In this document: in pieces, positions 1 to 64,000 of the stretch
Numbering within the stretch: position 1 is the first letter of the stretch
Layout: each line of letters begins with the position of its first letter
DNA from: Hygrophila difformis
Lineage: Eukaryota > Streptophyta > Magnoliopsida > Lamiales > Acanthaceae
Length of the DNA stretch: 64,000 nt
NCBI GenBank assembly: GCA_030278955.1
Contig: JAOANR010000006.1
Coordinates: 26,791,763-26,855,762, forward strand
Direction: 5' to 3'
Notes under the pieces: generated by a model
Told to the model about the DNA's origin: nothing
Databases searched by the model: none
The model's input: only the letters and a program-made list of their open reading frames with translations
Translations under genes and position numbers: made by a program

Positions 1-1281
1 TGTGCACTACCAGGATGTAGACTTGCGAGTGTATGATGTTGTGGAGGGTAATGCCTGGAACCTAGGTTTGCTCTACTCCTGGTTGCCAGCTCGGATTAGG
101 GAGGAGATAGTTAAGGCAGCAGCTCCTCATCTGGTGGAGGGCGTTGCGGACTTGGTGGCCTGGCGAGGGGAGAGTCATGGTCGGTATACTGTGGCTTCCG
201 GTTATAGATGGCTACAAAAGCTTCATGGTGATGAAACTGATTGGAGGTGGATGTGGTGCCAATGGATTCCGGAGAAGGTGGGTCTGTTGCTTTGGCTTCT
301 AAGCCATGAGGCGGCACCACTGAATCTATTAAGATATGAGAGGCGGATGGCCAACTGGCCATTATGCTTGATGTGCGGTGAGGAAGCGGAGGATTGGAAG
401 CATGCTATTTTTATGTGTTATTGGGCACGAGATCTATGGCTTTGAATGCGATTTAGGGACATCATGGAGGAGCATTCAGTGCCTAGAGGGGCGGCCAAGT
501 GGTGGCTTCACTGGGCAGCTTGGACTTATGGGACGAGGTTCATCGCGGCATTGTGGGTTATTTGGTGCGAGCAAAACCATAAAGTTTTTAAAGGATGTGC
601 TATGCGAGCCGACACTTTGTTGAGGAAGATCTGTTGGATGGTTGAGGCAATGCAACGGCGGCGTCCGGTGGGTAGGGTTTCCCGTCCGATCACTTATGTC
701 AGGTGGCGGGAAGAGGGGGTTGAAGGTGTTGTGCTTCATACGGATGGTTGCGTGAGGTTGGAGGAGGGGCGTTCCGGGTTCGCCGCTGTTGGGATGCGGC
801 TGGAGGGTTTTTGGGAGCATGTAGTGGACAGCGAGGGCCTCGGACGGTGTTGGAAGTTGAATTGATGGGGTTGAAGGAAGGGCTCATGCTGGCCATGCAG
901 AAGGGTGGTGAAGGCGTTCATGTTTATTCTGACTCGAATGAGGCAGTCCGGTTGGTGCATGGAGGGGCTACTACGAGTCACCAACATTGGGCTCTCATTT
1001 GTTTCATCTGAGAGAAGCTTGGCGCTCTACGTGGGTCTTTAGCACATGTATTCAGAGAAGGGAATCAGGTCGCGGACGGCCTAGCTAAGAGGGCGGCGTA
1101 GGCAGAGGAGTTTTACACTACTTGGGAATTTCCTCCGGACGACTGCTTGAAGGCTATGAACAATGATGCTTCGGGTTTAATGTTTTTGGCATTAGGTTGC
1201 TGGTGTTTCTTGTTTATTTCATTTTGTCTATTTTTTCTTGTATTCTTTGCCCGCCTTTTCAGGCTTGTTATCCAGAAATAA
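1..1281 (+). pseudogene. LINE (L1-type) ORF2 3' end: RT-associated zinc-binding domain and RNase H, decayed
   Basis: This is the C-terminal end of a plant L1-type ORF2; the endonuclease and RT parts lie off the left edge. Residues from about position 170 to 443 match the RT-associated zinc-binding domain: GRYTVASGYRWL, then a CxxC (CLMC) and a H...C pair ending in ARDLWL. Downstream is a non-LTR RNase H: HTDGCVR, the region LEVELMGLKEGL, SDSNEAVRLV, and the closing HVFREGNQVADGLAKRAA at 1045-1098. The reading is broken by TGA at 443-445, a frame change between about 820 and 845 (frame 2 to frame 1), TGA at 1009-1011 and TAG at 1099-1101, so it is dead. The frame closes with TAA at 1279-1281, followed by an A-rich AAATAAAA-type tail to about 1297, as expected for a LINE 3' end. 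Confidence 0.88.
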
Positions 1282-1297
1282 AAAATAAAATAAAATA

Positions 1298-1695
1298 GTA
1301 GGATGTAAAGAAATAAAAATTGACATTTCAAATAATATATTAGGATGTCGAAGTTATGAAAAATACTAACATTGTTGATTAAGAGAAAATTTCCAAAATA
1401 TCACTATAAATACGAAGGCCTTTTGAAAGGCTTACTTCAATTAAGTCGCAGTCCTGAACCTTTTACATCCAGGAGATACAGAACATGTTGGAAGATCTGG
1501 TTCTATTGTGCTGAATGGCTAGGGAATTTATTTCTTATTATTTCGGTTTCAAGCATGATTTGGAAAGACGTCTGCAGCTATACCAAATAATTGCGTAAAT
1601 TATGGCTGATTGATCTATTCCTAAAATGATGTGCCATTATGGTGTGACTTACTGTCAAAGTGCAATCCTCACCACAATAATCGACCCCATCAAAC
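1298..1695. other. AT-rich stretch, no gene recognised
   Basis: I see no credible coding region, RNA gene or element end here. It lies between the LINE tail and the left arm of an inverted-repeat pair. The only open frame (1372-1590) shows no recognisable family and is probably chance. Confidence 0.5.
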
Positions 1696-2420
1696 CAATT
1701 CGGTTTATGTCTAGAATATATAAATTCTGGATATTCAGAACATGCTACACACATATATAAGATATGATGATTGAAAATTGTGTTGTTTTGTTGCCATGTT
1801 TGGTGCCACCGTGTATATGGAAAGAAAATAATTAATTGTAGCTGGTAGATGATATAAATGGTAATGTCAAAACGGAATGTGTTTATAGTATTTGTCCAGT
1901 AACAATGATGATTCGGACTTGCTATATATAGCTCGCATATATGCTATAGTTATATATGATATATGCTTCAATGCATTAATTTGCATGCTGGATGTATAAA
2001 TGATATATGATCATATGTGTTATTTTATGAAAAATGTGTAATGTTCAGATATGTAGGTGCTATATATAGCTTGCATATATGATATGTGATGTGTCGTTTA
2101 GATCAAACATTCTGTGATGTTCGTAGGTCCGAGTTGTGGTGCATGTGCAGAATCAAAATACCATATTTGAATTTTTTTTTCTTCGCACAACCAGTTGAAT
2201 AATAATGTCATCCAACAATTATGATATCATTCATCATTTTAATGGAATCTATGCGCACGTTTTGCAATTAATTAGGGCAATCACTTATTGTCTTTCCATT
2301 TAGTCGGTGACCACTGTAATGGAAATAAATTATGTAATCCAGCAGGCAACATATTTTGTTATTATTTTTATCACAGTCTGGATATCCAGAATTAATAAAT
2401 TCTGGACATAAACCGAATTG
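1696..2420. mobile_element. Probable small inverted-repeat (MITE-like) DNA element
   Basis: Two arms about 45 bp long lie in opposite orientation: 1696-1740 (AATTCGGTTTATGTCTAGAA ... ATTCTGGATATTCAGAA) and 2377-2420 (TCTGGATATCCAGAATT ... GGACATAAACCGAATTG). They match over about 39 of 44 positions when one is reverse-complemented. The interior (about 635 bp) is AT-rich with no transposase-like frame. The size and structure fit a non-autonomous terminal-inverted-repeat element. I could not identify a convincing target duplication, so the superfamily is open. The outer arm shares the string AAACCGAATTG with the repeat motif of Athila element A2, possibly by chance. Confidence 0.5.
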
Positions 2421-2839
2421 CTATCAAACAGGGAATTCACTGACGAGCACAAAATGTTTGATCTTAACTCCTCTCCCGAAGAAGATAGCAAAGATGTGGT
2501 CTCCGCATAGGACTTCTGTAATGGTGTCAACTTTTGAGTTGTAGTAGATACAATGGTGTAACCTGCAAAATTGTTCTTAATGTTGAGGTAGATGTTTATA
2601 CTATTTTGTGAATTCAAAATAGAATCATATTCTGTCATATGGCATTATTGCCAACAATTAGCATATCACAAATTGGAAACAATAATTTGATAGCACATTG
2701 TGACCAAGAAATACACTTAGGCACACTTTTCCTAGGCCCAAATATTCATAGCATTACCATGGAATACGAGTATACAACATGTGGCATGTTGTAAACCAGC
2801 ACATGGAATTCGTGTACATATTAGCGTGGAGTTTAGAGA
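2421..2839. other. AT-rich stretch, no gene recognised
   Basis: Nothing with coding or element structure was recognised between the inverted-repeat element and the tandem repeat that starts at 2840. Confidence 0.5.
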
Positions 2840-3014
2840 CAACATGTGTATGGAGAGAATGAAGCATCTTTGGAGTTTTTTAATACGTTGTTAGAACATC
2901 ATGCTAACATGTGTATGGAAAGAATGAAGCATCTTTGAAGTTTTTTAATACGTTGTTAATGGAAAGAATGAAGCATCTTTGAAGTTTTTTAATACGTTGT
3001 TAGAACATCATGCT
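2840..3014. repeat. Three-copy imperfect tandem repeat
   Basis: A unit with the phrases ATGTGTATGGA(A/G)AGAATG, AAGCATCTTTG(A/G)AG and TTTTTTAATACGTTGTTA occurs three times: about 2840-2905, 2906-2958 and 2959-3014. The first and third copies also end in GAACATCATGCT; the second lacks it. The copies differ by a few transitions. The last copy overlaps the proposed start of the copia LTR. Confidence 0.8.
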
Positions 3015-3034
3015 ATATACTCTTCATTAGATGA
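2999..3034 (+). repeat. Possible left stub of a Ty1/copia LTR
   Basis: The sequence from TGTTAGAACATCATG up to the insertion at 3035 may be the start of the copia LTR that resumes at 8953. Joining the two would give an LTR of about 660 bp beginning TGTT, a normal size for copia. The start is uncertain because the same phrase also occurs in the adjacent tandem repeat. Confidence 0.35.
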
Positions 3035-4169
3035 TGACAAGGATGTCAAAACCATCAAACTTGTCCAAACAAGAGTACCAACTTCCGGAGGACTCAAATG
3101 CAAAAGAGAATGATGCAAGCACACATGGAAGCCATTTCAAAGGAGCTTAAAGGCATGAAGAAGCATCCAAGACATGTGATGACATGGCACGGGATGATGT
3201 GGCACATGATGACATGGCGGGATCCGGGTTCCATGGAGCCGTCAAGAAGCTAAATGGAAGAGACGAGCAAGTTTGGACAAGCAAAGAGGTTGAAAGAGGC
3301 TTCAAAGAAGAAAAGACATGTTTTGGGACATGTCTACCTATGTTTTTATGACATGTCTTAAAACAACCTAGTTTAGGATATGGTTTATGTTTCCCTACTT
3401 GTGAATGTCTAACTAAGGCATATATGGGAAGACATCTTAATACTAGGTTAGGTTAGTCCATACTAGGTTCATGTCTTAACTGAAGTTGTGTTTTTGAGAG
3501 GTTAAGCTTGTCCTACAAGGAGTTAAGCTTGTTAGGAGTTACTTGGAGGGAAGTTAGGAGTAAGGGCCTTGTTTGGCAATCCTAATCTTCATTTTTGGGC
3601 ATGTTGGACGCCCATGGAGGCCTTTAAAAGAGGTCTTCCCACACTTGTATCATTTAAGACTTTGTTGATATGAAATTTCCCTGTGTGAAGAAGTGTTCTT
3701 CCAAATTTTGAGAAGTGATTTCTCTTCTCTTTTCTCTTTGAGTGAAAGTGAGTTCTCCCAAAGAATTGTATCCCACATTCTTCTTCTCCATTCCCTAAGC
3801 CGACGACCAACCCTTCCATTCCACCCATGCCCGAGAGCATCATCTTGAGAGGAAGCATGGAAAATCGGTTCCAATGACTAGCACTTTGGGGTCGTGACAC
3901 GAGGAAGCTTTGAAGGAGGCGTCCACGGGGTCCAATCTTGGAGATCAATCCATGGCGGCGTATGGTTCGATCTAGAAGGGTCCGGGTCTTACGAGTCTTT
4001 GGAGTTGGTGGCCGAGAGCACATCCTTCCCATTGTTCCAAGTACTTCATCCCTTTATCTTGTTTTGATCTTTGATTATTCTTCTTTTATTTTTTTTTGGC
4101 CATTTGGCATTCTTCCCCTTCTTCTTTGTTTTGGATCCTTTTCGGAATTAGGCACATAGATCCATGGCA
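3035..4169 (+). repeat. 5' LTR of the gag-only element
   Basis: Begins TGACAAGGATGTC and ends CATGGCA. It aligns along its length with 7821-8952 with scattered substitutions and small indels, indicating an insertion old enough for the LTRs to have diverged. No host gene is seen inside. Confidence 0.88.
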
Positions 4170-4177
4170 GTAATTTT

Positions 4178-4190
4178 TGGTATCAGAGCC
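4178..4190 (+). promoter_or_regulatory. Primer binding site (tRNA-iMet type)
   Basis: TGGTATCAGAGCC lies 8 nt after the LTR end. This is the usual plant primer site matching the 3' end of initiator tRNA-Met. Confidence 0.9.
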
Positions 4191-5682
4191 ATAGTCTAAA
4201 TTTTGAAATTTCCAAGTTAGTATTGATAGGATTTGGACGCCATATTTGCTTGTTCTTGTGGCGGTTTTGGTTGTTCTTGTTGATCTTGATTTTTGCTTTT
4301 TGTTGAATTCCATGTATGCTTGATTCTATGGAATTATCCCATGTAATTTGCTTGTTGAAATTCCCATGTATTGTTGATGTTGAAAATTCCTTGTAATTTT
4401 TGACTCTTGGACACTTGTTGTTGAATTGGATAAATCGCCTTAATTGTTGAATTTTGGAGCCCTTGTTAAATGCCGTTGGTGCTAGTTTTCACTTTTTCAT
4501 AATCTTGATTGTATGGAATTGAATATTTTAGCATCTCGGGACAATTGTTGAATTTCTTCCAATTTTTGAGTGTGGGCCGAGAATAGGGTTAAACAAGTGG
4601 GGGTTTTGTTGAATTTTGGGAGTTAGTAGTCTTGCACATGGGATCACATGGATTAGCTAGTGGGAGTTATGGCTATTAGGACAATCTATGATGTTTCTCC
4701 ATTTTTAAGACATACATGGATGTTTCCCCAATTTCATTACATAGATAGTTATATGTTTCCCCAATTCTCTTACAAGCATGCTAGTCTTGTTAGTCTTGAT
4801 TCTTGGTTAGTGTTTTTTCACTTGTTAATTTTTCGAGTTGTTGAATTTTCTTGTCGGCTTGTTGAATTTTGTTAGGGGCCTAGTAAAAATGCTTTATTGA
4901 AAAATTTGGTAAAAGACACTCTATACATCTAGTAAAAGCCGAGAGTATTAAAAAAAATATAAAAAAAATTTGAATATAAAAAAAAAGAAAAAGAAAATAG
5001 CGGGAGGCCTTAGTTTTGATGTGATTGTTGAAAGCCGAGTCAATTGTTGAAATTTTTGCTTTCTCTTTTACATGCCAAAGGGTTGTTGAAACCCAGGGCA
5101 TTCTTGTTGATTTCTTGGTACTGCAAAAGGGTTGTTGAAATCTAGTGCAAATTTTTTTTTCTTTCTTTGGTCACAACAAAGGGCTGTTGAAACTTAGGTT
5201 GTGCACTTGTCTTGATTTTTGGGTTTGTGTGGTGAGTTCACTCAAATATTGTCATTGGGATTGTGTGTAGGATTTTTGGTGTGGGGATTGTTGAAATTAG
5301 TGGGTTGATTGTTGAAATCATTGTGAGGCAATATTGGAAGATTGAATACGCTTGTTCTCTTGTATGCTATTATGTGTATTTTCATGTGATCTTTTAACAG
5401 TTGTTGATTGAGTCGAGTTAGAGTAATTGATTTCCTACTCTAAAGCGTACGTACATCAAGTTCCAACGTTGTCGGGTCCTAATTGCTTTGGGGCTGAATT
5501 GGATTGCTACTCACGACGTATCCTAGGGAACCCATTTTGCTAGTTGAGGATTACGGTAGTGTGACCGAGTGAACCCGAGCGAACCTACATCACTTGAGTG
5601 AGATTCCATCTTTTATTTTCTTGTTTTCTAACATTCTATACATATATCTTGTAGTTTTCTTTTGTGTTGTGTTTGATTAGAT
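4191..5682 (+). other. Long untranslated leader of the gag-only element
   Basis: About 1.5 kb without a credible ORF. It is unusual in holding many dispersed copies of a short phrase, TTGTTGAA(A/T), from about 4290 to 5320, in irregular spacing. A run TTTGATTAG just before the ATG at 5683 looks like a weak splice acceptor, but no partner donor was established. Confidence 0.6.
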
Positions 5683-6432
5683 ATGGCAACATTGGATGAT
5701 ATTATGCGTCTCCTTAAGGAACAAAAGAAAGAAATCCAAGGGTTCAAAGAAGATTCTAGAACCAATCTCACTTCCATGAGATTACATTCCGAAAGATGGG
5801 AGCATAGGTTTGATGAAAAACTTCAAAGGAGGCAAAGATCTTATGAAAAGTATCTATCCTACAGAAATGATGTTCAAAAGGAGTCTCACAAGGAGGCTAA
5901 GACAAGGAAGTGTTGGAATGTCCCATATAAACAAGAAGAATTCAAAGAAAGCAAGTCTTTGAAGGTTCCATCTGAACAAGAAAAGACCAAAGCAAGCGAG
6001 TTTTGGAATTCACATTCGAAACAAGAAGAAACATCCACTTCAAAGTCAAAGGATTTGATCAAACTAAAATGGAAAACTTCTACTTCTAGTAGAAAAGAAG
6101 TTTGTGGGAAGTGTAACAAAAAGGGGCATCATACATATAAGTGCCTTAATAATGGATTTCTTATATTACATGAAAATGGTTCTTATGATTTTATTGTTCA
6201 TTTTGTAGATGGAGAACCAAATCAAGCATTGTTGGATGATCTTGGTGATGCTAGAGGACATGAGGCATTGGAAAAGCTGGATCACATCCAAGAGCTTATG
6301 GAGTCCAAGTCTCAAGAAGAATCAAAAGTTCCTACTATTTGCAAGGATTTTGAAAAGGGAGTTGAAAATATTAATATTCATTATTTTTCTTTAAATTCTA
6401 AAGAAATATTATTAGGAATTAAATTCTACTAA
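5683..6432 (+). CDS. Gag-like protein with one CCHC zinc knuckle
   Basis: A 249-residue frame starting MATLDDIMRLLKEQKKEI. The first 130 residues are highly charged and helix-prone, with repeated K/E/Q phrases (KQEE, SEQEK, SKQEE). A retroviral-type knuckle C-x2-C-x4-H-x4-C (CGKCNKKGHHTYKC) sits at about residues 141-154. This is the nucleic-acid-binding signature of Gag. The frame stops at 6430-6432, but the next frame resumes at once in +1 phase (6422 on, then 6473-7936), so the two are probably one ancestral polyprotein split by a one-base change. No protease motif is seen. Confidence 0.75.
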   Translation: MATLDDIMRLLKEQKKEIQGFKEDSRTNLTSMRLHSERWEHRFDEKLQRRQRSYEKYLSYRNDVQKESHKEAKTRKCWNVPYKQEEFKESKSLKVPSEQEKTKASEFWNSHSKQEETSTSKSKDLIKLKWKTSTSSRKEVCGKCNKKGHHTYKCLNNGFLILHENGSYDFIVHFVDGEPNQALLDDLGDARGHEALEKLDHIQELMESKSQEESKVPTICKDFEKGVENINIHYFSLNSKEILLGIKFY

Positions 6433-6472
6433 TATCTCTCCTTGTGATTTTTCTAAGGTTCTTGATGAAGTT

Positions 6473-7936
6473 GTGGAAGTTCAAGAGATATTGGATGACA
6501 AAGAAAATGCATCAACTTCATTAGTTGAATTAGATAATTTAATTTCTATGCCAAATGATGAGGATCAAGTCATAGCATCAAAAGAAGTAGAAGATGATTT
6601 CAAGGTTGAACAAGAGAAGGATGATCTTCAAGATTCATATATGCTTACAACCTACACAAGTTGTGAAAGGGAAGTTGGATATACATCTTCTAGCTTTCGT
6701 TTTAATTTCAATAATAGAGAAATATTGTTTGATAATAGCATAAATATTAATTGTGATTTCTCTAATATTTTTTCTAGAGTGAAAGATGTGGACTTTTCCA
6801 TTTGGAGCAAGATGACATACAAGTACCATGCTTGGGATGAGGATACAACACGAAGAATTGTACTTTATGATTGTTTCAAGCATGTTTTGGGTTTAAATTG
6901 TTTTGAATTCTTGTACATGGATATTATGGACTTTGGTGTACTTGTTAAGTGGTACTTTGGTAGACCACATGCGGGCCTTGATAGGTTTAGAACACTCTTA
7001 TTTGTTGCCAATGCAATGTTTGCATCTAATTTTTCTTCTAGGAGTGAGAATGATACCATGGCACTTGAAGAAGAAATTGAAGAAGATCATGAGGAAGAAA
7101 GCTCAAATGAGGTTTATTCTTTTAAATTTGAAGTTGATGAGCTTAAGGAAGAAAATCCTTTACTACCTACTTTACATTCTAGCATCAAGCATGTGGATTA
7201 TTTGAGCGTTGATGATAAGTATGCTAGAATGATTGAACATCACTATATGAATCCTTTATTATATTCTTTAAATTCTAGAATGAAGCATGAGCATTACTTG
7301 AGAATTGATGATTGGTATGCTAGATTGTTTGAACATTGCTACATAGATCCTTTTATGTCTTATGAACATTACTTGAAGAACTTTGATACACATGCTAGAT
7401 TACTTAAGAATCATTTTGTGGATCGTTTTATGCCTTATGAGGTTTATTTGAGAAATTTTGATATGCATGCTAGATTGCTTGAGCGTCATTGCATAGATCC
7501 TTTTATATATCATAAGAGTTGTGATGAACTAAGTTTACTCAGTAAACTTCTTAGGATCAATACTTTATACTACATACCCTATGATTCTACTACTAGAAGA
7601 TCTTTCTATGTTAGGGTATTATGCTATATTCTATGCATACTTCGATTACTATATTGCAAGCATAGACGTGTGAAGATGTTTGAAAGTGCCACTCGATATC
7701 GAGGTTATCGCTTACGAGATATGTTTCATACATTTTTCTCGCTCTCTTACTTTTGTTGTTTCATCTGTAGGAATAAACAAGGGAAGCTTTGGGGTCTAAA
7801 GCTTTTCAAGGGGGAGAGTGTGACAAGCATGTCAAAACCATCAAACTTGTCCAAACAAGAGTACCAACTTCCGGAGGACTCAAATGCAAAAGAGAATGAT
7901 GCAAGCACACTTGGAAGTCATTTCAAAGGAGCTTAA
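6473..7936 (+). CDS. Second long frame of the gag-only element, unknown function, with internal repeats
   Basis: A 487-residue frame not recognised as any enzyme. It begins with an acidic stretch (about residues 1-60), a cysteine/aromatic-rich middle, and then four degenerate repeats of 25-34 residues at about 7177-7510 built on the phrase YL-x3-D-x2-AR(L/M)-x-E-H-x4-DPF. A hydrophobic, cysteine-rich segment near residues 385-435 (FFSLSYFCCFICR) could be membrane-associated. The stop lies inside the 3' LTR, so the last 38 residues or so are LTR-encoded. No RT, integrase or protease motif is present. It is probably the continuation of the gag frame at 5683-6432. Confidence 0.6.
   Translation: MEVQEILDDKENASTSLVELDNLISMPNDEDQVIASKEVEDDFKVEQEKDDLQDSYMLTTYTSCEREVGYTSSSFRFNFNNREILFDNSININCDFSNIFSRVKDVDFSIWSKMTYKYHAWDEDTTRRIVLYDCFKHVLGLNCFEFLYMDIMDFGVLVKWYFGRPHAGLDRFRTLLFVANAMFASNFSSRSENDTMALEEEIEEDHEEESSNEVYSFKFEVDELKEENPLLPTLHSSIKHVDYLSVDDKYARMIEHHYMNPLLYSLNSRMKHEHYLRIDDWYARLFEHCYIDPFMSYEHYLKNFDTHARLLKNHFVDRFMPYEVYLRNFDMHARLLERHCIDPFIYHKSCDELSLLSKLLRINTLYYIPYDSTTRRSFYVRVLCYILCILRLLYCKHRRVKMFESATRYRGYRLRDMFHTFFSLSYFCCFICRNKQGKLWGLKLFKGESVTSMSKPSNLSKQEYQLPEDSNAKENDASTLGSHFKGA
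7801..7820 (+). other. Polypurine tract of the gag-only element
   Basis: CAAGGGGGAGAG directly precedes the 3' LTR start TGACAAGC; this is the expected plus-strand priming tract. Confidence 0.8.
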
Positions 7937-8952
7937 AGGCATGAAAAAGCATCCAAGGCATGTGATGACATGGCACGGGATGATGTGGCACATGATGACA
8001 TGGCGGGATCCGGGTTCCATGGAGGCATCAAGAAGCTAAATGGAAGAGATGAGCAAGTTTGGACAAGCAAAGAGGTTGAAAGAGGCTTCAAAGAAGAAAA
8101 GACATGTTTTGGGACATGTCTACCTATGTTTTTATGACATGTCTTAAAACAACCTAGTTTAGGATATGGTTTATGTTTCCCTACTTGTGAATGTCTAACT
8201 AAGACATATATGGGAAGACAATTTAATACTAGGTTAGTTTAGTCCATACTAGGTTCATGTCTTAACGGAAGTTGTGTTTGTGAGAGTTAAGCTTGTCCTA
8301 GAAGGAGTTAAGCTTGTTAGGAGTTACTTGGAGGGAAGTTAGGATTAAGGGCCTTGTTTGGCAATCCTAATCTTCATTTTTGGGCATGTTGGACGCCCAT
8401 GGAGGCCTTTAAAAGAGGTCTTCCCACACTTGTATCATTTAAGACTTTGTTGATATGAAATTTCCCTTTGTGAAGAAGTGTTCTTCCAAATTTTGAGAAG
8501 TGATTTCTCTTCTCTTTTCTCTTTGAGTGAAAGTGAGTTCTCTCAAAGAATTGTATCCCACATTCTTCTTCTCCATTCCCAAAGCCGACGGCCAACCCTT
8601 CCATTCCACCCATGGCCGAGAGCATCATCTTGAGAAGAAGCATGGAAAATCGGTTCCAAGGACTAGCACTTTGGGGTCGTGACACGAGGAAGCTTTGAAG
8701 GAGGCGTCCACGGGGTCCAATCTTGGAGATTAATCTGTGGCGGTGTATGGTTCGATCTAGAAGGGTTCGGGTGTTACGAGTCTTTGGAGTTGGTGGCCGA
8801 GAGCACATCCTTCCCATTGTTCCAAGTATTTCATCCCTTTATCTTGTTTTGATCTTTGCTTCTTCTTTTTTTCTTGTTTTTGGCCATTTGGCATTCTTCC
8901 CTTCTTCTTTGTTTTGGATCCTTTTCGGAATTTGGCACATAGATCCATGGCA
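7821..8952 (+). repeat. 3' LTR of the gag-only element
   Basis: Direct repeat of 3035-4169, ending CATGGCA, followed by TGATG. Confidence 0.88.
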
Positions 8953-9592
8953 TGATGCAGGTGTTAGCACAACCCGGCGACAATATGCGCCTATTGGAAG
9001 TTACATTTGTTTGTCTATATATATGCTGAGTCTGTAATTTGAGAGATAGAGATTTTACAGATTATAATTTTCTTGTATAAGATTTTGAGAGTTTTGAGTG
9101 TACTTTGAGTCTTCAAGATTTTGATTTTGAAGATCATTCAAGAAGACGTTGTTCGATTGAAGAACACAAGTGGATTTCTAGAGATACATTTCCAATTGGT
9201 GTTCTGGATACTTTTAAAGTCTGAAGGATTGATTCAGGAAATAAAAAGAAGATCGTGGTGTTGATAGATTCAAGATGTTCTTGAAAAATTCAAACGGGAA
9301 GGATTAACCTACAGCTGTAGTTAAGGGGGAGTTCTAACTACACAGTTCAACTAGATTCTTTCTTCTAGTGTTGAGTTTGATTCTGTAAGTAGATCTAGAT
9401 TGAGTCTGTATTTTCTTGATCTTCTTAGTTTAGATTAACTCCTGGATTGAGATCTCCCAGATGTAGGTCTCACGACCACTGGTTTGACAAATCCTCCCGA
9501 GTTCTTTACTGCTTTCCACGTCGTCATAAAACACTAGAAATGACTAAACTACTATAAGACTTGAAAGGGGACCTTCACATTGGTATTATAGC
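8953..9592 (+). repeat. Remainder of a Ty1/copia LTR and its primer site
   Basis: From the end of the gag-only element to about 9579 the sequence behaves as an LTR: a TATATATA-type box at about 9016-9026, AT-rich body, and an end CTTCACA directly followed by TGGTATTATAGCT (9580-9592), a degraded copy of the tRNA-iMet primer site. Copia gag follows at 9644. The left part of this LTR is probably at about 2999-3034. Confidence 0.65.
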
Positions 9593-9643
9593 TAATCCTC
9601 TAACGCAGGCGAGGATAATTCTTTCTTTCAAGAATCAAGAATC

Positions 9644-10049
9644 ATGAGCCGTGAATGAGCATTTGCTACAAGATCACCACTGTTCGATAACAACAATTAT
9701 GGTTATTGGAAAGCACGAATGAGAAACTATCTTTTGGCACAAGGAGAGGAGGTTTGGGAGTCTGTTTTAGCACCTTGGACTCAACCAACCAGAGAAGAAT
9801 GTCCAGCAACTGGGTCAGATCAGTCACCCAAGATTAGCCCTGTAAAAAAAAGATGAATTGACGGCAATAGAAAGAACCGCCAAGCAAGCAAACCACACCG
9901 CCCTAAATGCAATAAGCGGAGCTATGGATGAAGCTCAATTTAGGATGATCTCAAATTACACGACTGCCTACGAAGCATGGAATCTCTTGGTGATGTCTTG
10001 CACAAAGTGCGACATTTACTTTTGTTTAAATAATGAGTTAAATGTTTAA
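9644..10049 (+). pseudogene. Ty1/copia gag fragment
   Basis: The frame from ATG 9644 contains the copia-gag N-terminal signature SPLFDNNNYGYWKARMRNYL. It is interrupted by TGA at 9656-9658 and shifts frame at an eight-A run (9844-9851). It resumes in the frame of 9858-10049 with the UBN2-type region (TALNAISGAMDEAQF ... TAYEAWNLL). The gag breaks off at about 10049, where an Athila LTR begins, so zinc knuckle, protease, integrase and RT are missing. Confidence 0.8.
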
Positions 10050-10050
10050 T

Positions 10051-11529
10051 TGGTGGAAATTTTGTTCTCTGGCTTCGGCTTTACCCAAAAATATTGGTGG
10101 AAATTGTGGAATTAATTGCTAAAAACAATGATTTTGAATAAAAATGTAAATTTGTGATCTCATTACATGATTCTATGCATTTTAATGTATTTTGTGTTGA
10201 CATTGCATATTTTTAGGTGTTTTTAGCAAGCCAAGGGCTAAAGGGACCAAGAAGAAGTCAATGGGAGTTCTAAAACTCGAAAAACCAAAGAAAAATGGTG
10301 AAAACAGTCCGAAACGCGCGCTGGTGGCGCGGTGCCAAGGTCGAACGCGCAGAGAGCGCGCCGTTTGATGATACCGCGCGCTCGTGGGGCGCGTTTCACC
10401 CAGACCGCGCGGATACCGCGCACTCCCCGCACCTGCGTTCTTGGATTTCGCGTTTTAGGCCATAAATAGCTCGTTTCTTGGCCAATTTTAGAGTTCCACC
10501 TATCAAAACGCTCAGAATTTTGTTTCCCATCTAAATATCTTATCCTCATTATCTTTCTCATTCATCATTCGTACAAAAAGCGTGCCATAGTGCTGGATGC
10601 CCAAATCTTGCTGAATCTTGGGATATCGTGCAAATCTTTTGGTTGATTCATATCTTCTGCAAACTGGTCTATAAATAATACGACTTCAAGTCAATTGAAG
10701 GTTCCGGAAATCATTCAATTAATCTCAAAATTCTTCCATAACTTTGTCATCCATCATCTGGGAAAAGAGAAGAGCAAGTTGAAGGCAATCCAGTGGAGAT
10801 CTACACCGGAATTTCTTCACCAATTCTATCACAGACTATGTTTTCTTTTACTATTCTTTTGCGTTCTTGTGACATTATGCTAGGCTAAACCTATCGTTTG
10901 GGGAAACCCAGATCGAGACATTGTTGATTTTTGCTTTTGTTTTATGAATTTCGTTAATTATATGTTAATTTGTTCAATTCTTATGTGTGTTTGGTGAGAC
11001 CGAAAGGAGATCTGAACTAGGGCATTATATTGTTTAAGTGGTTGAAAAATACTTGAATAAAAGTAATTGAACAAGTTAATTCTAATAATTGGTAACTTGA
11101 AAAAGAGCCAAGATTGTTAGAACCAAACTTAAGATAATCACTAGCCGGAGGAATTGCATGTCATTAAAACCGGGAGGTTTCTAAATTGTGATAGTTCTAA
11201 GTAGGCATATTAATTAATTAAAAATTGGATTTTCATATGCAATTGCAAAGTTTATCAACAATTGAAAGATCTAGGGATCCCCATTCATCATCTAGTGCAT
11301 AAATCAATTATCTCTATCTTTGTTCATTAATTGGAACTTTTCATTGTTTAATTTTAATTGCAATTTTAGGAATTTAGATAAACCAACTCTATTCGTATTT
11401 ACATTTTCGTCGCTACTTAAATTTAATAAATTATAACAATTCATTGTTCCTTGTGGATTCGACCCGGTTTCATCGGATATTACTTGGACCGTACACTGCG
11501 GGTTGTGTTGGAAAATATTCCACACACCA
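10051..11529 (+). repeat. 5' LTR of Athila A0
   Basis: The right end (...CACACACCA at 11529) is fixed by the primer site 6 nt later. The left end is less sure: TGGTGGAAA occurs at 10051 and again at 10095, both inverted matches to the terminal ACACCA. The LTR holds a GC-rich dyad cluster and a TATA-like box (next entry). Confidence 0.65.
10310..10468 (+). promoter_or_regulatory. GC-rich dyad cluster and TATA-like box in the A0 LTR
   Basis: Several CGCGC-containing motifs in both orientations (AAACGCGCGC, GGCGCGG, CGCGCAGAGAGCGCG, GGGCGCGTTT, CCGCGCGG) occupy 10310-10440. An ATAAATA box follows at 10462-10468. The layout, inverted CpG-rich motifs just upstream of a TATA-like box, matches that of the A1 and A2 LTRs, although the motif differs. 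Confidence 0.55.
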
Positions 11530-11535
11530 AGTTTT

Positions 11536-11553
11536 TGGCGCCGTTGCCGGCGA
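11536..11553 (+). promoter_or_regulatory. Primer binding site (tRNA-Asp type) of A0
   Basis: TGGCGCCGTTGCCGGCGA, the Athila-type primer site, starts 7 nt after the LTR end. Confidence 0.88.
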
Positions 11554-11665
11554 ACGGTGGTTTTTGTTATAGTTTATTGAGTTTTTGTAGTTTCTTCCTT
11601 ATTTCTTTTATTTTTATTATATTTTCACTCACTTCCTGATTTTCTATTGTTTCAGGCTCTAGTTT

Positions 11666-12714
11666 ATGCCCAGAGGTGCTCCGCCAGAATTTGAGTTTGA
11701 TCCAGAAATTGCTAGGACTGAACGTATAATTAGGGCAAGGAGAAAAACTAGTGTTCACCATGAACGGGGATGAGAATGAGCGTGAGCGGCAGGAACCGCG
11801 AAGAGGGGGTGTACCGATTGTTCAAGAAGGTGTTGGTGAGAATGCTCCCCGACCAGCACCTTTAACTCTCAGGCAGCAGATGCAACCAGCTGGGCAGATT
11901 ATAAACGATCCAATGGTGAGGCCTAGGCCAAACATACCTTTCGTCATTAATCCTTCCTTCATAACCATGGTTCGGCAGGAGCAGTTTGGGGGAGGTGCCA
12001 ACGAGAACCCCAATATCCACCTTTATCACTTTAGGAACCTATGCAGTACAGTGAACATTGCAGGAATGACACAAGAGGAACTCATGATGCAGTTGTTTCC
12101 CTTTTCATTAAGGGATAGGGCTGAAGCATGGTTTCAGTCAATTCCTGTGGGTTCGATTCATACTTGGGATGATATGTTGCAGAGATTCATGACTAAGTTT
12201 TTCCCACCCTCTATGATCTTTAAGCTTAGGGACCAGATTAAGACATTCAAGCAGAGAGGACATGAGACAGTGATAGATGCATGGGAGCGGATGAGGGCGA
12301 ACATAAGGGCGTGTGCTCAACATGGTTTGTCTGAGCCAGAGATTCTTTATGCATTCTATCAGGGTCTGAATCCTGGAGATAGGCAGTGGCTTAATGGGAC
12401 ATCAAGGGGCACATTTATGGATAGGACTGCAGAGGATTGTAGGAGGATTTTGGATGCTTTAGTGGAGGATGAGGAATTATGGGGTAATGGAGAAAGGAAT
12501 GTCCCTACTAAAGCAACAGAGGTTGGAGCACTGAAGGAGGTTAAGGATGAGTTGGCGATGGTAGTAGACAGATTAGGGTGTATGGAGATTGCCCTCAATA
12601 AGGTGATCGGTTCCTGGAAAGCCTATACAGACAGTTCAAGCAGTTCAGACTGTTACATGTCAGTATTGTGCATGACCTCATCAGTCCTACACATGTCCGA
12701 CTGCAACAGCTTCT
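11666..12714 (+). pseudogene. Athila A0 gag, frameshifted
   Basis: The Athila-type start MPRGAPPEFEFDPEIARTE begins at ATG 11666. One frame change near 11750 moves it into the frame read at 11751-12716. This carries the retrotransposon gag core: LFPFSLRDRAEAWFQSIP, a TWDDMLQRFMTKFFPP segment and the WERMRANIRACAQHG helix, closing with YQGLNPGDRQWL. The core is capsid-like and packages RNA in the family. After about 12600 the frame is lost again and the usual Athila knuckle is unrecognisable. Broken, therefore probably inactive. Confidence 0.85.
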
Positions 12715-12744
12715 GAAATTTAAGGATATGAGGGAGTGCAGGAT

Positions 12745-13950
12745 GTTCAATATGTGCAGAATCAAAGGAGGCCTATGAACCCACATACAAACAATCTACC
12801 TTTTCAGTAGGGACCTCCAGGCTTTATTCAACAGAATAGGCCAATTCCGGCTCCTGCACCATCTTCTGATCCAATTCTTGGATTTCTTCAGCAAATCATA
12901 GATAACCAAACTCAGACATCCAAGAAGTTGGATAAATTCGTGGCCCGTACTGAGGATTACATGGTGAGGAATGATGCAGAGTTGGCCAATATCAAAGCTG
13001 GGCAGAGGAATTTGGAGCAGCAAGTGGGTAATTTGGCTACACAGTTAGCATAAAGAACCCCGGGTGCATTGCCTAGCAACCCTGAACTGAATCCAAGGGA
13101 GCGATGTAATGCCATTACTACTCGGTCTGGATTTTCTACTACTGATCCTGTGCCTAAACTTGTGCAGGTTGATCGAGCTAAGGAGAAGGAGCCTGAGGAG
13201 AGACGAGTGGATCATGAAGACAATGAGCCTAAGAAGAAGAAAATGGTTGTGGAAGTTCAACTTCCTTAACTACCTTTTCCACGCCGTGCACAGTTGTCTG
13301 CTGAGGATGAGAGTTTCAGGAAGTTTTGCAATATTTTTAGCAAATTAGAAATTAATATTCCATTTGTTGATGCTTTAATGAATATGCCTAAATATGCAAA
13401 ATTTCATAAAGATATTGTGTCTCGAAAGAGAAAACTTGATAGTGGCTTGGTTTCTATTTCAGGGGAGTGCAATGCTTTAATGGAGAAACCATTACCAAGG
13501 AAGTTGAAGGATCCAGGGAGGTTCACCATACCTTGCACCATTGGAGGAGAAGTGTGCAAGGATGCCCTATGTGATTCGGGAGCTAGCATCAACTTGATGC
13601 CCATGGCACTGTACAAGAAGCTTGGTTTGGGGGAAGTGAAGCCAACAAGGATGATTCTACAACTGGCGGACCGTTCTCAAAAATCACCTTTTGGTATTCT
13701 AGAGGATGTGTTGGTAAAGGTAGACAAATTCATTTTGCCAGTTGATTTTGTAGTACTTGACATGGATGAGGATAGAGAGGTACCACTTATTTTGGGTAGT
13801 CCATTCTTAGCCACTTGTAATGCATTAGTTTATTATAAGGATGGAGTGGTAACTTTGAGAATTGGAGAAGATAAAGTAACTTTTAATGTGAACAATATGC
13901 TTAAACAATCTTCTCATACTTTTGGTATGAATTTAATTGACTGTGTTTAT
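12745..13950 (+). pseudogene. Athila A0 gag C-terminus and aspartic protease, truncated
   Basis: Frame 1 resumes at about 12745 with the proline/glutamine-rich linker, the helix QTSKKLDKFVARTEDYM and the phrase CNAITTRSG typical of Athila. It is interrupted by TAG at about 12808, TAA at 13051-13053 and TAA at 13267-13269. The protease region at 13294-13950 is open: catalytic triad-like CDSGASINLMP, then LQLADRSQKSPFGILEDV and VPLILGSPFLAT. The last codons of the open frame are supplied by the inserted T0 LTR, so the true protein is cut at 13950 before RT. Confidence 0.85.
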
Positions 13951-14337
13951 TGTAACACCCCGATTTAATTAACTCATAATTAATTTAATTTAGTTATGGT
14001 TAATTAACAAGAGATTTAGTATGTGGATTATTTTGTAGGTGAATGAAGATTGAAGTGGAAGAATAAGTGAATTCAACTTACAAGATAATAAGAGTCAAGT
14101 ACTCAAATGGGTGAAATGGAAGAATTGGTCAAGACAAGTGAACCAAGCCGATAACCCATCTTCCGACCCGACCCATTTGTCAACCCGGGTCGACCCATAT
14201 CCCCTCAAAACCCCCAAATCAGCCACAATCCCCCATTTACTTCCAACACTTGAGAAATTAGGGCTAATCCCGCTTGTAAGGGCAAGGGTGGAGAAAGGTG
14301 GCTTTGTAGGAAGATTTTGGTGTCTTGAGCTCTAATC

Positions 14338-14361
14338 GGGGGGGGGGGGGGGGGGGGGGGG
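14338..14361 (+). repeat. Run of 24 G
   Basis: An uninterrupted 24-base G homopolymer in the T0 LTR. The length may be affected by sequencing or assembly error. Confidence 0.9.
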
Positions 14362-15336
14362 AATTGATTATACATCTCTTGGTAAGTAAATTTCCTCATT
14401 CTAATCTTGTTTTTAAAGAGTTTTGAAGTGATTTTTGGGGGTGTTTCTCATAGTGACGAAAATTGGGTGTTTGAAGGATTCTTGATGATTGGTGTTGATT
14501 GAGGCTTGGATTCTTGATGGGAAGCTAGATTGGTGTTGGGGGAAGCTAAGGTCAGTCCTTGAGACCATTTTGGTGTTGATGATTTCAGTGTTTGGAACCC
14601 TTTTGATGCATGTTGGAAAATCCCCATTTTGGAGATGAGTTCTTGATGTTTTTGTTGAATTCTTGTTATGAAGCTTGGTATTGGTGCTTGGAGGAGTTGG
14701 GGAGCTGTTTTGGAAGAGTTTGGACCACCTCAATACCAGGCAAGGGTAGAGATAGGCTTGATTGGGGGCTAAATCCGTCGGAATGGCCGGAAAACGCCAT
14801 ATCCGGCAGCCTCTGCTGACCCGACACGCCGTTAGCGCGCCAGCGCATGCACAGCGCGCGACGTCTCTGTTGGGACGCCGCGAACCACGCGGTGCCCGCG
14901 CGCTGCGCGCGGGTAGCGCGCGGCACCTGCTGTAGCTAAGACTCGATTCGCTCGTTTTCTCATTTTTGTCCATTTCTTGTTCCTTGATCATTCTTATGTC
15001 TCTAGTACGATCCTAGCAAGCTTGAATTATCATTATGCTCACAATCTTGGAACTTAGTTGCGATTAGAGGTGATCTACCATGCCTTAGTTTAAGATTGAA
15101 TCTTGCATCGCTTCTAATTTGATGATTATGAGTCGAGTGCCGATACGTGGGACTTGGCACCCCTTGATTATACTTAACTAGTGGGAGTTGTTTACTTTGT
15201 CATGATGCGTTGAATTGAATCTGGATTTGTGTTGATATTATGGTGAACCTAAATTATTCTTTGGAGGATATTGGATATCCTATGCTTACGAGTCAGTATC
15301 CGATTGGGCATAGTTAATATCTTATCCTGAGCATTG

Positions 15337-15402
15337 AGACTGATAAGGATTTTATATCCGTAGTCTGAAAATTTGGCTGATAAGGACTCATGATCCGTAG
15401 CC
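15337..15402 (+). repeat. Two LTR hairpin repeats with matching stems (T0)
   Basis: Two copies of a hairpin-capable unit: AGACT-GATAAGGA...ATCCGT-AGTCT at 15337-15366 and GGCT-GATAAGGA...ATCCGT-AGCC at 15375-15402. The outer stems differ in sequence but each pairs with its own partner, and an inner GGA/TCC pair is kept. Confidence 0.6.
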
Positions 15403-15501
15403 TGACCCGCCTGCCATAAGCCACGTTTTCAGCTGTTAGTGTCCGCGGCGGGGGCACTGTGGGTATGTCTTCCGACCATTAAGGGGAGTGGACCCTTATA
15501 T

Positions 15502-15516
15502 GGGGGGGGGGGGGGG
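15502..15516 (+). repeat. Run of 15 G
   Basis: A second G homopolymer in the T0 LTR; exact length may be unreliable. Confidence 0.85.
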
Positions 15517-15577
15517 AATACCGACCATGGTACCTAGGATGCGCGCTAGACATTCTTATGTGCTGCATTTAGGGTAG

Positions 15578-15582
15578 ATAGA
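15578..15582 (+). repeat. Target-site duplication of A1, left copy
   Basis: ATAGA directly before the A1 LTR; the matching ATAGA is at 32369-32373. This fixes the A1 ends to the base. Confidence 0.92.
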
Positions 15583-17586
15583 TGAAACTTTTGACAAAAT
15601 TCCACCACGAGTATTTTCGAAAATAGATTAATGAAATAATCCCGGTTTAGATTTTATTTAATGAAAATCAATTTATGATGATGGAGTTGGGATAAAGGAT
15701 ATAATTATAGGTTGTCACGTTTTTATTTAATGGTGTTGAGAAATTGTGCCCCCGAAAGCGCACGGAGTCAAAAATTGCAGTATTTATAGTAAGTACCTGA
15801 TCGTTCACCGGAGGATGTGCGATAGAAGCAGGTCCCACGTCGTTTTATAAGATTTTCCACTCGTATTACTCGATTCAAGATTTGTGTTTGATTATCAACT
15901 ACTTGACAGAATTTAAACTAAGCTATGAAAGCAATTAAAATTATACTAAAAAGCAGATAAAATTATTCTAGAAAGCAATTAAAATTATTCTAAGAAAGCG
16001 ATAAAAATTATACTAATCTATCTATCATTAATTCTAGAAAGCAGATTTAAATTGTGACAGAAGGGACAGGAAAAAAAGAATAAAAATTGGACAAGATTCA
16101 GATGAAACACAATTAAACTTCTATTTTAATGCACAAATCTTTGTTTTGGATAATCCTTTCTGTCAGCTAGCTCTCGTGCTCCTATACTATGTTCCCTTTA
16201 ACAGACAGGTACTTACAGTAGAGGTTTACATGCTCTTAAAAAGACAAATTCTAAGATACCGCAGACGCATAACTACCCTTGCAATGCACTGCTAAGGTAT
16301 ATTATTTATCTGTGGTGGACAAGCAACACCTAACAAATCATTTATTGTGATGCCAAGTACTCCTATCATTCCCCCATGTCACACCCAAAGATTCTAATCA
16401 AGCCCTGAACTATTCCATAACTCTCATTCCTAGTAGCAGCTAGAAGTTCTCTCAATACATCCGAGTGACCTCTATAAAAGCATTTAAAAGAAAGCGGTAA
16501 AGAAAGCATGTAAAATCCTATCATTTGGAGGATTTAAAAGCATCATACTGATAGTAAATGAGAGCTCCCTGTCTTAATGACCGAACGCAGATCAAGAATT
16601 CCCGGACATCAGTAAACCGCTCGCGGTGTTTACCTACTCCCTGGGTGGTTATGAGATACAAACTAATGAAACAAACTAATAAATTAGTTTGTTCTGGATG
16701 CACTCACTCAAGACTCAAAAATAGGCTCTGGCAGAAGAGGACAACAGTTGAAAGAGTACTCAACCCTATCTTAGAAAATAACCAAGGCCCACATGTTGTT
16801 CTTCTAGTATTATCTATCACACCTTATCTGAATCCATGTGGACTCTGATTCAGTGCAATATTTAATATAAGATTTCCAACATACAACAATTTTGAAAAAT
16901 AATTGATGTTTGAAAATCATTCCCTAAACAGGTACTAAACTCTCAATTAAAACACAAATCCTTTCAGTCTAAACTAGACCTAATCGCTGACTCTGCTTCT
17001 AATTCCCCAAAATCAACCCCAGTCGGATGTGAATTAGTCATAACTGTGGAATTTATCCCTTACTCAGATCCGGATTTTTGTTGGAAATTTATTATGAGAC
17101 ATCTGATTTAAATCAAGACTCATATGTCCATGGGAAGGATCCCAAAATAATTATGACCACATTATTTACATAATAGTATCATGCATAAATTTATAAGGGA
17201 GTGTATAATTAAATTAACCCAAAATATGGCGGGTATAGACAGAATGTGATGTACAGAGATGAAATAGCTGGGGATGAGAAGAATTTATTTTGGCTAAAAA
17301 GATGACAAGAATAATTAGGAGAATCTGGACTACAAACATCTGCTATTCAGTTCCCAATCATTCCAGGTGAAGTGGTTTTAGACTGCAGAAGACCTTAAAT
17401 GACAGTGATTGCTATCATCAAAACTCCTACTATATGTGAAATGAGAGAAAAACCTACATATTTTCTCACTATGATACCAGTCAAACAGTGTTGATCGACA
17501 CCATCTCATAATATTACAGTTTGAAATTCGGGTTTGAAAATAAAATAAAAAAATAAAACTGTATTCAGACAGGGAATGGCTGAGTG

Positions 17587-17719
17587 GCTACTTCATTTCC
17601 CGGTAAGGGGACCGTTCGCCTGACCTCGTCAGTCACTATCCAAACCATGCAAAATAACAAATAGTAATTAATACACAGACTACGTGCTACTTCATTTCCC
17701 GGTAAAGGGACCGTTCGCC
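17587..17719 (-). repeat. Duplicated 34-nt LTR motif
   Basis: The phrase GCTACTTCATTTCCCGGTAA followed by (A/G)GGGACCGTTCGCC occurs at 17587-17620 and 17686-17719, 99 bp apart. CGGT and ACCG within each copy can pair as a small hairpin. The related A2 LTR has a diverged pair at the same place (39827-39852 and 39919-39953). Confidence 0.75.
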
Positions 17720-18103
17720 AACATTATTCCATGATATTTTTCACTATTCATTTCATACAACACAGGTAAAGACAAAATAAATAAAAGAAAATATTTTTGG
17801 ATCATCTTGTATGAGAGACATTGGTTTCTCATGCAAGGGTATGGAAAACCAGTCCATAATTACTCTTTACGGTCTAAATAATCACTCATTCCAAATTAAT
17901 TAATTACAGTTCGGATTATATACTTAGATCATCAGAGTTTAATTTTTGTAGAAAATCTTTTAATGGAATATTGAAAAAAGGTCTTTATATCAAATTAATC
18001 ATGGGTTGAGGTCATTGGATTTTAACCTCAAAATATTAATATAAAGGTTCAATTAATTAAGTGAGAAAAATGGAGAAATGGAAAATTTGGCAAAAATGCC
18101 AAT

Positions 18104-18460
18104 TACGACGCTAGGCAGATTTTACGACACTATCCTAGGATAGCGTCGTGGGTGTAGTGTCGTAGTGTCGAATTTTAGGAAGTTTGATAAAATTGGGGGG
18201 GTACGACGCTATACACTAAATTATGACGCTATCCTAGGATAACGTCGTGGGTGTAGCGTCGTAGATGGGTTTTTGTGAGAAAGAAAGTTCTTGTGAGAAA
18301 GGAAGTATTTTGGGGTACTACGACCTTAGACAAAAATTACGACGCTATCCTAGGATAGCGTCGTAGGACAAATTTTTCTTAGGTCCGAAGCAACTACGAC
18401 GTAAAACCTTCCCCTACGTCGTTAACCTAGGTTAGCGTCGTAGGGCGGTTAGCATCGTAG
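18104..18460 (-). repeat. A1 LTR dyad array A
   Basis: Four nested dyad units. Cores are centred on CCTAGG: 18123-18150, 18223-18249, 18338-18365 (a perfect 28-bp palindrome with arms TACGACGCTAT and ATAGCGTCGTA) and 18415-18442. Each core is bracketed by further half-sites TACGACGCTA or TAGCGTCGTA at 10-20 bp. In the third unit the flanks also pair: 18322-18338 (GACCTTAGACAAAAATT) with 18371-18385 (AATTTTTCTTAGGTC). Confidence 0.9.
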
Positions 18461-19104
18461 CTACCCCAGAACATAAGAATTGGTCGGGTACTGCAATCTA
18501 TGCGATTGCAAACCCTATTTTCAAGTTTATGGCTCAAGAATGCAGGGTATGGCAAAACAGAAATGTAAAATAAGTTACGATGCATGAAAATAAGAATAAT
18601 AAGGAGCTAACACTGAGCATAATGAACCACAAGACCCGAATGAGGGTTTCCAACCACAAACCATGCATAAGAACCCAAAAATGAAAATAAAGATACAAAA
18701 CCCACATGCAATGAAAAATAAAATAACCAAATGGCCATTTAAACAAAAATAAAGCATAAAATCCATGAACCAATGTCCATTTCATGATTTGGGATTCTTT
18801 CTGTGATTAACTTTCCATTTGTAAGAAATATGGCTTGATGATACTCATGGGTTGGGTATTTCAAACCTTAACAAAAGTTCACAAAGCTGTTAAATAATGA
18901 AAACAGTGGCTATCTAGGTCTAAAACACTAAACACTTGCTAACCTAAGCTAGACAATAACTAGAAACTAAGAACAATGCAAGAAAAATAAATAATACAAA
19001 AAAAAAATCCTAACTAAACTAACTACCTACACACCTCTCAAGAACTCCAAGTTGTCTCCAAGTTTGTATGTTGTGAAGTGACTGATCCTAGGAGTCAACT
19101 TGTC

Positions 19105-19112
19105 CTTATATA
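19105..19112 (-). promoter_or_regulatory. TATA-like box of the A1 LTR
   Basis: TATATAAG on the minus strand, 60 bp downstream (in transcription direction) of dyad array B and 617 bp from the LTR start. Transcription start would be near 19080. The copy in the other LTR is at 31745-31752. Confidence 0.6.
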
Positions 19113-19171
19113 GGTGGAAGGCCTTAGGCCCATGGGCTCCCAGGCCATGAAATTTGAATTCGGAAGCTTGG

Positions 19172-19441
19172 TACGGCGCTATGGATTGTTATGACGTTAA
19201 ACGTTGCTACGGCGTTGAACATGTCTTGCGTCGTAGTCTTCCATCTCGAAGGCACCTCCTGTTTCTAGATGAACAGCCTACGACGCTATCCTCCACTACG
19301 TCGCTATACTTAAGTACGACACTATCCTTGCTCAGCGTCGTACCGCTCTTCCTTCGAAGTGCTGCCTTGGTTTCTGCCTACGACGCTATACTTGGATACA
19401 ACGCTATACATGCTTAGCGTCGTAGTTGAGTCTAGCGTCGT
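19172..19441 (-). repeat. A1 LTR dyad array B, upstream of the TATA-like box
   Basis: At least ten half-sites of the same family as array A in both orientations (TACGACGCTAT, AGCGTCGTA, TACGGCGTT, GACGTTAA), including pairs at 19280-19345 and 19379-19441. It lies in U3, just upstream of the TATA-like box, as an enhancer or repressor cluster would. Confidence 0.85.
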
Positions 19442-19728
19442 GATTTCCTGAAAAATGTCAAATTTTTGTGGGTCTTCATTTCTTTTCCCATCTTTTTATT
19501 TCCTTTTTCTTTTCTTTTCTTTTTCTCACGTTTTTGGAATTTTCTAACATAAATGTGTAATAAATTACATATTTATGCATTTTTCATACCAGCTCAATAT
19601 TTTTACAATTATGCATAAATCAGTCCAATTCAACTGCTTTCTTATTTATTATAAGACCGGAATGCGATCAAATACTCGTTTCAGACACGGAAATGGATTG
19701 AAATAATGGACATTTCTGGCCATTATCA

Positions 19729-21364
19729 ACATCCTCACATTTAATACTGATCGTCCCCGAGCAGTCAGAGTCAATGTTCCTTGGAACACGGACTCTGCAT
19801 ATTCAATTCATTTTCGTGGCTTCATAAATTACATTCTTTTTGGATTGGGATAAGACAATCAAAAACTACAAGTATTAAATCTCCTTGATTGCAGTGTTTA
19901 ATGAAATGATACTTGCTCACTGAATCAGGCCTACAAATCAAACATTATTGTTAATCCTTCATGAATATTATTTTCGAAAAATGCAAAGATTAAAAATTAG
20001 AATTAGGGTATGACACGAACATATTTAATGAAACAGAGCCTCACATATAGTAGACTTGGAAAATTCACTCACTCTCAAATGGGTTTGATCATGAACGCTC
20101 AAAATCAAATTTAATTAAATTATCCCATGAGCTTGCAATCAGAACAGCTCGCCACCGGCTCATTTCTTCAAATCGAGATCCCGATGTCTTATTCAAGGTT
20201 ATAATGGGGCATACGGTTGTAACATTTGGTAAGAAATGAAATTTATTGGGCTAAGAAGTGGCGAGAGATTATTCTATCATAACTTGGCATTTTTATTTAA
20301 AATTTATTATCATCAATTATTTCTTTCTTTTGTTTTTCTCTTTCTCTTGCATGACATTAAACTATGTCTAATTGCTTTGTCATTGCAATTTTATTTTTGT
20401 TGAAGTGAATTCAACATATTTCTTTTTCTTTTTCTCTTTTCTTCTTTCGTTTTTTTTTTGAATCGGTTTATTGACTACCGATTTTTTGATGATCACAAAT
20501 TTAATGCCTTTGATAGAATTTATGCTTGTCCACTTGGGTTAAAATATTTTTGTCTTTTTGTAAGGCTAGGAAAATATAGTGGGTTTCAAGAAAAATTGGG
20601 CTTAAAGGCTCGAATGGGTTAATCCTAAAGGGAAAATATTTTTGGGGTGGGTTTGAATTTCAAACGAAGGCCAAAATTTTGATTTTTCTAAGTGCCTCGA
20701 TCATAAGCTCGATTTTGGGAATATTGCATGGTCTTGAATCGGTCCCAATTGCAAGTTCTAGTTTCCTTTAATCAAATTGATTCACACATCAAAGAAAATA
20801 TATGAGTAAAAGTGACTCATGGCTCAAATCTCACAAGGTTGAATTGATTCATGTCATACAATATTCTCAAATTTAATCAAAGTTTAATTCTAACAATCTA
20901 CTCAATCAAAATTTTCAACATGAAGATTTATTACCCAAAAAGATAATCGCATCATTAAATTTTTATAGCTCAAAACCTTAGGAATTCATTTCATGCATGT
21001 TCTCAATTATATTATCCCAATTTAAAAGTTTGAAAATTTAATCACAAGTCTAAATTCAACATGTGAATTTAGAGCAGGTTTATGCATGCTTTTTGCTGGT
21101 TATTTAATTTAAAGCAGTAAAAGAGGCACTATTAACATACAAAGTATGTCAACAGCATATTATTAGCCTGACAGTCACTTATTCATCTTGGACTGTCAGA
21201 CATCTTTTCAAAAATAAAATTGTTTGGACTACAAAATTCCTTTTTGAAAGCAGTAATTACATCAATTACAAGAGATTTCAATGCATTGAATTCGAACTTG
21301 CACAAGTAAAAGAAATCCTCTTATATGATGTTTACAATTAAGCTCATCACTCATCAGGACTGGA
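19729..21364 (-). other. A1 3' untranslated region with 3' purine-rich tract
   Basis: No credible gene. On the minus strand this follows the accessory ORF and ends in AAATGTGAGGATGT directly before the 3' LTR start TGATAATGG, the likely plus-strand primer region. Much of it aligns with 42318-44024 of A2 (for example GATCGTCCCCGAGCAGTCAG), so the region is conserved between the elements. Confidence 0.7.
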
Positions 21365-22602
21365 TCATGAATCTCCGTCTTTCTTCTCATCCGACTTCTT
21401 GGAGGATCCGGCTTCATCAGGAATCTTTTTGAGCAGAGTTTGCAGGATCTGATTCTGGCTTTGGAAAAGTGCTTCTACCATTTTTCGATTTCGCTCTTCA
21501 TTCTCCTGTCTTTCCCTGTGCATGCGTTCTTCTCTATCCAATAGCAGCTGCGTGAACTTCTCATTTCGTCGCCTCTGTTCAGATCTTTCTTCGGCTCTTT
21601 CCTTCTTTTCATCCTCTTTCCCCAGAATCATGGTGTCTGCCAGCGTCTTGATACTATCTGCAACTGTTTTGCTCATGCTGCTCACAAGCTCTATCACATG
21701 GGAGTCGGCCGGATGCTGCGAAACATTCTGACTTGCAGGCGGGATTTGTGAGGGTTGGGCTTGCTGCTGTGGGATTTGAACTGGAGGTGGTGGAGGAATT
21801 TGACTCGAACCTGGTGCCACCGGCTCTTGTTGAGAGATTTCTACTTGTGCTGAAGGTCCCGCCTCAGTACGGGCCTTTCTTCTTCTTTTGGGGGCCGGTG
21901 GTGGCATTGCAGCTCCCATTTGAACCGTTGGTGCATCTCCACCTGATATGAAAGATGATTGCACGTTTGAGTCGTCTGGGAATGGAGGAAGTGCATAAGT
22001 GATTCTCTCTTGAGTTCGCATGGATGGGACCCGGATTGCAGGGTTCAAAATGACCAAGGCATCAGTGTCAAATTCTCCCATGTCTACCCCTTGATCTGTG
22101 CAAATTCTTCTAATAAGGTTCGGGTAGCAAAGGGCATGTTTCTTTTCAATCCTTGTGGTCATTACTTCAAAGATGTGCTCCCCAACATTCAATCTCAGCC
22201 CATGCCACAGCTTTGCAAACCCCATCAGTATACTGCCAGAAGTGGTTTGAGGGTGCGAGCTGGGCTTGATCCTGGCCATGAAGAATTCAAATGTGGGCAT
22301 GAACTCCACCTTTAGCTTGGTAGTGTTGAATGTTCCCATCATTCCTGGCCTTCTGGTCAAGGAGTCGGCGATGGCTCGATATGTTGCTTTCCTTTTTGTC
22401 TTGCCACGCCTATTCAATATTTCCTCCCCCGGAATTTCACTTCGGTGACTGGGGTTTGGAGGAACCTGTTTAGATACTCCCGGGATATATCTATCGTCTT
22501 TCCTCTGACCCAGGTTGTTCTTCTTGCAATGTCAATGTTGCAATAAAACTCCCGAGTCAACTCCATAGCAAAAATTGCTCCCATCCATGATGTGTCATCC
22601 AA
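21365..22602 (-). pseudogene. A1 accessory protein, C-terminal part: plant transposon-protein (Transposase_32-like) domain
   Basis: Two frames, 22602-22414 and 22417-21365, form one domain split by a single-base frameshift near 22430. The N part has LTREFYCNIDI and RGKTIDISREYLNRFL. The C part has SSHPQTTSGSILMGFAKLWH, then LNVGEHIFEVM and HALCYPNLIRRICTDQGVDM. The order and spacing match the family annotated as putative plant transposon protein, often found near Athila elements; its biochemical role is unknown. A proline/glutamine-rich linker (about 22000-21700) and a charged coiled-coil tail (EERSEQRRRNEKF ... QILQTLLKKI) follow. No DDE transposase triad is seen. A further frame break at about 22600 separates it from the upstream part. 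Confidence 0.65.
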
Positions 22603-25579
22603 AAATCAATTGTGGTGTGTGTCAGCGAGTTAGGTGCAAACCCCTTGTCGGGTATAATAGTTTCCAACAGCTTCTCATATGCTTTGACTGCTGATGCCTT
22701 CCCATTGAATTTTCGGATTACTTCTGCCTCCTTCAGCACCATCTTGCTATTTTCTTTCTTTTGAATTCCCATTCTAGAGCGCACTTCGGTCTCCTCCCAG
22801 AATCTGGCTGGCTTGATTGATCCAACTGATTCTTGAGCCTCATCTTCGCTCGTGTGCCACTCGTTCTGATCTTCTTGAATTTGCTCGTTGATGGGCTCAT
22901 GTGTGCTTGGCTCTCCTCCTCCTTGAGCTGCTTCATCCAAGGGTTCTTCCTCAACCTGTTTAGTTACATGTTTCATTGTATTGCATTTAGTTTTTACAGA
23001 TATTGGAAAAGTCATTACAGGAAAGTAAGGATCATCAACGCTTGTTGATACCTTCTCCTCCTCCCTTGCAGCGCGTCCAACAGGACGTTGGAAAATCGGT
23101 GCCATTTGCTTCATAAACTCCTGTTCTTCCCTTATGATTTCCTCTTTTTCTTCCTCCCTCGCCTTCTTCCTTCTTTCAGTCAGATCTTGCGGTTCATCAG
23201 TTTTTGCTTGTGGCTCATTGGCTTTTTCTTTCAACAGTGCAGTCAGTGTGATTGGACCTGCAGAGGGTTCAGTGGCTTCAACCTCATCATTTTCCCCAAT
23301 CATAATTCTTCTTCTCTTTTGCTTAGTCCCAGATGGACCTTCTGGGGCAATGACTGCTTCAATTCGAGCTGTGCCAACAAGTGGATCAACAAACCGGCAC
23401 ACTTCTGTTTGGCATATAATCTGATCTGGCCCTGTCCTTCATCAATTCTGGTCTCTATTTGTTTATTCAGCCTCTTTTTGATGTCCCCCCGAATGGTTTC
23501 AGCATCATGTGCAATGGGGCCAGCCCATGCAGTAGGCTCCTTCTTGATCTTTAATCCTTGCACTTGCACTTCGCCAGTGATAACCAATTCTTCATCATCT
23601 CCTTTGCCCTTCTCAGCTTCTCCAGACTTTCTAGCTTCCAATTCTGCTTGAAGCTTTTCAGCAATTTCTCTATAATGGGCTTCTTTCTTTTTCCTTTCTT
23701 CCTCAGCTTTCGTCCTTTCAATGTTCTTTACCATTTCAGCATCTAGCCTCGCCTTTTCCTCCCTTTCAATTCTTGCTCTTATCTCAGCTTCATTGGCAGG
23801 TCTTTCAGAAGTTTGTTGTTCATGCCCGCCCTTACATTCTCCTCTTCTTGCATTTTTCTGGCCAATTCGGCATCAAAAGCAATTTGATCTTTTCTTTTTG
23901 GGGGCGGCGGTGGCATTTTCTCCTTGCCTTTGTCTGCAGGATTGACTGGCCCAACTGTTTTCTTGGCCTGTGTCTCGGGCTCTTTAATGACGACCTTAGG
24001 CTCCGGAACCCGTCCACTTTTCTCCTTGTCAGCCAATTTTATCAATCTTCCTCTATTTTGGGCTTGTGCCACAGGCTGGGATGTTGATTCAGTGGTAGCA
24101 GATGCTTACTCTCTTGCTGGCGGGGCTGGAGCTTGCACAATCAGTTGAGTAGGTAATAGGTTGGCTTCATTATAGACTCTGGGAGGTGAAGCAGCACCTG
24201 TATATTGGTTGATCAGAACGTCAGCCTCATCTTCGCTGCTCTCTCTACCTTCACTGTCCTCCTCGTCCAAGTTTATCCCCAAATTTCTCTCTGTATCTTT
24301 CAAGAATTTGTTTATAAACACGGGCTTGGATATGAGTCTAAGCTGTTTTTCCCATCTTTTTCGGATGTAGTTGCAAAACTCAACTCTATGGTCTCTGTTG
24401 TAAAGCAGTGGCTTGTCATTTTTGATTGTGTTGCAGTAATTAAGCCCGAAGGCGTCCATCTCCATGAGGAATCGTACAAACGCCATCCTATTCTCCTCGA
24501 TCATCAACCCGACGAGGGGTTTGGCCTCTGGTTTCACAAAAGACATATCATGGGGAAATTCTATTCTTATGTACTCTTCAGCTTCTACCTGGGTCAGGAG
24601 TCGAGTTTGCTGTTGATTCTTTCCCAGCACTCTCCAGCTTGTATTTTGGATGAATCCCGTGACTTGATCTCTCATAACATGTATCTGGGCTATTCCATGG
24701 GGCCTCTGTTCAGCAAGATGGGTGGGCTTATACACATCTTCCAAGAAGATGGTGTCAAAATAGTCTTCATCTGGTAGCACAAGGTCCTTATCCAAGATTG
24801 GCTCAGTAATATCTTTCTTCCCAGCGCCCCAAAGTGTCATCAGGGCGTGCCACTGTTCCCTGAACTCCTTAGTTAAGTCTATCATGGTTTTAATAATTGA
24901 GGGCTGATTCTCCTCTTTTGATGCCATGGCTTTCTTTATCGTGCTCTCCATGTTGTGACTTAGTTCTCTGTGCCTCTTCCTAGCCTGTTGCGTCAGCCAT
25001 CTCTGTTCCTTTACTCCTTTATTTTCCAATAGGCTAGGGTTGTATAAAAATGGTAAGGCCTTGTGCACCATAAAAATTCCCCGATGCACCATCTGACTGA
25101 GATTGGGTGCTCTCTCTGTGAACTGCTTCCTAACCCGTTCATCTGCCTTGTTGGGCACCATTATGATTTCGAACTCCATGCATGCTGGATCCCCTGTTTT
25201 AGAACCCCGATGCCTTTCCCATCGGCCCATATACTCATTGAACCGTCTGAGTATCCTCTCAGTGTGTACGTCATCTGGAAATTTCATGTCATTCTTGGAT
25301 TCTTCCATTTGTTTTTCCCAGAACTTCATTAGATAGAAGTAGAAGTCCTTGGTGAATCCCAGCTCTTTAAAATTCCTTTCTTCCGGCTTGATGTGTTTAT
25401 CCCATCCTTTTTGCAATTTAAAACTCACTTCCGTCTTCTCCATAATGTTCACACCAAATTCTGATTCGAGGGCTTTCCGGAAGTCATTAAGCTTTGTCCG
25501 GTACTGTGAGCAATCTAAGATCCTTTGGTCCTGCGTGCAGCTGGGCAGGCCAGCCCGTGATTCAACGACTAACTTTTCC
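22557..25579 (-). pseudogene. A1 accessory protein, main exon 5' part, unknown function
   Basis: The exon opens at 25579 behind a splice acceptor (TTTTTCAG) and stays open to a TAA at 24108-24106. The first 490 residues are not recognised: mixed charged/aromatic, phrases such as FTKDFYFYLMKFWEKQMEES and EFRQQWHALMTLWG-like, and an acidic end (EEDSEGRESSEDEAD). After the stop the same frame continues to about 23779 (PPPPPKRKD, ELARKMQEEEN), then two other frames carry a long K/E-rich coiled coil (23734-23300) and an acidic segment (23402-22557). It has at least one stop and three frameshifts, so is dead in this copy. It shows no gag, protease, RT or integrase motif. Confidence 0.6.
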
Positions 25580-27082
25580 CTGAAAAATTGAAAGTATTAA
25601 ATCCAGTTTTTATAATTTTTGCAGGGATCATTCAAATTAAAAACCAACATCCTCACATTTAGAGTCTTGTTCTAGATGTGAGGTTATTAAATTCTCAATT
25701 TGAATTTTAATATGAAGCAAAGGTAATTTTTTTCTTTTTACTCATTCTGAGAGAATTTATTAAAAATCATGAGTTATTTACAAGAGATAGGGGTCATTGG
25801 GCCCCAAAATATTTTTGAATGGACTATTGAGTCCAAATGAAATAAAAAAAATGGTCATTGGACCAAAAATCTTTTTAATGGCCCATTGGGCCCAAAAACT
25901 TGGTTTTTCAATTTTTTAAACGATCTCGAGGGGGTTGCTGAAAGTGCAATGGAGTGGATGGGAAGGAATGGAACGCGAATCGAGGAATGTGCAAATGGGA
26001 ACGCGGCAGCTCAGAACTGCTCAACTTGGACTGTGTGGGATGGTTTGATCAGTTCAATCCTTTTTTAAAATAAGGAAAACCCAATTTTTAATTTTTAATA
26101 AAAGTTGACTTATTTTTATTAAATGAAAGTGGGATTTTAGTGGTCTCATTTTTGGATTTTTCAAAGTAGTAGCAGCCCACATGAGGAAAAAGACTGCTAC
26201 TTTATTACACTAGTTTTGTGCTCCATTGGGAGCAAAACCAAGTTGGTCAACTTATCAAATAAAATCCTACCAACTATTTTGTCATTTTCTAAAAGGCTTT
26301 TTCTGCAAAGTGGGAGCAACAATTTGTTTGGCTGCACAGATTGCAAATGCAAACACACACCAACTTTTCACAGTCCCAGACATATAAAGAAAACTAGCAA
26401 TTATTTAATGCTCCATAAATCATCAAGGTAGCATGCAAAACACTTTCTGCACACACAGCTTGCTTGAACACCCAAAGATCAAAGAATTACTACAAAATCA
26501 TACTTTCCAACACAGTTTCACTAACAAAGGTTAACCAAGATCACACTATAACACATTGGTGCTCCTGAGGCACCCCTGTGCTCATCAGTTTTCCATTTTC
26601 AAGATCTCACCGGTTTAAAATGTATTGACACAAGAAGTTCTTCACAGAATCAAAACCAAACAAACCTCAGGTTTTACCACATGAAATGGAAAATTTAGCA
26701 TCTCCTATGAACCCTAAAAACTCAACTCCCTCAACAATGGCGGTTCATTCCAGTTTCTAAACCCTAACAGCCCATTCATACATTCAAAAATTGACATTCC
26801 AAAAGAGACACTCATGCTCAATAAAACTCGAAAATCCCTAACCCAAAATGACAGCAAACTCGAACACCCACTTCTCAATACATGCTCGGCACCCACCCAT
26901 TCTTCACAAAACAACAAAATACGAAATGCCCAGAGTGCGTAATAGCTCAAAATCGCACTAATGCGAGTGAAATACAACCATAGAATCCCTATTTACAGAC
27001 ATGAAGACAAAACCCAAAAAAATTGCAAAACGGGGTAGGGGGGTTGCGGGAGTGCGCGAGAATCAGAGAATGGGGAACTTAC
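25580..27082 (-). other. Predicted 1.5-kb intron of the A1 accessory gene
   Basis: Donor TG|GTAAGTTCCCC at 27082 and acceptor CAATTTTTCAG|GG at 25580. The junction of a 38-nt exon (phase 2) with the main exon keeps the frame. It contains a hairpin CACATTTAGAGT...TCTAGATGTG at 25655-25680, about 75 nt from the acceptor. No credible ORF inside. Confidence 0.65.
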
Positions 27083-27120
27083 CAGGGCTTTCCGGCCTTC
27101 GAAGACGACAGAAACGCCAT
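27083..27120 (-). CDS. Short first exon (38 nt) of the A1 accessory gene
   Basis: ATG at 27120 begins a short reading MAFLSSSKAGKP, ending in phase 2 at a near-consensus donor. The exon is followed in frame by the exon at 25579. It lies 150 bp downstream of a TATA box. The A2 element has an exon of the same length, phase and position (46146-46109) that also starts M-A and is rich in serine. Confidence 0.65.
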
Positions 27121-27271
27121 TACAAGTGATTTAGGAAAATTTGGGCAGAGTTTCCCCTTGTTTTGGTTGAGAAAATGTTGCGAATGAACTCTGCATTTGT
27201 TCGTGAGTGGGTTCGGCAGTGGTTTTGAAAGTGTTAAGTGTGGGAATGGGGAAGGAGACGAAGGGGTGGGG

Positions 27272-27279
27272 TATTTATA
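27272..27279 (-). promoter_or_regulatory. Internal TATA box of the A1 accessory gene
   Basis: TATAAATA on the minus strand, 20 bp downstream of the dyad array and about 150 bp upstream of the ATG. It implies that the accessory gene has its own promoter rather than relying on the LTR. Confidence 0.65.
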
Positions 27280-27298
27280 AAAAGGAGAGAAAAGGGCT

Positions 27299-27656
27299 TA
27301 CGACGCTATACTTGGCCTACGACGCTATACTAGCATCGTAGGCTTTGTTCAGCGTCGTAGGCAGAAAGAAGGGGAAAAGGTACGACGCTGTCCAAAGGTA
27401 CGATGTTGAACAAGTTCAGCGTCGTACTTAAGGACTGCGTCGTAAGGCGGTGGTGAGATAAAGAGGTACACTACGGTGCTATCCCTTTGGTACGACACTA
27501 TCCTAGGATAGCATCGTACTAAGGGACTGCATTGTAGGGGAATTTAAAAGAGACGAGTGTACTACGACGCTACACTCGACTACGACGCTGAACTAGCGTC
27601 GTAGGGTGTGTTTGGCGTCGTAGTTGCTGAAAAATAGCAGGGGGATAGCGCCGTAG
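27299..27656 (-). repeat. A1 internal dyad array C, upstream of the accessory gene
   Basis: About fourteen half-sites of the A1 motif (TACGACGCTA / AGCGTCGTA and variants) in both orientations, with one CCTAGG-centred core (27490-27517) like those in the LTR. Some sites carry transitions (CATCGTA, CATTGTA). It is the same motif family as LTR arrays A and B, though this part is not LTR. Confidence 0.88.
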
Positions 27657-28040
27657 GTGAGAGCGGGGTTCAACCAACACCCGCGATTTTGAAATTTTTC
27701 AAAATTTAGGCGGACTCGGCCCGAGAAGGTGAATTTGGGCCTCAGTCAATTTATTTGTTTTGGACTTGGAAAATTTTAGTCCAAGACATTTTTGAGTTAT
27801 AAATGGGCTTAAATAATTAAAATTCTACTTGCATAAAATAGGTTGGATTAACTCCATTTGTTTGCAAAAATTATTCCGGATTTTAAATTGCTTTAATTTC
27901 CGGAATTATTTTCTTAAATTCATGGAATCGATCCAACCGGGAACCTGGTTTTCTGCTTTATTTTTCTGCTCATTCTTTTTGGTGGTTCCATGATTCCTGC
28001 AAGAAAGAATACCCAAATTGGTTAGGTTTTCTCCTCAAAT

Positions 28041-28077
28041 CCACATCCTCACATTTAGAGTCTTGTACTCTAAATGT
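28041..28077 (-). repeat. Hairpin plus purine-rich tract (A1, first copy)
   Basis: ACATTTAGAGT (28051-28061), 5-nt loop, ACTCTAAATGT (28067-28077): perfect 11-bp arms. Next to it on the minus strand is GTGAGGATGT, as next to the 3' LTR. Related copies: 25655-25680, 44742-44772 and 47197-47224. Confidence 0.8.
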
Positions 28078-28194
28078 TTAATTGATTTGAGGGTACTTCT
28101 CTGTTCTGAAATATATACATGAAGCTAACTATATACAAAAAGCCAACTATGAGTAATCAGGAGTGTATTTCTCTTAATAAACGATGCTACATCC

Positions 28195-28212
28195 TCCCCG
28201 GCAACGGCGCCA
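28195..28212 (-). promoter_or_regulatory. Primer binding site (tRNA-Asp type) of A1
   Basis: TGGCGCCGTTGCCGGGGA on the minus strand directly abuts the right-hand LTR, proving that the right LTR is the 5' LTR and that A1 is transcribed leftwards. Confidence 0.92.
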
Positions 28213-30745
28213 TGAAACTTTTGACAAATTTCCACCACGAGTATTTTTGAAAATAGATTAATGAAATAATCCCGGTTTAGATTTTATTTAATGAAAATCA
28301 ATTTGTGATGATGGAGTTGGGATTAAGGATATAATTATAGGTTGTCACGTTTTTATTTACTCGTGTTGAGAAACTGTGCCCCGAAAGTGCACGGAGTCAA
28401 AAATTGTAGTATTTATGGTAAGTACCGGATCGTTCACTGGAGGATGTGCGATAGAAGCAGGTCCCACGTCGTTTTATAAGATTTTTCCACTCGTATTACT
28501 CGATTCAATATTTGTGTTTGATTATCAACTACTTGACAGAATTTAAACTAAGATATGAAAGCAATTAAAATTATACTAAAAAGCAGATAAAATTATTCGA
28601 GAACGCAATTAAAATTATTCGAAGAAAGCGATAAAAATTATACTAATCTATCTATCATTAATTCTAGAAAGCAGATTTAAATTGTGACAAAAGGGACAGG
28701 AAGAAAAGAATAAAAATTGGACAAGATTCAGATGAAACACAATTAAACTTCCATTTTAATACACAGATCTTTGTTTGGGATAATCCTTTCAGTCAGCTAG
28801 CTCTAATGCTCCTATACTATGTTCCCTTTAACAGACAGGTACTTACAGTAGAGGTTTACATGCTCTTAAGAAGACAAATTCTAAGATACCACAGACGCAT
28901 AACTACCCTTGCAATGCACTGCTAAGGTATATTATTTATCTGTGATGGACAAGCAACACCTAACAAATCATTTATTCAGATGCCAAGTACTCCTATCATT
29001 CCCCCATGTCACACCTAAAGATTCTAATCAAGCCCTGAACTATTCCATAACTCCCATTCCTAGTAGCAGCTAGAAGTTCTCTCAATACATCCGAGTGACC
29101 TCTATAAAAGCATTTAAAAGAAAGCGGTAAAGAAAGCATGTAAAATCCTATCACTCGGAGGTTTTAAAAGCATCATACTGGTAGTAAATGAGAGCCACCA
29201 GTCTTAATGACCGGACACAGATCAAGAATTCCCGGACATCAGTAAACCGCTTGCGGTGTTTACCTACTCCCTGGGTGGTTATGACATACAAACTAATGAA
29301 ACAAACTAATAAATTAGTTTGTTCCGGATGCACTCACTCAAGACTCAAAAATAGGCTCTGGCAGAAGAGGACAACAGTTGAAAGAGTACTCAACCCTATC
29401 TTAGAAAATAACCAAGGCCCGCATGTTGTTCTTCTAGTATTATCTATCACACCTTATCTGAATCCAAGTGGACTCTGATTCAGTGCAATATTTAATATAA
29501 GATATCCAACATACAACAATTTTGAAAAATAATTGATGTTTGAAAATCATTCCCTAAACAGGTACTAAACTCTTAATTAAAACACAGATTCTTTCAGTCT
29601 AAACTAGACCTAATCGCTGACTCTGCTTCTAATTTCCCAAAATCAACCCCAGTCGGATGTGAATTAGTCATAACTGTGGAATTTATCCCTTACTCAGATC
29701 CGGATTTTATAAAGGATTTTTGTTGGAAATTTATTATGAGACATCTGATTTAAATCAAGACTCCTATGTCCAAGGGAAGGATCCCAAAATAATTATGACC
29801 ACATTATTTACATAATAGTATCATGCATAAATTTATAAGGGAGTGTAAAATTAAATTAACCCAAAATATAAGGCGGGTTTAGACAGAATGTGATGCACAG
29901 AGATGAAATAGCTGGGGATGAGAAGAATTTATTTTGGCTAAAAAGATGACAAGAATAATTAGGAGAATCTGGACTACAAACATCTGCTATTCGATTCCCA
30001 ATCATTCCAGGTGAAGTGGTTTTAGACAGCAGAAGACCCTAAATGACCGTGATCGCTATCATCAAGACTCCTACATCTGTGAAATGAGAGAAAAACCTAC
30101 ATATTTTCTCACTATAATACCAGTTAAACAGTCTTGATCGACACCATCTGATAATATTCAGTTTGAAATTCGGGTTTGAAAATAAAATAAAAAAATAAAA
30201 CTGTATTCAGACAGGGACTGGCTGAGTGGCTACTTCATTTCCCGGTAAGGGGACCGTTCGCCTGACCTCGTCAGTCACTATCCAAACCATGCAAAATAAC
30301 AAATAGTAATTAATACACAGACTACGGGCTACTTCATTTCCCGGTAAAGGGACCGTTCGCCAACATTATTCCATGATATTTTTCACTATTCATTTCATAC
30401 AACACAGGTAAAGACAAAATAAATAAAAGAAAATATTTTTGGATCACCTTGTATGAGAGACATTGGTTTCTCATGCAAGGGTATGGAAGTCATTCCATAA
30501 TTACTCTTTACGGTCTAAATAATCACTCATTCCATAATTAATTATTTACAGTTCGGATTATATACTTAGATCATCAGAGTTTAATTTTTGTAGAAAAATC
30601 TTTTAATGGAATATTGAACAAAGGTCTTTATATCAAATTAATCATGGGTTGAGGTCATTGGATTTCAACATCAAAATATTAATATAAAGGTTCAATTAAT
30701 TAAGTGAGAAAAATGGAGAAATGGAAATTTGGCAAAAATGCCAAT

Positions 30746-31100
30746 TACGACGCTAGGCAGATTTTACGACGCTATACTAGGATAGCGTCGTAGGGGTAGC
30801 GTCGTAGTGTTGAATTTTTGGAAGTTTGATAAAATTGGGGGGGTACGACGCTATACACTAAATTACGACGCTATCCTAGGATAACGTCGTGGGTGTAGCG
30901 TCGTAGGTGGGTTTTTGTGAGAAAGAAAGTTCTTGTGAGAAAGGAAGTATTTTGGGGTACTACGACCTAGACAAAAATTACGACGCTATCCTAGGATAGC
31001 GTCGTAGGACAAATTTTTCTTAGATCCGAAGCAACTACGACGTAAAACCTTCCCCTACGTCGTTAACCTAGGTTAGCATCGTAGGGCGGTGAGCATCGTT
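30746..31100 (-). repeat. A1 5' LTR dyad array A (copy)
   Basis: Copy of 18104-18460, with the CCTAGG-centred core near 30980-31007 again perfect and the others one or two changes away. Confidence 0.85.
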
Positions 31101-31811
31101 GCTACCGCAGAACATAAGAGTTGGTCGGGTACTGCACTCTATGCGATTGCAAACCCTATTTTCAAGTTTATGGCTCAAGAATGCAGGGTATGGCAAAATA
31201 GAAATGTAAAATAAGCTACAATGCATGAAAATAAGAGGAATAAGGAGCTAACACTGAGCATAATGAACCCCAAGACCCGAATGAGGGTTTCCAACCACAA
31301 ACCATGCATAAGAACCTAAAAATGAAGATAAAGATACAAAACCCACATGCAATGGAAAATAAAATAACCAAATGGCCGTTTAAACAAAAATAAAGCATAA
31401 AATCCATGAACCAATGTCCATTTCATGATTTGGGACTCTTTCTGTGATTAACTTCCCATTTGTAAGAAATATGGCTTGATGATACTCATGATTTGGGTAT
31501 TTCAAACCTTAACAAAAGTTTACAAAGCTGTTAAATAATGAAAACAGTGGCTATCTAGCTCTAAAACACTAAACACTTGCTAACCTAAGCTAGACAATAA
31601 CTAGAAACTAAGAACAATGCAAGAAAAATAAATAATACAAAAAAAAATCCTAACTAAACTAACTACCTACACACCTCTCAAGAACTCCAAGTTGTCTCCA
31701 AGTTTGTATGTTGTGAAGTGACTGATCCTAGGAGTCAACTTATCCTTATATAGGTGGGAAACCGTAGGCCCATGGGCCCCCAGGCCTTGAAATTTGAATT
31801 CTGAAGCTTGG

Positions 31812-32081
31812 TACGACGCTATGGCTTGTTACGACGTTAATGTTGCTACGGCGTTGAACATGTCTTGCGTCGTAGTCTTCCATCTCGAAGGCTCCTCCTG
31901 TTTCTAGATAAACAGCCTACGACGCTATCCTCCACTACGTCGCTATGCTTAAGTACGACGCTATCCTTGCTCAGCGTCGTACCCCTCTTCCTTCGAAGTT
32001 CTGCCTTGGTTTCTGCCTACGACGCTATACTTGGATACGACGCTATACATGCTTAGCATCGTAGTTGAGTCTAGCATCGTG
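31812..32081 (-). repeat. A1 5' LTR dyad array B (copy)
   Basis: Copy of 19172-19441; several half-sites here are intact where the left copy has TACGGCG or GACAC, and vice versa. Confidence 0.85.
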
Positions 32082-32373
32082 ATTTCCTGAAAAATGTCAA
32101 ATTTTTGTGGGTCTTCATTTCTTTTCCCATCTTTTTATTTCCTTTTTCTTTTCTTTTCTTTTTCTCATGTTTTTGGAATTTTCTAACATAAATGTGTAAT
32201 AAAATTACATATTTATGCATTTTTCATACCAGCTCAGTATTTTTACAATTATGCATAAATCAATCCAATTCAACTTCTTTCTAATTTATTATAAGACCGG
32301 AATACGATCAAATGCCCGTTTCAGACACGGAAATGGATTGAAGTAATGGACATTTCTGGCCATTATCAATAGA

Positions 32374-33064
32374 CATCATAGGTCATAACATTACATCTCA
32401 TCATCCATCATTCATTTTATTTGCAGTGGTTGAAGCATCGGTATGGGACGTGTGATGTTCATCTGTTTATATTGTTCAGTTATTTCAGTTATGCCTAATA
32501 ATTGTCCATGTATGTATATACATATATATATATCCTATAATATTATTTCGATTCCTTTTCCCCTTGTGCCGGTTATCTCTACTCTTGCTCAGTACCTTGT
32601 ACTGACACCTTGCAATTGTCTCTTTGTATAGATACTCCCGAGGAGGACGCAGAGCCTGAGCACGATGTGGGGTTTGGGGATGAGTGATCTACCTAGAGAT
32701 GCATTAGCATGATGTGGACTTATATGCTTGTCTTGGATACTATATTGCCTTGTTGTGACTTAATTTCCATTTCCTCGTACTGTTTGTGGTATTGATCGGT
32801 GAGCTGTGCTCTATTATGTGTTTTACCTTGGTATCTCTGACTGGTTGAGATGAGACAGTTATGTTGTACTGTTTAGGCTTGCAAGCTGGATGTCTGTTAT
32901 GATGTGATAATTTCCTTTCTGGACTTATTCTGATATTATGATTCCTTGGTCTTCTGTTTCCTTGGCTTCGTGCTAATAATCTTAAATTGATTGGCCAACA
33001 GTTTAAGAGAGGTAGCACGGCAGTGACGTCACAAAAATTTGGTTTAAATTTTTGGGGCGTTACA
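32374..33064 (+). repeat. T0 5' LTR, second part
   Basis: Resumes directly after the right ATAGA of A1 and ends GGGGCGTTACA, directly before the primer site. It includes a TA-microsatellite (32518-32532). Confidence 0.85.
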
Positions 33065-33067
33065 GGT

Positions 33068-33080
33068 TGGTATCAGAGCC
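33068..33080 (+). promoter_or_regulatory. Primer binding site (tRNA-iMet type) of T0
   Basis: TGGTATCAGAGCC three bases after the LTR end. Confidence 0.92.
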
Positions 33081-33361
33081 AACTCGTATGTGCTTAGAAA
33101 TTTGACACAAGCATGTGGTGAGGTGTGTGGGGGAAAGCATATAGTGTAGGAATTGCATCTGGTTTTGCTTATAATCTTGTTGATTATATTATTTTTGGAT
33201 ATCTGCGTGCTCTATAGGGTTGGATTGTGGTTTGTGAATCGAACCACGATCAATCCATGGGGATATTCCGGGAGATCTATACTTAATAAATTATTATTCG
33301 GTAAGGACCTATTCTTATTTACCGAATGTTACTGAATATTCTGTTATGTTTTGAGTGCAGG

Positions 33362-34459
33362 ATGCCACCGCGCAGAGATGGAGAGCCCAGGAGGAGGGGA
33401 AGGCCTCGTAGGAATCCGGGGCCAGTTATTGGGGGTCGTGGACAGTACCACGGGGATGATGGGTTTGGCTATGATCATGAGGGAAATGTCCCGATTGAGC
33501 AGCCCATGGAGGTGGAGGACGACTTGAACTATAAGGACGAACCAGTGCCTCCACCACCACCGCCACCTGGGCCGATGTCCTTCGACCCTCAGTTTATGCA
33601 GTATATGTTTAATGCCATGCATGGGAGGTATCAGCGATAGGCGAATCAACCTGCCCAACCACCACCACGATCCGTGGATTACGTACATCTAGCAAGGCAT
33701 TATCAGCCGCCGGTCTTTAGTGGAGGAGTAGACCCGATTGCTCTGACTGATTGGATTTATCAGATGGAGGAGATCTTCGAGAATATAGACAGCCCGGAGA
33801 ACTGGAAAGTCAGGGTGGGACGTCAGTATCTTACAGGACCAGCGCTCCATTGGTGGAGGTCGCGTAAGAGTGAGCTTATGGCGAGACCCGATTTCTCTTG
33901 GGAGGTTTTCTGTCACGCTTTGAGATCCCACTTTTTCACTACACAGATGATGAATGTTAAAAAGAGGGAGTTTCTCAACTTAGAGCAAGTGGGGAACATG
34001 ACAGTGTCTGAGTACTATGGTTGTTTTGTGGAACTCATGTCATACGTACCAATGCTAGTTGTTGATGAGGAAGATAAGGTTTCAAGGTGTGTTGATGGAC
34101 TGAAGGCCGAGATCTGGACCGGATTTAGTACACAACACGCATCCTTATCTTCAGCATATGATCAGGCTTTATTCATTGAGAGGGCCCGAGCTGATGTATA
34201 GCATGTGTGGGCTGCTCGTCGTAGGGATTCGGGGAGATCGAGTGGACCCCAGAGGAGACAGCCAAGGCCGAGAGGCGGTGGAGAGACCTCTAGGTCTCAG
34301 ACTTATGCACAGCCACAGAACAGAGGCGGGTCCTACTTCTGGAATTGCGGGCAGGAAGGACATTTGAGGCCACAGTGCCCACTGTTGGTGGGTCGAGCAG
34401 GAGGTTCTTTTTCAGGTACTTTCGGTGGGAATGCATCGCGTGGACGAGGTACAGACTGA
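33362..34459 (+). pseudogene. T0 gag, with in-frame stops
   Basis: The frame starts MPPRRDGEPRRRGRPRR, with a proline-rich linker, then the gag core FSGGVDPIALTDWIYQMEEI, LTGPALHWWRSRKSEL and FFTTQMMNVKKREFLNLEQ. It has TAG at 33638-33640 and 34199-34201, and closes at TGA 34457-34459, all in one frame. The knuckle reads F-W-N-C-GQEGHLRPQC, so the first cysteine of C-x2-C-x4-H-x4-C is replaced by phenylalanine. In the family gag packages RNA. This copy cannot give a full product. Confidence 0.88.
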
Positions 34460-34624
34460 GGTCGTGGACCACAGAGGGGCCGAGGGGACCGCCTCAACGT
34501 GATTGAGCGGTCTGAGCTAGATGGGCGAGACGATGTCATGACTAGTAAGTTACATTGTTCAATTCCAATCTTGATTGATTTAACCATCTGTAAGAAGAAC
34601 TAGGGTAGTGTCTTATGTTGTTGA

Positions 34625-37600
34625 ATGCGTGGTACTATACTAGTTGATAATGTTCCTGCTTATGCCTTATATGACTCTGGTGCATCATGCCCATTTATAT
34701 CTTCGGAACTCGTATCCAAGAACAACATGGGACCACTGGAGGCCTATCAACTCCCTGTTACGCTACCTTCGGGAGACCTCATGCGGAGCCAGTGGATCAA
34801 ACCTGATGCGCAGATAGTCATCAAAGATCGAGAGTTCAGAGCGGATCTAGTGGTGCTAGACTTGATCGATTTTGACGTGATTTTAGGAATGGATTGGTTG
34901 TCTAAGTACCGAGCAAGGTTGGATTGCGGAATACCGAGGATTTCCTTCACCGATGAAGAAGGTGAGCAAGTGATTTGTTACCCTCCTAACATTCGAGTGG
35001 TATCTTCTGTCACTTTTGCAGCTTTAATTAGAAAAGGATATCCGGTGTACTTTTGTTCTGTGCGTGAGATGACGCCAGCAGCCTTGAGTTCGACAATTGC
35101 ACGGATTCCTATTGTCTCGGAGTTCCCAGATGTGTTCCCTGATGAGATACCAGGATTTCCGCCTGCCCGAGAGATAGACTTTGCCATTGACTTGGTGCCA
35201 CGAGCAGCACCAGTTGCCAAGGCCCCGTATCGGATGGCTCCTGTAGAGTTGAGGGAGTTAAAAGAGCAACTTAAGGAATTACTTGATAAAGGTTACATTC
35301 AGCCTAGCAGCTCACCTTGGGGAGCACCGGTGATCTTTGTCAAAAAGAAGGACGGGAGTTTACGGATGTGTATTGATTATCGGGGGCTCAATCAGGTCAC
35401 GGTCAAGAACCGTTACCCACTGCCGATGATTGATGACCTATTTGACCAGCTGAAGGGTGCATCTACATTCTCTAAGCTCGACTTGAGATCAGGGTACCAT
35501 CAGATTCGAAGGGCTGAGAGAGATCGTGAAAAGATAGCTTTCCGAACGCGGTATGGTCATTTCGAGTTCACAGTGATGCCATTTGGGCTGACTAATGCCC
35601 CAGCAGTTTTTATGGACTTAATGCATCGCGTCTTTCGACCTTGGTTAGACGTTTGCGTGGTTGTCTTTATTGATGACATCTTGGTATACTCTCCCAATAT
35701 AAAGGCACACAAGGAACACCTCAGAACAGTTTTACAGGTGCTTCGGGAGCACAAGTTGTATGCCAAACTTTCGAAGTATGAGTTTTGGTTGGATCAGGTG
35801 GCCTTCATTGGGCATATTGTGTCAGGCGAAGGAATTTCAGTAGACCCCATGAAAGTTGAAGCAGTGTTGGAGTGGAATCCTCCAACTAATGTCGGGGAGG
35901 TACGTAGTTTCCATGGATTATTGGGATACTACAGGAGATTCATCTAGGGGTTCGCCAGCATTGCTCGACCCCTGACTCAGTTATTGAGGAAGGATGTACC
36001 ATTTCATTGGAGTGAGGATTGTCAGCAGGCTTTTGATCTATTGAAAGAAAGGGTGACAGAGGCTCCAGTCTTGGTGTTACCTGATGAATCGGGGGAATAA
36101 GAGGTATACACAGATGCATCTCATCGAGGACTGGGATGTGTCCTTATGAAGTATGGTAGGGTGATTGCGTATGCATCTAGGCAATTGAAGCCTCACGAGC
36201 TGAATTACCCGACTCACGACCTGGAGATGGCAGCGGTCGTGCACGCGTTAAAAATTTGGAGGCATTATCTGTATGGCGCCAAGTGTCAGATTTATTTGGA
36301 TCATAAGAATCTCAAATGTCTCTACACTGCAGATAAGATAAGTGGCAGACAGAGAAGGTGTTTGGAGTTTTTGCAGGCCTATGACACGAGTATCGAATAC
36401 ATAGAAGGGGAAGCAAACCGAGTGGCTGATGCACTAAGTAGGAAAGGACATGTACTGAACTCAGTTACTCTCCCTTGGAAGTTGAGGCAGGAGTTAGACA
36501 AGGAAGGTGTTGTGGTTGTTCCTTACGGTATGATAGCGAGGTTGAATGCTATGACGGTGGTACCATCATTACTCGCGGAGCTCAGACTAAGTCAAGCTGT
36601 AAGTCAAGAGATGATGCATTTGAGAGCTCAGATTCGGAAGGGTAAGCCGGAAGGCTTTGTGATTGATAGCAGAGGTATGATAAAGTTAGGGGACCGTTGG
36701 TGTGTGCCTCCAGAAGATCAAGCACTGAAAACAAAAATTATGGAGGAAGCACGTTGCATACCTTATTCGGTACATCCAGGGGCAGTAAAGATGTACAAAG
36801 ATTTGAGGCAAAATTATTGGTGAAAGGGCATGAAGAAGGAAGTGGCGGAATTTGTGTCTAGGTGTTCCACTTGCTAGAAGGTGAAAGGTGAGCATATGAG
36901 GCCTTCGGGCTTATTGCAACCTTTGGATATCCCTACGTGGAAATGGGAGTCCATTGCTATGGACTTTGTCACCGGATTACCCAGGACTAGGAGCAGGATG
37001 GATACTATTTGGGTAGTTGAACCGACTAACCAAGAGTGTCGTGTTTATACCGATGAGATTAAGCTGGAGCATGCAACAGTTGACTGGCGCCTACATACAA
37101 CATGTGGTTAGACGTTTTGGTGTGCCTCGGGAGATTATTTCTGACAGGGATTCCAGATTCTTGTCAAGGTTTTGGAAGGAATTGCAGACAGCTTTTGGGA
37201 CGCAGATCAGCATGAGTACTGCGTGGCAACCTCTGACGGATGGACAGACCGAAAGGACCATCAGAACCTTAGAAGATATGTTGAGGGCGTGCGTGATGGA
37301 TTTCTAAGGATCGTGGGAGGAACACCTACCCTTGGTGGAGTTCTCCTACAACAATAGCTATCACACGAGTATTCGTATGGCGCCTTTCGAGGCCTTATAT
37401 GGAAGAAAGTGCAGGACACCCTTATGTTGGAGTAACCCTTCAGAGTGAGCGGTGATGGGTCCCGAACTTATTGAACAGACCACTGAAGTGGTGCGGGTGA
37501 TCAGGGACAGAATGAAGGAAGCTCAGGATCGTCAAAAGAGTTATGCTGATTTGTCCAGGAGAGACATTGAGTTCACTGTTGGAGATTGGGTACTTTTGAG

Positions 37601-37706
37601 AGTGTCACCCATGAGGGGCGTGAGGCGATTTTGGAAGAAGGGAAAATTGAGTCCTAGATTTATAGGTCCCTATGAGATCACTAAGAAGATTGGGAAGGTC
37701 GCTTAC
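34625..37706 (+). pseudogene. T0 pol: protease, RT, RNase H and integrase, broken and truncated
   Basis: Same frame as gag. Protease: [11 protein letters not shown] and [54 protein letters not shown] and the catalytic FIDD at about 35667. RNase [12 protein letters not shown] and DHKNLKCLY. Integrase: D in MDFVTGLP, D in IISDRDSRF and E in QTERTIRTLE are kept, but the first histidine of the HHCC finger appears to be arginine ([13 protein letters not shown]). Stops at 34601, 34622, 35945, 36098, 36821, 36875, 37305 and 37446, plus a frameshift near 37015, make it inactive. A2 is inserted after KKIGKVAY, before any chromodomain. Typical of Tekay/Del chromoviruses. Confidence 0.9.
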
Positions 37707-39826
37707 TGAAACTTTTGACAATTTCCGCACGAGTATTTTCTAAAATATATTAAGATTGTCACTTTTTATTACTCATGTGGGAAACTTTGATTTTGAATGG
37801 CGCCATGAAAATCTTGACAATGACGCCATGAAACTTTTGACAATTTCCACACAAGAGTATTTTCCAAAATATCAAGTTTGAATTTATTAAATGAAAAGAG
37901 TTATGATTTATGGAAGGGGTTTAAGGATATATTAAGGTTGTCACGTTTTTATACTCGTGTTAAGAAACTGTGGCCCGAAAGTGCACGGTGTCAAAAATTG
38001 CAGTAATTTATAGTAAGACCGGATCGTTCACTGGAGGATGTGCGATAGAAGCAGGGCCCACGTCGTTTACTAAGATTTTCCACTCGGTTACTCGTTTCAG
38101 GTTTTGCATTGGTTTCTAACAACTACTTGACATAATTTAAACTAGATTATGAAAGTAGTAAAAGTTACACTATAAAGCATAGTAAAATTATTCTAAAAAG
38201 CAATTAAATCTATTCTAAGAAAGCAATAAGATTATGCTAAGAAGGCGGATAAAATTATTCTATAAAAGCAGATTTTAGATGTGACAGAAGGGACAGGGAG
38301 AAAATAATAAAGATTGGACAAGATTCAGATGAAACACAATTAAACTTCCATTTTAATTACACAGATTTTTGGTTGGGATAATTCATCAGTTAGCTAACTC
38401 CCATGCTTTCTAACTATGTTCCCTTTAACAGACAGGTGCTTATAATCAGAATTTACATGCTCTTAAGACCTCAATTTCTAAGATACCACAGATTAATAAC
38501 TCCCCCTGCCGAGGTTATTTCTCCATGGTGGATAAGCAACACCTAACATATCATTAGTTGACATGCCAAGTACTCCTATCATCCCCCTTGTCACACCAAA
38601 TAGTCTAGATAAAATCCCGAACTAATCCACAACTCTTAAACCTTACAACCGGCGGCCAACCTCTAATTCTTCCGAGTGACCTCTATAAAAGCATTTAAAC
38701 GAAAGCGGTAAAGAAAGCAGTAAAGAAAGCATTTAAAAACCTATCACTCGGAAGCCTCAAAAGCTATCTCATTCCGTTAGCATAAAAGAGCTCCTGGTTT
38801 CGATGACCAGATGCAGATTTAGAACTTCCCAAATATCAGTAAGCCACAGGGCTTATAACATCCGGTTAGTTATGAGATACAGACTGAGTGGAACAGACCT
38901 GGAAAGATCTATTCCGAATGTACTCACTCAAGACTCAATGCTAGGCTTTGGCGGGAGAGGATAGTAGTTGAAAGAATACTCAACCCTACCTTAGAAATTA
39001 ACCAAGGCCTATGTGTTGTTCCTCCAGTATTATTTATCACATCTTATCTGAATCTAAGTGGACACTGATTTGATGCACTACTTAATAGAAGATTTCCAAC
39101 ACACAGTAATTTTGAGAAAACAATTGATATTTGAAAATCATTACCTACACAGGTACTAAACTCTCAATTAAAACACAGATCCTTTCAGTCTAGATGAGAC
39201 CTAATCGCTGACTCTGCTTCTAGTTTCCCAAAATCAATCCCCAGTAGAAATTGAATTAGTCATAACTGTGAAATTATCCCTTACTCAGATCCGGATTTTA
39301 TAAAGTGATTTTTGTGGAAATTTATTATGCAGCATCTGATTTAGATCAAAACTTCTATGTCCAAGGAGAAGGATCCCCAAAATATTATAGACCACAATAT
39401 CTACATAATAATATCATGCATACATGTATATGAGAAGTAAAATAAAATACCCCAAAATATATGGTGGGATTACACAGAATTTGATACACAAAGATGGATT
39501 AGCCTTGAGATAAGGAGAATCGACTAAAAGAGTGCCAGAAATAACTGGGGTTGTCTGGACTGCAAACATCTGCTATCCAGTTCCCAATTATTCCAGATGG
39601 AATGGTTTTTAGATAGTAAGAAACCCTTAATGTCAGTGATCGCTACCATCAAGAGTCCTACTATCCATGAGAGAGTAAAAACCCACATGTTTTTTCGCTA
39701 CAGTACGATTATAACAGTGTTGATCAACACTGTTTAACATTACTTATGGCTAGAAATTCAGGTTGAAATTAAGATAAAGAGAAGAAAACTGTATCTAATT
39801 AGGAATTGGCTGAGTGGCTAATCGTT

Positions 39827-39953
39827 ATCCCCGTGAAGGGACCTTTTTGCCGTAGCTTCCACCAATCACTAACCAGACCATGCAAAATAACGAGTAATAA
39901 TTAATACACAGAAGACGAGCTAAACGTTATCCCGGTGAAGGGACCTTTTTGCC
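39827..39953 (-). repeat. Duplicated LTR motif (A2 version)
   Basis: GCTAATCGTTATCCCCGTGA with AGGGACCTTTTTGCC at 39827-39852, and GCTAAACGTTATCCCGGTGA with the same tail at 39919-39953. It is the position equivalent of the A1 pair at 17587-17719. Confidence 0.7.
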
Positions 39954-40197
39954 AACATTGACCTATGATATCTCTTATTACCCGTTCATACACACAAGTA
40001 ATGAGAAAAGGTGAAATTAAAGGAATGTTTTTGGGTATTGTGTAAGTATTAATCACACAATGATATAGACATTAATGGGTTTAGGTGTGTAATAGATAAA
40101 ATTAAATGCAATGGGCCTAAGCCCAATACATCCATGCAACTTACACAACTCAGAAAGATAAAATATTTTTTGGAGTTTTAAAATAGAGAGGGGAGGT

Positions 40198-40769
40198 CAA
40201 TTCGGTCTACTGCAATGTAAACCGAATTGCCTATGCATAAGAAATGAAGTGTTATCTTACCCAATTAATCATAGTAAGGTTGGAAAATAACATCATCTAA
40301 TTCGGTTTGTCAAGCAATTCGGTCTATACCGAATTGGACAAACCGAATTGATGGGGTTATCCCCTTACTCAAATTTGGCTAAGGCATTTGCTTCAAAAGG
40401 AGTGTTTAATTCGATTTACCAGGATGATTCGGTATAGACCGAATTGGTAAACCAAATTGGTTTAACAAGGAAAATAAACTAAGGCATGAAGGGATGATAA
40501 TGCATACAATGAGGTTTCCAAACCAATTCGGTCTATGTGTGCAATTCGGTATAAACCGAATTGCATAGATCGAATTGCATGGGAACTTCATGAGGATGTG
40601 AACAAACAATATTTTATCATGCAATTCGGTCTTCATGGGCAATTCGTTTTAAACCGAATTGCCTTAGATCGAATTACATGACATTTTCTCATGAAGGAAA
40701 TAAACAAACATTTTGTGTCATGCACTTCAGTCTTCATGGGCAATTCGGTATAGACCGAATTGCATGGCA
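40198..40769 (-). repeat. A2 LTR dyad array A
   Basis: Six units built from AATTCGGT and ACCGAATT. Several are nested: an inner palindrome (such as AATTCGGTATAAACCGAATT) bracketed by outer half-sites whose adjoining spacers also pair. Examples: 40299-40311 (AATTCGGTTTGTC) with 40337-40349 (GACAAACCGAATT), perfect over 13 bp; 40525-40537 (AATTCGGTCTATG) with 40564-40576 (CATAGATCGAATT), 12 of 13; 40408-40421 with 40445-40458, 12 of 14. Confidence 0.9.
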
Positions 40770-41657
40770 TTTTCACATGTGTATATATATATTTTTTTGT
40801 TTACAAATATCACTGCGGTTTCTAAGTTGATGTGGTTTATGATAGATGGGATTGACCCCATCACTCATTTCACATCAATGTTATCTCGCGGCCATACTTG
40901 TAAATATTTTGTGGTTATCCATAATCATGCATGTTCAGTGGATAAAAGCATGGAGTAAAACCTAAAGCGACAAACAAATAATTCAAAGAGTAAATAACCT
41001 AAAACAACTATAATTCTAAGAACATCAAGCATAAAAGAATAAGAACACTTAAATTATCTAAGGCAACATAAACAAGAAATCTAAGCAAGGAAATTAAAAT
41101 AAAGCATGTAAACCTATTTCTAAGAAGCCTTAAATTAACTAAACACCTAAGAACACTTATTTGAGCTCTAAGGCATAAAAACACATCAAAAATCCACTTA
41201 ACATGCATTTATCAAGAATGAAAGCCAACTAGAAACATATTAAATGTAACCTAGTTGGAACAAACATTCATTCTACCATATTTATTGCTAAAGAAAGCAT
41301 TTAAAGAGTGTGAAACACATGAGCCAAAATCCATTTCTGGAAATTTTCTTTGCATTAAACACTTGAAAACAAAGTAAATGACCCAAAACCATCATTAGAT
41401 TGAAGGTTGGGTTCATTCTAACTACAAAGCATGTTAAAGATATGGAAAATGGCTACTCTAGGTGGTAGTAACAGCTTTACAAATTAACTAACATCAAAGC
41501 AGCAAAAACTAATCTAAAATGCATAAAAATAATCTAACTAATCTACCTACCTAACCCTTAAGGGGTGAAGAACTTGGTACCCCTTGTCCTCTCCAAGAAT
41601 TAGGGTTGAAACTGTATTCTATGTTCTGGCTTCTCCTTCAGTGTTGGTGAGAATTGA

Positions 41658-41665
41658 CTTTTATA
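41658..41665 (-). promoter_or_regulatory. TATA-like box of the A2 LTR
   Basis: TATAAAAG on the minus strand, about 110 bp downstream of dyad array B and 650 bp from the LTR start, close to the A1 distance (617 bp). Confidence 0.55.
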
Positions 41666-41777
41666 CTTGTTCTTCAAAACATTAGGCCCATCAGAGCCCA
41701 TTAGCAATGGCATGCTTTTTCCACGTGCTCCTCAGCTTCATCTGGATGTATCTTGAACTTAATTTGGTCTCCACATG

Positions 41778-42069
41778 CAATTCGGTACAGACCGAATTGG
41801 TGGACATCGAATTGCTTGAAGTCTTTCTTTCTTGATCTTTGGCTGGGATGTGGTCTTCAATGTCAATTCGGTATAGTGTAGACCGAATTGAGTATGTCGA
41901 ATTGCTCATGGTCTCCTGCTTGGCTTCCTTGTCTTGAATCAATTCGGTCTATGTGGTTAATTCGGTGTAAACCGAATTGCATAAACTGAATTGGGTATCT
42001 TGCTTCTCCTCTTAACACTTGGTCTATTGTTCTTCTTTATTCTTCAGCAATTCGGTGTAGACTGAGCCT
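41778..42069 (-). repeat. A2 LTR dyad array B, upstream of the TATA-like box
   Basis: Four units of the AATTCGGT/ACCGAATT family, for example 41780-41815 with paired spacers TCCAC...GTGGA, and 41940-41990. Same U3 position as array B in A1. Confidence 0.85.
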
Positions 42070-42317
42070 TTCTATACTTGGCCAAAAATTTCATTTTTGT
42101 GGGCTATTTTATTCTTTTGCCCATCTTTTTCTAACACAAATACAATTAAAATTGCATATTTTTGTGTTTTTCATTACCAGCTTATTATTTTTACAAACTC
42201 GCATTAATTTGTCGAATTCAACTGCTTTCTTATTAAAATAAGATGGGAATACGATCAAAATGTCCGTCTCAGACACGAAAATGGATTGGAAATAATGGAC
42301 AATTTTGGCCATTATCA

Positions 42318-44024
42318 ATATCCTCATATTTAATACTGATCGTCCCCGAGCAGTCAGAGTCAATGCTCCTAAGAGCAAGGACTCTGCACATTCAATCCAT
42401 TTGCGTGGCTTCAAAAATTTCATTCTTTTTATATTGGGATAAGATAATCAAAATTACAAGTATTAAACTCTCTTGATTGCAGTGTTTAATGAAATGATAT
42501 TTTTCACTTGAATAGGTGTACAAATCAATCATTATTGTTAATTTTTCTTGAATATATGTATAGAAAATCTCATTGGTTTAATTCTTGAATTCAAGCATGA
42601 CATGAACATTAATCAATCAAAGCAGAGCCTCACATATAGTAGAAACGGAAATTTCACCCACTCTCAAATTGGATTTTGGACAATACGCTCATAATCAAAT
42701 TCAATTAAATTCTCCCATAAGCTTGCAATCAGACCAACTCGCCACCTACTCATTTCCTCAAATCGAGATCCTGAGGTCTTATTAAGGGTTATAACGGGAC
42801 ATACGGTTGTAACATCGGTATGGAAGGGAATTATTGGGGTAAAAAGTGGCACGAATCCATTCCACCTTAACTTGGCATGTTTTTATTTAAAATCTATGAT
42901 CATCAATACTTTTTCTTTCTTTTGCTTTTCTTTTTTATTGCATGACATTAGACTATGTCTAATTTGCTTTGTCAATTGCAATTTATTTTTGTTGAATAGA
43001 TCTCAACATTTTTCTCATTTTCTTTTTTCTTTTCTTTTCTTCTTTCTTCTCTTTTTTTTTTTTGAATCGGTTTTTTTTAAATGCCGATTGATATTTTCTT
43101 TTTGATGATCATAAATTATAATGCCTTAGTACAATAGATTCGTGTACACTTGGGTTTGATTTTCTTGTTCTTTTTATAAGGTTAGGAAAATATAGTGGCT
43201 TCAAAGAAAAATTAGGCTTAAAGGCTCAAAGTGGTTAATCCTAAAGGGAAAATATTTTTGGGTTTGGATTTCAAACGAAGGCAAAAAATTTGGGTTTTTC
43301 TAAGTGCCTCGATCATATGCTCGATTTCGGGAATATAGCATGGTCTTGAATCGATCCCAATTGCAAGTTCTAGTTTCTTTTAATCAGATTGATTTTCACA
43401 CAATCAAAGAAATAATGAGTAAAAATGACTCGGCTCAGATCTCACATGGTATGGTTTGATCATGTCATAAATTTAGTCTTGAACTTAACCTTTGAAAAAT
43501 TCTTGCAATTTATTCAATCAAATTCTCAACATGAAAGTTTATTTTTTTTTCAAGTGATCATATCATTAGATTTTTATAGCTCAAAACCTCAAGAATTTAT
43601 ATCATGCATATTTTTAATTATTTTATCCCAATTTAATAGTTTGAAAATTTCATCCTTAGCCTAAATTCAACATGTGAATTTAGGTGACAAATTTATGCTT
43701 GTTTTATGCCGGTTATTTAATTGAAAGCAGTAAAAAAACACTGTGAACATGCAAGCATGTTACAGCTTTGTTTTTGGCATGGCAGTCACTTATTCATCTC
43801 GGACTACCACACATCTTTTTCAAAATATTTTGAGAATTCAAAGCGAAATTTTCTTTTGGAAAGCAATAAATACATCAATATATTAGTTACAGGAGATTGT
43901 TGTGTCCTCTGATCGAGTTTGCACAAATCAAAAATCAAAAGATCTCCTAATTGATGTTTAAAGTTTAGATTAGACAAAAATATAGTCAATACAGATCTAA
44001 TCCTCCCTCTGCATTCTTCTTCTA
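42318..44024 (-). other. A2 3' region downstream of the F-box frame
   Basis: No credible gene. Aligns with 19729-21364 of A1. It ends in ATTAAATATGAGGATAT before the 3' LTR on the minus strand. Confidence 0.65.
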
Positions 44025-46146
44025 TTACCCTTGAAAGAAGACTCTGCTCCAGTGAACGAAGTTTGTTAGACTGCAGGGTAAGCAATATTCGTAGTCGCCC
44101 AGTTCTCCTAGGTCCTCTTGTATCCTTGGACAGTTGACCCTAAGCTCTTGGTCACCAAACAAATCGGGGGTCTCCAAGCTCTCTATCAGCCATGAGAGAA
44201 CGTTGGTGCCCACATATTTCAGGACCAATTCGTTTGTTGCCATTTTGTCGATCATTGCTTGTTGGACCTGATCATTGTCCAGCTTGCTCAGCAGCATGAA
44301 TCCCCTTACAAAGATTGAAGCCTTGTGATTATCCTCTACCCCGGGTCTCAGCAACTCGCAGGCTCCTTCCTCATCCCCTGCTCCGAACGCCTGTAGAGCT
44401 GGGATGAGTTGGAGGTTAAAGTTCCCTGCCTCCTCACATGTACGGAGGAGTTCCTCCCTCTGTCCTTTGATCCCTTGGTCCTAGATTTTTATGATGGTGG
44501 TCTCTAGTTCGCATCTTTTGTAGACAATGGGAAGATTTCCTACAGCTTGGAGTTTCTTGCATGCTTTCTTAGCAGTGAATACCTTTTTCACGTCGTCCTC
44601 TCCTATACGGGAGAGGATTTCTCCTAAGAGTTCCATTGGTAGGTCTAGCAGTTCAGTTCTTTCTTGTTCCAGAATTGGGTCCGGAAGGATGATGCCTCTG
44701 CGAAGATAGGGAGTATTAAACCAAATTTAAAAATCAACATCCTCACATTTTGAGCCTTGCTCTAAATGTGAGTTAATTGGTTTCACTTGAATTTATTGAG
44801 GCAAAAGATAGGTACTAGGATACCAAGTTAGATTATCAAATCCAACATTATTGAACACACATAGTTACAAGGGAAAATATGAAAAATAAGAGTCTTGGAC
44901 CCTTATAATTTTTCTTAGACTAAAAAAAAATAGTCTAAGGATTTTTCAAATGGTCAAGAGACCAAAAGATGGAATTTTTATAGGCTATTGAGCCCATAAA
45001 AGAAAATTTTGATTTTTAATCACTATAAAAGTGATTTAAAACATGTGAAATGGGATGAGGAATATTAAGTGATAATAGAGAATGCACATGATGAATGATA
45101 GAATTAATAGCAAGCATGAGGCAATGGAATAAAAGCAGACGTACACACACAAACATAAAAAAAACTATTTTTTAAATTTTCTGGAAAGTGTTGACTTATT
45201 TATTTAGTAAAATTGGAGGTGTGAGTGGTCCCCCATTTGTCATTTTTGTTGGACAATGGGTGATGAAAAGTGAGTAAAATTGCTACACTTTGTTGATTCC
45301 CCACACATCCCAATATGTGTAAGTCAAACACTTAATAATACAAAATCCTACCAACTTTTTGTCTCTTTTATACATAAATGTCATGCCAGTTTTGATGTTT
45401 GAGAAACACATGTGAGGAAAAAATTTGGCATGGTTTTGTTTGTAATCCATGTTACCCATTTATTACAAACATCAACTTTCCATTTGAGTTTGTAGTGTGT
45501 AGTAAACTGGTTACTCACAAAACATTTATTACAAGATTCACATATTACAGTAGCATGCAAACAAATACACAACACAGTTCATTCATGCCAAATTTTTTCA
45601 AAAATTTTGCAAAGAAATCATGCTTCAATAAAGCAATTTCACTCAATCAATCATGCTTATTCAATCATCATTATCACACACATCAACACAGTAGTACAGG
45701 AGCAAAATGAAAAAGCTACCACTGTGTTCACCATCATCACAGTTATCAAATCATAATCACAGATAACAATATACACATACAGACAACAAAAATTTACCCA
45801 ATGGACAAAAACAAATTTTTGAGGGTTTTGGAACCCAAAATTTTCAAGAATACCAACATTCCTAAGACACAGTAAGCTCAAGCACTCAACAATGGAGATT
45901 CGAACAAGAGACAAGTTAAGCCCTAGGTTCGCACTACCCTGTTCTAGGCTCATCCGGTCATGCCCAACCTATTCCGACCATATTCCGACCATCATCAACA
46001 TGAAATCAGTCACCATTTCCTTCCCCACCCCCGAATTCACAAAACTCATGAAAATACAAAAACTGAAATCGCGAGAATGGAGTGCGAAATCGAAAACAGA
46101 GAACTTACCCCATGCTCCCACTCGGATTAGAGGATGAAGATGCCAT
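44025..46146 (-). pseudogene. F-box protein gene carried by A2 (two exons, one in-frame stop)
   Basis: Exon 1 is 38 nt: ATG at 46146, donor GG|GTAAGTTCT at 46108. The intron is 1.4 kb and the acceptor CTTCGCAG|AG is at 44698. The splice is phase 2 and stays in frame. Exon 2 (44697-44025) starts with an F-box: LPMELLGEILSRI, DDVKKVFTAKKACKKL and IVYKRCEL. After TAG at 44483-44481 the same frame continues with EELLRTCEEAGNF and GACELLRPGVEDNHKASIF, then RGFMLLSKLD, the Sel1-like pattern found downstream of the F-box in At2g35280-like plant proteins. About 235 residues in all, close to small plant F-box proteins. In that family the F-box binds SKP1 in an SCF ubiquitin ligase. Probably a captured host gene. 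The TAG may be a late transition. Confidence 0.72.
44742..44772 (-). repeat. Hairpin plus purine-rich tract (A2, near the intron acceptor)
   Basis: CTCACATTTTGAGC ... GCTCTAAATGTGAG: 14-bp arms with one mismatch, 45 nt from the acceptor, inside the intron. The A1 equivalent is 25655-25680. Confidence 0.75.
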
Positions 46147-46285
46147 TTAAAAAGCTTGGGAGTGGTTTGGATGGAATGAAGCTACTGGTTCGAGTTCTGG
46201 TTTCGTGAGGAAGACGAAGGGTCGCGAGAGGGAATGGGGGATTTTGTAAGCGTGGAAGTGAAAGTGAGAGGGAAGAGAGGGAAAG

Positions 46286-46296
46286 GGTATATAAAT
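46286..46296 (-). promoter_or_regulatory. Internal TATA-like box of the A2 F-box gene
   Basis: TATTTATATA on the minus strand (TATATAAATA on the plus strand, a better consensus there), about 140 bp upstream of the ATG and 20 bp from the dyad array. The direction is inferred from the gene; the box alone does not decide it. Confidence 0.5.
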
Positions 46297-46315
46297 AGGG
46301 GAGTGGGACTGGGAT

Positions 46316-46830
46316 CAATTCGGTCTAATGGAGACCGAACCATCAATTCGGTCTAGACCGAACCATCAATTCGGTCTAGACCGAATTGATGAAATCCCCA
46401 ATTGTTTGTGAGGGATTCGGTCTCCAGGCCAATTCGGTATAGACCGAATTGGTTTGTAGACCGAATATGGAGAAAAACACAAACAACTCACTTCTATTCG
46501 GTGTTTAAAATCAATTCGGTCTAGACCGAATTGACATAAGACCGAATTGGAGAGAGTATACCGAATTGGACACTTAGAAGAATAAAAGGTGCTTTTGTGA
46601 GGCAATTCGGTCTATTCAGGTAATTCGGTATTGACCGAATTGCCTTGTAGACCGAATTGGTCACTTGCAATAATTAAGAGGCTCAGAATAAAATAATGTC
46701 TTTTGTAAATCAATTCGATCTTTCAAGATCAATTCGATATAGACCGAATTGCTACTTAACATAATTAACACCGAATGTGTGCCTTGAGGGATCAATTCGG
46801 TCTAAACCGAATTGGCTTGGAGACCGAATT
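46316..46830 (-). repeat. A2 internal dyad array C, upstream of the F-box gene
   Basis: Around twenty half-sites of AATTCGGT/ACCGAATT, many as complete palindromes (AATTCGGTCTAGACCGAATT twice or more). Same motif as the A2 LTR arrays and same position as array C in A1. Confidence 0.9.
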
Positions 46831-47196
46831 TGGAGAATTTACCAAGGCAATACTTAACAAAATTTTTTTGAAATTTTCCCAATTTTTAACATTTTCTAAA
46901 ATTATGCATTTTCTATAAATCTAAAATACTGAGCATGCTTATTTACACACAATGATTATCCTAAATATTTATTGCTTGCATAAATTAGGTTGGATTAACA
47001 TTGCTATTTTGTGGATTTATTTCGACTTTAAATTTCTCTAATTTCCGAAATTAATTTCCATTAATTGCAATATTAATCCAACCTGGAACTTGGTTTCTGA
47101 CGCTTTATTTTTATTTTTCTTTTTGTTGATTCCATGAATTCCTGCAAGGCAAACATAGGAAAATTATTAGATTTTTCTCCAAATATCAACATCCTC

Positions 47197-47224
47197 ACAT
47201 TTAGAGTATTAGTACTCTAAATGT
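47197..47224 (-). repeat. Hairpin plus purine-rich tract (A2, after integrase)
   Basis: ACATTTAGAGT and ACTCTAAATGT with a 6-nt loop, next to TGAGGATGTT on the minus strand. Same hairpin as 28051-28077 in A1, where gag-pol is missing just on the far side. Confidence 0.8.
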
Positions 47225-47306
47225 TTAGTTGATGTTTGGATACTTATTGCCAAAGATAAGGAATATGCTATGTAATAAATAATTAGTTATATAAATATAT
47301 ATTATT

Positions 47307-48623
47307 TTATTGAGCATAGGCCGGCTCTGATATCATTTGAACTTCTTTTTCGGGATCGAACTGTCTGAGGTACTCCTTCAATCTCTGTCCGTTCACCACC
47401 ATCTCTCCCTTGTCAGTTCGAATCCTGACAGCTCCACTTCCAAACACGTGCACCACTTCGCATGGCCCTTCCCATCTGGATCTAAGCTTTCCGGGGAATA
47501 GCTTCAACCTAGTATTGAACAATAAGACATTTTGGCCAACATAGAAGTGTTTAGATTTAATACGATGATCATGCAACTTCTGGGTCCGCTCTTTGTAAAT
47601 CCTTGAGCTTTCATAAACTTGCGCACGTATTTCCTCAATTTCATTGAGGTCCAACTTGCGTTTGCCCTGAGCAACTCTTGGATCAAAATTAAGCGTTTTT
47701 ACGGCCCAGTAAGCTTTATGCTCTAGTTCTACGGGCAAGTGACAGGCTTTTCCGAAGACAAGCCTATAAGGGGACATCCCAATGGGAGTCTTAAATGCAG
47801 TGCGGTATGCCCATCGTGCATCATTGAGCTTACGTGACCAATCCTTACGGGTTATCCCCACAGTAGCCTCGAGTATATGTTTGATTTCGCGGTTTGATAC
47901 CTCGACTTGGCCACTAGTTTGGGGATGATAAGGCGTGCCTATCTTGTGGAGAATCCCAGTTTTGCTCATGAGAGTTGCAAAAGCTTTGTTAACAAAATGG
48001 GTTCCTCCATCAGATATGATTACGCTAGGTACACCAAATCTATTGAAAATGTTATTTTTCAGAAATTTGATGACTTGGTGACCATCATTGGTTGGCAGCG
48101 CAACCGCCTCAACCCACTTGGACACGTAGTCAATAGCTACCAAGATGTAATGATTCGAATCAGATGTCGAGAATGGTTCCATGAGGTCAATACCCCATAC
48201 ATCAAAAATCTCAAGAGTGAGAATTCCTTTTTGAGGCATTTCATCCCTCTTGGAGATATTTCCTAGTCTTTGGCATCTGTCGCAAGCCTTAACAAACGCC
48301 CTGCAATCCTCATAAATGGTAGGCCAATAGAAACCACACTCGAGCACTTTATGAGCTGTTCGAGTGGGGCCATGGTGACCTCCATATTCCGATTCATGGC
48401 ATTTTTTAGCGATTTGATAAGCCTCGTGCTCAGTTACACATCGTCGAATAATCGAATCTGCACAATGCTTGAAGAGATAAGGATCTTCCCAGAAGTAGTT
48501 GACTACTTCTCGGTTGAACCTTGCTTTATGGCCTTTGTGCTGGAATGGTGGGGTTATTCCACATGCTAAAAAGTTAGCAATGTCGGAAAACCATGGACAA
48601 GCTTGATCATGAAGGTACAACAA
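47307..48623 (-). pseudogene. A2 integrase
   Basis: About 438 residues. N-terminal zinc finger: H-x3-H in [11 protein letters not shown] and C-x2-C in ACDRCQ. Core catalytic triad: D in [11 protein letters not shown] in [10 protein letters not shown] in [10 protein letters not shown]. The C-terminal part ([16 protein letters not shown]) is the small barrel; no chromodomain, as is usual for Athila. The frame to the preceding RNase H is broken near 48650 by an indel (and a further shift near 48620), so the polyprotein is interrupted. It ends normally at 47307. Confidence 0.85.
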
Positions 48624-48656
48624 AAAGTTGCTCGTCCGGAAAATTTTCGTTAACGG

Positions 48657-50475
48657 CTATCTCATTTTTATCATTTCTATTCGAGACAAATGGTCAGCAG
48701 CACCATTGTCTTTGCCTTTTCTATCTTTTATTATGATATCGAATTCCTGCAACAGAAGTACCCACCTGATTAATCGAGGTTTGGCATCTTGTTTGCTGAA
48801 CAAGTATCTCAGTGCAGAGTGATCTGTGTACACTATGGTTTTCGTACCAATGAGGTACTGTCTGAATTTATCAAACGCGAAAACCACAGCATACATCTCT
48901 TTCTCCGTGGTGGTGTAGTTGATTTGAGCTTCACTCAGGGCGTGACTTGCGTAATAAATTACACAATGTTTCCCTTCCTTATGTTGCCCAAGAACTGCAC
49001 CTACGGCGAGATCACTTGCATCGCACATTACCTCGAAAGGTATTGACCAATCGGGTGGTTGCAGTATTGGAGCATAAATCAACATCTTTTTGAGCGTGTC
49101 AAAGGCTTGAACACACGCTTCATTTATTACGAAGGAATTTTCTTTACGAAGCAAGTTAGTGAGCGGCTTGGCAATTTTAGAAAAGTCTTTATAAACCTCC
49201 AGTAAAAACCGGCATGCCCTAAGAAACTCCTAACTGCTTTTATTGAATTGGGTAATGGAAGATTGGAGATGACTGAGACCTTGGCTCTATCGACTTCGAT
49301 GCCTGCGCGCGAGATGCGGTGACCCAACACAATTCCTTCGGTGACCATGAAATGGCACTTTTCCCAGTTTAGAACTAGGTTAGTGTCCTCGCATCTTTTT
49401 AAAATTTTTGCAAGATTAGTCAAACATCCATCAAAAGTATCTCCATATACAGAGAAGTCATCCATGAAAACTTCAATGCATTTTTCGATAAATTCGGAGA
49501 ATATAGACATCATGCATCGCTGAAAAGTTGCAGGCGCATTGCAAAGGCCAAAAGGCATGCGCCTGTACGCAAAAGTTCCATACGGGCAAGCGAAAGTAGT
49601 TTTATCATGATCTTCACTAGATATTACAATTTGATTATAGCCCGAATAACCATCCAAAAAACAGTAGTACTCCCTCCCGGCCAACCTCTCGAGCATTTGA
49701 TCAATGAACGGCAAGGGAAAGTGATCCTTCCGCGTAGCGGTATTGAGCTTCCGGTAGTCGATGCAAACTCTCCAACCTGTTACTGGCCTTGTCGCCACTT
49801 CCTCTCCTTGTTCGTTAGTAGTTATGCACATCCCCCACGCTTAGGTACTACCTGCACTGGGCTAACCCATTTGCTGTCAGATATAGGATAGATGATACCA
49901 GCATCTAAGAGCTTGATAACTTCTTTCCTTACCACTTCTTGCATGTGGGGGTTCAAACGCCTTTGGGGTTGCCTTGAGGGCTTGTACTCCTCTTCCATTA
50001 AAATTCTGTGCATGCAAACAGAGGGGCTTATTCCTTTTATATCATAAATGGTCCATCCAATTGCATGTACATATTTCTTGAGAATGTCTACCAGAGCTTT
50101 TTCTTGTTCTTGTGTCAGCTTAGCTGACACAATTACCGGTAACTTTTTAGGTTCAGCGAGAAAAACATACTTAAGATGATCCGGAAGTATTTTAAGTTCA
50201 AGCTCTGGCGGACATTCAACGGAAGGCAGTAATTTGCGAGAAACGGATGGGGGTGAAAGATCAGATTTACCTTCAGGACCCTGTTTTAGTACAGGGTCCA
50301 CTTCCTCGTCCATGGTGCTCTCCTCCTCCTCCGGAGTGAATTCAACACCGTCGAATTCTTCAAGGTCCCCAGTTATAGGGTCCTCGAAGTGCACGGCATT
50401 GCAGCTTGGCTCGGCACCAGCAGGCATCAGTACCTGCTTTGAAACTTTGTCCGACATAACAGTCATAGAGTCCAT
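48657..50475 (-). pseudogene. A2 reverse transcriptase and RNase H
   Basis: Three frames. 50475-49822 carries the RT entry (KPSRQPQRRLNPHMQEVVRK). 49831-49127 carries the RT core: RVCIDYRKLNTATRKDHFP, FLDGYSGYNQI, MPFGLCNAPATF and the catalytic FMDD, as in Athila. 49154-48657 carries RNase [43 protein letters not shown]. Single-base changes near 49830 and 49190 separate them. All catalytic residues seen are kept, so the damage is recent or partly due to sequence error. Confidence 0.88.
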
Positions 50476-50541
50476 GCTCTCGTCCTCACTCCTACCATCT
50501 ATTACATCAAATTTGGAACAAGTTTCCTCAGATGGAAACTT

Positions 50542-51600
50542 CTACAGACTGCCCATGTTGAAGTTCAGCTCTTCTTCTCCGACACGGAGCTTGATTTGGC
50601 TTGATCGAGCGTCTATCAGTGCACCACCTGTTGAGAGAAAAGGGCGGCCTAAGATCAGCGGCATTTCGTAGTCCTCCTCAATGTCAAGAATGATGAAGTC
50701 GACAGGGAAGAGAGTCCCTCCCGTCTTTACGATCACATCCTTCAGAATTCCGACTGGGTGGGTAATTAACCGGTCCGCCAGTTGCAGTTTCATTGTAAAT
50801 GGTTCAATTACTCCCAAATGAAGACGTTTTGCCATGGCGAGTGGCATGACGTTGATGCTGGATCCCAAATCGCATAACCCTTTTCCAACATTGATTTTTC
50901 CAATGTGGACTGGCAGTGTAATACAGCCTGGGTCTTCCTTCTTCTCCGGTAGCACTCTTTGGATTATGGCACTGCAGCTGCTGTTTAAAACCACCACTTC
51001 ATCCTGTTCAAATTTCCTTCTCCCTGAAATCATTTCTTTAAGAAATTTAGCATATACGGGCATTTCCGAAATCATTTCGACCAGGGGAATAGTGATCTCA
51101 ACAGCTTTCAATCTTTCTAAAAACTTTTTAAATTTTTCATCTTGTTCCTTATTTTTAAGACGTGCAGGGTATGGCACCTTTGGCATGTACTTATTATTAT
51201 CAATTTTTGGTGGTAAAGGTAAGGAAGTTGTACCTTCACCCGTACCCTTATCAGCTTTAACTGCAGCTTCAGTCTGCGAATTAGCTGCATCTGATTTGTC
51301 CTTCACCAGTTCAATACTTTGTTCTCCTTCAATCTTTTCCTTTTCCTTCTCTACCTCCACTGAATTCTTTTCCTTTACAGCCTTTTTCTTTTCGGACCCA
51401 ACATTCCCCTTCAGAGTCTTACCTCCCCGCAATGTGATTGCTTTACATTGCGAGTTGGTCTCAGTACTGCTCGGTAGTGTTCCTTTCCCCCTGTTCTGCA
51501 GTTCTTTCGCCAGCTGAGTCACTTGTGTTTCAACATTCTTAATCGATGACTGCAGTTGCTGGTTTATCTCCCTTTGATTGGAAATAAACTCGGTCATCAT
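50542..51600 (-). pseudogene. A2 gag C-terminal part and aspartic protease
   Basis: Lysine/glutamate-rich linker, then the Athila phrase CKAITLRGGKTL, the PPFPxRL-like PYPARLKNKEQDEKF, and the protease CDLGSSINVMPLAMAKRL with LQLADRLITHPVGILKDV and MPLILGRPFLST. The stop TAG at 50544-50542 is in the same frame as the following RT entry, so only this codon separates protease from RT. Confidence 0.85.
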
Positions 51601-51665
51601 GTTCTCCAGACAAGATGGTGGCTTTTGGTTGAACTGCTGGGTCTGATCAGGTTGGGCTTGGAAAT

Positions 51666-53309
51666 TCAGAAAGTTTTGGCCTTGGTTTTGGTTGGGCCTT
51701 TGTTGGATAAGTGGCTGGAAATTTTTATTGTGATTCTGGAAGTTCTGTACTCTCTGTTGAACGAACCCTTGATTCTGTATCCGGAAGTTTTGCTGTCAGT
51801 TTTGCTGGCAAACTGGGTAGGCTGATTTGGTTGAGATAACAAATGCGCATTGAGTGCATTGTTATTTGAGTAGGATAGGTTGGGGTGGCGGTTCTGGTAG
51901 TTTCCGACATAGTTACAGCTTTCGGTAGCTATCTGTTGGCATGTATCAGTTGGATGTGGTCCCTGACACAGCCCGCAAACAGCTTCCGATTGTTGTGGTT
52001 GTGCTTGGCTTGAAGAAGCTCCTGCCTGTACAGTACCTTTTCCTTTATCCTGACCCAGCCGAATCGCAACTACCTGTTCCTGTAATTTTTCAAAGTCTGT
52101 TTTACCCTCACTTACAACAAAAACTTTTCTAGAGGAATCAGCCTTCCTCTCATCGGTGTTCAGCACAGATCTGTGGATAGACATGGTCTCAATCTTTGCC
52201 CAGGCTTGGTCCATGGGCAAGTGGAGTAAGTGCCTTCCTCCAGCGGCATCTAGCATCATTCGCCATGAGTGGGTGAGTCCTCCGTAGAATTTTCGCAACT
52301 GTTCCCATGGTTGATATCCATGTTGGGGGCATCTCCTCAAAAGGTTGAAGAACCTCTCTTTGGCATCATAGAGTGATTCATCCGGTTTCATTTTGAATTC
52401 TCTGATTTTTGCTCGTTCTTCCTCCACTTTTGATTCAGGGAAGTACTTCAACAGAAAACTCCTCACCAGATCTGCCCATGTGCTTCTCGGATTGATAGGC
52501 AACGACTTGTACCAATCCCTGGCTCCACTAAACAATGAGAAAGGAAACAACATCAGTCTTATAGCATCAGGGGATACCCCCTGATTTTTTATCGTATCGC
52601 AGAGCTCCAGGAAAGTTTGAAGATGATCATGAGGGTCCTCCTGATTTGCACCGCAAAATTGATTGTTCTGCACCAAATTAATTAGTGCAGGTTTCAGTTC
52701 GAAGTTGCGTGCGGCAAATTGTGCTCTCCCGGGCCTGTTCAGATAAGGCTCCACAATAGGCTGCATGAAGTCAGCTGCTGCCTGCTGCTGCTGATTTCCT
52801 TGTTCTGCTTGATCTTGGTATTGCTGGTGGTAATTGGGATTTTGTTGGAACATGTTGTCTGGCTCTTGAGGGTTGTTCTGAAATTGATCTTGTTTGAAGG
52901 GTTGATTCTGGTATTGTTGGTTTGGTATATTTTGGTTTTGGTTTTGGTTATATTGGTTTAGAGGTGGTGGCGGTTGTTGGTGGAATTGCTGGTAATGTTG
53001 TTGTTCAAGATTAGGTAGATTCTCCTCCTCGTTGACACGATTTGGATGTTCTACCAGACCCCCATCAGCTCCATTGCCAGGGTTATTTGGTGGTTGATTA
53101 TGGATGGGTGGTTGGTTTATGGGTAAGATCGGGGGAATGTCCTGGTTTTCTGCCATGTCAGATAAATCATTGCTTGTGGTTTCAGGTGAGGTACGAGTCC
53201 GTGCTTCCCGTTCCTTTCGCAATCTTGCTTGTACTCTCAGCTGTCGAGCAGTCCTTTCTATTTCTAGATCGAACGGTAGCTCAGGCAATATATCCTTCCT
53301 CCTTTGCAT
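51666..53309 (-). CDS. A2 gag polyprotein
   Basis: About 547 residues starting MQRRKDILPELPFDLEIERT, the usual Athila gag opening. Then an N/Q/P-rich low-complexity linker (about residues 60-185), the capsid core (LMLFPFSLFSGARDWYKSLP, TWADLVRSFLLKYFPESK, RFFNLLRRCPQHGYQPW), and a knuckle of the Athila C-x2-C-x3-H-x4-C type (CGLCQGPHPTDTC). A frame change near 51770 separates it from the linker of the next frame. It lies 130 bp downstream of the primer site. Confidence 0.85.
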   Translation of the reverse strand: MQRRKDILPELPFDLEIERTARQLRVQARLRKEREARTRTSPETTSNDLSDMAENQDIPPILPINQPPIHNQPPNNPGNGADGGLVEHPNRVNEEENLPNLEQQHYQQFHQQPPPPLNQYNQNQNQNIPNQQYQNQPFKQDQFQNNPQEPDNMFQQNPNYHQQYQDQAEQGNQQQQAAADFMQPIVEPYLNRPGRAQFAARNFELKPALINLVQNNQFCGANQEDPHDHLQTFLELCDTIKNQGVSPDAIRLMLFPFSLFSGARDWYKSLPINPRSTWADLVRSFLLKYFPESKVEEERAKIREFKMKPDESLYDAKERFFNLLRRCPQHGYQPWEQLRKFYGGLTHSWRMMLDAAGGRHLLHLPMDQAWAKIETMSIHRSVLNTDERKADSSRKVFVVSEGKTDFEKLQEQVVAIRLGQDKGKGTVQAGASSSQAQPQQSEAVCGLCQGPHPTDTCQQIATESCNYVGNYQNRHPNLSYSNNNALNAHLLSQPNQPTQFASKTDSKTSGYRIKGSFNREYRTSRITIKISSHLSNKGPTKTKAKTF

Positions 53310-53437
53310 AAGCAGTTTATATCTTAACTTGACAGTACCTGCACAACCCCCAGGTTAGTAATGATTCAAGAGTATATACAAAAACTATATATGAGTAAAT
53401 CAGGAGTGTAATTCTCTTAATAAACGGCGCTGCATCC

Positions 53438-53455
53438 TCCCCGGCAATGGCGCCA
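53438..53455 (-). promoter_or_regulatory. Primer binding site (tRNA-Asp type) of A2
   Basis: TGGCGCCATTGCCGGGGA on the minus strand, abutting the right LTR. Confidence 0.92.
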
Positions 53456-56400
53456 TGAAACTTTTGACAATTTCCGCACGAGTATTTTCTAAAATATATT
53501 AAGATTGTCACTTTTATTACTCATGTGGGAAACTTTGATTTCGAATGGCGCCATGAAAATCTTGACAATGACGCCATGAAACTTTTGACAATTTCCACAC
53601 AAGAATATTTTCCAAAATATCAAGTTTGAATTTATTAAATGAAAAGAGTTATGATTTATGGAAGGGGTTTAAGGATATATTAAGGTTGTCACGTTTTTAT
53701 TACTCGTGTTAAAAAACTGTGGTCCGAAAGCGCACGGTGTCAAAAATTGCAGTAATTTATAGTAAGACCGGATCGTTCACTGGAGGATGTGCGATAGAAG
53801 CAGGGCCCATGTCGTTTACTAAGATTTTCCACTCGGTTACTTGTTTCAGTTTTGCATTGGTTTCTAACAACTACTTGACATAATTTAAACTAGATTATGA
53901 AAGTAGTAAAAGTTACACTATAAAGCATAGTAAAATTATTCTAAAAAGCAATTAAATCTATTCTAAGAAAGTAATAAGATTATGCTAAGAAGGCGGATAA
54001 AATTATTCTACGAAAGCAGATTTAAAATGTGACAGAAGGGACAGGGAGAAAATAATAAAGATTGGACAAGATTCAGATGAAACACAATTAAACTTCCATT
54101 TTAATTACATAGATCTTTGGTTGGGATAATTCATCAGTTAGCTAACTCTCATGCTTTCTAACTATGTTCCCTTTAACAGACAGGTACTTATAATCAGAAT
54201 TTACATGCTCTTAAGACCTCAATTTCTAAGATACCACAGATTAATAACTCCCCCTGCCGAGGTATGTTATTTCTCCATGGTGGATAAGCAACACCTAAAA
54301 TATCATTAGTTGACATGCCAAGTACGCCTACCATCCCCCTTGTCACACCCAATAGTCCAGATAAAATCCCGAACTAATCCACAACTCTTAAACCTTACAA
54401 CCGGCGGCCAACCTCTAATTCTTCCGAGTGACCTCTATAAAAGCATTTAAATGAAAGCGGTAAAGAAAGCAGTAAAGAAAGCATTTAAAAACCTATCACT
54501 CGGAAGCCTCAAAAGCTATCTCATTCCGTTAGCATAAAAGAGCTCCTGGTTTCGATGACCAGATGCAGATTTAGAACTTCCCAAATATCAGTAAGCCAGA
54601 TAGCTTATAATATCCGGTTAATTATGAGATACAAACTGAGTGGAACAGACCTGGAAAGATCTATTCCGAATGTACTCACTCAAGACTCAATGCTAGGCTT
54701 TGGCGGGAGAGGATAGTAGTTGAAAGAATACTCAACCCTACCTTAGAAATTAACCAAGGCCTATGTGTCGTTCCTCCAGTATTATTTATCACATCTTATC
54801 TGAATCCATGTGGACACTGATTTGATGCACTACTTAATAGAAGATTTCCAACACACAGTAATTTTGAGAAAACAATTGATATTTGAAAATCATTCCCTAC
54901 ACAGGTACTAAACTCTCAATTAAAACACATATCATTTCAGTCTAGATGAGACCTAATCGCTGACTCTGCTTCTAGTTTCCCAAAATCAATCCCCAGTAGA
55001 AATTGAATTAGTCATAACTGTGAAATTATCCCTTACTCAGATCCGGACTTTATAAAGTGATTTTTGTGGAAATTTATTATGCAGCATCTGATTTAGATCA
55101 AGACTTCTTTGTCTAAGGAGAAGGATCCCCAAAATATTATAGACCACAATATCTACATAATAATATCATGCATACATGTATATGAGAAGTAAAATAAAAT
55201 ACCCCAAAATATATGGTGGGATTAGACAGAATTTGATATACAAAGATGGATTAGCCTTGAGATAAGGAGAATTGGCTAAAAGAGTGCCAGAAATAACTGG
55301 GGTTGTCTGGACTGCAAACATCTGCTATCCAGTTCCCAATTATTCCAGATTGAATGGTTTTTAGATAGTAAGAAACCCTTAATGTCAGTGATCGCTACCA
55401 TCAAGAGTCCTACTATCCATGAGAGAGTAAAAACCCACATGTTTTCTTGCTACAGTACGATTATAACAGTGTTGATCGACACTGTTTAACATTACTTATG
55501 GCTCGAAATTCAGGTTGAAATTAAGATAAAGAGAAGAAAACTGTATCTAATTAGGAATTGGCTGAGTGGCTAATCGTTATCCCCGTGAAGGGACCTTTTT
55601 GCCGTAGCTTCCACCAATCACTAACCAGACCATGCAAAATAACGAGTAATAATTAATACACAGAAGACGAGCTAATCGTTATCCTGGTGAAGGGACCTTT
55701 TTGCCAACATTGATCTGTGATATCTCTTATTACTCGTTCATACACACAAGTAATGAGAAAAGGTGAAATTAAAAGAATGTTTTTGGTATTGTGTAAGTAT
55801 TAATCACACAATGATATAGACACTAATGGGTTGAGGTGTGTAATGGATAAAATTAAATGCAATGGGCCTAAGTCCAATACATCCATGCAACTTACACAAT
55901 TCAGGAAAATAAAATAGTTTTTTGAGTTTTAAAATAGAGAGGGGAGGTCAATTCGGTCTACTGCAATGTAAACTGAATTGTCTATGCATGAGAAATGAAG
56001 TGCTATCTTACCCAATTAATCATAGTAAGGTTGGGAAATAACATCATCTAATTCGGTTTGTCAAGCAATTCGGTATAGACCGAATTGGACAAACCGAATT
56101 GATGGGGTTATCCCCTTACTCAAATTTGGCTAAGGCATTTGCTTCAAAAGGAGTGTTTAATTTTATTTACCAGGATGATTCGGTATAGACCGAATTGGTA
56201 AACCAAATTGGTTTAACAAGGAAAATAAACTAAGGCATGAAGGGATGATAATGCATACAATGAGGTTTCCAAACCAATTTGGTCTATGTGCGCAATCTGG
56301 TATAAACCGAATTGCATAGATCGAATTGCATGGGAACTTCATGAGGATATGAACAAACAACATTTTTATCATGCAATTCGGTCTTCATGGGCAATTCGAT

Positions 56401-56776
56401 TTAAACCGAATTGCCTTAGATCGAATTACATGACATTTTCTCATGAAGGAAATAAACAAACATTTTGTGTCATGCACTTCAGTCTTCATGGGCAATTCAG
56501 TATAGACCGAATTGCCTTAGACCGAATTGCATGGCATTTTCACATGTGTATATATTTTTTTTTGTTTACAAATATCACTGCAGTTTCTAAGTTGATACGG
56601 TTTATGATAGATGGGATTGACCCCATCACTCATTTCACATCAATGTTATCTCGCGGCCATACTTGTAAATATTTTGTGGTTATCCATAATCATGCATGTT
56701 CAGTGGATAAAATCATGGAGTAAAACCTAAAGCTACAAACAAATAATTAAAAGAGTAAATAACCTAAAACAACTAT
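53456..56776 (-). repeat. A2 5' LTR (right), cut by T1
   Basis: Direct repeat of 37707-41026 or so, near-identical. It stops at ...AACAACTAT where the left LTR continues with AATTCTAAG. The remaining 1.3 kb, including array B and the TATA-like box, should lie beyond T1 outside the window. Confidence 0.9.
55948..56535 (-). repeat. A2 5' LTR dyad array A (copy)
   Basis: Copy of 40198-40769. The last unit here has an extra outer half-site (AGACCGAATTG near 56520) absent from the left copy, so array units gain or lose pieces. Confidence 0.88.
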
Positions 56777-57089
56777 TGTAACACCCGAGGAAAAACAAAT
56801 TCAAATTGTTTTGAACTACGTCATGACTTGATCCCTTCACAGGGTACGTAGGCAGCTTAGAACTAATTTCTAAGTTCAGTCACGAAATAAATCACAAAAT
56901 ACATCACGAATTAGATCACAAGGACGATAGGAGGTGTTGGAACCAATTTAAACTAGGCTAAGTAGGACACGGAAATGTTGCGAGCGATAAGCCGGACTCG
57001 TAACCAGATTAAGAAGAAGATTCCGAAACGAAGACGACCCAGGGAATCGAGCTAACACGTAGAAAACCGATAGGGGAAGCGAGGGAAGA

Positions 57090-57245
57090 CCCGACGGAAC
57101 ACGCGGACCGCCGAACCGGCCGGTCCGGCCGGCCCGCGCTGTCCGCGCGCCGCCGCGCGGCCACCGCGCGGCCAAAGGCGTCGCGACGCCAGGCCTGGCA
57201 CGCGTGCTCCGCGCTGCCATAGGGGTGGGTGCGCGCCACCTCCGC
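57090..57245 (+). repeat. GC-rich CGCG cluster in the T1 LTR
   Basis: Closely packed GCGCGC, CCGCGCGG and GGCCGGTCCGGCCGGCC-like motifs; a CpG-dense island in otherwise AT-rich LTR. Same kind of cluster as 14820-14930 in T0. Confidence 0.7.
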
Positions 57246-58651
57246 GCCAGAGGGGCTGAAGGTGTAATCTTTCCATTCGGGGGTGATTTTCTTGCCTAAA
57301 TTACAATTCCCTTCGAGGGAAACCGAATTCCAGCCTTAAGGAAGGCTTAAGGGCGGCTGGGGAGCCTCAAAAGCCCTAATCCCACAGAAACCCATCCCCA
57401 CCATACTCACAAACTCCCTCTCCAAGCCAAACTCTCCCGACGAAGCTTTCCGGCGAACATTCCGCCGACGAAGAGGTGAACGGGACTGAGCCACGACTTC
57501 ATAGAACCTTGGTAAGTCTTAATATAGCATTTCATCCGTCCATGAGTCTCCGAAACTTGAATTCTAACACTATTTCCTTACTACGATTTCACGTCGGAAA
57601 ACGAACAAAAAGCGATCGGAGAAGTTGGCCGTTCGTCGTGACCCTAGGACGTCTGGAAACCCAATCCAGCGACCCTATCATCATTCTAAGTAAGTTAAAA
57701 CCTTACTCACAAATTTTCGTGGTTGTTTGTTGTTTAAATCTCAAGATATAGGCTTGTAACAAAAATCGGTTTTCAAAAACCCTATTTTCGTCCAATTTTA
57801 AAGACTCGCCAAAAACTCGACCTTCGGGAATTCAAACCGAAAACTTTTCAACATAAAAGTTGTTCCTAACACCTTTATCTATCATGTGTCCAAATTTCAG
57901 CCATTGACATTAAGTTTTGCTATCCCAAATTCCGCCGTGAACTTTCTGTATCGAACCGAACGATTTAAATCTGTGACAGATTCCTTCATTCAACTTGATG
58001 CATGTTTTTCACCCATTTTTCGAATGATTCAACTTTGCATTCCTAAACAAACGTTGTAGATAATTGTGTCTAGATTATGCATATAAAATTTCACGGATTT
58101 TGGTTTTCATTTGATATGTCAAACGGCCGAGTTTTTAAAACTGTTTTGAAATCGTTTTAAGGGCCATGAGTATGCAGTGAGTTGCACTCGATTTTTGAGT
58201 ACCAAGAATTCATTATTTCCAAATTCTTAAAACATGAAAGTTGTTCCTTAATGTGTTGTGTAGTTACTGTAAAAATTTCACATCGATTAGTTTTGAAATG
58301 AATTTTTAATCGGCGTTGCACGAACCTGTGACGAAAACAGTTTTTAAGACATGAATTATTCCTTGCAATAAACTCGAATTTCAACTCACTTCGGAACCTT
58401 ATTTCCAAAAACTTAAAACATGAAAGTTGTTCGTGTGTGTGTTTTTGAATTACTGTAAAAATTTCAGAATTTTTGGTGTAAAGACGAATTTTTAATTAAG
58501 AAAGGCGTAAACTGCCTCGAATAAGATTTTTCGAACATAAGAAAACTCGAACTATGAAACGCGATATCGATCACTTGATAACTTTGAAATACGAACTTTC
58601 GAAAAATCCCGTTCACTAGGCTGAGCCGATCTTCATACTATCATTATCTTT

Positions 58652-58868
58652 GAGACTGCCTCGTTAGTGGTCTCCTTACTATCTGAGATTGCCTCGTTAG
58701 TGATCTCGCGCGCTGTATTTGTGGATCGCCTCGTTAGTGGTCCTACTATCTTTTTGGATCGCCTCGTTAGTGGTCCTACTATCTTTGAGACTGCCTCGTT
58801 AGTGGTCTCCCATTGTTTGGACTGCCTCGTTAGTGGTCCTATGTTGAGATTGCCTCGTTAGTGATCTC
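58652..58868 (+). repeat. Seven-copy hairpin array with compensating stems (T1 LTR)
   Basis: An invariant 13-nt loop (T/C)GCCTCGTTAGTG occurs seven times, starting units at 58652, 58685, 58723, 58756, 58787, 58819 and 58846. Flanking arms pair in every copy: GAGAC/GTCTC, GAGAT/ATCTC, GGAT/GTCC (one T-G wobble), the same again, GAGAC/GTCTC, GGAC/GTCC, GAGAT/ATCTC. Spacing is irregular (27-38 bp), so this is not a simple recent tandem duplication. Confidence 0.85.
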
Positions 58869-59537
58869 CCGGTATGGTGTCCTCTTCTTAGTCTACGGGA
58901 TGAAAAGTAAAAGACTTGTGTGAGTGTTTCATTATGCTTAAATCGTATTTTTCATGTCTTTAATTATGTATTTAAAGTTATGCATTTTAATTTATGCTTT
59001 AAATTACGCTTTTAAGATTAAGCCCTTTTATCGTGTTTTTCCGCTGCTAATAAACTTCGTATTTTTAACTCTCGTACGGTAAGCGAAGTCTTTAGTTTAA
59101 ACACCTGTAACCCCTTTTATTTGTTAGTTAGGGATTAACTTACTCAGTATATTTTTATACTGACAACCGTTGTCATTTTCCTTTTTTTTACAGAGTACGT
59201 CGAGTGACGCATTGCATATGCACTTGGGGGAAATCATAACGGACATTTTAAATTTCTGCATCGTACTGTTTTTACCGGGTCTGTTAAACCCGAGGATTTG
59301 GCCATGTTGGCCGTGATTTTACTTTCCGCTGCACTTACTTTATTTATTTTCCGCGCATGATAATTTCTACTATCGTACTAAGTATTATAAATTTCCGGAC
59401 TAAATCTTGAAATGTTTTAAATCTTTTCATACCCACAAGCCTTGCATGTCCTTAGCGAGCTCGGGAAGCCGTGTCTTTCTAGGGAAATGCGGCGGTGACA
59501 TCCCGGCCTGGGTTATCAAATCCGGGGTGTTACAAGT

Positions 59538-59550
59538 TGGTATCAGAGCC
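59538..59550 (+). promoter_or_regulatory. Primer binding site (tRNA-iMet type) of T1
   Basis: TGGTATCAGAGCC, three bases after the LTR end. The 330 bp from here to the next ORF hold nothing recognised. Confidence 0.93.
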
Positions 59551-59882
59551 CGGAAAATTTTTAAAGCTACTACTATTATTTTAAACCATTATTTTTAAGC
59601 CCAAGTGTTATTTCTTTTAAAATTATTTATTTGACTACTAGTATTATTTTTAGCCCAAAAATCTATAATCCTTTTTACATAGTCCAAAATCTTAGCCAAA
59701 GAAATATTAAATTTTGGCCCACTATAGAGGCCCAACCTTTAGCAATTTACTTTAAAGATAAATTGAATTTTTTTTCTATGGGGAAGGGACTTGCACTTGC
59801 ATGTTGCATATAGATTTAAATTTGTGCATATCTTAGCTTTGCCTGAAAAACGTCTAACTCTAACCTACCTTGTTAACAATAG

Positions 59883-60578
59883 ATGGCTTCCCCAAACGTA
59901 AACATGATCAACCTACTGATGAGGTTGATTGAAGCATACCTCGAATCTCCTCAAAACGTGAACAACTTCAGACTAAGGGTAGAGCAAATGGAAGCTAACT
60001 TGGGCCACCTAACTAATCTGGGCCAAGCAGGACATCAAAATATAACCCAACTCCAAATCCAAATCAACGAACTCCAGACCCGCGAGACTGAGCTTCGCAC
60101 CCAGATTGACGACGTAGAGACCCAAGCAGGGGTCTTGGGACATCAACTGCATCACCTGAAGGATGATCTGCTTCCACCTGCCCCACTCAACCCAGGAACT
60201 CCTCCTGTAACTAGCCTCGTTATTGACCCTGTCGCTGTCCCTGCAGCCGTCCAAACCCCAGTTGCAATCGTTGATCCTGCTCCTGTTGCTGGGCCCAGTT
60301 GGCCAGCCAGCCCAGTGTTCCATGGGCCCCTTGGCACGGGCACCATCGAGGAATCAAGTGACCACCTACCCTTCGCAGGATTAGAGATTTTTGATGCATT
60401 ATTCCCATTGTTCTCCTTTTCTATTTTCCCAAACTATTTTCAGGATCTTTGCTACTTGTCGCTTGTATCGAAACAAAAACTTCTACTAGGCAATAAAGTC
60501 ACAAACACTTATTTTACACACCATCTTTATATCTTAACAAAGCGCCGACAGACAAACAACGCATCTATTTCTGCATAA
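59883..60578 (+). CDS. Extra coiled-coil ORF upstream of T1 gag
   Basis: A 231-residue frame starting MASPNVNMINLLMRLIEAYL. Residues 25-100 form heptads (LRVEQMEANLGHL, IQINELQTRETELRTQI, LGHQLHHLKDDLL) typical of a coiled coil. Residues 100-160 are rich in proline, alanine and valine. The last 50 residues look like read-through into non-coding sequence, so the functional protein may end near residue 165. Not recognised as a standard Gag or Pol domain. Placed between the primer site and gag, it could be translated first from the genomic RNA. The alternative is a chance ORF, but its length and codon-like regularity argue against that. Confidence 0.55.
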   Translation: MASPNVNMINLLMRLIEAYLESPQNVNNFRLRVEQMEANLGHLTNLGQAGHQNITQLQIQINELQTRETELRTQIDDVETQAGVLGHQLHHLKDDLLPPAPLNPGTPPVTSLVIDPVAVPAAVQTPVAIVDPAPVAGPSWPASPVFHGPLGTGTIEESSDHLPFAGLEIFDALFPLFSFSIFPNYFQDLCYLSLVSKQKLLLGNKVTNTYFTHHLYILTKRRQTNNASISA

Positions 60579-60707
60579 CAAAACGACAAGTACCTCAGAC
60601 CCTAAAACAACCAACTCCTGATAAGCACCATACAATTCAGCAAAACCTTTTTTTTCCACACTTTATCGAATCTCCCTGAACTTTACACCTTCCTTGGTTG
60701 TAACAGG

Positions 60708-62357
60708 ATGGCACCTCGAGGACGACCAAGGACCTTCCCTGCCACCCCCAACACCCACGGCACGCCGGGACAACCCAATAAGCAGGCACCTGACGCGGAG
60801 ATGCCGAACCCGGCAGGACCAATGCCCAACCCTGCGGAAGGGCGATTGAGAAATATGGAAGAATTACTAATCGCACTGGGTAATGCTTACGTTAACCAGG
60901 GTGGAGCTGCCGCGGCACCACCACCGGAAGCGAGGATCAACTACTTGGCTGCGGTGAACCCCTACCGACCTCCTTATTACGTCGGGGAGGAAGACCCTGC
61001 TAAGCTGGAAGAATGGTTGAGAACCTTCGACAAATTGCTAAAGGCGGTGAGATGCCCGGAGGGGGAGAAGGTCCACGTGGCCTCGTACTATCTGGGTGGC
61101 GAGGCCGACGACTGGTGGCAGGCTACCCAAGGGAAGCTGGCAGAGGATGATGAACCTTACTCGTGGAACGAGTTCATGGAGTTACTCCGGGAGCGCTTCT
61201 ACCCGATGAGTACTAAGGCAGCACTGTACGAGGAGTTCTCATCCCTGAAGCAGGGAGAGAAATCTGTTCAAGAATACTATGCACGGTTTAAGGAGTTGGT
61301 GAGATTTGCGCCCAGGATGGTACCTACTGACGGGGAGAAGGCGCAAAAGTTCGAAATGGGATTGAACTTGTCGATTCGAGAGGTGATCACTGGAGTTAAC
61401 TACCCGGACCTGCAATCTGTCTACGATCGGGCAGTAGCAATAGCACGAGTGCAACAGCTAAAGAGGAAGGCTGCTGGGGAATCTAGCCGAGGGGCGCAAG
61501 GCCCAGATAAGAGGAACAGGGATAACCAGACAAGCAACACTACTGGCGGGGACAACTTTCGGCGAGGGCCGAACGGGAATGCTCAGAACAACAATGGTCG
61601 GAATGTCAACCAAGGAGGAAGAGTGCCGCCGTGCCCAAGGTGTGGCAGGCCGCACCTGGTAAGGAGATGTCCTCAGATGGGCGAGTGCTTCCGGTGCGGC
61701 CGAATTGGCCATCGGAGGGAGGAATGTCGAACCCGACTCGAGAACATCACGAAAAGAGAAGACTTGGTCATTGGACCTAACGAGCCGTTCAACCAGGGAG
61801 GTAGGGATGGCAACAATCAAGGATATCGGCCTCCTCTGAATCCGAACCAACGCCCTCCGAACCAGCAGGAAAACGCAAACCCAAATCAAAACCAGCCAGC
61901 CAATCAAGGGAGGCCGATGGGGAGGTTGAACGTGATCAACCAGGCTGACATACCCGCGCAGGGTGACGTGATGGCAGGTACTTTCCATGTCCTAAGTACT
62001 CCACTTAGAGTCTTATTTGATTCCGGAGCCAGTTGTTCGATTGTATCTTCGAGAGTCGTAACTGAACTAGATCTACCTAAGTGCGAGATAATTAGCTTAG
62101 GCATCCAACTGCCCTCTGGAGAAGTAATAGCATGCTCTAAACGCTACAATGGAATACCTATAGTGATAAAGAACGTAGAGTTTTTCGCAAACTTGGTAGA
62201 GTTCAACGTCAGAGACTTTGACGTCATACTAGGAATGGATTGGCTAACCCGGTATAAGGCCGTGATCGAGTGCCAAAAGCAAAAGATCACGCTGTCGAAA
62301 AGTAGGGGAAAAGAGTCATCTTCTACTCTCAACCCCCTAAGAAATCTAACAAGATAG
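60708..62357 (+). CDS. T1 gag and aspartic protease
   Basis: About 549 residues starting [18 protein letters not shown]. Gag core: [32 protein letters not shown] and [33 protein letters not shown]. Two zinc motifs: C-x2-C-x3-H-x4-C ([13 protein letters not shown]) and C-x2-C-x4-H-x4-C ([14 protein letters not shown]). Then a glutamine/asparagine linker and the protease ([24 protein letters not shown]). The frame ends at TAG 62355-62357; RT continues in the -1 frame, which opens at 62306. ATG 60708 is the first in this frame after the upstream ORF and matches the family start. Confidence 0.9.
62306..62312 (+). promoter_or_regulatory. Possible -1 ribosomal frameshift heptamer
   Basis: GGGAAAA read as G-GGA-AAA in the gag-protease frame fits X-XXY-YYZ. 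The -1 frame is open from exactly this point (a TAG in that frame sits at 62303-62305) through the rest of the window. No strong downstream stem was found by eye. A one-base deletion is the plain alternative. Confidence 0.4.
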
Positions 62358-64000
62358 TCAACGTCCTAGAGTTAGGTAGCCTAATGCGTAAGGGCCACGC
62401 GCTATACGCATGCTACGTTCACAACCTCAAGGCTGAAGGAGTAAATATAGACAACATTCCGGTGGTGAGAGAGTACCCGGATGTGTTCCCAGAGGACGTT
62501 CCTGGCATGCCCCCTGAGAGGGATCTCGAGTTCACCATAGATCTCATCCCGGGAACGGAACCTGTATCAAAGGCTCCTTACCGCATGGCACCGCCGGAGA
62601 TGAAGGAGCTAAAGGAGCAGCTCGAAGAATTGCTGGAAAAGGGATATATCAGACCGAGTACGTCTCCATGGGGAGCACTGGTCTTGTTCGTCAAAAAGAA
62701 GGATGGGAGTCTGAGACTGTGTATCGACTATAGAGGACTTAATCAAGTCACTATCAAGAACAAGTACCCGTTGCCCAGAATCGAGGATCTGTTTGACCAG
62801 CTGAAGGGAGCTACTGTGTTCTCCAAGATCGACCTGCGTTCGGGATATCATCAGCTGCGAATTGCTGAGAAGGACATCCCAAAGACAGCGTTCAGGACTC
62901 GCTATGGACACTACGAATTCACAATACTGTCATTCGGATTGACGAACGCCCCGGCGATGTTCATGGACCTCATGAACAACGTGTTCCGAGGACTATTAGA
63001 TCAATGCGTAGTGGTATTCATAGACGACATCTTGGTCTACTCAAGGGACGAGGAAGAACATTCCGAGCACTTACATAAAGTGCTGAGGATCCTCCGAGAA
63101 AATCAGCTATATGGGAAGTTGTCCAAATGCGACTTCTGGCTGAGGGAAGTAACATTCCTTGGGCATATCGTATCCGCCAGCGGAGTGGCGGTAGACCCGG
63201 CAAAGATCTCGGCTGTAACCGAGTGGGTACCACCGAAGAGCCCAACGGAGATAAGAAGTTTTCTCGGACTGGCGGGCCACTACAGGCGATTTGTCCAAGA
63301 CTTCTCCAAAATCGCCCGCCCATTGACCCAACTGCTGAAGAAGGGGGTGAAGTACGACTGGACTGGCGAGTGCGAAGCCGCATTCCAGGAGCTGAAGAAA
63401 CGACTTACCACGGCGCCGGTGTTGGCGTTACCATCAGAGGATGGAGACTTCGAGGTGTATAGCGACGCCTCGAGAGAAGGACTGGGATGCGTACTGATGC
63501 AGGATCAAAAAGTCATAGCGTACGCATCACGACAGCTGAAACCGCACGAGCAAAACTACCCGACGCACGACCTGGAACTGGCCGCGGTCGTGTTCGCCCT
63601 GAAAATCTGGAGACACTATCTCTATGGGCGGAAGTGTCGGATGTTCACCGACCATAAGAGCCTCAAGTACATATTCACGCAAAGAGAACTGAACTTGAGG
63701 CAGAGGAGATGGTTGGAACTGATCAAAGATTACGACCTAGAAGTCGCGTATCACGAGGGCAAGGCCAACGTCGTGGCTGACGCCTTGAGTCGGAAGGCGC
63801 AACACGTCACGAACTCACTGGTGATACCGGCCGAATTGTACAGAGATTTGGCGAAATTAAGCCTGGAACTGGTGCATCCCGGTACGGTAACCGAGGTCGT
63901 CAACGCGATGGTAGTAAGCCCTACCGTATTCGAAGAGATACGACTCGCCCAGTCGAGTGACGAACAGATGGAGGAAGTAAGGAGAAGCATTGCCGAAGGA
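62306..64000 (+). CDS. T1 pol: reverse transcriptase, RNase H and start of integrase (partial)
   Basis: A stop-free frame of about 565 codons to the window edge. [45 protein letters not shown] and the catalytic FIDD at about 63016. RNase [49 protein letters not shown]. It ends in the linker before the integrase zinc finger. It is reached from gag-protease only by a -1 step at 62306-62312. The open frame and intact catalytic residues suggest a young element. Typical of Tekay/Del; the integrase and chromodomain lie beyond the window. Confidence 0.9.

Follow-up and report, generated by a model that had tools for sequence, protein, structure and literature searches.

Element-specific inverted-repeat arrays at matching positions in two related LTR retrotransposons as candidate binding sites

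Introduction

Sireviruses, a lineage of Ty1/copia retrotransposons, are reported to carry element-specific palindromic repeats located upstream of two features, the TATA box of the LTR and env (PMC2829016). In the same article (BMC Genomics 2010), these repeated motifs, or RM boxes, are described as combining many copies, dyad symmetry and CpG islands, with further copies in env-bearing elements, where 77 of 79 linker copies lie upstream of env, and the Tnd-1 motif as published there has no CGG-CCG signature. The authors proposed a regulatory role that is still hypothetical (PMC2829016), and a 2023 paper continues to treat the role of the Sirevirus palindromes as a hypothesis (PMC10760457). 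In maize, small RNAs are reported to concentrate on these palindromes (PMC10760457, PMC5311732).

A second point of comparison is given by the VANDAL elements, Mutator-like DNA transposons for which a binding protein is known and in which a short noncoding motif is repeated in one family and unlike that of a related family (PMC5735166, PMC10398659) and is described as having turned over with a matching protein (PMC5735166). Genes between pol and the 3' LTR have also been reported, among them gene23 of Grande, the TRP28 ORFs of Retand and the env-like genes of Athila and Bagy2; the additional gene of Grande is said to have its own promoter, and about half of the surveyed Retand elements to carry tandem arrays at this place (PMC7264820, PMC11963269). 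Here we describe a locus with two related LTR retrotransposons, A1 and A2, for which the closest published pattern that we found is the repeated motifs of Sireviruses (PMC2829016), rather than the VANDAL system and its VANC proteins to which an earlier note had likened it.

Results

The window, by which we mean the whole 64-kb stretch of DNA that was analyzed, contains both elements on its minus strand (Table 1). The pol domains of A2 follow the order RT, RNase H, integrase, which is the Ty3/gypsy order and places A2 outside the Ty1/copia Sirevirus lineage; a sense gene lies between integrase and the 3' LTR. We take A1 and A2 to be Athila-like, as the earlier note did; the primer-binding site of Athila is presumably assigned to tRNA-Asp, and at the primer-binding-site position, directly after the 5' LTR end on the minus strand, A2 reads TGGCGCCATTGCCGGGGAGG and A1 reads TGGCGCCGTTGCCGGGGAGG. 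The LTRs of A2 pair over 37707-41011 and 53456-56776 with 96.6% identity, and the 5' LTR is broken at ~56,776 by another LTR element starting TGTAACACCC, so that the 5'-LTR copy of array B is absent from the window. Element A1 is flanked on both sides by the 5-bp direct repeat ATAGA and has no gag-pol, but retains its arrays and a broken accessory gene.

Table 1. Coordinates of the features of elements A1 and A2 within the window.
Feature	Position	Strand	Remarks
A1 3' LTR	15583..19728	-	96.0% to 28213-32368
A1 array A	18105..18458	.	Motif ACGACGCT/AGCGTCGT; 5' LTR copy 30747-31099
A1 array B	19173..19441	.	Upstream of TATA-like match 19112; 5' LTR copy 31813-32080
A1 accessory gene, predicted exon 2	21365..25579	-	Long; interrupted by frame changes and a stop codon
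A1 accessory gene, predicted coding exon 1	27083..27120	-	38 nt, MAFLSSSKAGKP; start codon and splicing predicted only
A1 array C	27300..27654	.	Upstream of accessory gene; 21 bp between TATA-like match 27279 and the closest half-site
A1 5' LTR	28213..32368	-	Paired with 3' LTR
A2 3' LTR	37707..42317	-	Plus strand starts TGAAACTTTTGA at 37707, ends GGCCATTATCA at 42317
A2 array A	40199..40761	.	In LTR; 14 exact half-sites, mostly nested >><< units
A2 array B	41779..42056	.	U3; 8 exact half-sites; upstream of TATA-like match 41665 (minus)
A2 accessory gene, predicted exon 2	44025..44697	-	F-box-like part followed by TPR_27-like part; a single in-frame stop near 44481
A2 accessory gene, predicted coding exon 1	46109..46146	-	38 nt, MASSSSNPSGSM; donor GGG|GTAAGT; start codon and splicing predicted only
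A2 array C	46317..46830	.	Upstream of accessory gene; 18 exact half-sites
A2 gag-pol region	47307..53309	-	gag, protease-like, RT, RNase H, integrase
A2 integrase	48623-47307	-	
A2 RNase H	49154-48657	-	
A2 RT	49831-49127	-	
A2 protease-like match	51600-50542	-	Below cut-off
A2 gag	53309-51666	-	
A2 5' LTR, partial	53456..56776	-	Paired with 3' LTR
A2 array A, 5' LTR copy	55950..56528	.	11 exact half-sites

The earlier note had reported a palindromic motif in three arrays of A2, and counts of exact half-sites in both orientations agree with this. AATTCGGT/ACCGAATT occurs 54 times in the 64 kb, versus a mean of 2.21 over 100 shuffles (largest 8), and 51 of these half-sites belong to A2, every one within its arrays and none in the remaining 17,026 bases of the element. 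The three matches outside the A2 arrays (1697, 2412 and 57322) are about the number expected by chance, and we therefore dropped the idea that an inverted repeat with AATTCGGT in its arms (1696-2420; interior compared by eye only) is related to A2. Element A1 holds 35 ACGACGCT half-sites, likewise all within arrays, with none in its remaining 15,121 bases. Each element thus has one motif at its three positions, unlike that of its relative, as had been claimed: none of the nine array copies of A1 and A2 contains the motif of the other element, even with one mismatch allowed. The A2 dyad has a CGG-CCG core (CGGT....ACCG), and the A1 dyad, ACGACGCT...AGCGTCGT, is without it.

A scan of the window in 600-bp windows for 8-mers with a minimum of two occurrences per orientation and five overall flagged the arrays of A1 and A2 only. 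In ten Markov-simulated windows, the best count of such 8-mers stayed at 0 in nine cases and reached 4 in the tenth. Together with the confinement of the motifs to the arrays, this leads us to reject noise as an explanation of the whole layout. As for relatives elsewhere, an integrase scan of viral contigs gave none among 12 pattern matches, and two dyad scans yielded 1 and 7 stretches, each holding 2-4 copies of the motif; in the absence of an array in any of them, we judged these to be chance matches.

Both A1 and A2 have TATA-like matches downstream of arrays B and C, as the earlier note had stated for array B of A2. Measured from the LTR start, array B lies 261 bp into the LTR in A2 and 287 bp in A1, and its nearest exact half-site is 114 bp from the minus-strand TATA-like match in A2 (96 bp for a one-mismatch half-site at 41761) and 61 bp from it in A1. 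The distance from the end of array C is 20 and 24 bp in A2 (overlapping matches 46297 and 46293) and 21 bp in A1, on a minus strand that has one TATA-like match per 889 bp of the window. On the plus strand, the stretch next to array C of A2 reads TATATAAATA and fits at least as well as on the minus strand, so that it is compatible with either direction. Array A lies on the other side of the LTR TATA-like match, 0.9-1.5 kb downstream of it in A2 and 0.65-1.0 kb in A1, and is therefore not promoter-proximal like B and C; such a position would not be expected of sites for a simple upstream activator. The plus-strand fit at array C and the position of array A both count against a reading of the arrays as binding sites. 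Arrays B and C are bracketed by flanks that can be aligned between A1 and A2, one side of B only weakly (E 7e-4), and the half-sites thus differ between homologous surroundings, as had been noted; the flanks of array A bracket it only loosely.

The two elements share array positions and the nesting of dyads, as first described, whereas the proposed match in spacing held only in part. The inner dyad measures 12 bp from start to start in 14 of 17 convergent neighbors in A2 (the others 17, 17 and 22), versus 18 bp in 8 of 11 in A1 (the others 13, 13 and 19), or in 9 of 11 hand-chosen A1 pairs, where 18396/18415 is swapped for the overlapping 18416/18434. These hand-chosen units comprise 14 inner and 9 outer pairs in A2 and 11 inner and 6 outer pairs in A1, with LTR arrays taken from the 3' LTR only; they omit the A2 convergent neighbors with other gaps (40199/40221, 41865/41882 and 46317/46334) and half-sites without a clear partner. 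In array C of A2, the repeated GGTTCGGT...GAATTGAT units at 46317-46390 appear recently duplicated.

Among the 40 hand-chosen pairs, none of 32 off-consensus positions is compensated in the partner half-site, a result that speaks only against a strong pairing constraint. A kept word is therefore favored over kept pairing, and maintenance of the motif by pairing alone is disfavored. This bears on the possibility that the arrays act as RNA hairpins in transcripts, as structural signals or as sources of small RNAs for host silencing, for which the small RNAs on maize Sirevirus palindromes would be a published parallel (PMC10760457, PMC5311732). Folding covered the minus strand of three of the six distinct arrays and gave, for all three, a stability well above that of shuffles (z -15.4 for A2 C, -12.9 for A1 C and -14.0 for A2 A), but such scores do not separate cause from by-product, since any inverted repeat folds well. 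The arms of the A2 outer dyads reach past the half-site within a unit: flanks outside the outer half-sites match at 36 of 54 positions within units, versus 24.5 between units (P ~0.001, before allowing for four tests). The inner flanks of A1 lean the same way (P 0.016, weak), and the similarity is absent for A1 outer and A2 inner flanks. The A2 result is as expected of hairpins or of inverted duplication and counts against binding sites. Given the uncompensated changes, the near-fixed spacing, the uniform word and the location of B and C upstream of TATA-like matches, we nonetheless consider hairpins quite unlikely as the explanation.

The CpG observed/expected ratio is 0.78-1.61 in the arrays and 0.19-0.62 in nine of ten other element parts, the exception being the LTR start of A2 (42061-42320, 5 CpGs) at 0.87. 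Since insertion, half-sites have changed at 10 of 184 positions in A1, versus 115 of 3495 in the rest of the LTR, and at 8 of 168 in A2, versus 68 of 2599; neither difference is significant (P 0.14 in both), and the faster half-site change pooled over the two elements is weak (P 0.038). Of these 18 half-site changes, 15 are in a CpG context.

Spacer sequence is common to the arrays of one element beyond shuffles in 9 of 12 array comparisons (P <0.02, 300 shuffles each), the remaining ones giving P 0.03 once and P ~0.09 twice; several of the matches are in reverse complement, as expected from palindromes. Such sharing suggests that units were copied between arrays, which may help to explain, in part, the uniformity of the motif within an element. 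Shared spacers and the seemingly recent duplicates in array C would also be consistent with a neutral expansion, in which slippage or template switching would have multiplied short inverted units that have no function. We regard this as very unlikely, since it leaves unexplained the three matching positions, the 20-24 bp between array C and the TATA-like matches, the confinement of the motifs to the arrays and the presence of two unrelated motifs in one layout.

The predicted accessory genes of both elements have a 38-nucleotide first coding exon followed by a phase-2 intron. Their second exons are a different matter: pieces of exon 2 gave no match between A1 and A2 at E 1, so that, as judged from sequence comparison, the accessory proteins differ, and exon 2 differs amid flanks that still align. 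In A2, the F-box match scores 17.5 bits for the piece and 15.1 bits with X at the stop, versus a Pfam cut-off of 20.5, and the TPR_27 match is also below its Pfam cut-off. The C-terminal piece of A1 exon 2 resembles Transposase_32 at E 9e-9, which falls short of the cut-off set by Pfam, and its N-terminal piece has no Pfam match at E 1. Protein searches gave no homologue at E 0.001 among 3365 candidates for this A1 piece and none at E 0.01 among 152 candidates for the A2 product. Pfam recognized no DNA-binding domain in either accessory product, the Pfam scans gave no match to VANC, and single-sequence AlphaFold models of the products (mean pLDDT 37.0 and 34.5) are too poor for use.

In the VANDAL system, a protein encoded by the element binds the motif and removes methylation. 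A VANC-like self-recognition would be one in which a factor encoded in or through the accessory gene reads only its own arrays and protects or activates its element, motif and exon having been swapped as a working pair; co-evolution of the arrays with an element-specific factor had been suggested in the earlier note. Motif and exon 2 do both differ, while conservation extends to the LTR flanks, the 3' flank and the design of exon 1; A1 lacks gag-pol yet keeps its arrays and broken accessory gene; and the VANDAL turnover of motif with protein is a published parallel (PMC5735166). On the other hand, the F-box and TPR_27 matches of the A2 product are weak and no DNA-binding domain is recognized in it, the N-terminal piece of A1 is matchless in both searches, the fold models are unusable, and a correlation cannot be shown from one pair of elements. 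Self-recognition of this kind therefore appears unlikely to us. Its most elaborate form would be a set of exchangeable cassettes, in which each promoter bears a private DNA word and this word is exchanged jointly with a matching accessory exon, sister families in one genome thereby ceasing to activate or protect one another, and with the A2 F-box protein clearing a host silencer; we hold this to be rather unlikely.

Discussion

We put at about even the chance that the arrays of A1 and A2 are binding sites through which a dimeric, probably host-encoded protein co-regulates the LTR and accessory-gene promoters. In favor of binding sites are the location of B and C upstream of TATA-like matches, the confinement of the motif, the near-fixed inner gap, the lack of compensated changes, the CpG richness and the shared spacers. 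A single element-specific inverted-repeat motif fills nested arrays at three matching positions of each element, and in the proposed mechanism the dimeric protein docked on them would switch on both promoters together. One lineage may then have changed its regulator, after which unit copying would have spread the new motif through all arrays. More speculatively, the F-box-like product of A2 might eliminate some protein of the host, perhaps one that acts in silencing. Polerovirus P0, described as an F-box-like viral silencing suppressor (PMC6593998, PMC6784205), would be another parasite-encoded F-box-like protein in plants, by analogy only.

By analogy, the arrays would work like the RM boxes of Sireviruses, yet outside that lineage. 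Like these, they are palindromic, with at least eight copies per element (51 and 35), array B lies upstream of a TATA-like match, and array C provides extra copies upstream of a gene in the env position. The CGG-CCG core occurs in the A2 dyad and not in that of A1 or in the published Tnd-1 motif. The arrays differ from RM boxes in belonging to another superfamily, in their nested pairs of four half-sites per unit, in the third array downstream of the LTR TATA-like match and in an exon 2 that is wholly different between close relatives. The likeness to VANDAL elements, a short noncoding motif that is repeated in one family and unlike in a related one (PMC5735166, PMC10398659), is drawn here from two elements, which are LTR retrotransposons (A2 with gag and pol) rather than DNA transposons, and whose repeats are inverted and nested. 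The accessory gene shares its place between pol and the 3' LTR with those reported for Grande and Retand; theirs are described as antisense, whereas that of A1 and A2 is sense, has a predicted short exon 1 and shares its array motif with the LTR (PMC7264820, PMC11963269).

The pattern itself is not new in kind, given the Sirevirus precedent (PMC2829016). What is new is its layout in a Ty3/gypsy, Athila-like lineage, the nested units of four half-sites, and a motif and an accessory exon that both differ between sisters. The same layout in Ty3/gypsy elements and Sireviruses suggests an independent origin under shared selection. With matched positions and unrelated words, the two sisters amount to an exchange experiment carried out by nature. 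Should accessory exon and motif co-segregate across the genome, this would show that LTR retrotransposons change a regulatory code of their own; otherwise, the arrays would record how elements change host regulators.

The two elements and their accessory genes

A1 and A2 are related Athila-like LTR retrotransposons, and the domain order of A2 is that of Ty3/gypsy elements. A1, flanked on both outer sides by the 5-bp direct repeat ATAGA, has no gag-pol: its primer-binding site runs straight into a spacer equivalent to the post-integrase spacer of A2 (27828-28098 aligns with 46975-47245, 76%), and what is missing in this region (27828-28261) is almost exactly the part between the primer-binding region and that spacer. 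A1 is thus a non-autonomous derivative that retains target-site repeats, arrays, and a broken accessory gene. The two elements align at ∼77% over 2.2 kb on the U5 side of the LTR, at 81% over the first 190 bp of U3, and at ∼80% in the 3' internal spacer.

Features in and around the two elements
Feature	Position	Strand	Remarks
A1 LTR retrotransposon	15583-32368	minus	two LTRs of ∼4.15 kb, 96.0% identical
A2 LTR retrotransposon	37707 to beyond 56776	minus	gag, RT, RNase H, integrase
Other LTR element, cutting the A2 5' LTR	breakpoint ∼56776		
LTR of this inserted element	56776-59534		TGTAACACCC...GGTGTTACA, then TGGTATCAGAGC (read from sequence); sits in A2 5' LTR
gag-protease ORF	60708-62357		downstream of the inserted LTR
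ATCCTCACATTT	19731, 25649, 28045, 44739, 47191		polypurine-tract-like on the minus strand
Repeat pair, ∼1.1 kb	3035-4169 and 7821-8952 (within 3035-8952)		96.6% identical
ORFs enclosed by the repeat pair	5683-6432 and 6473-7936		second ORF: no Pfam match at E 0.01

The accessory gene, predicted between the pol position and the 3' LTR, has in both elements a predicted first coding exon of 38 nt followed by GTAAGTT, and the predicted intron (1411 nt in A2, 1503 nt in A1) ends in a CAG acceptor that preserves the frame. DNA similarity stops 27 bp (44724, A2) and 55 bp (25634, A1) ahead of predicted exon 2 and restarts past the stop codons at 43879 (A2) and 21266 (A1); the second exons gave no DNA match to each other, and their pieces no protein match at E 1. 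In A2, exon 2 contains one in-frame stop; it resembles an F-box protein and ends in a TPR_27-like tail, with both matches under the Pfam cut-offs. Exon 2 of A1 is long, broken in several places, and Transposase_32-like in its C-terminal piece, also under the cut-off. The short sequence ATCCTCACATTT (minus strand, AAATGTGAGGAT) is found in exact copies downstream of integrase and ahead of exon 2; A1 has a further exact copy at its 3' LTR junction, where A2 has a variant. Together these copies bracket the replaced exon. A similar extra polypurine tract is mentioned in PMC2829016 for Athila4 and Calypso; our guess is that these repeats may have helped exon replacement.

Each element has its own array motif

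Clusters of inverted half-sites lie inside the LTR (array A), in U3 (array B), and upstream of the accessory gene (array C). The earlier note proposed that the A2 arrays carry a motif unlike that of A1, and this proved real and unusually clean. All 51 copies of AATTCGGT in A2 fall within arrays (A, 14; B, 8; C, 18; 5'-LTR copy of A, 11), with none in 17,026 other bases, as do all 35 copies of ACGACGCT in A1, with none in 15,121 other bases. Even with one mismatch allowed, the other element's motif was found in none of the nine array copies. AATTCGGT occurs 54 times in the window (2.21 expected), and a window-wide scan for 8-mers repeated in both orientations brought nothing beyond the A1 and A2 arrays to threshold. 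An inverted repeat at 1696-2420 (74-nt arms, 77% complementary), which looks like a small inverted-repeat element, has AATTCGGT in its arms; its tie to A2 is probably chance.

Position and design of the arrays

Array B is bracketed by aligning flanks, 19451-19728 with 42084-42317 on one side and, weakly, 18965-19030 with 41486-41550 on the other (E 7e-4). On one side of array C is the post-integrase spacer; on the other is a promoter/exon-1 stretch of weaker similarity, which scored 70 when the best of 300 shuffles reached 62, and beyond it the intron, where short pieces align. TATA-like matches occur once per 889 bp on the minus strand of the window. In A2, two of them lie 20 and 24 bp from the nearest array C half-site and one lies 114 bp from the nearest in array B; in A1 the corresponding distances are 21 and 61 bp. 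Since the stretch at A2 array C also reads TATATAAATA on the plus strand, its direction is uncertain. In the LTR, array A is placed downstream of that LTR's TATA-like match, by 0.9-1.5 kb in A2 and 0.65-1.0 kb in A1.

The earlier note also had A2 matching A1 in design and spacing. The nested plan holds, most half-sites following the order outer-inner-inner-outer and facing inwards; the spacing agrees only in part. Inner half-sites are 12 bp apart in A2 (14/17 convergent neighbours) and mostly 18 bp apart in A1 (8/11 neighbours; 9/11 pairs in the hand-chosen set). The plan is therefore common, but the pitch is not. Among 40 examined half-site pairs, none of 32 departures from consensus was compensated by the partner (raw count), which favours a word recognised in double-stranded DNA. 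Against this reading count the matching flanks outside the outer half-sites within A2 units and the extreme stability of three folded arrays as RNA; hairpin formation may be incidental or may serve an additional role.

Sequence history of the arrays

CpG observed/expected ratios are 0.78-1.61 in arrays; of ten other parts, nine have ratios of 0.19-0.62. Changes since insertion affect 10/184 half-site versus 115/3495 other LTR positions in A1 (P 0.14) and 8/168 versus 68/2599 in A2 (P 0.14), an excess significant in neither element alone (pooled P, 0.038). Of the 18 changed half-site positions, 15 lie in a CpG context. The pattern is consistent with maintenance in active ancestors and decay through methylation in the present copies, without proving it. 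Between arrays of one element, spacers are shared to a greater extent than in shuffles, and a 57-bp unit is common to A2 arrays A and B. Motif sameness inside an element is thus probably due in part to common descent of units, not to separate arrays converging on one binding site.

Comparison with known systems and proposed mechanism

As described in parts of PMC2829016, Sirevirus RM boxes resemble these arrays in symmetry, copy number, CpG richness, element-specific words, a site before the LTR TATA box, and extra copies before env; among the Ty1/copia elements surveyed there, the motif is ascribed to Sireviruses only. Small RNAs are reported on Sirevirus palindromes in maize (portions of PMC10760457 and PMC5311732). 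Among the mostly open-access papers listed for Athila with palindromes, F-box/env, or envelope/promoter/inverted repeat, titles and abstract openings did not report such arrays in Athila. VANC systems, in excerpts of PMC5735166 and PMC10398659, share motif turnover between relatives. It is possible that, as the earlier note's VANC-like co-evolution would have it, each element makes its own array-reading factor; however, the case is built on a single pair of elements, and the product of one of them is F-box-like, with no DNA-binding domain recognised. We put first, as the likeliest mechanism from sequence, arrays that would act as binding sites serving two promoters, with a reader protein that would have switched between the sisters A1 and A2.
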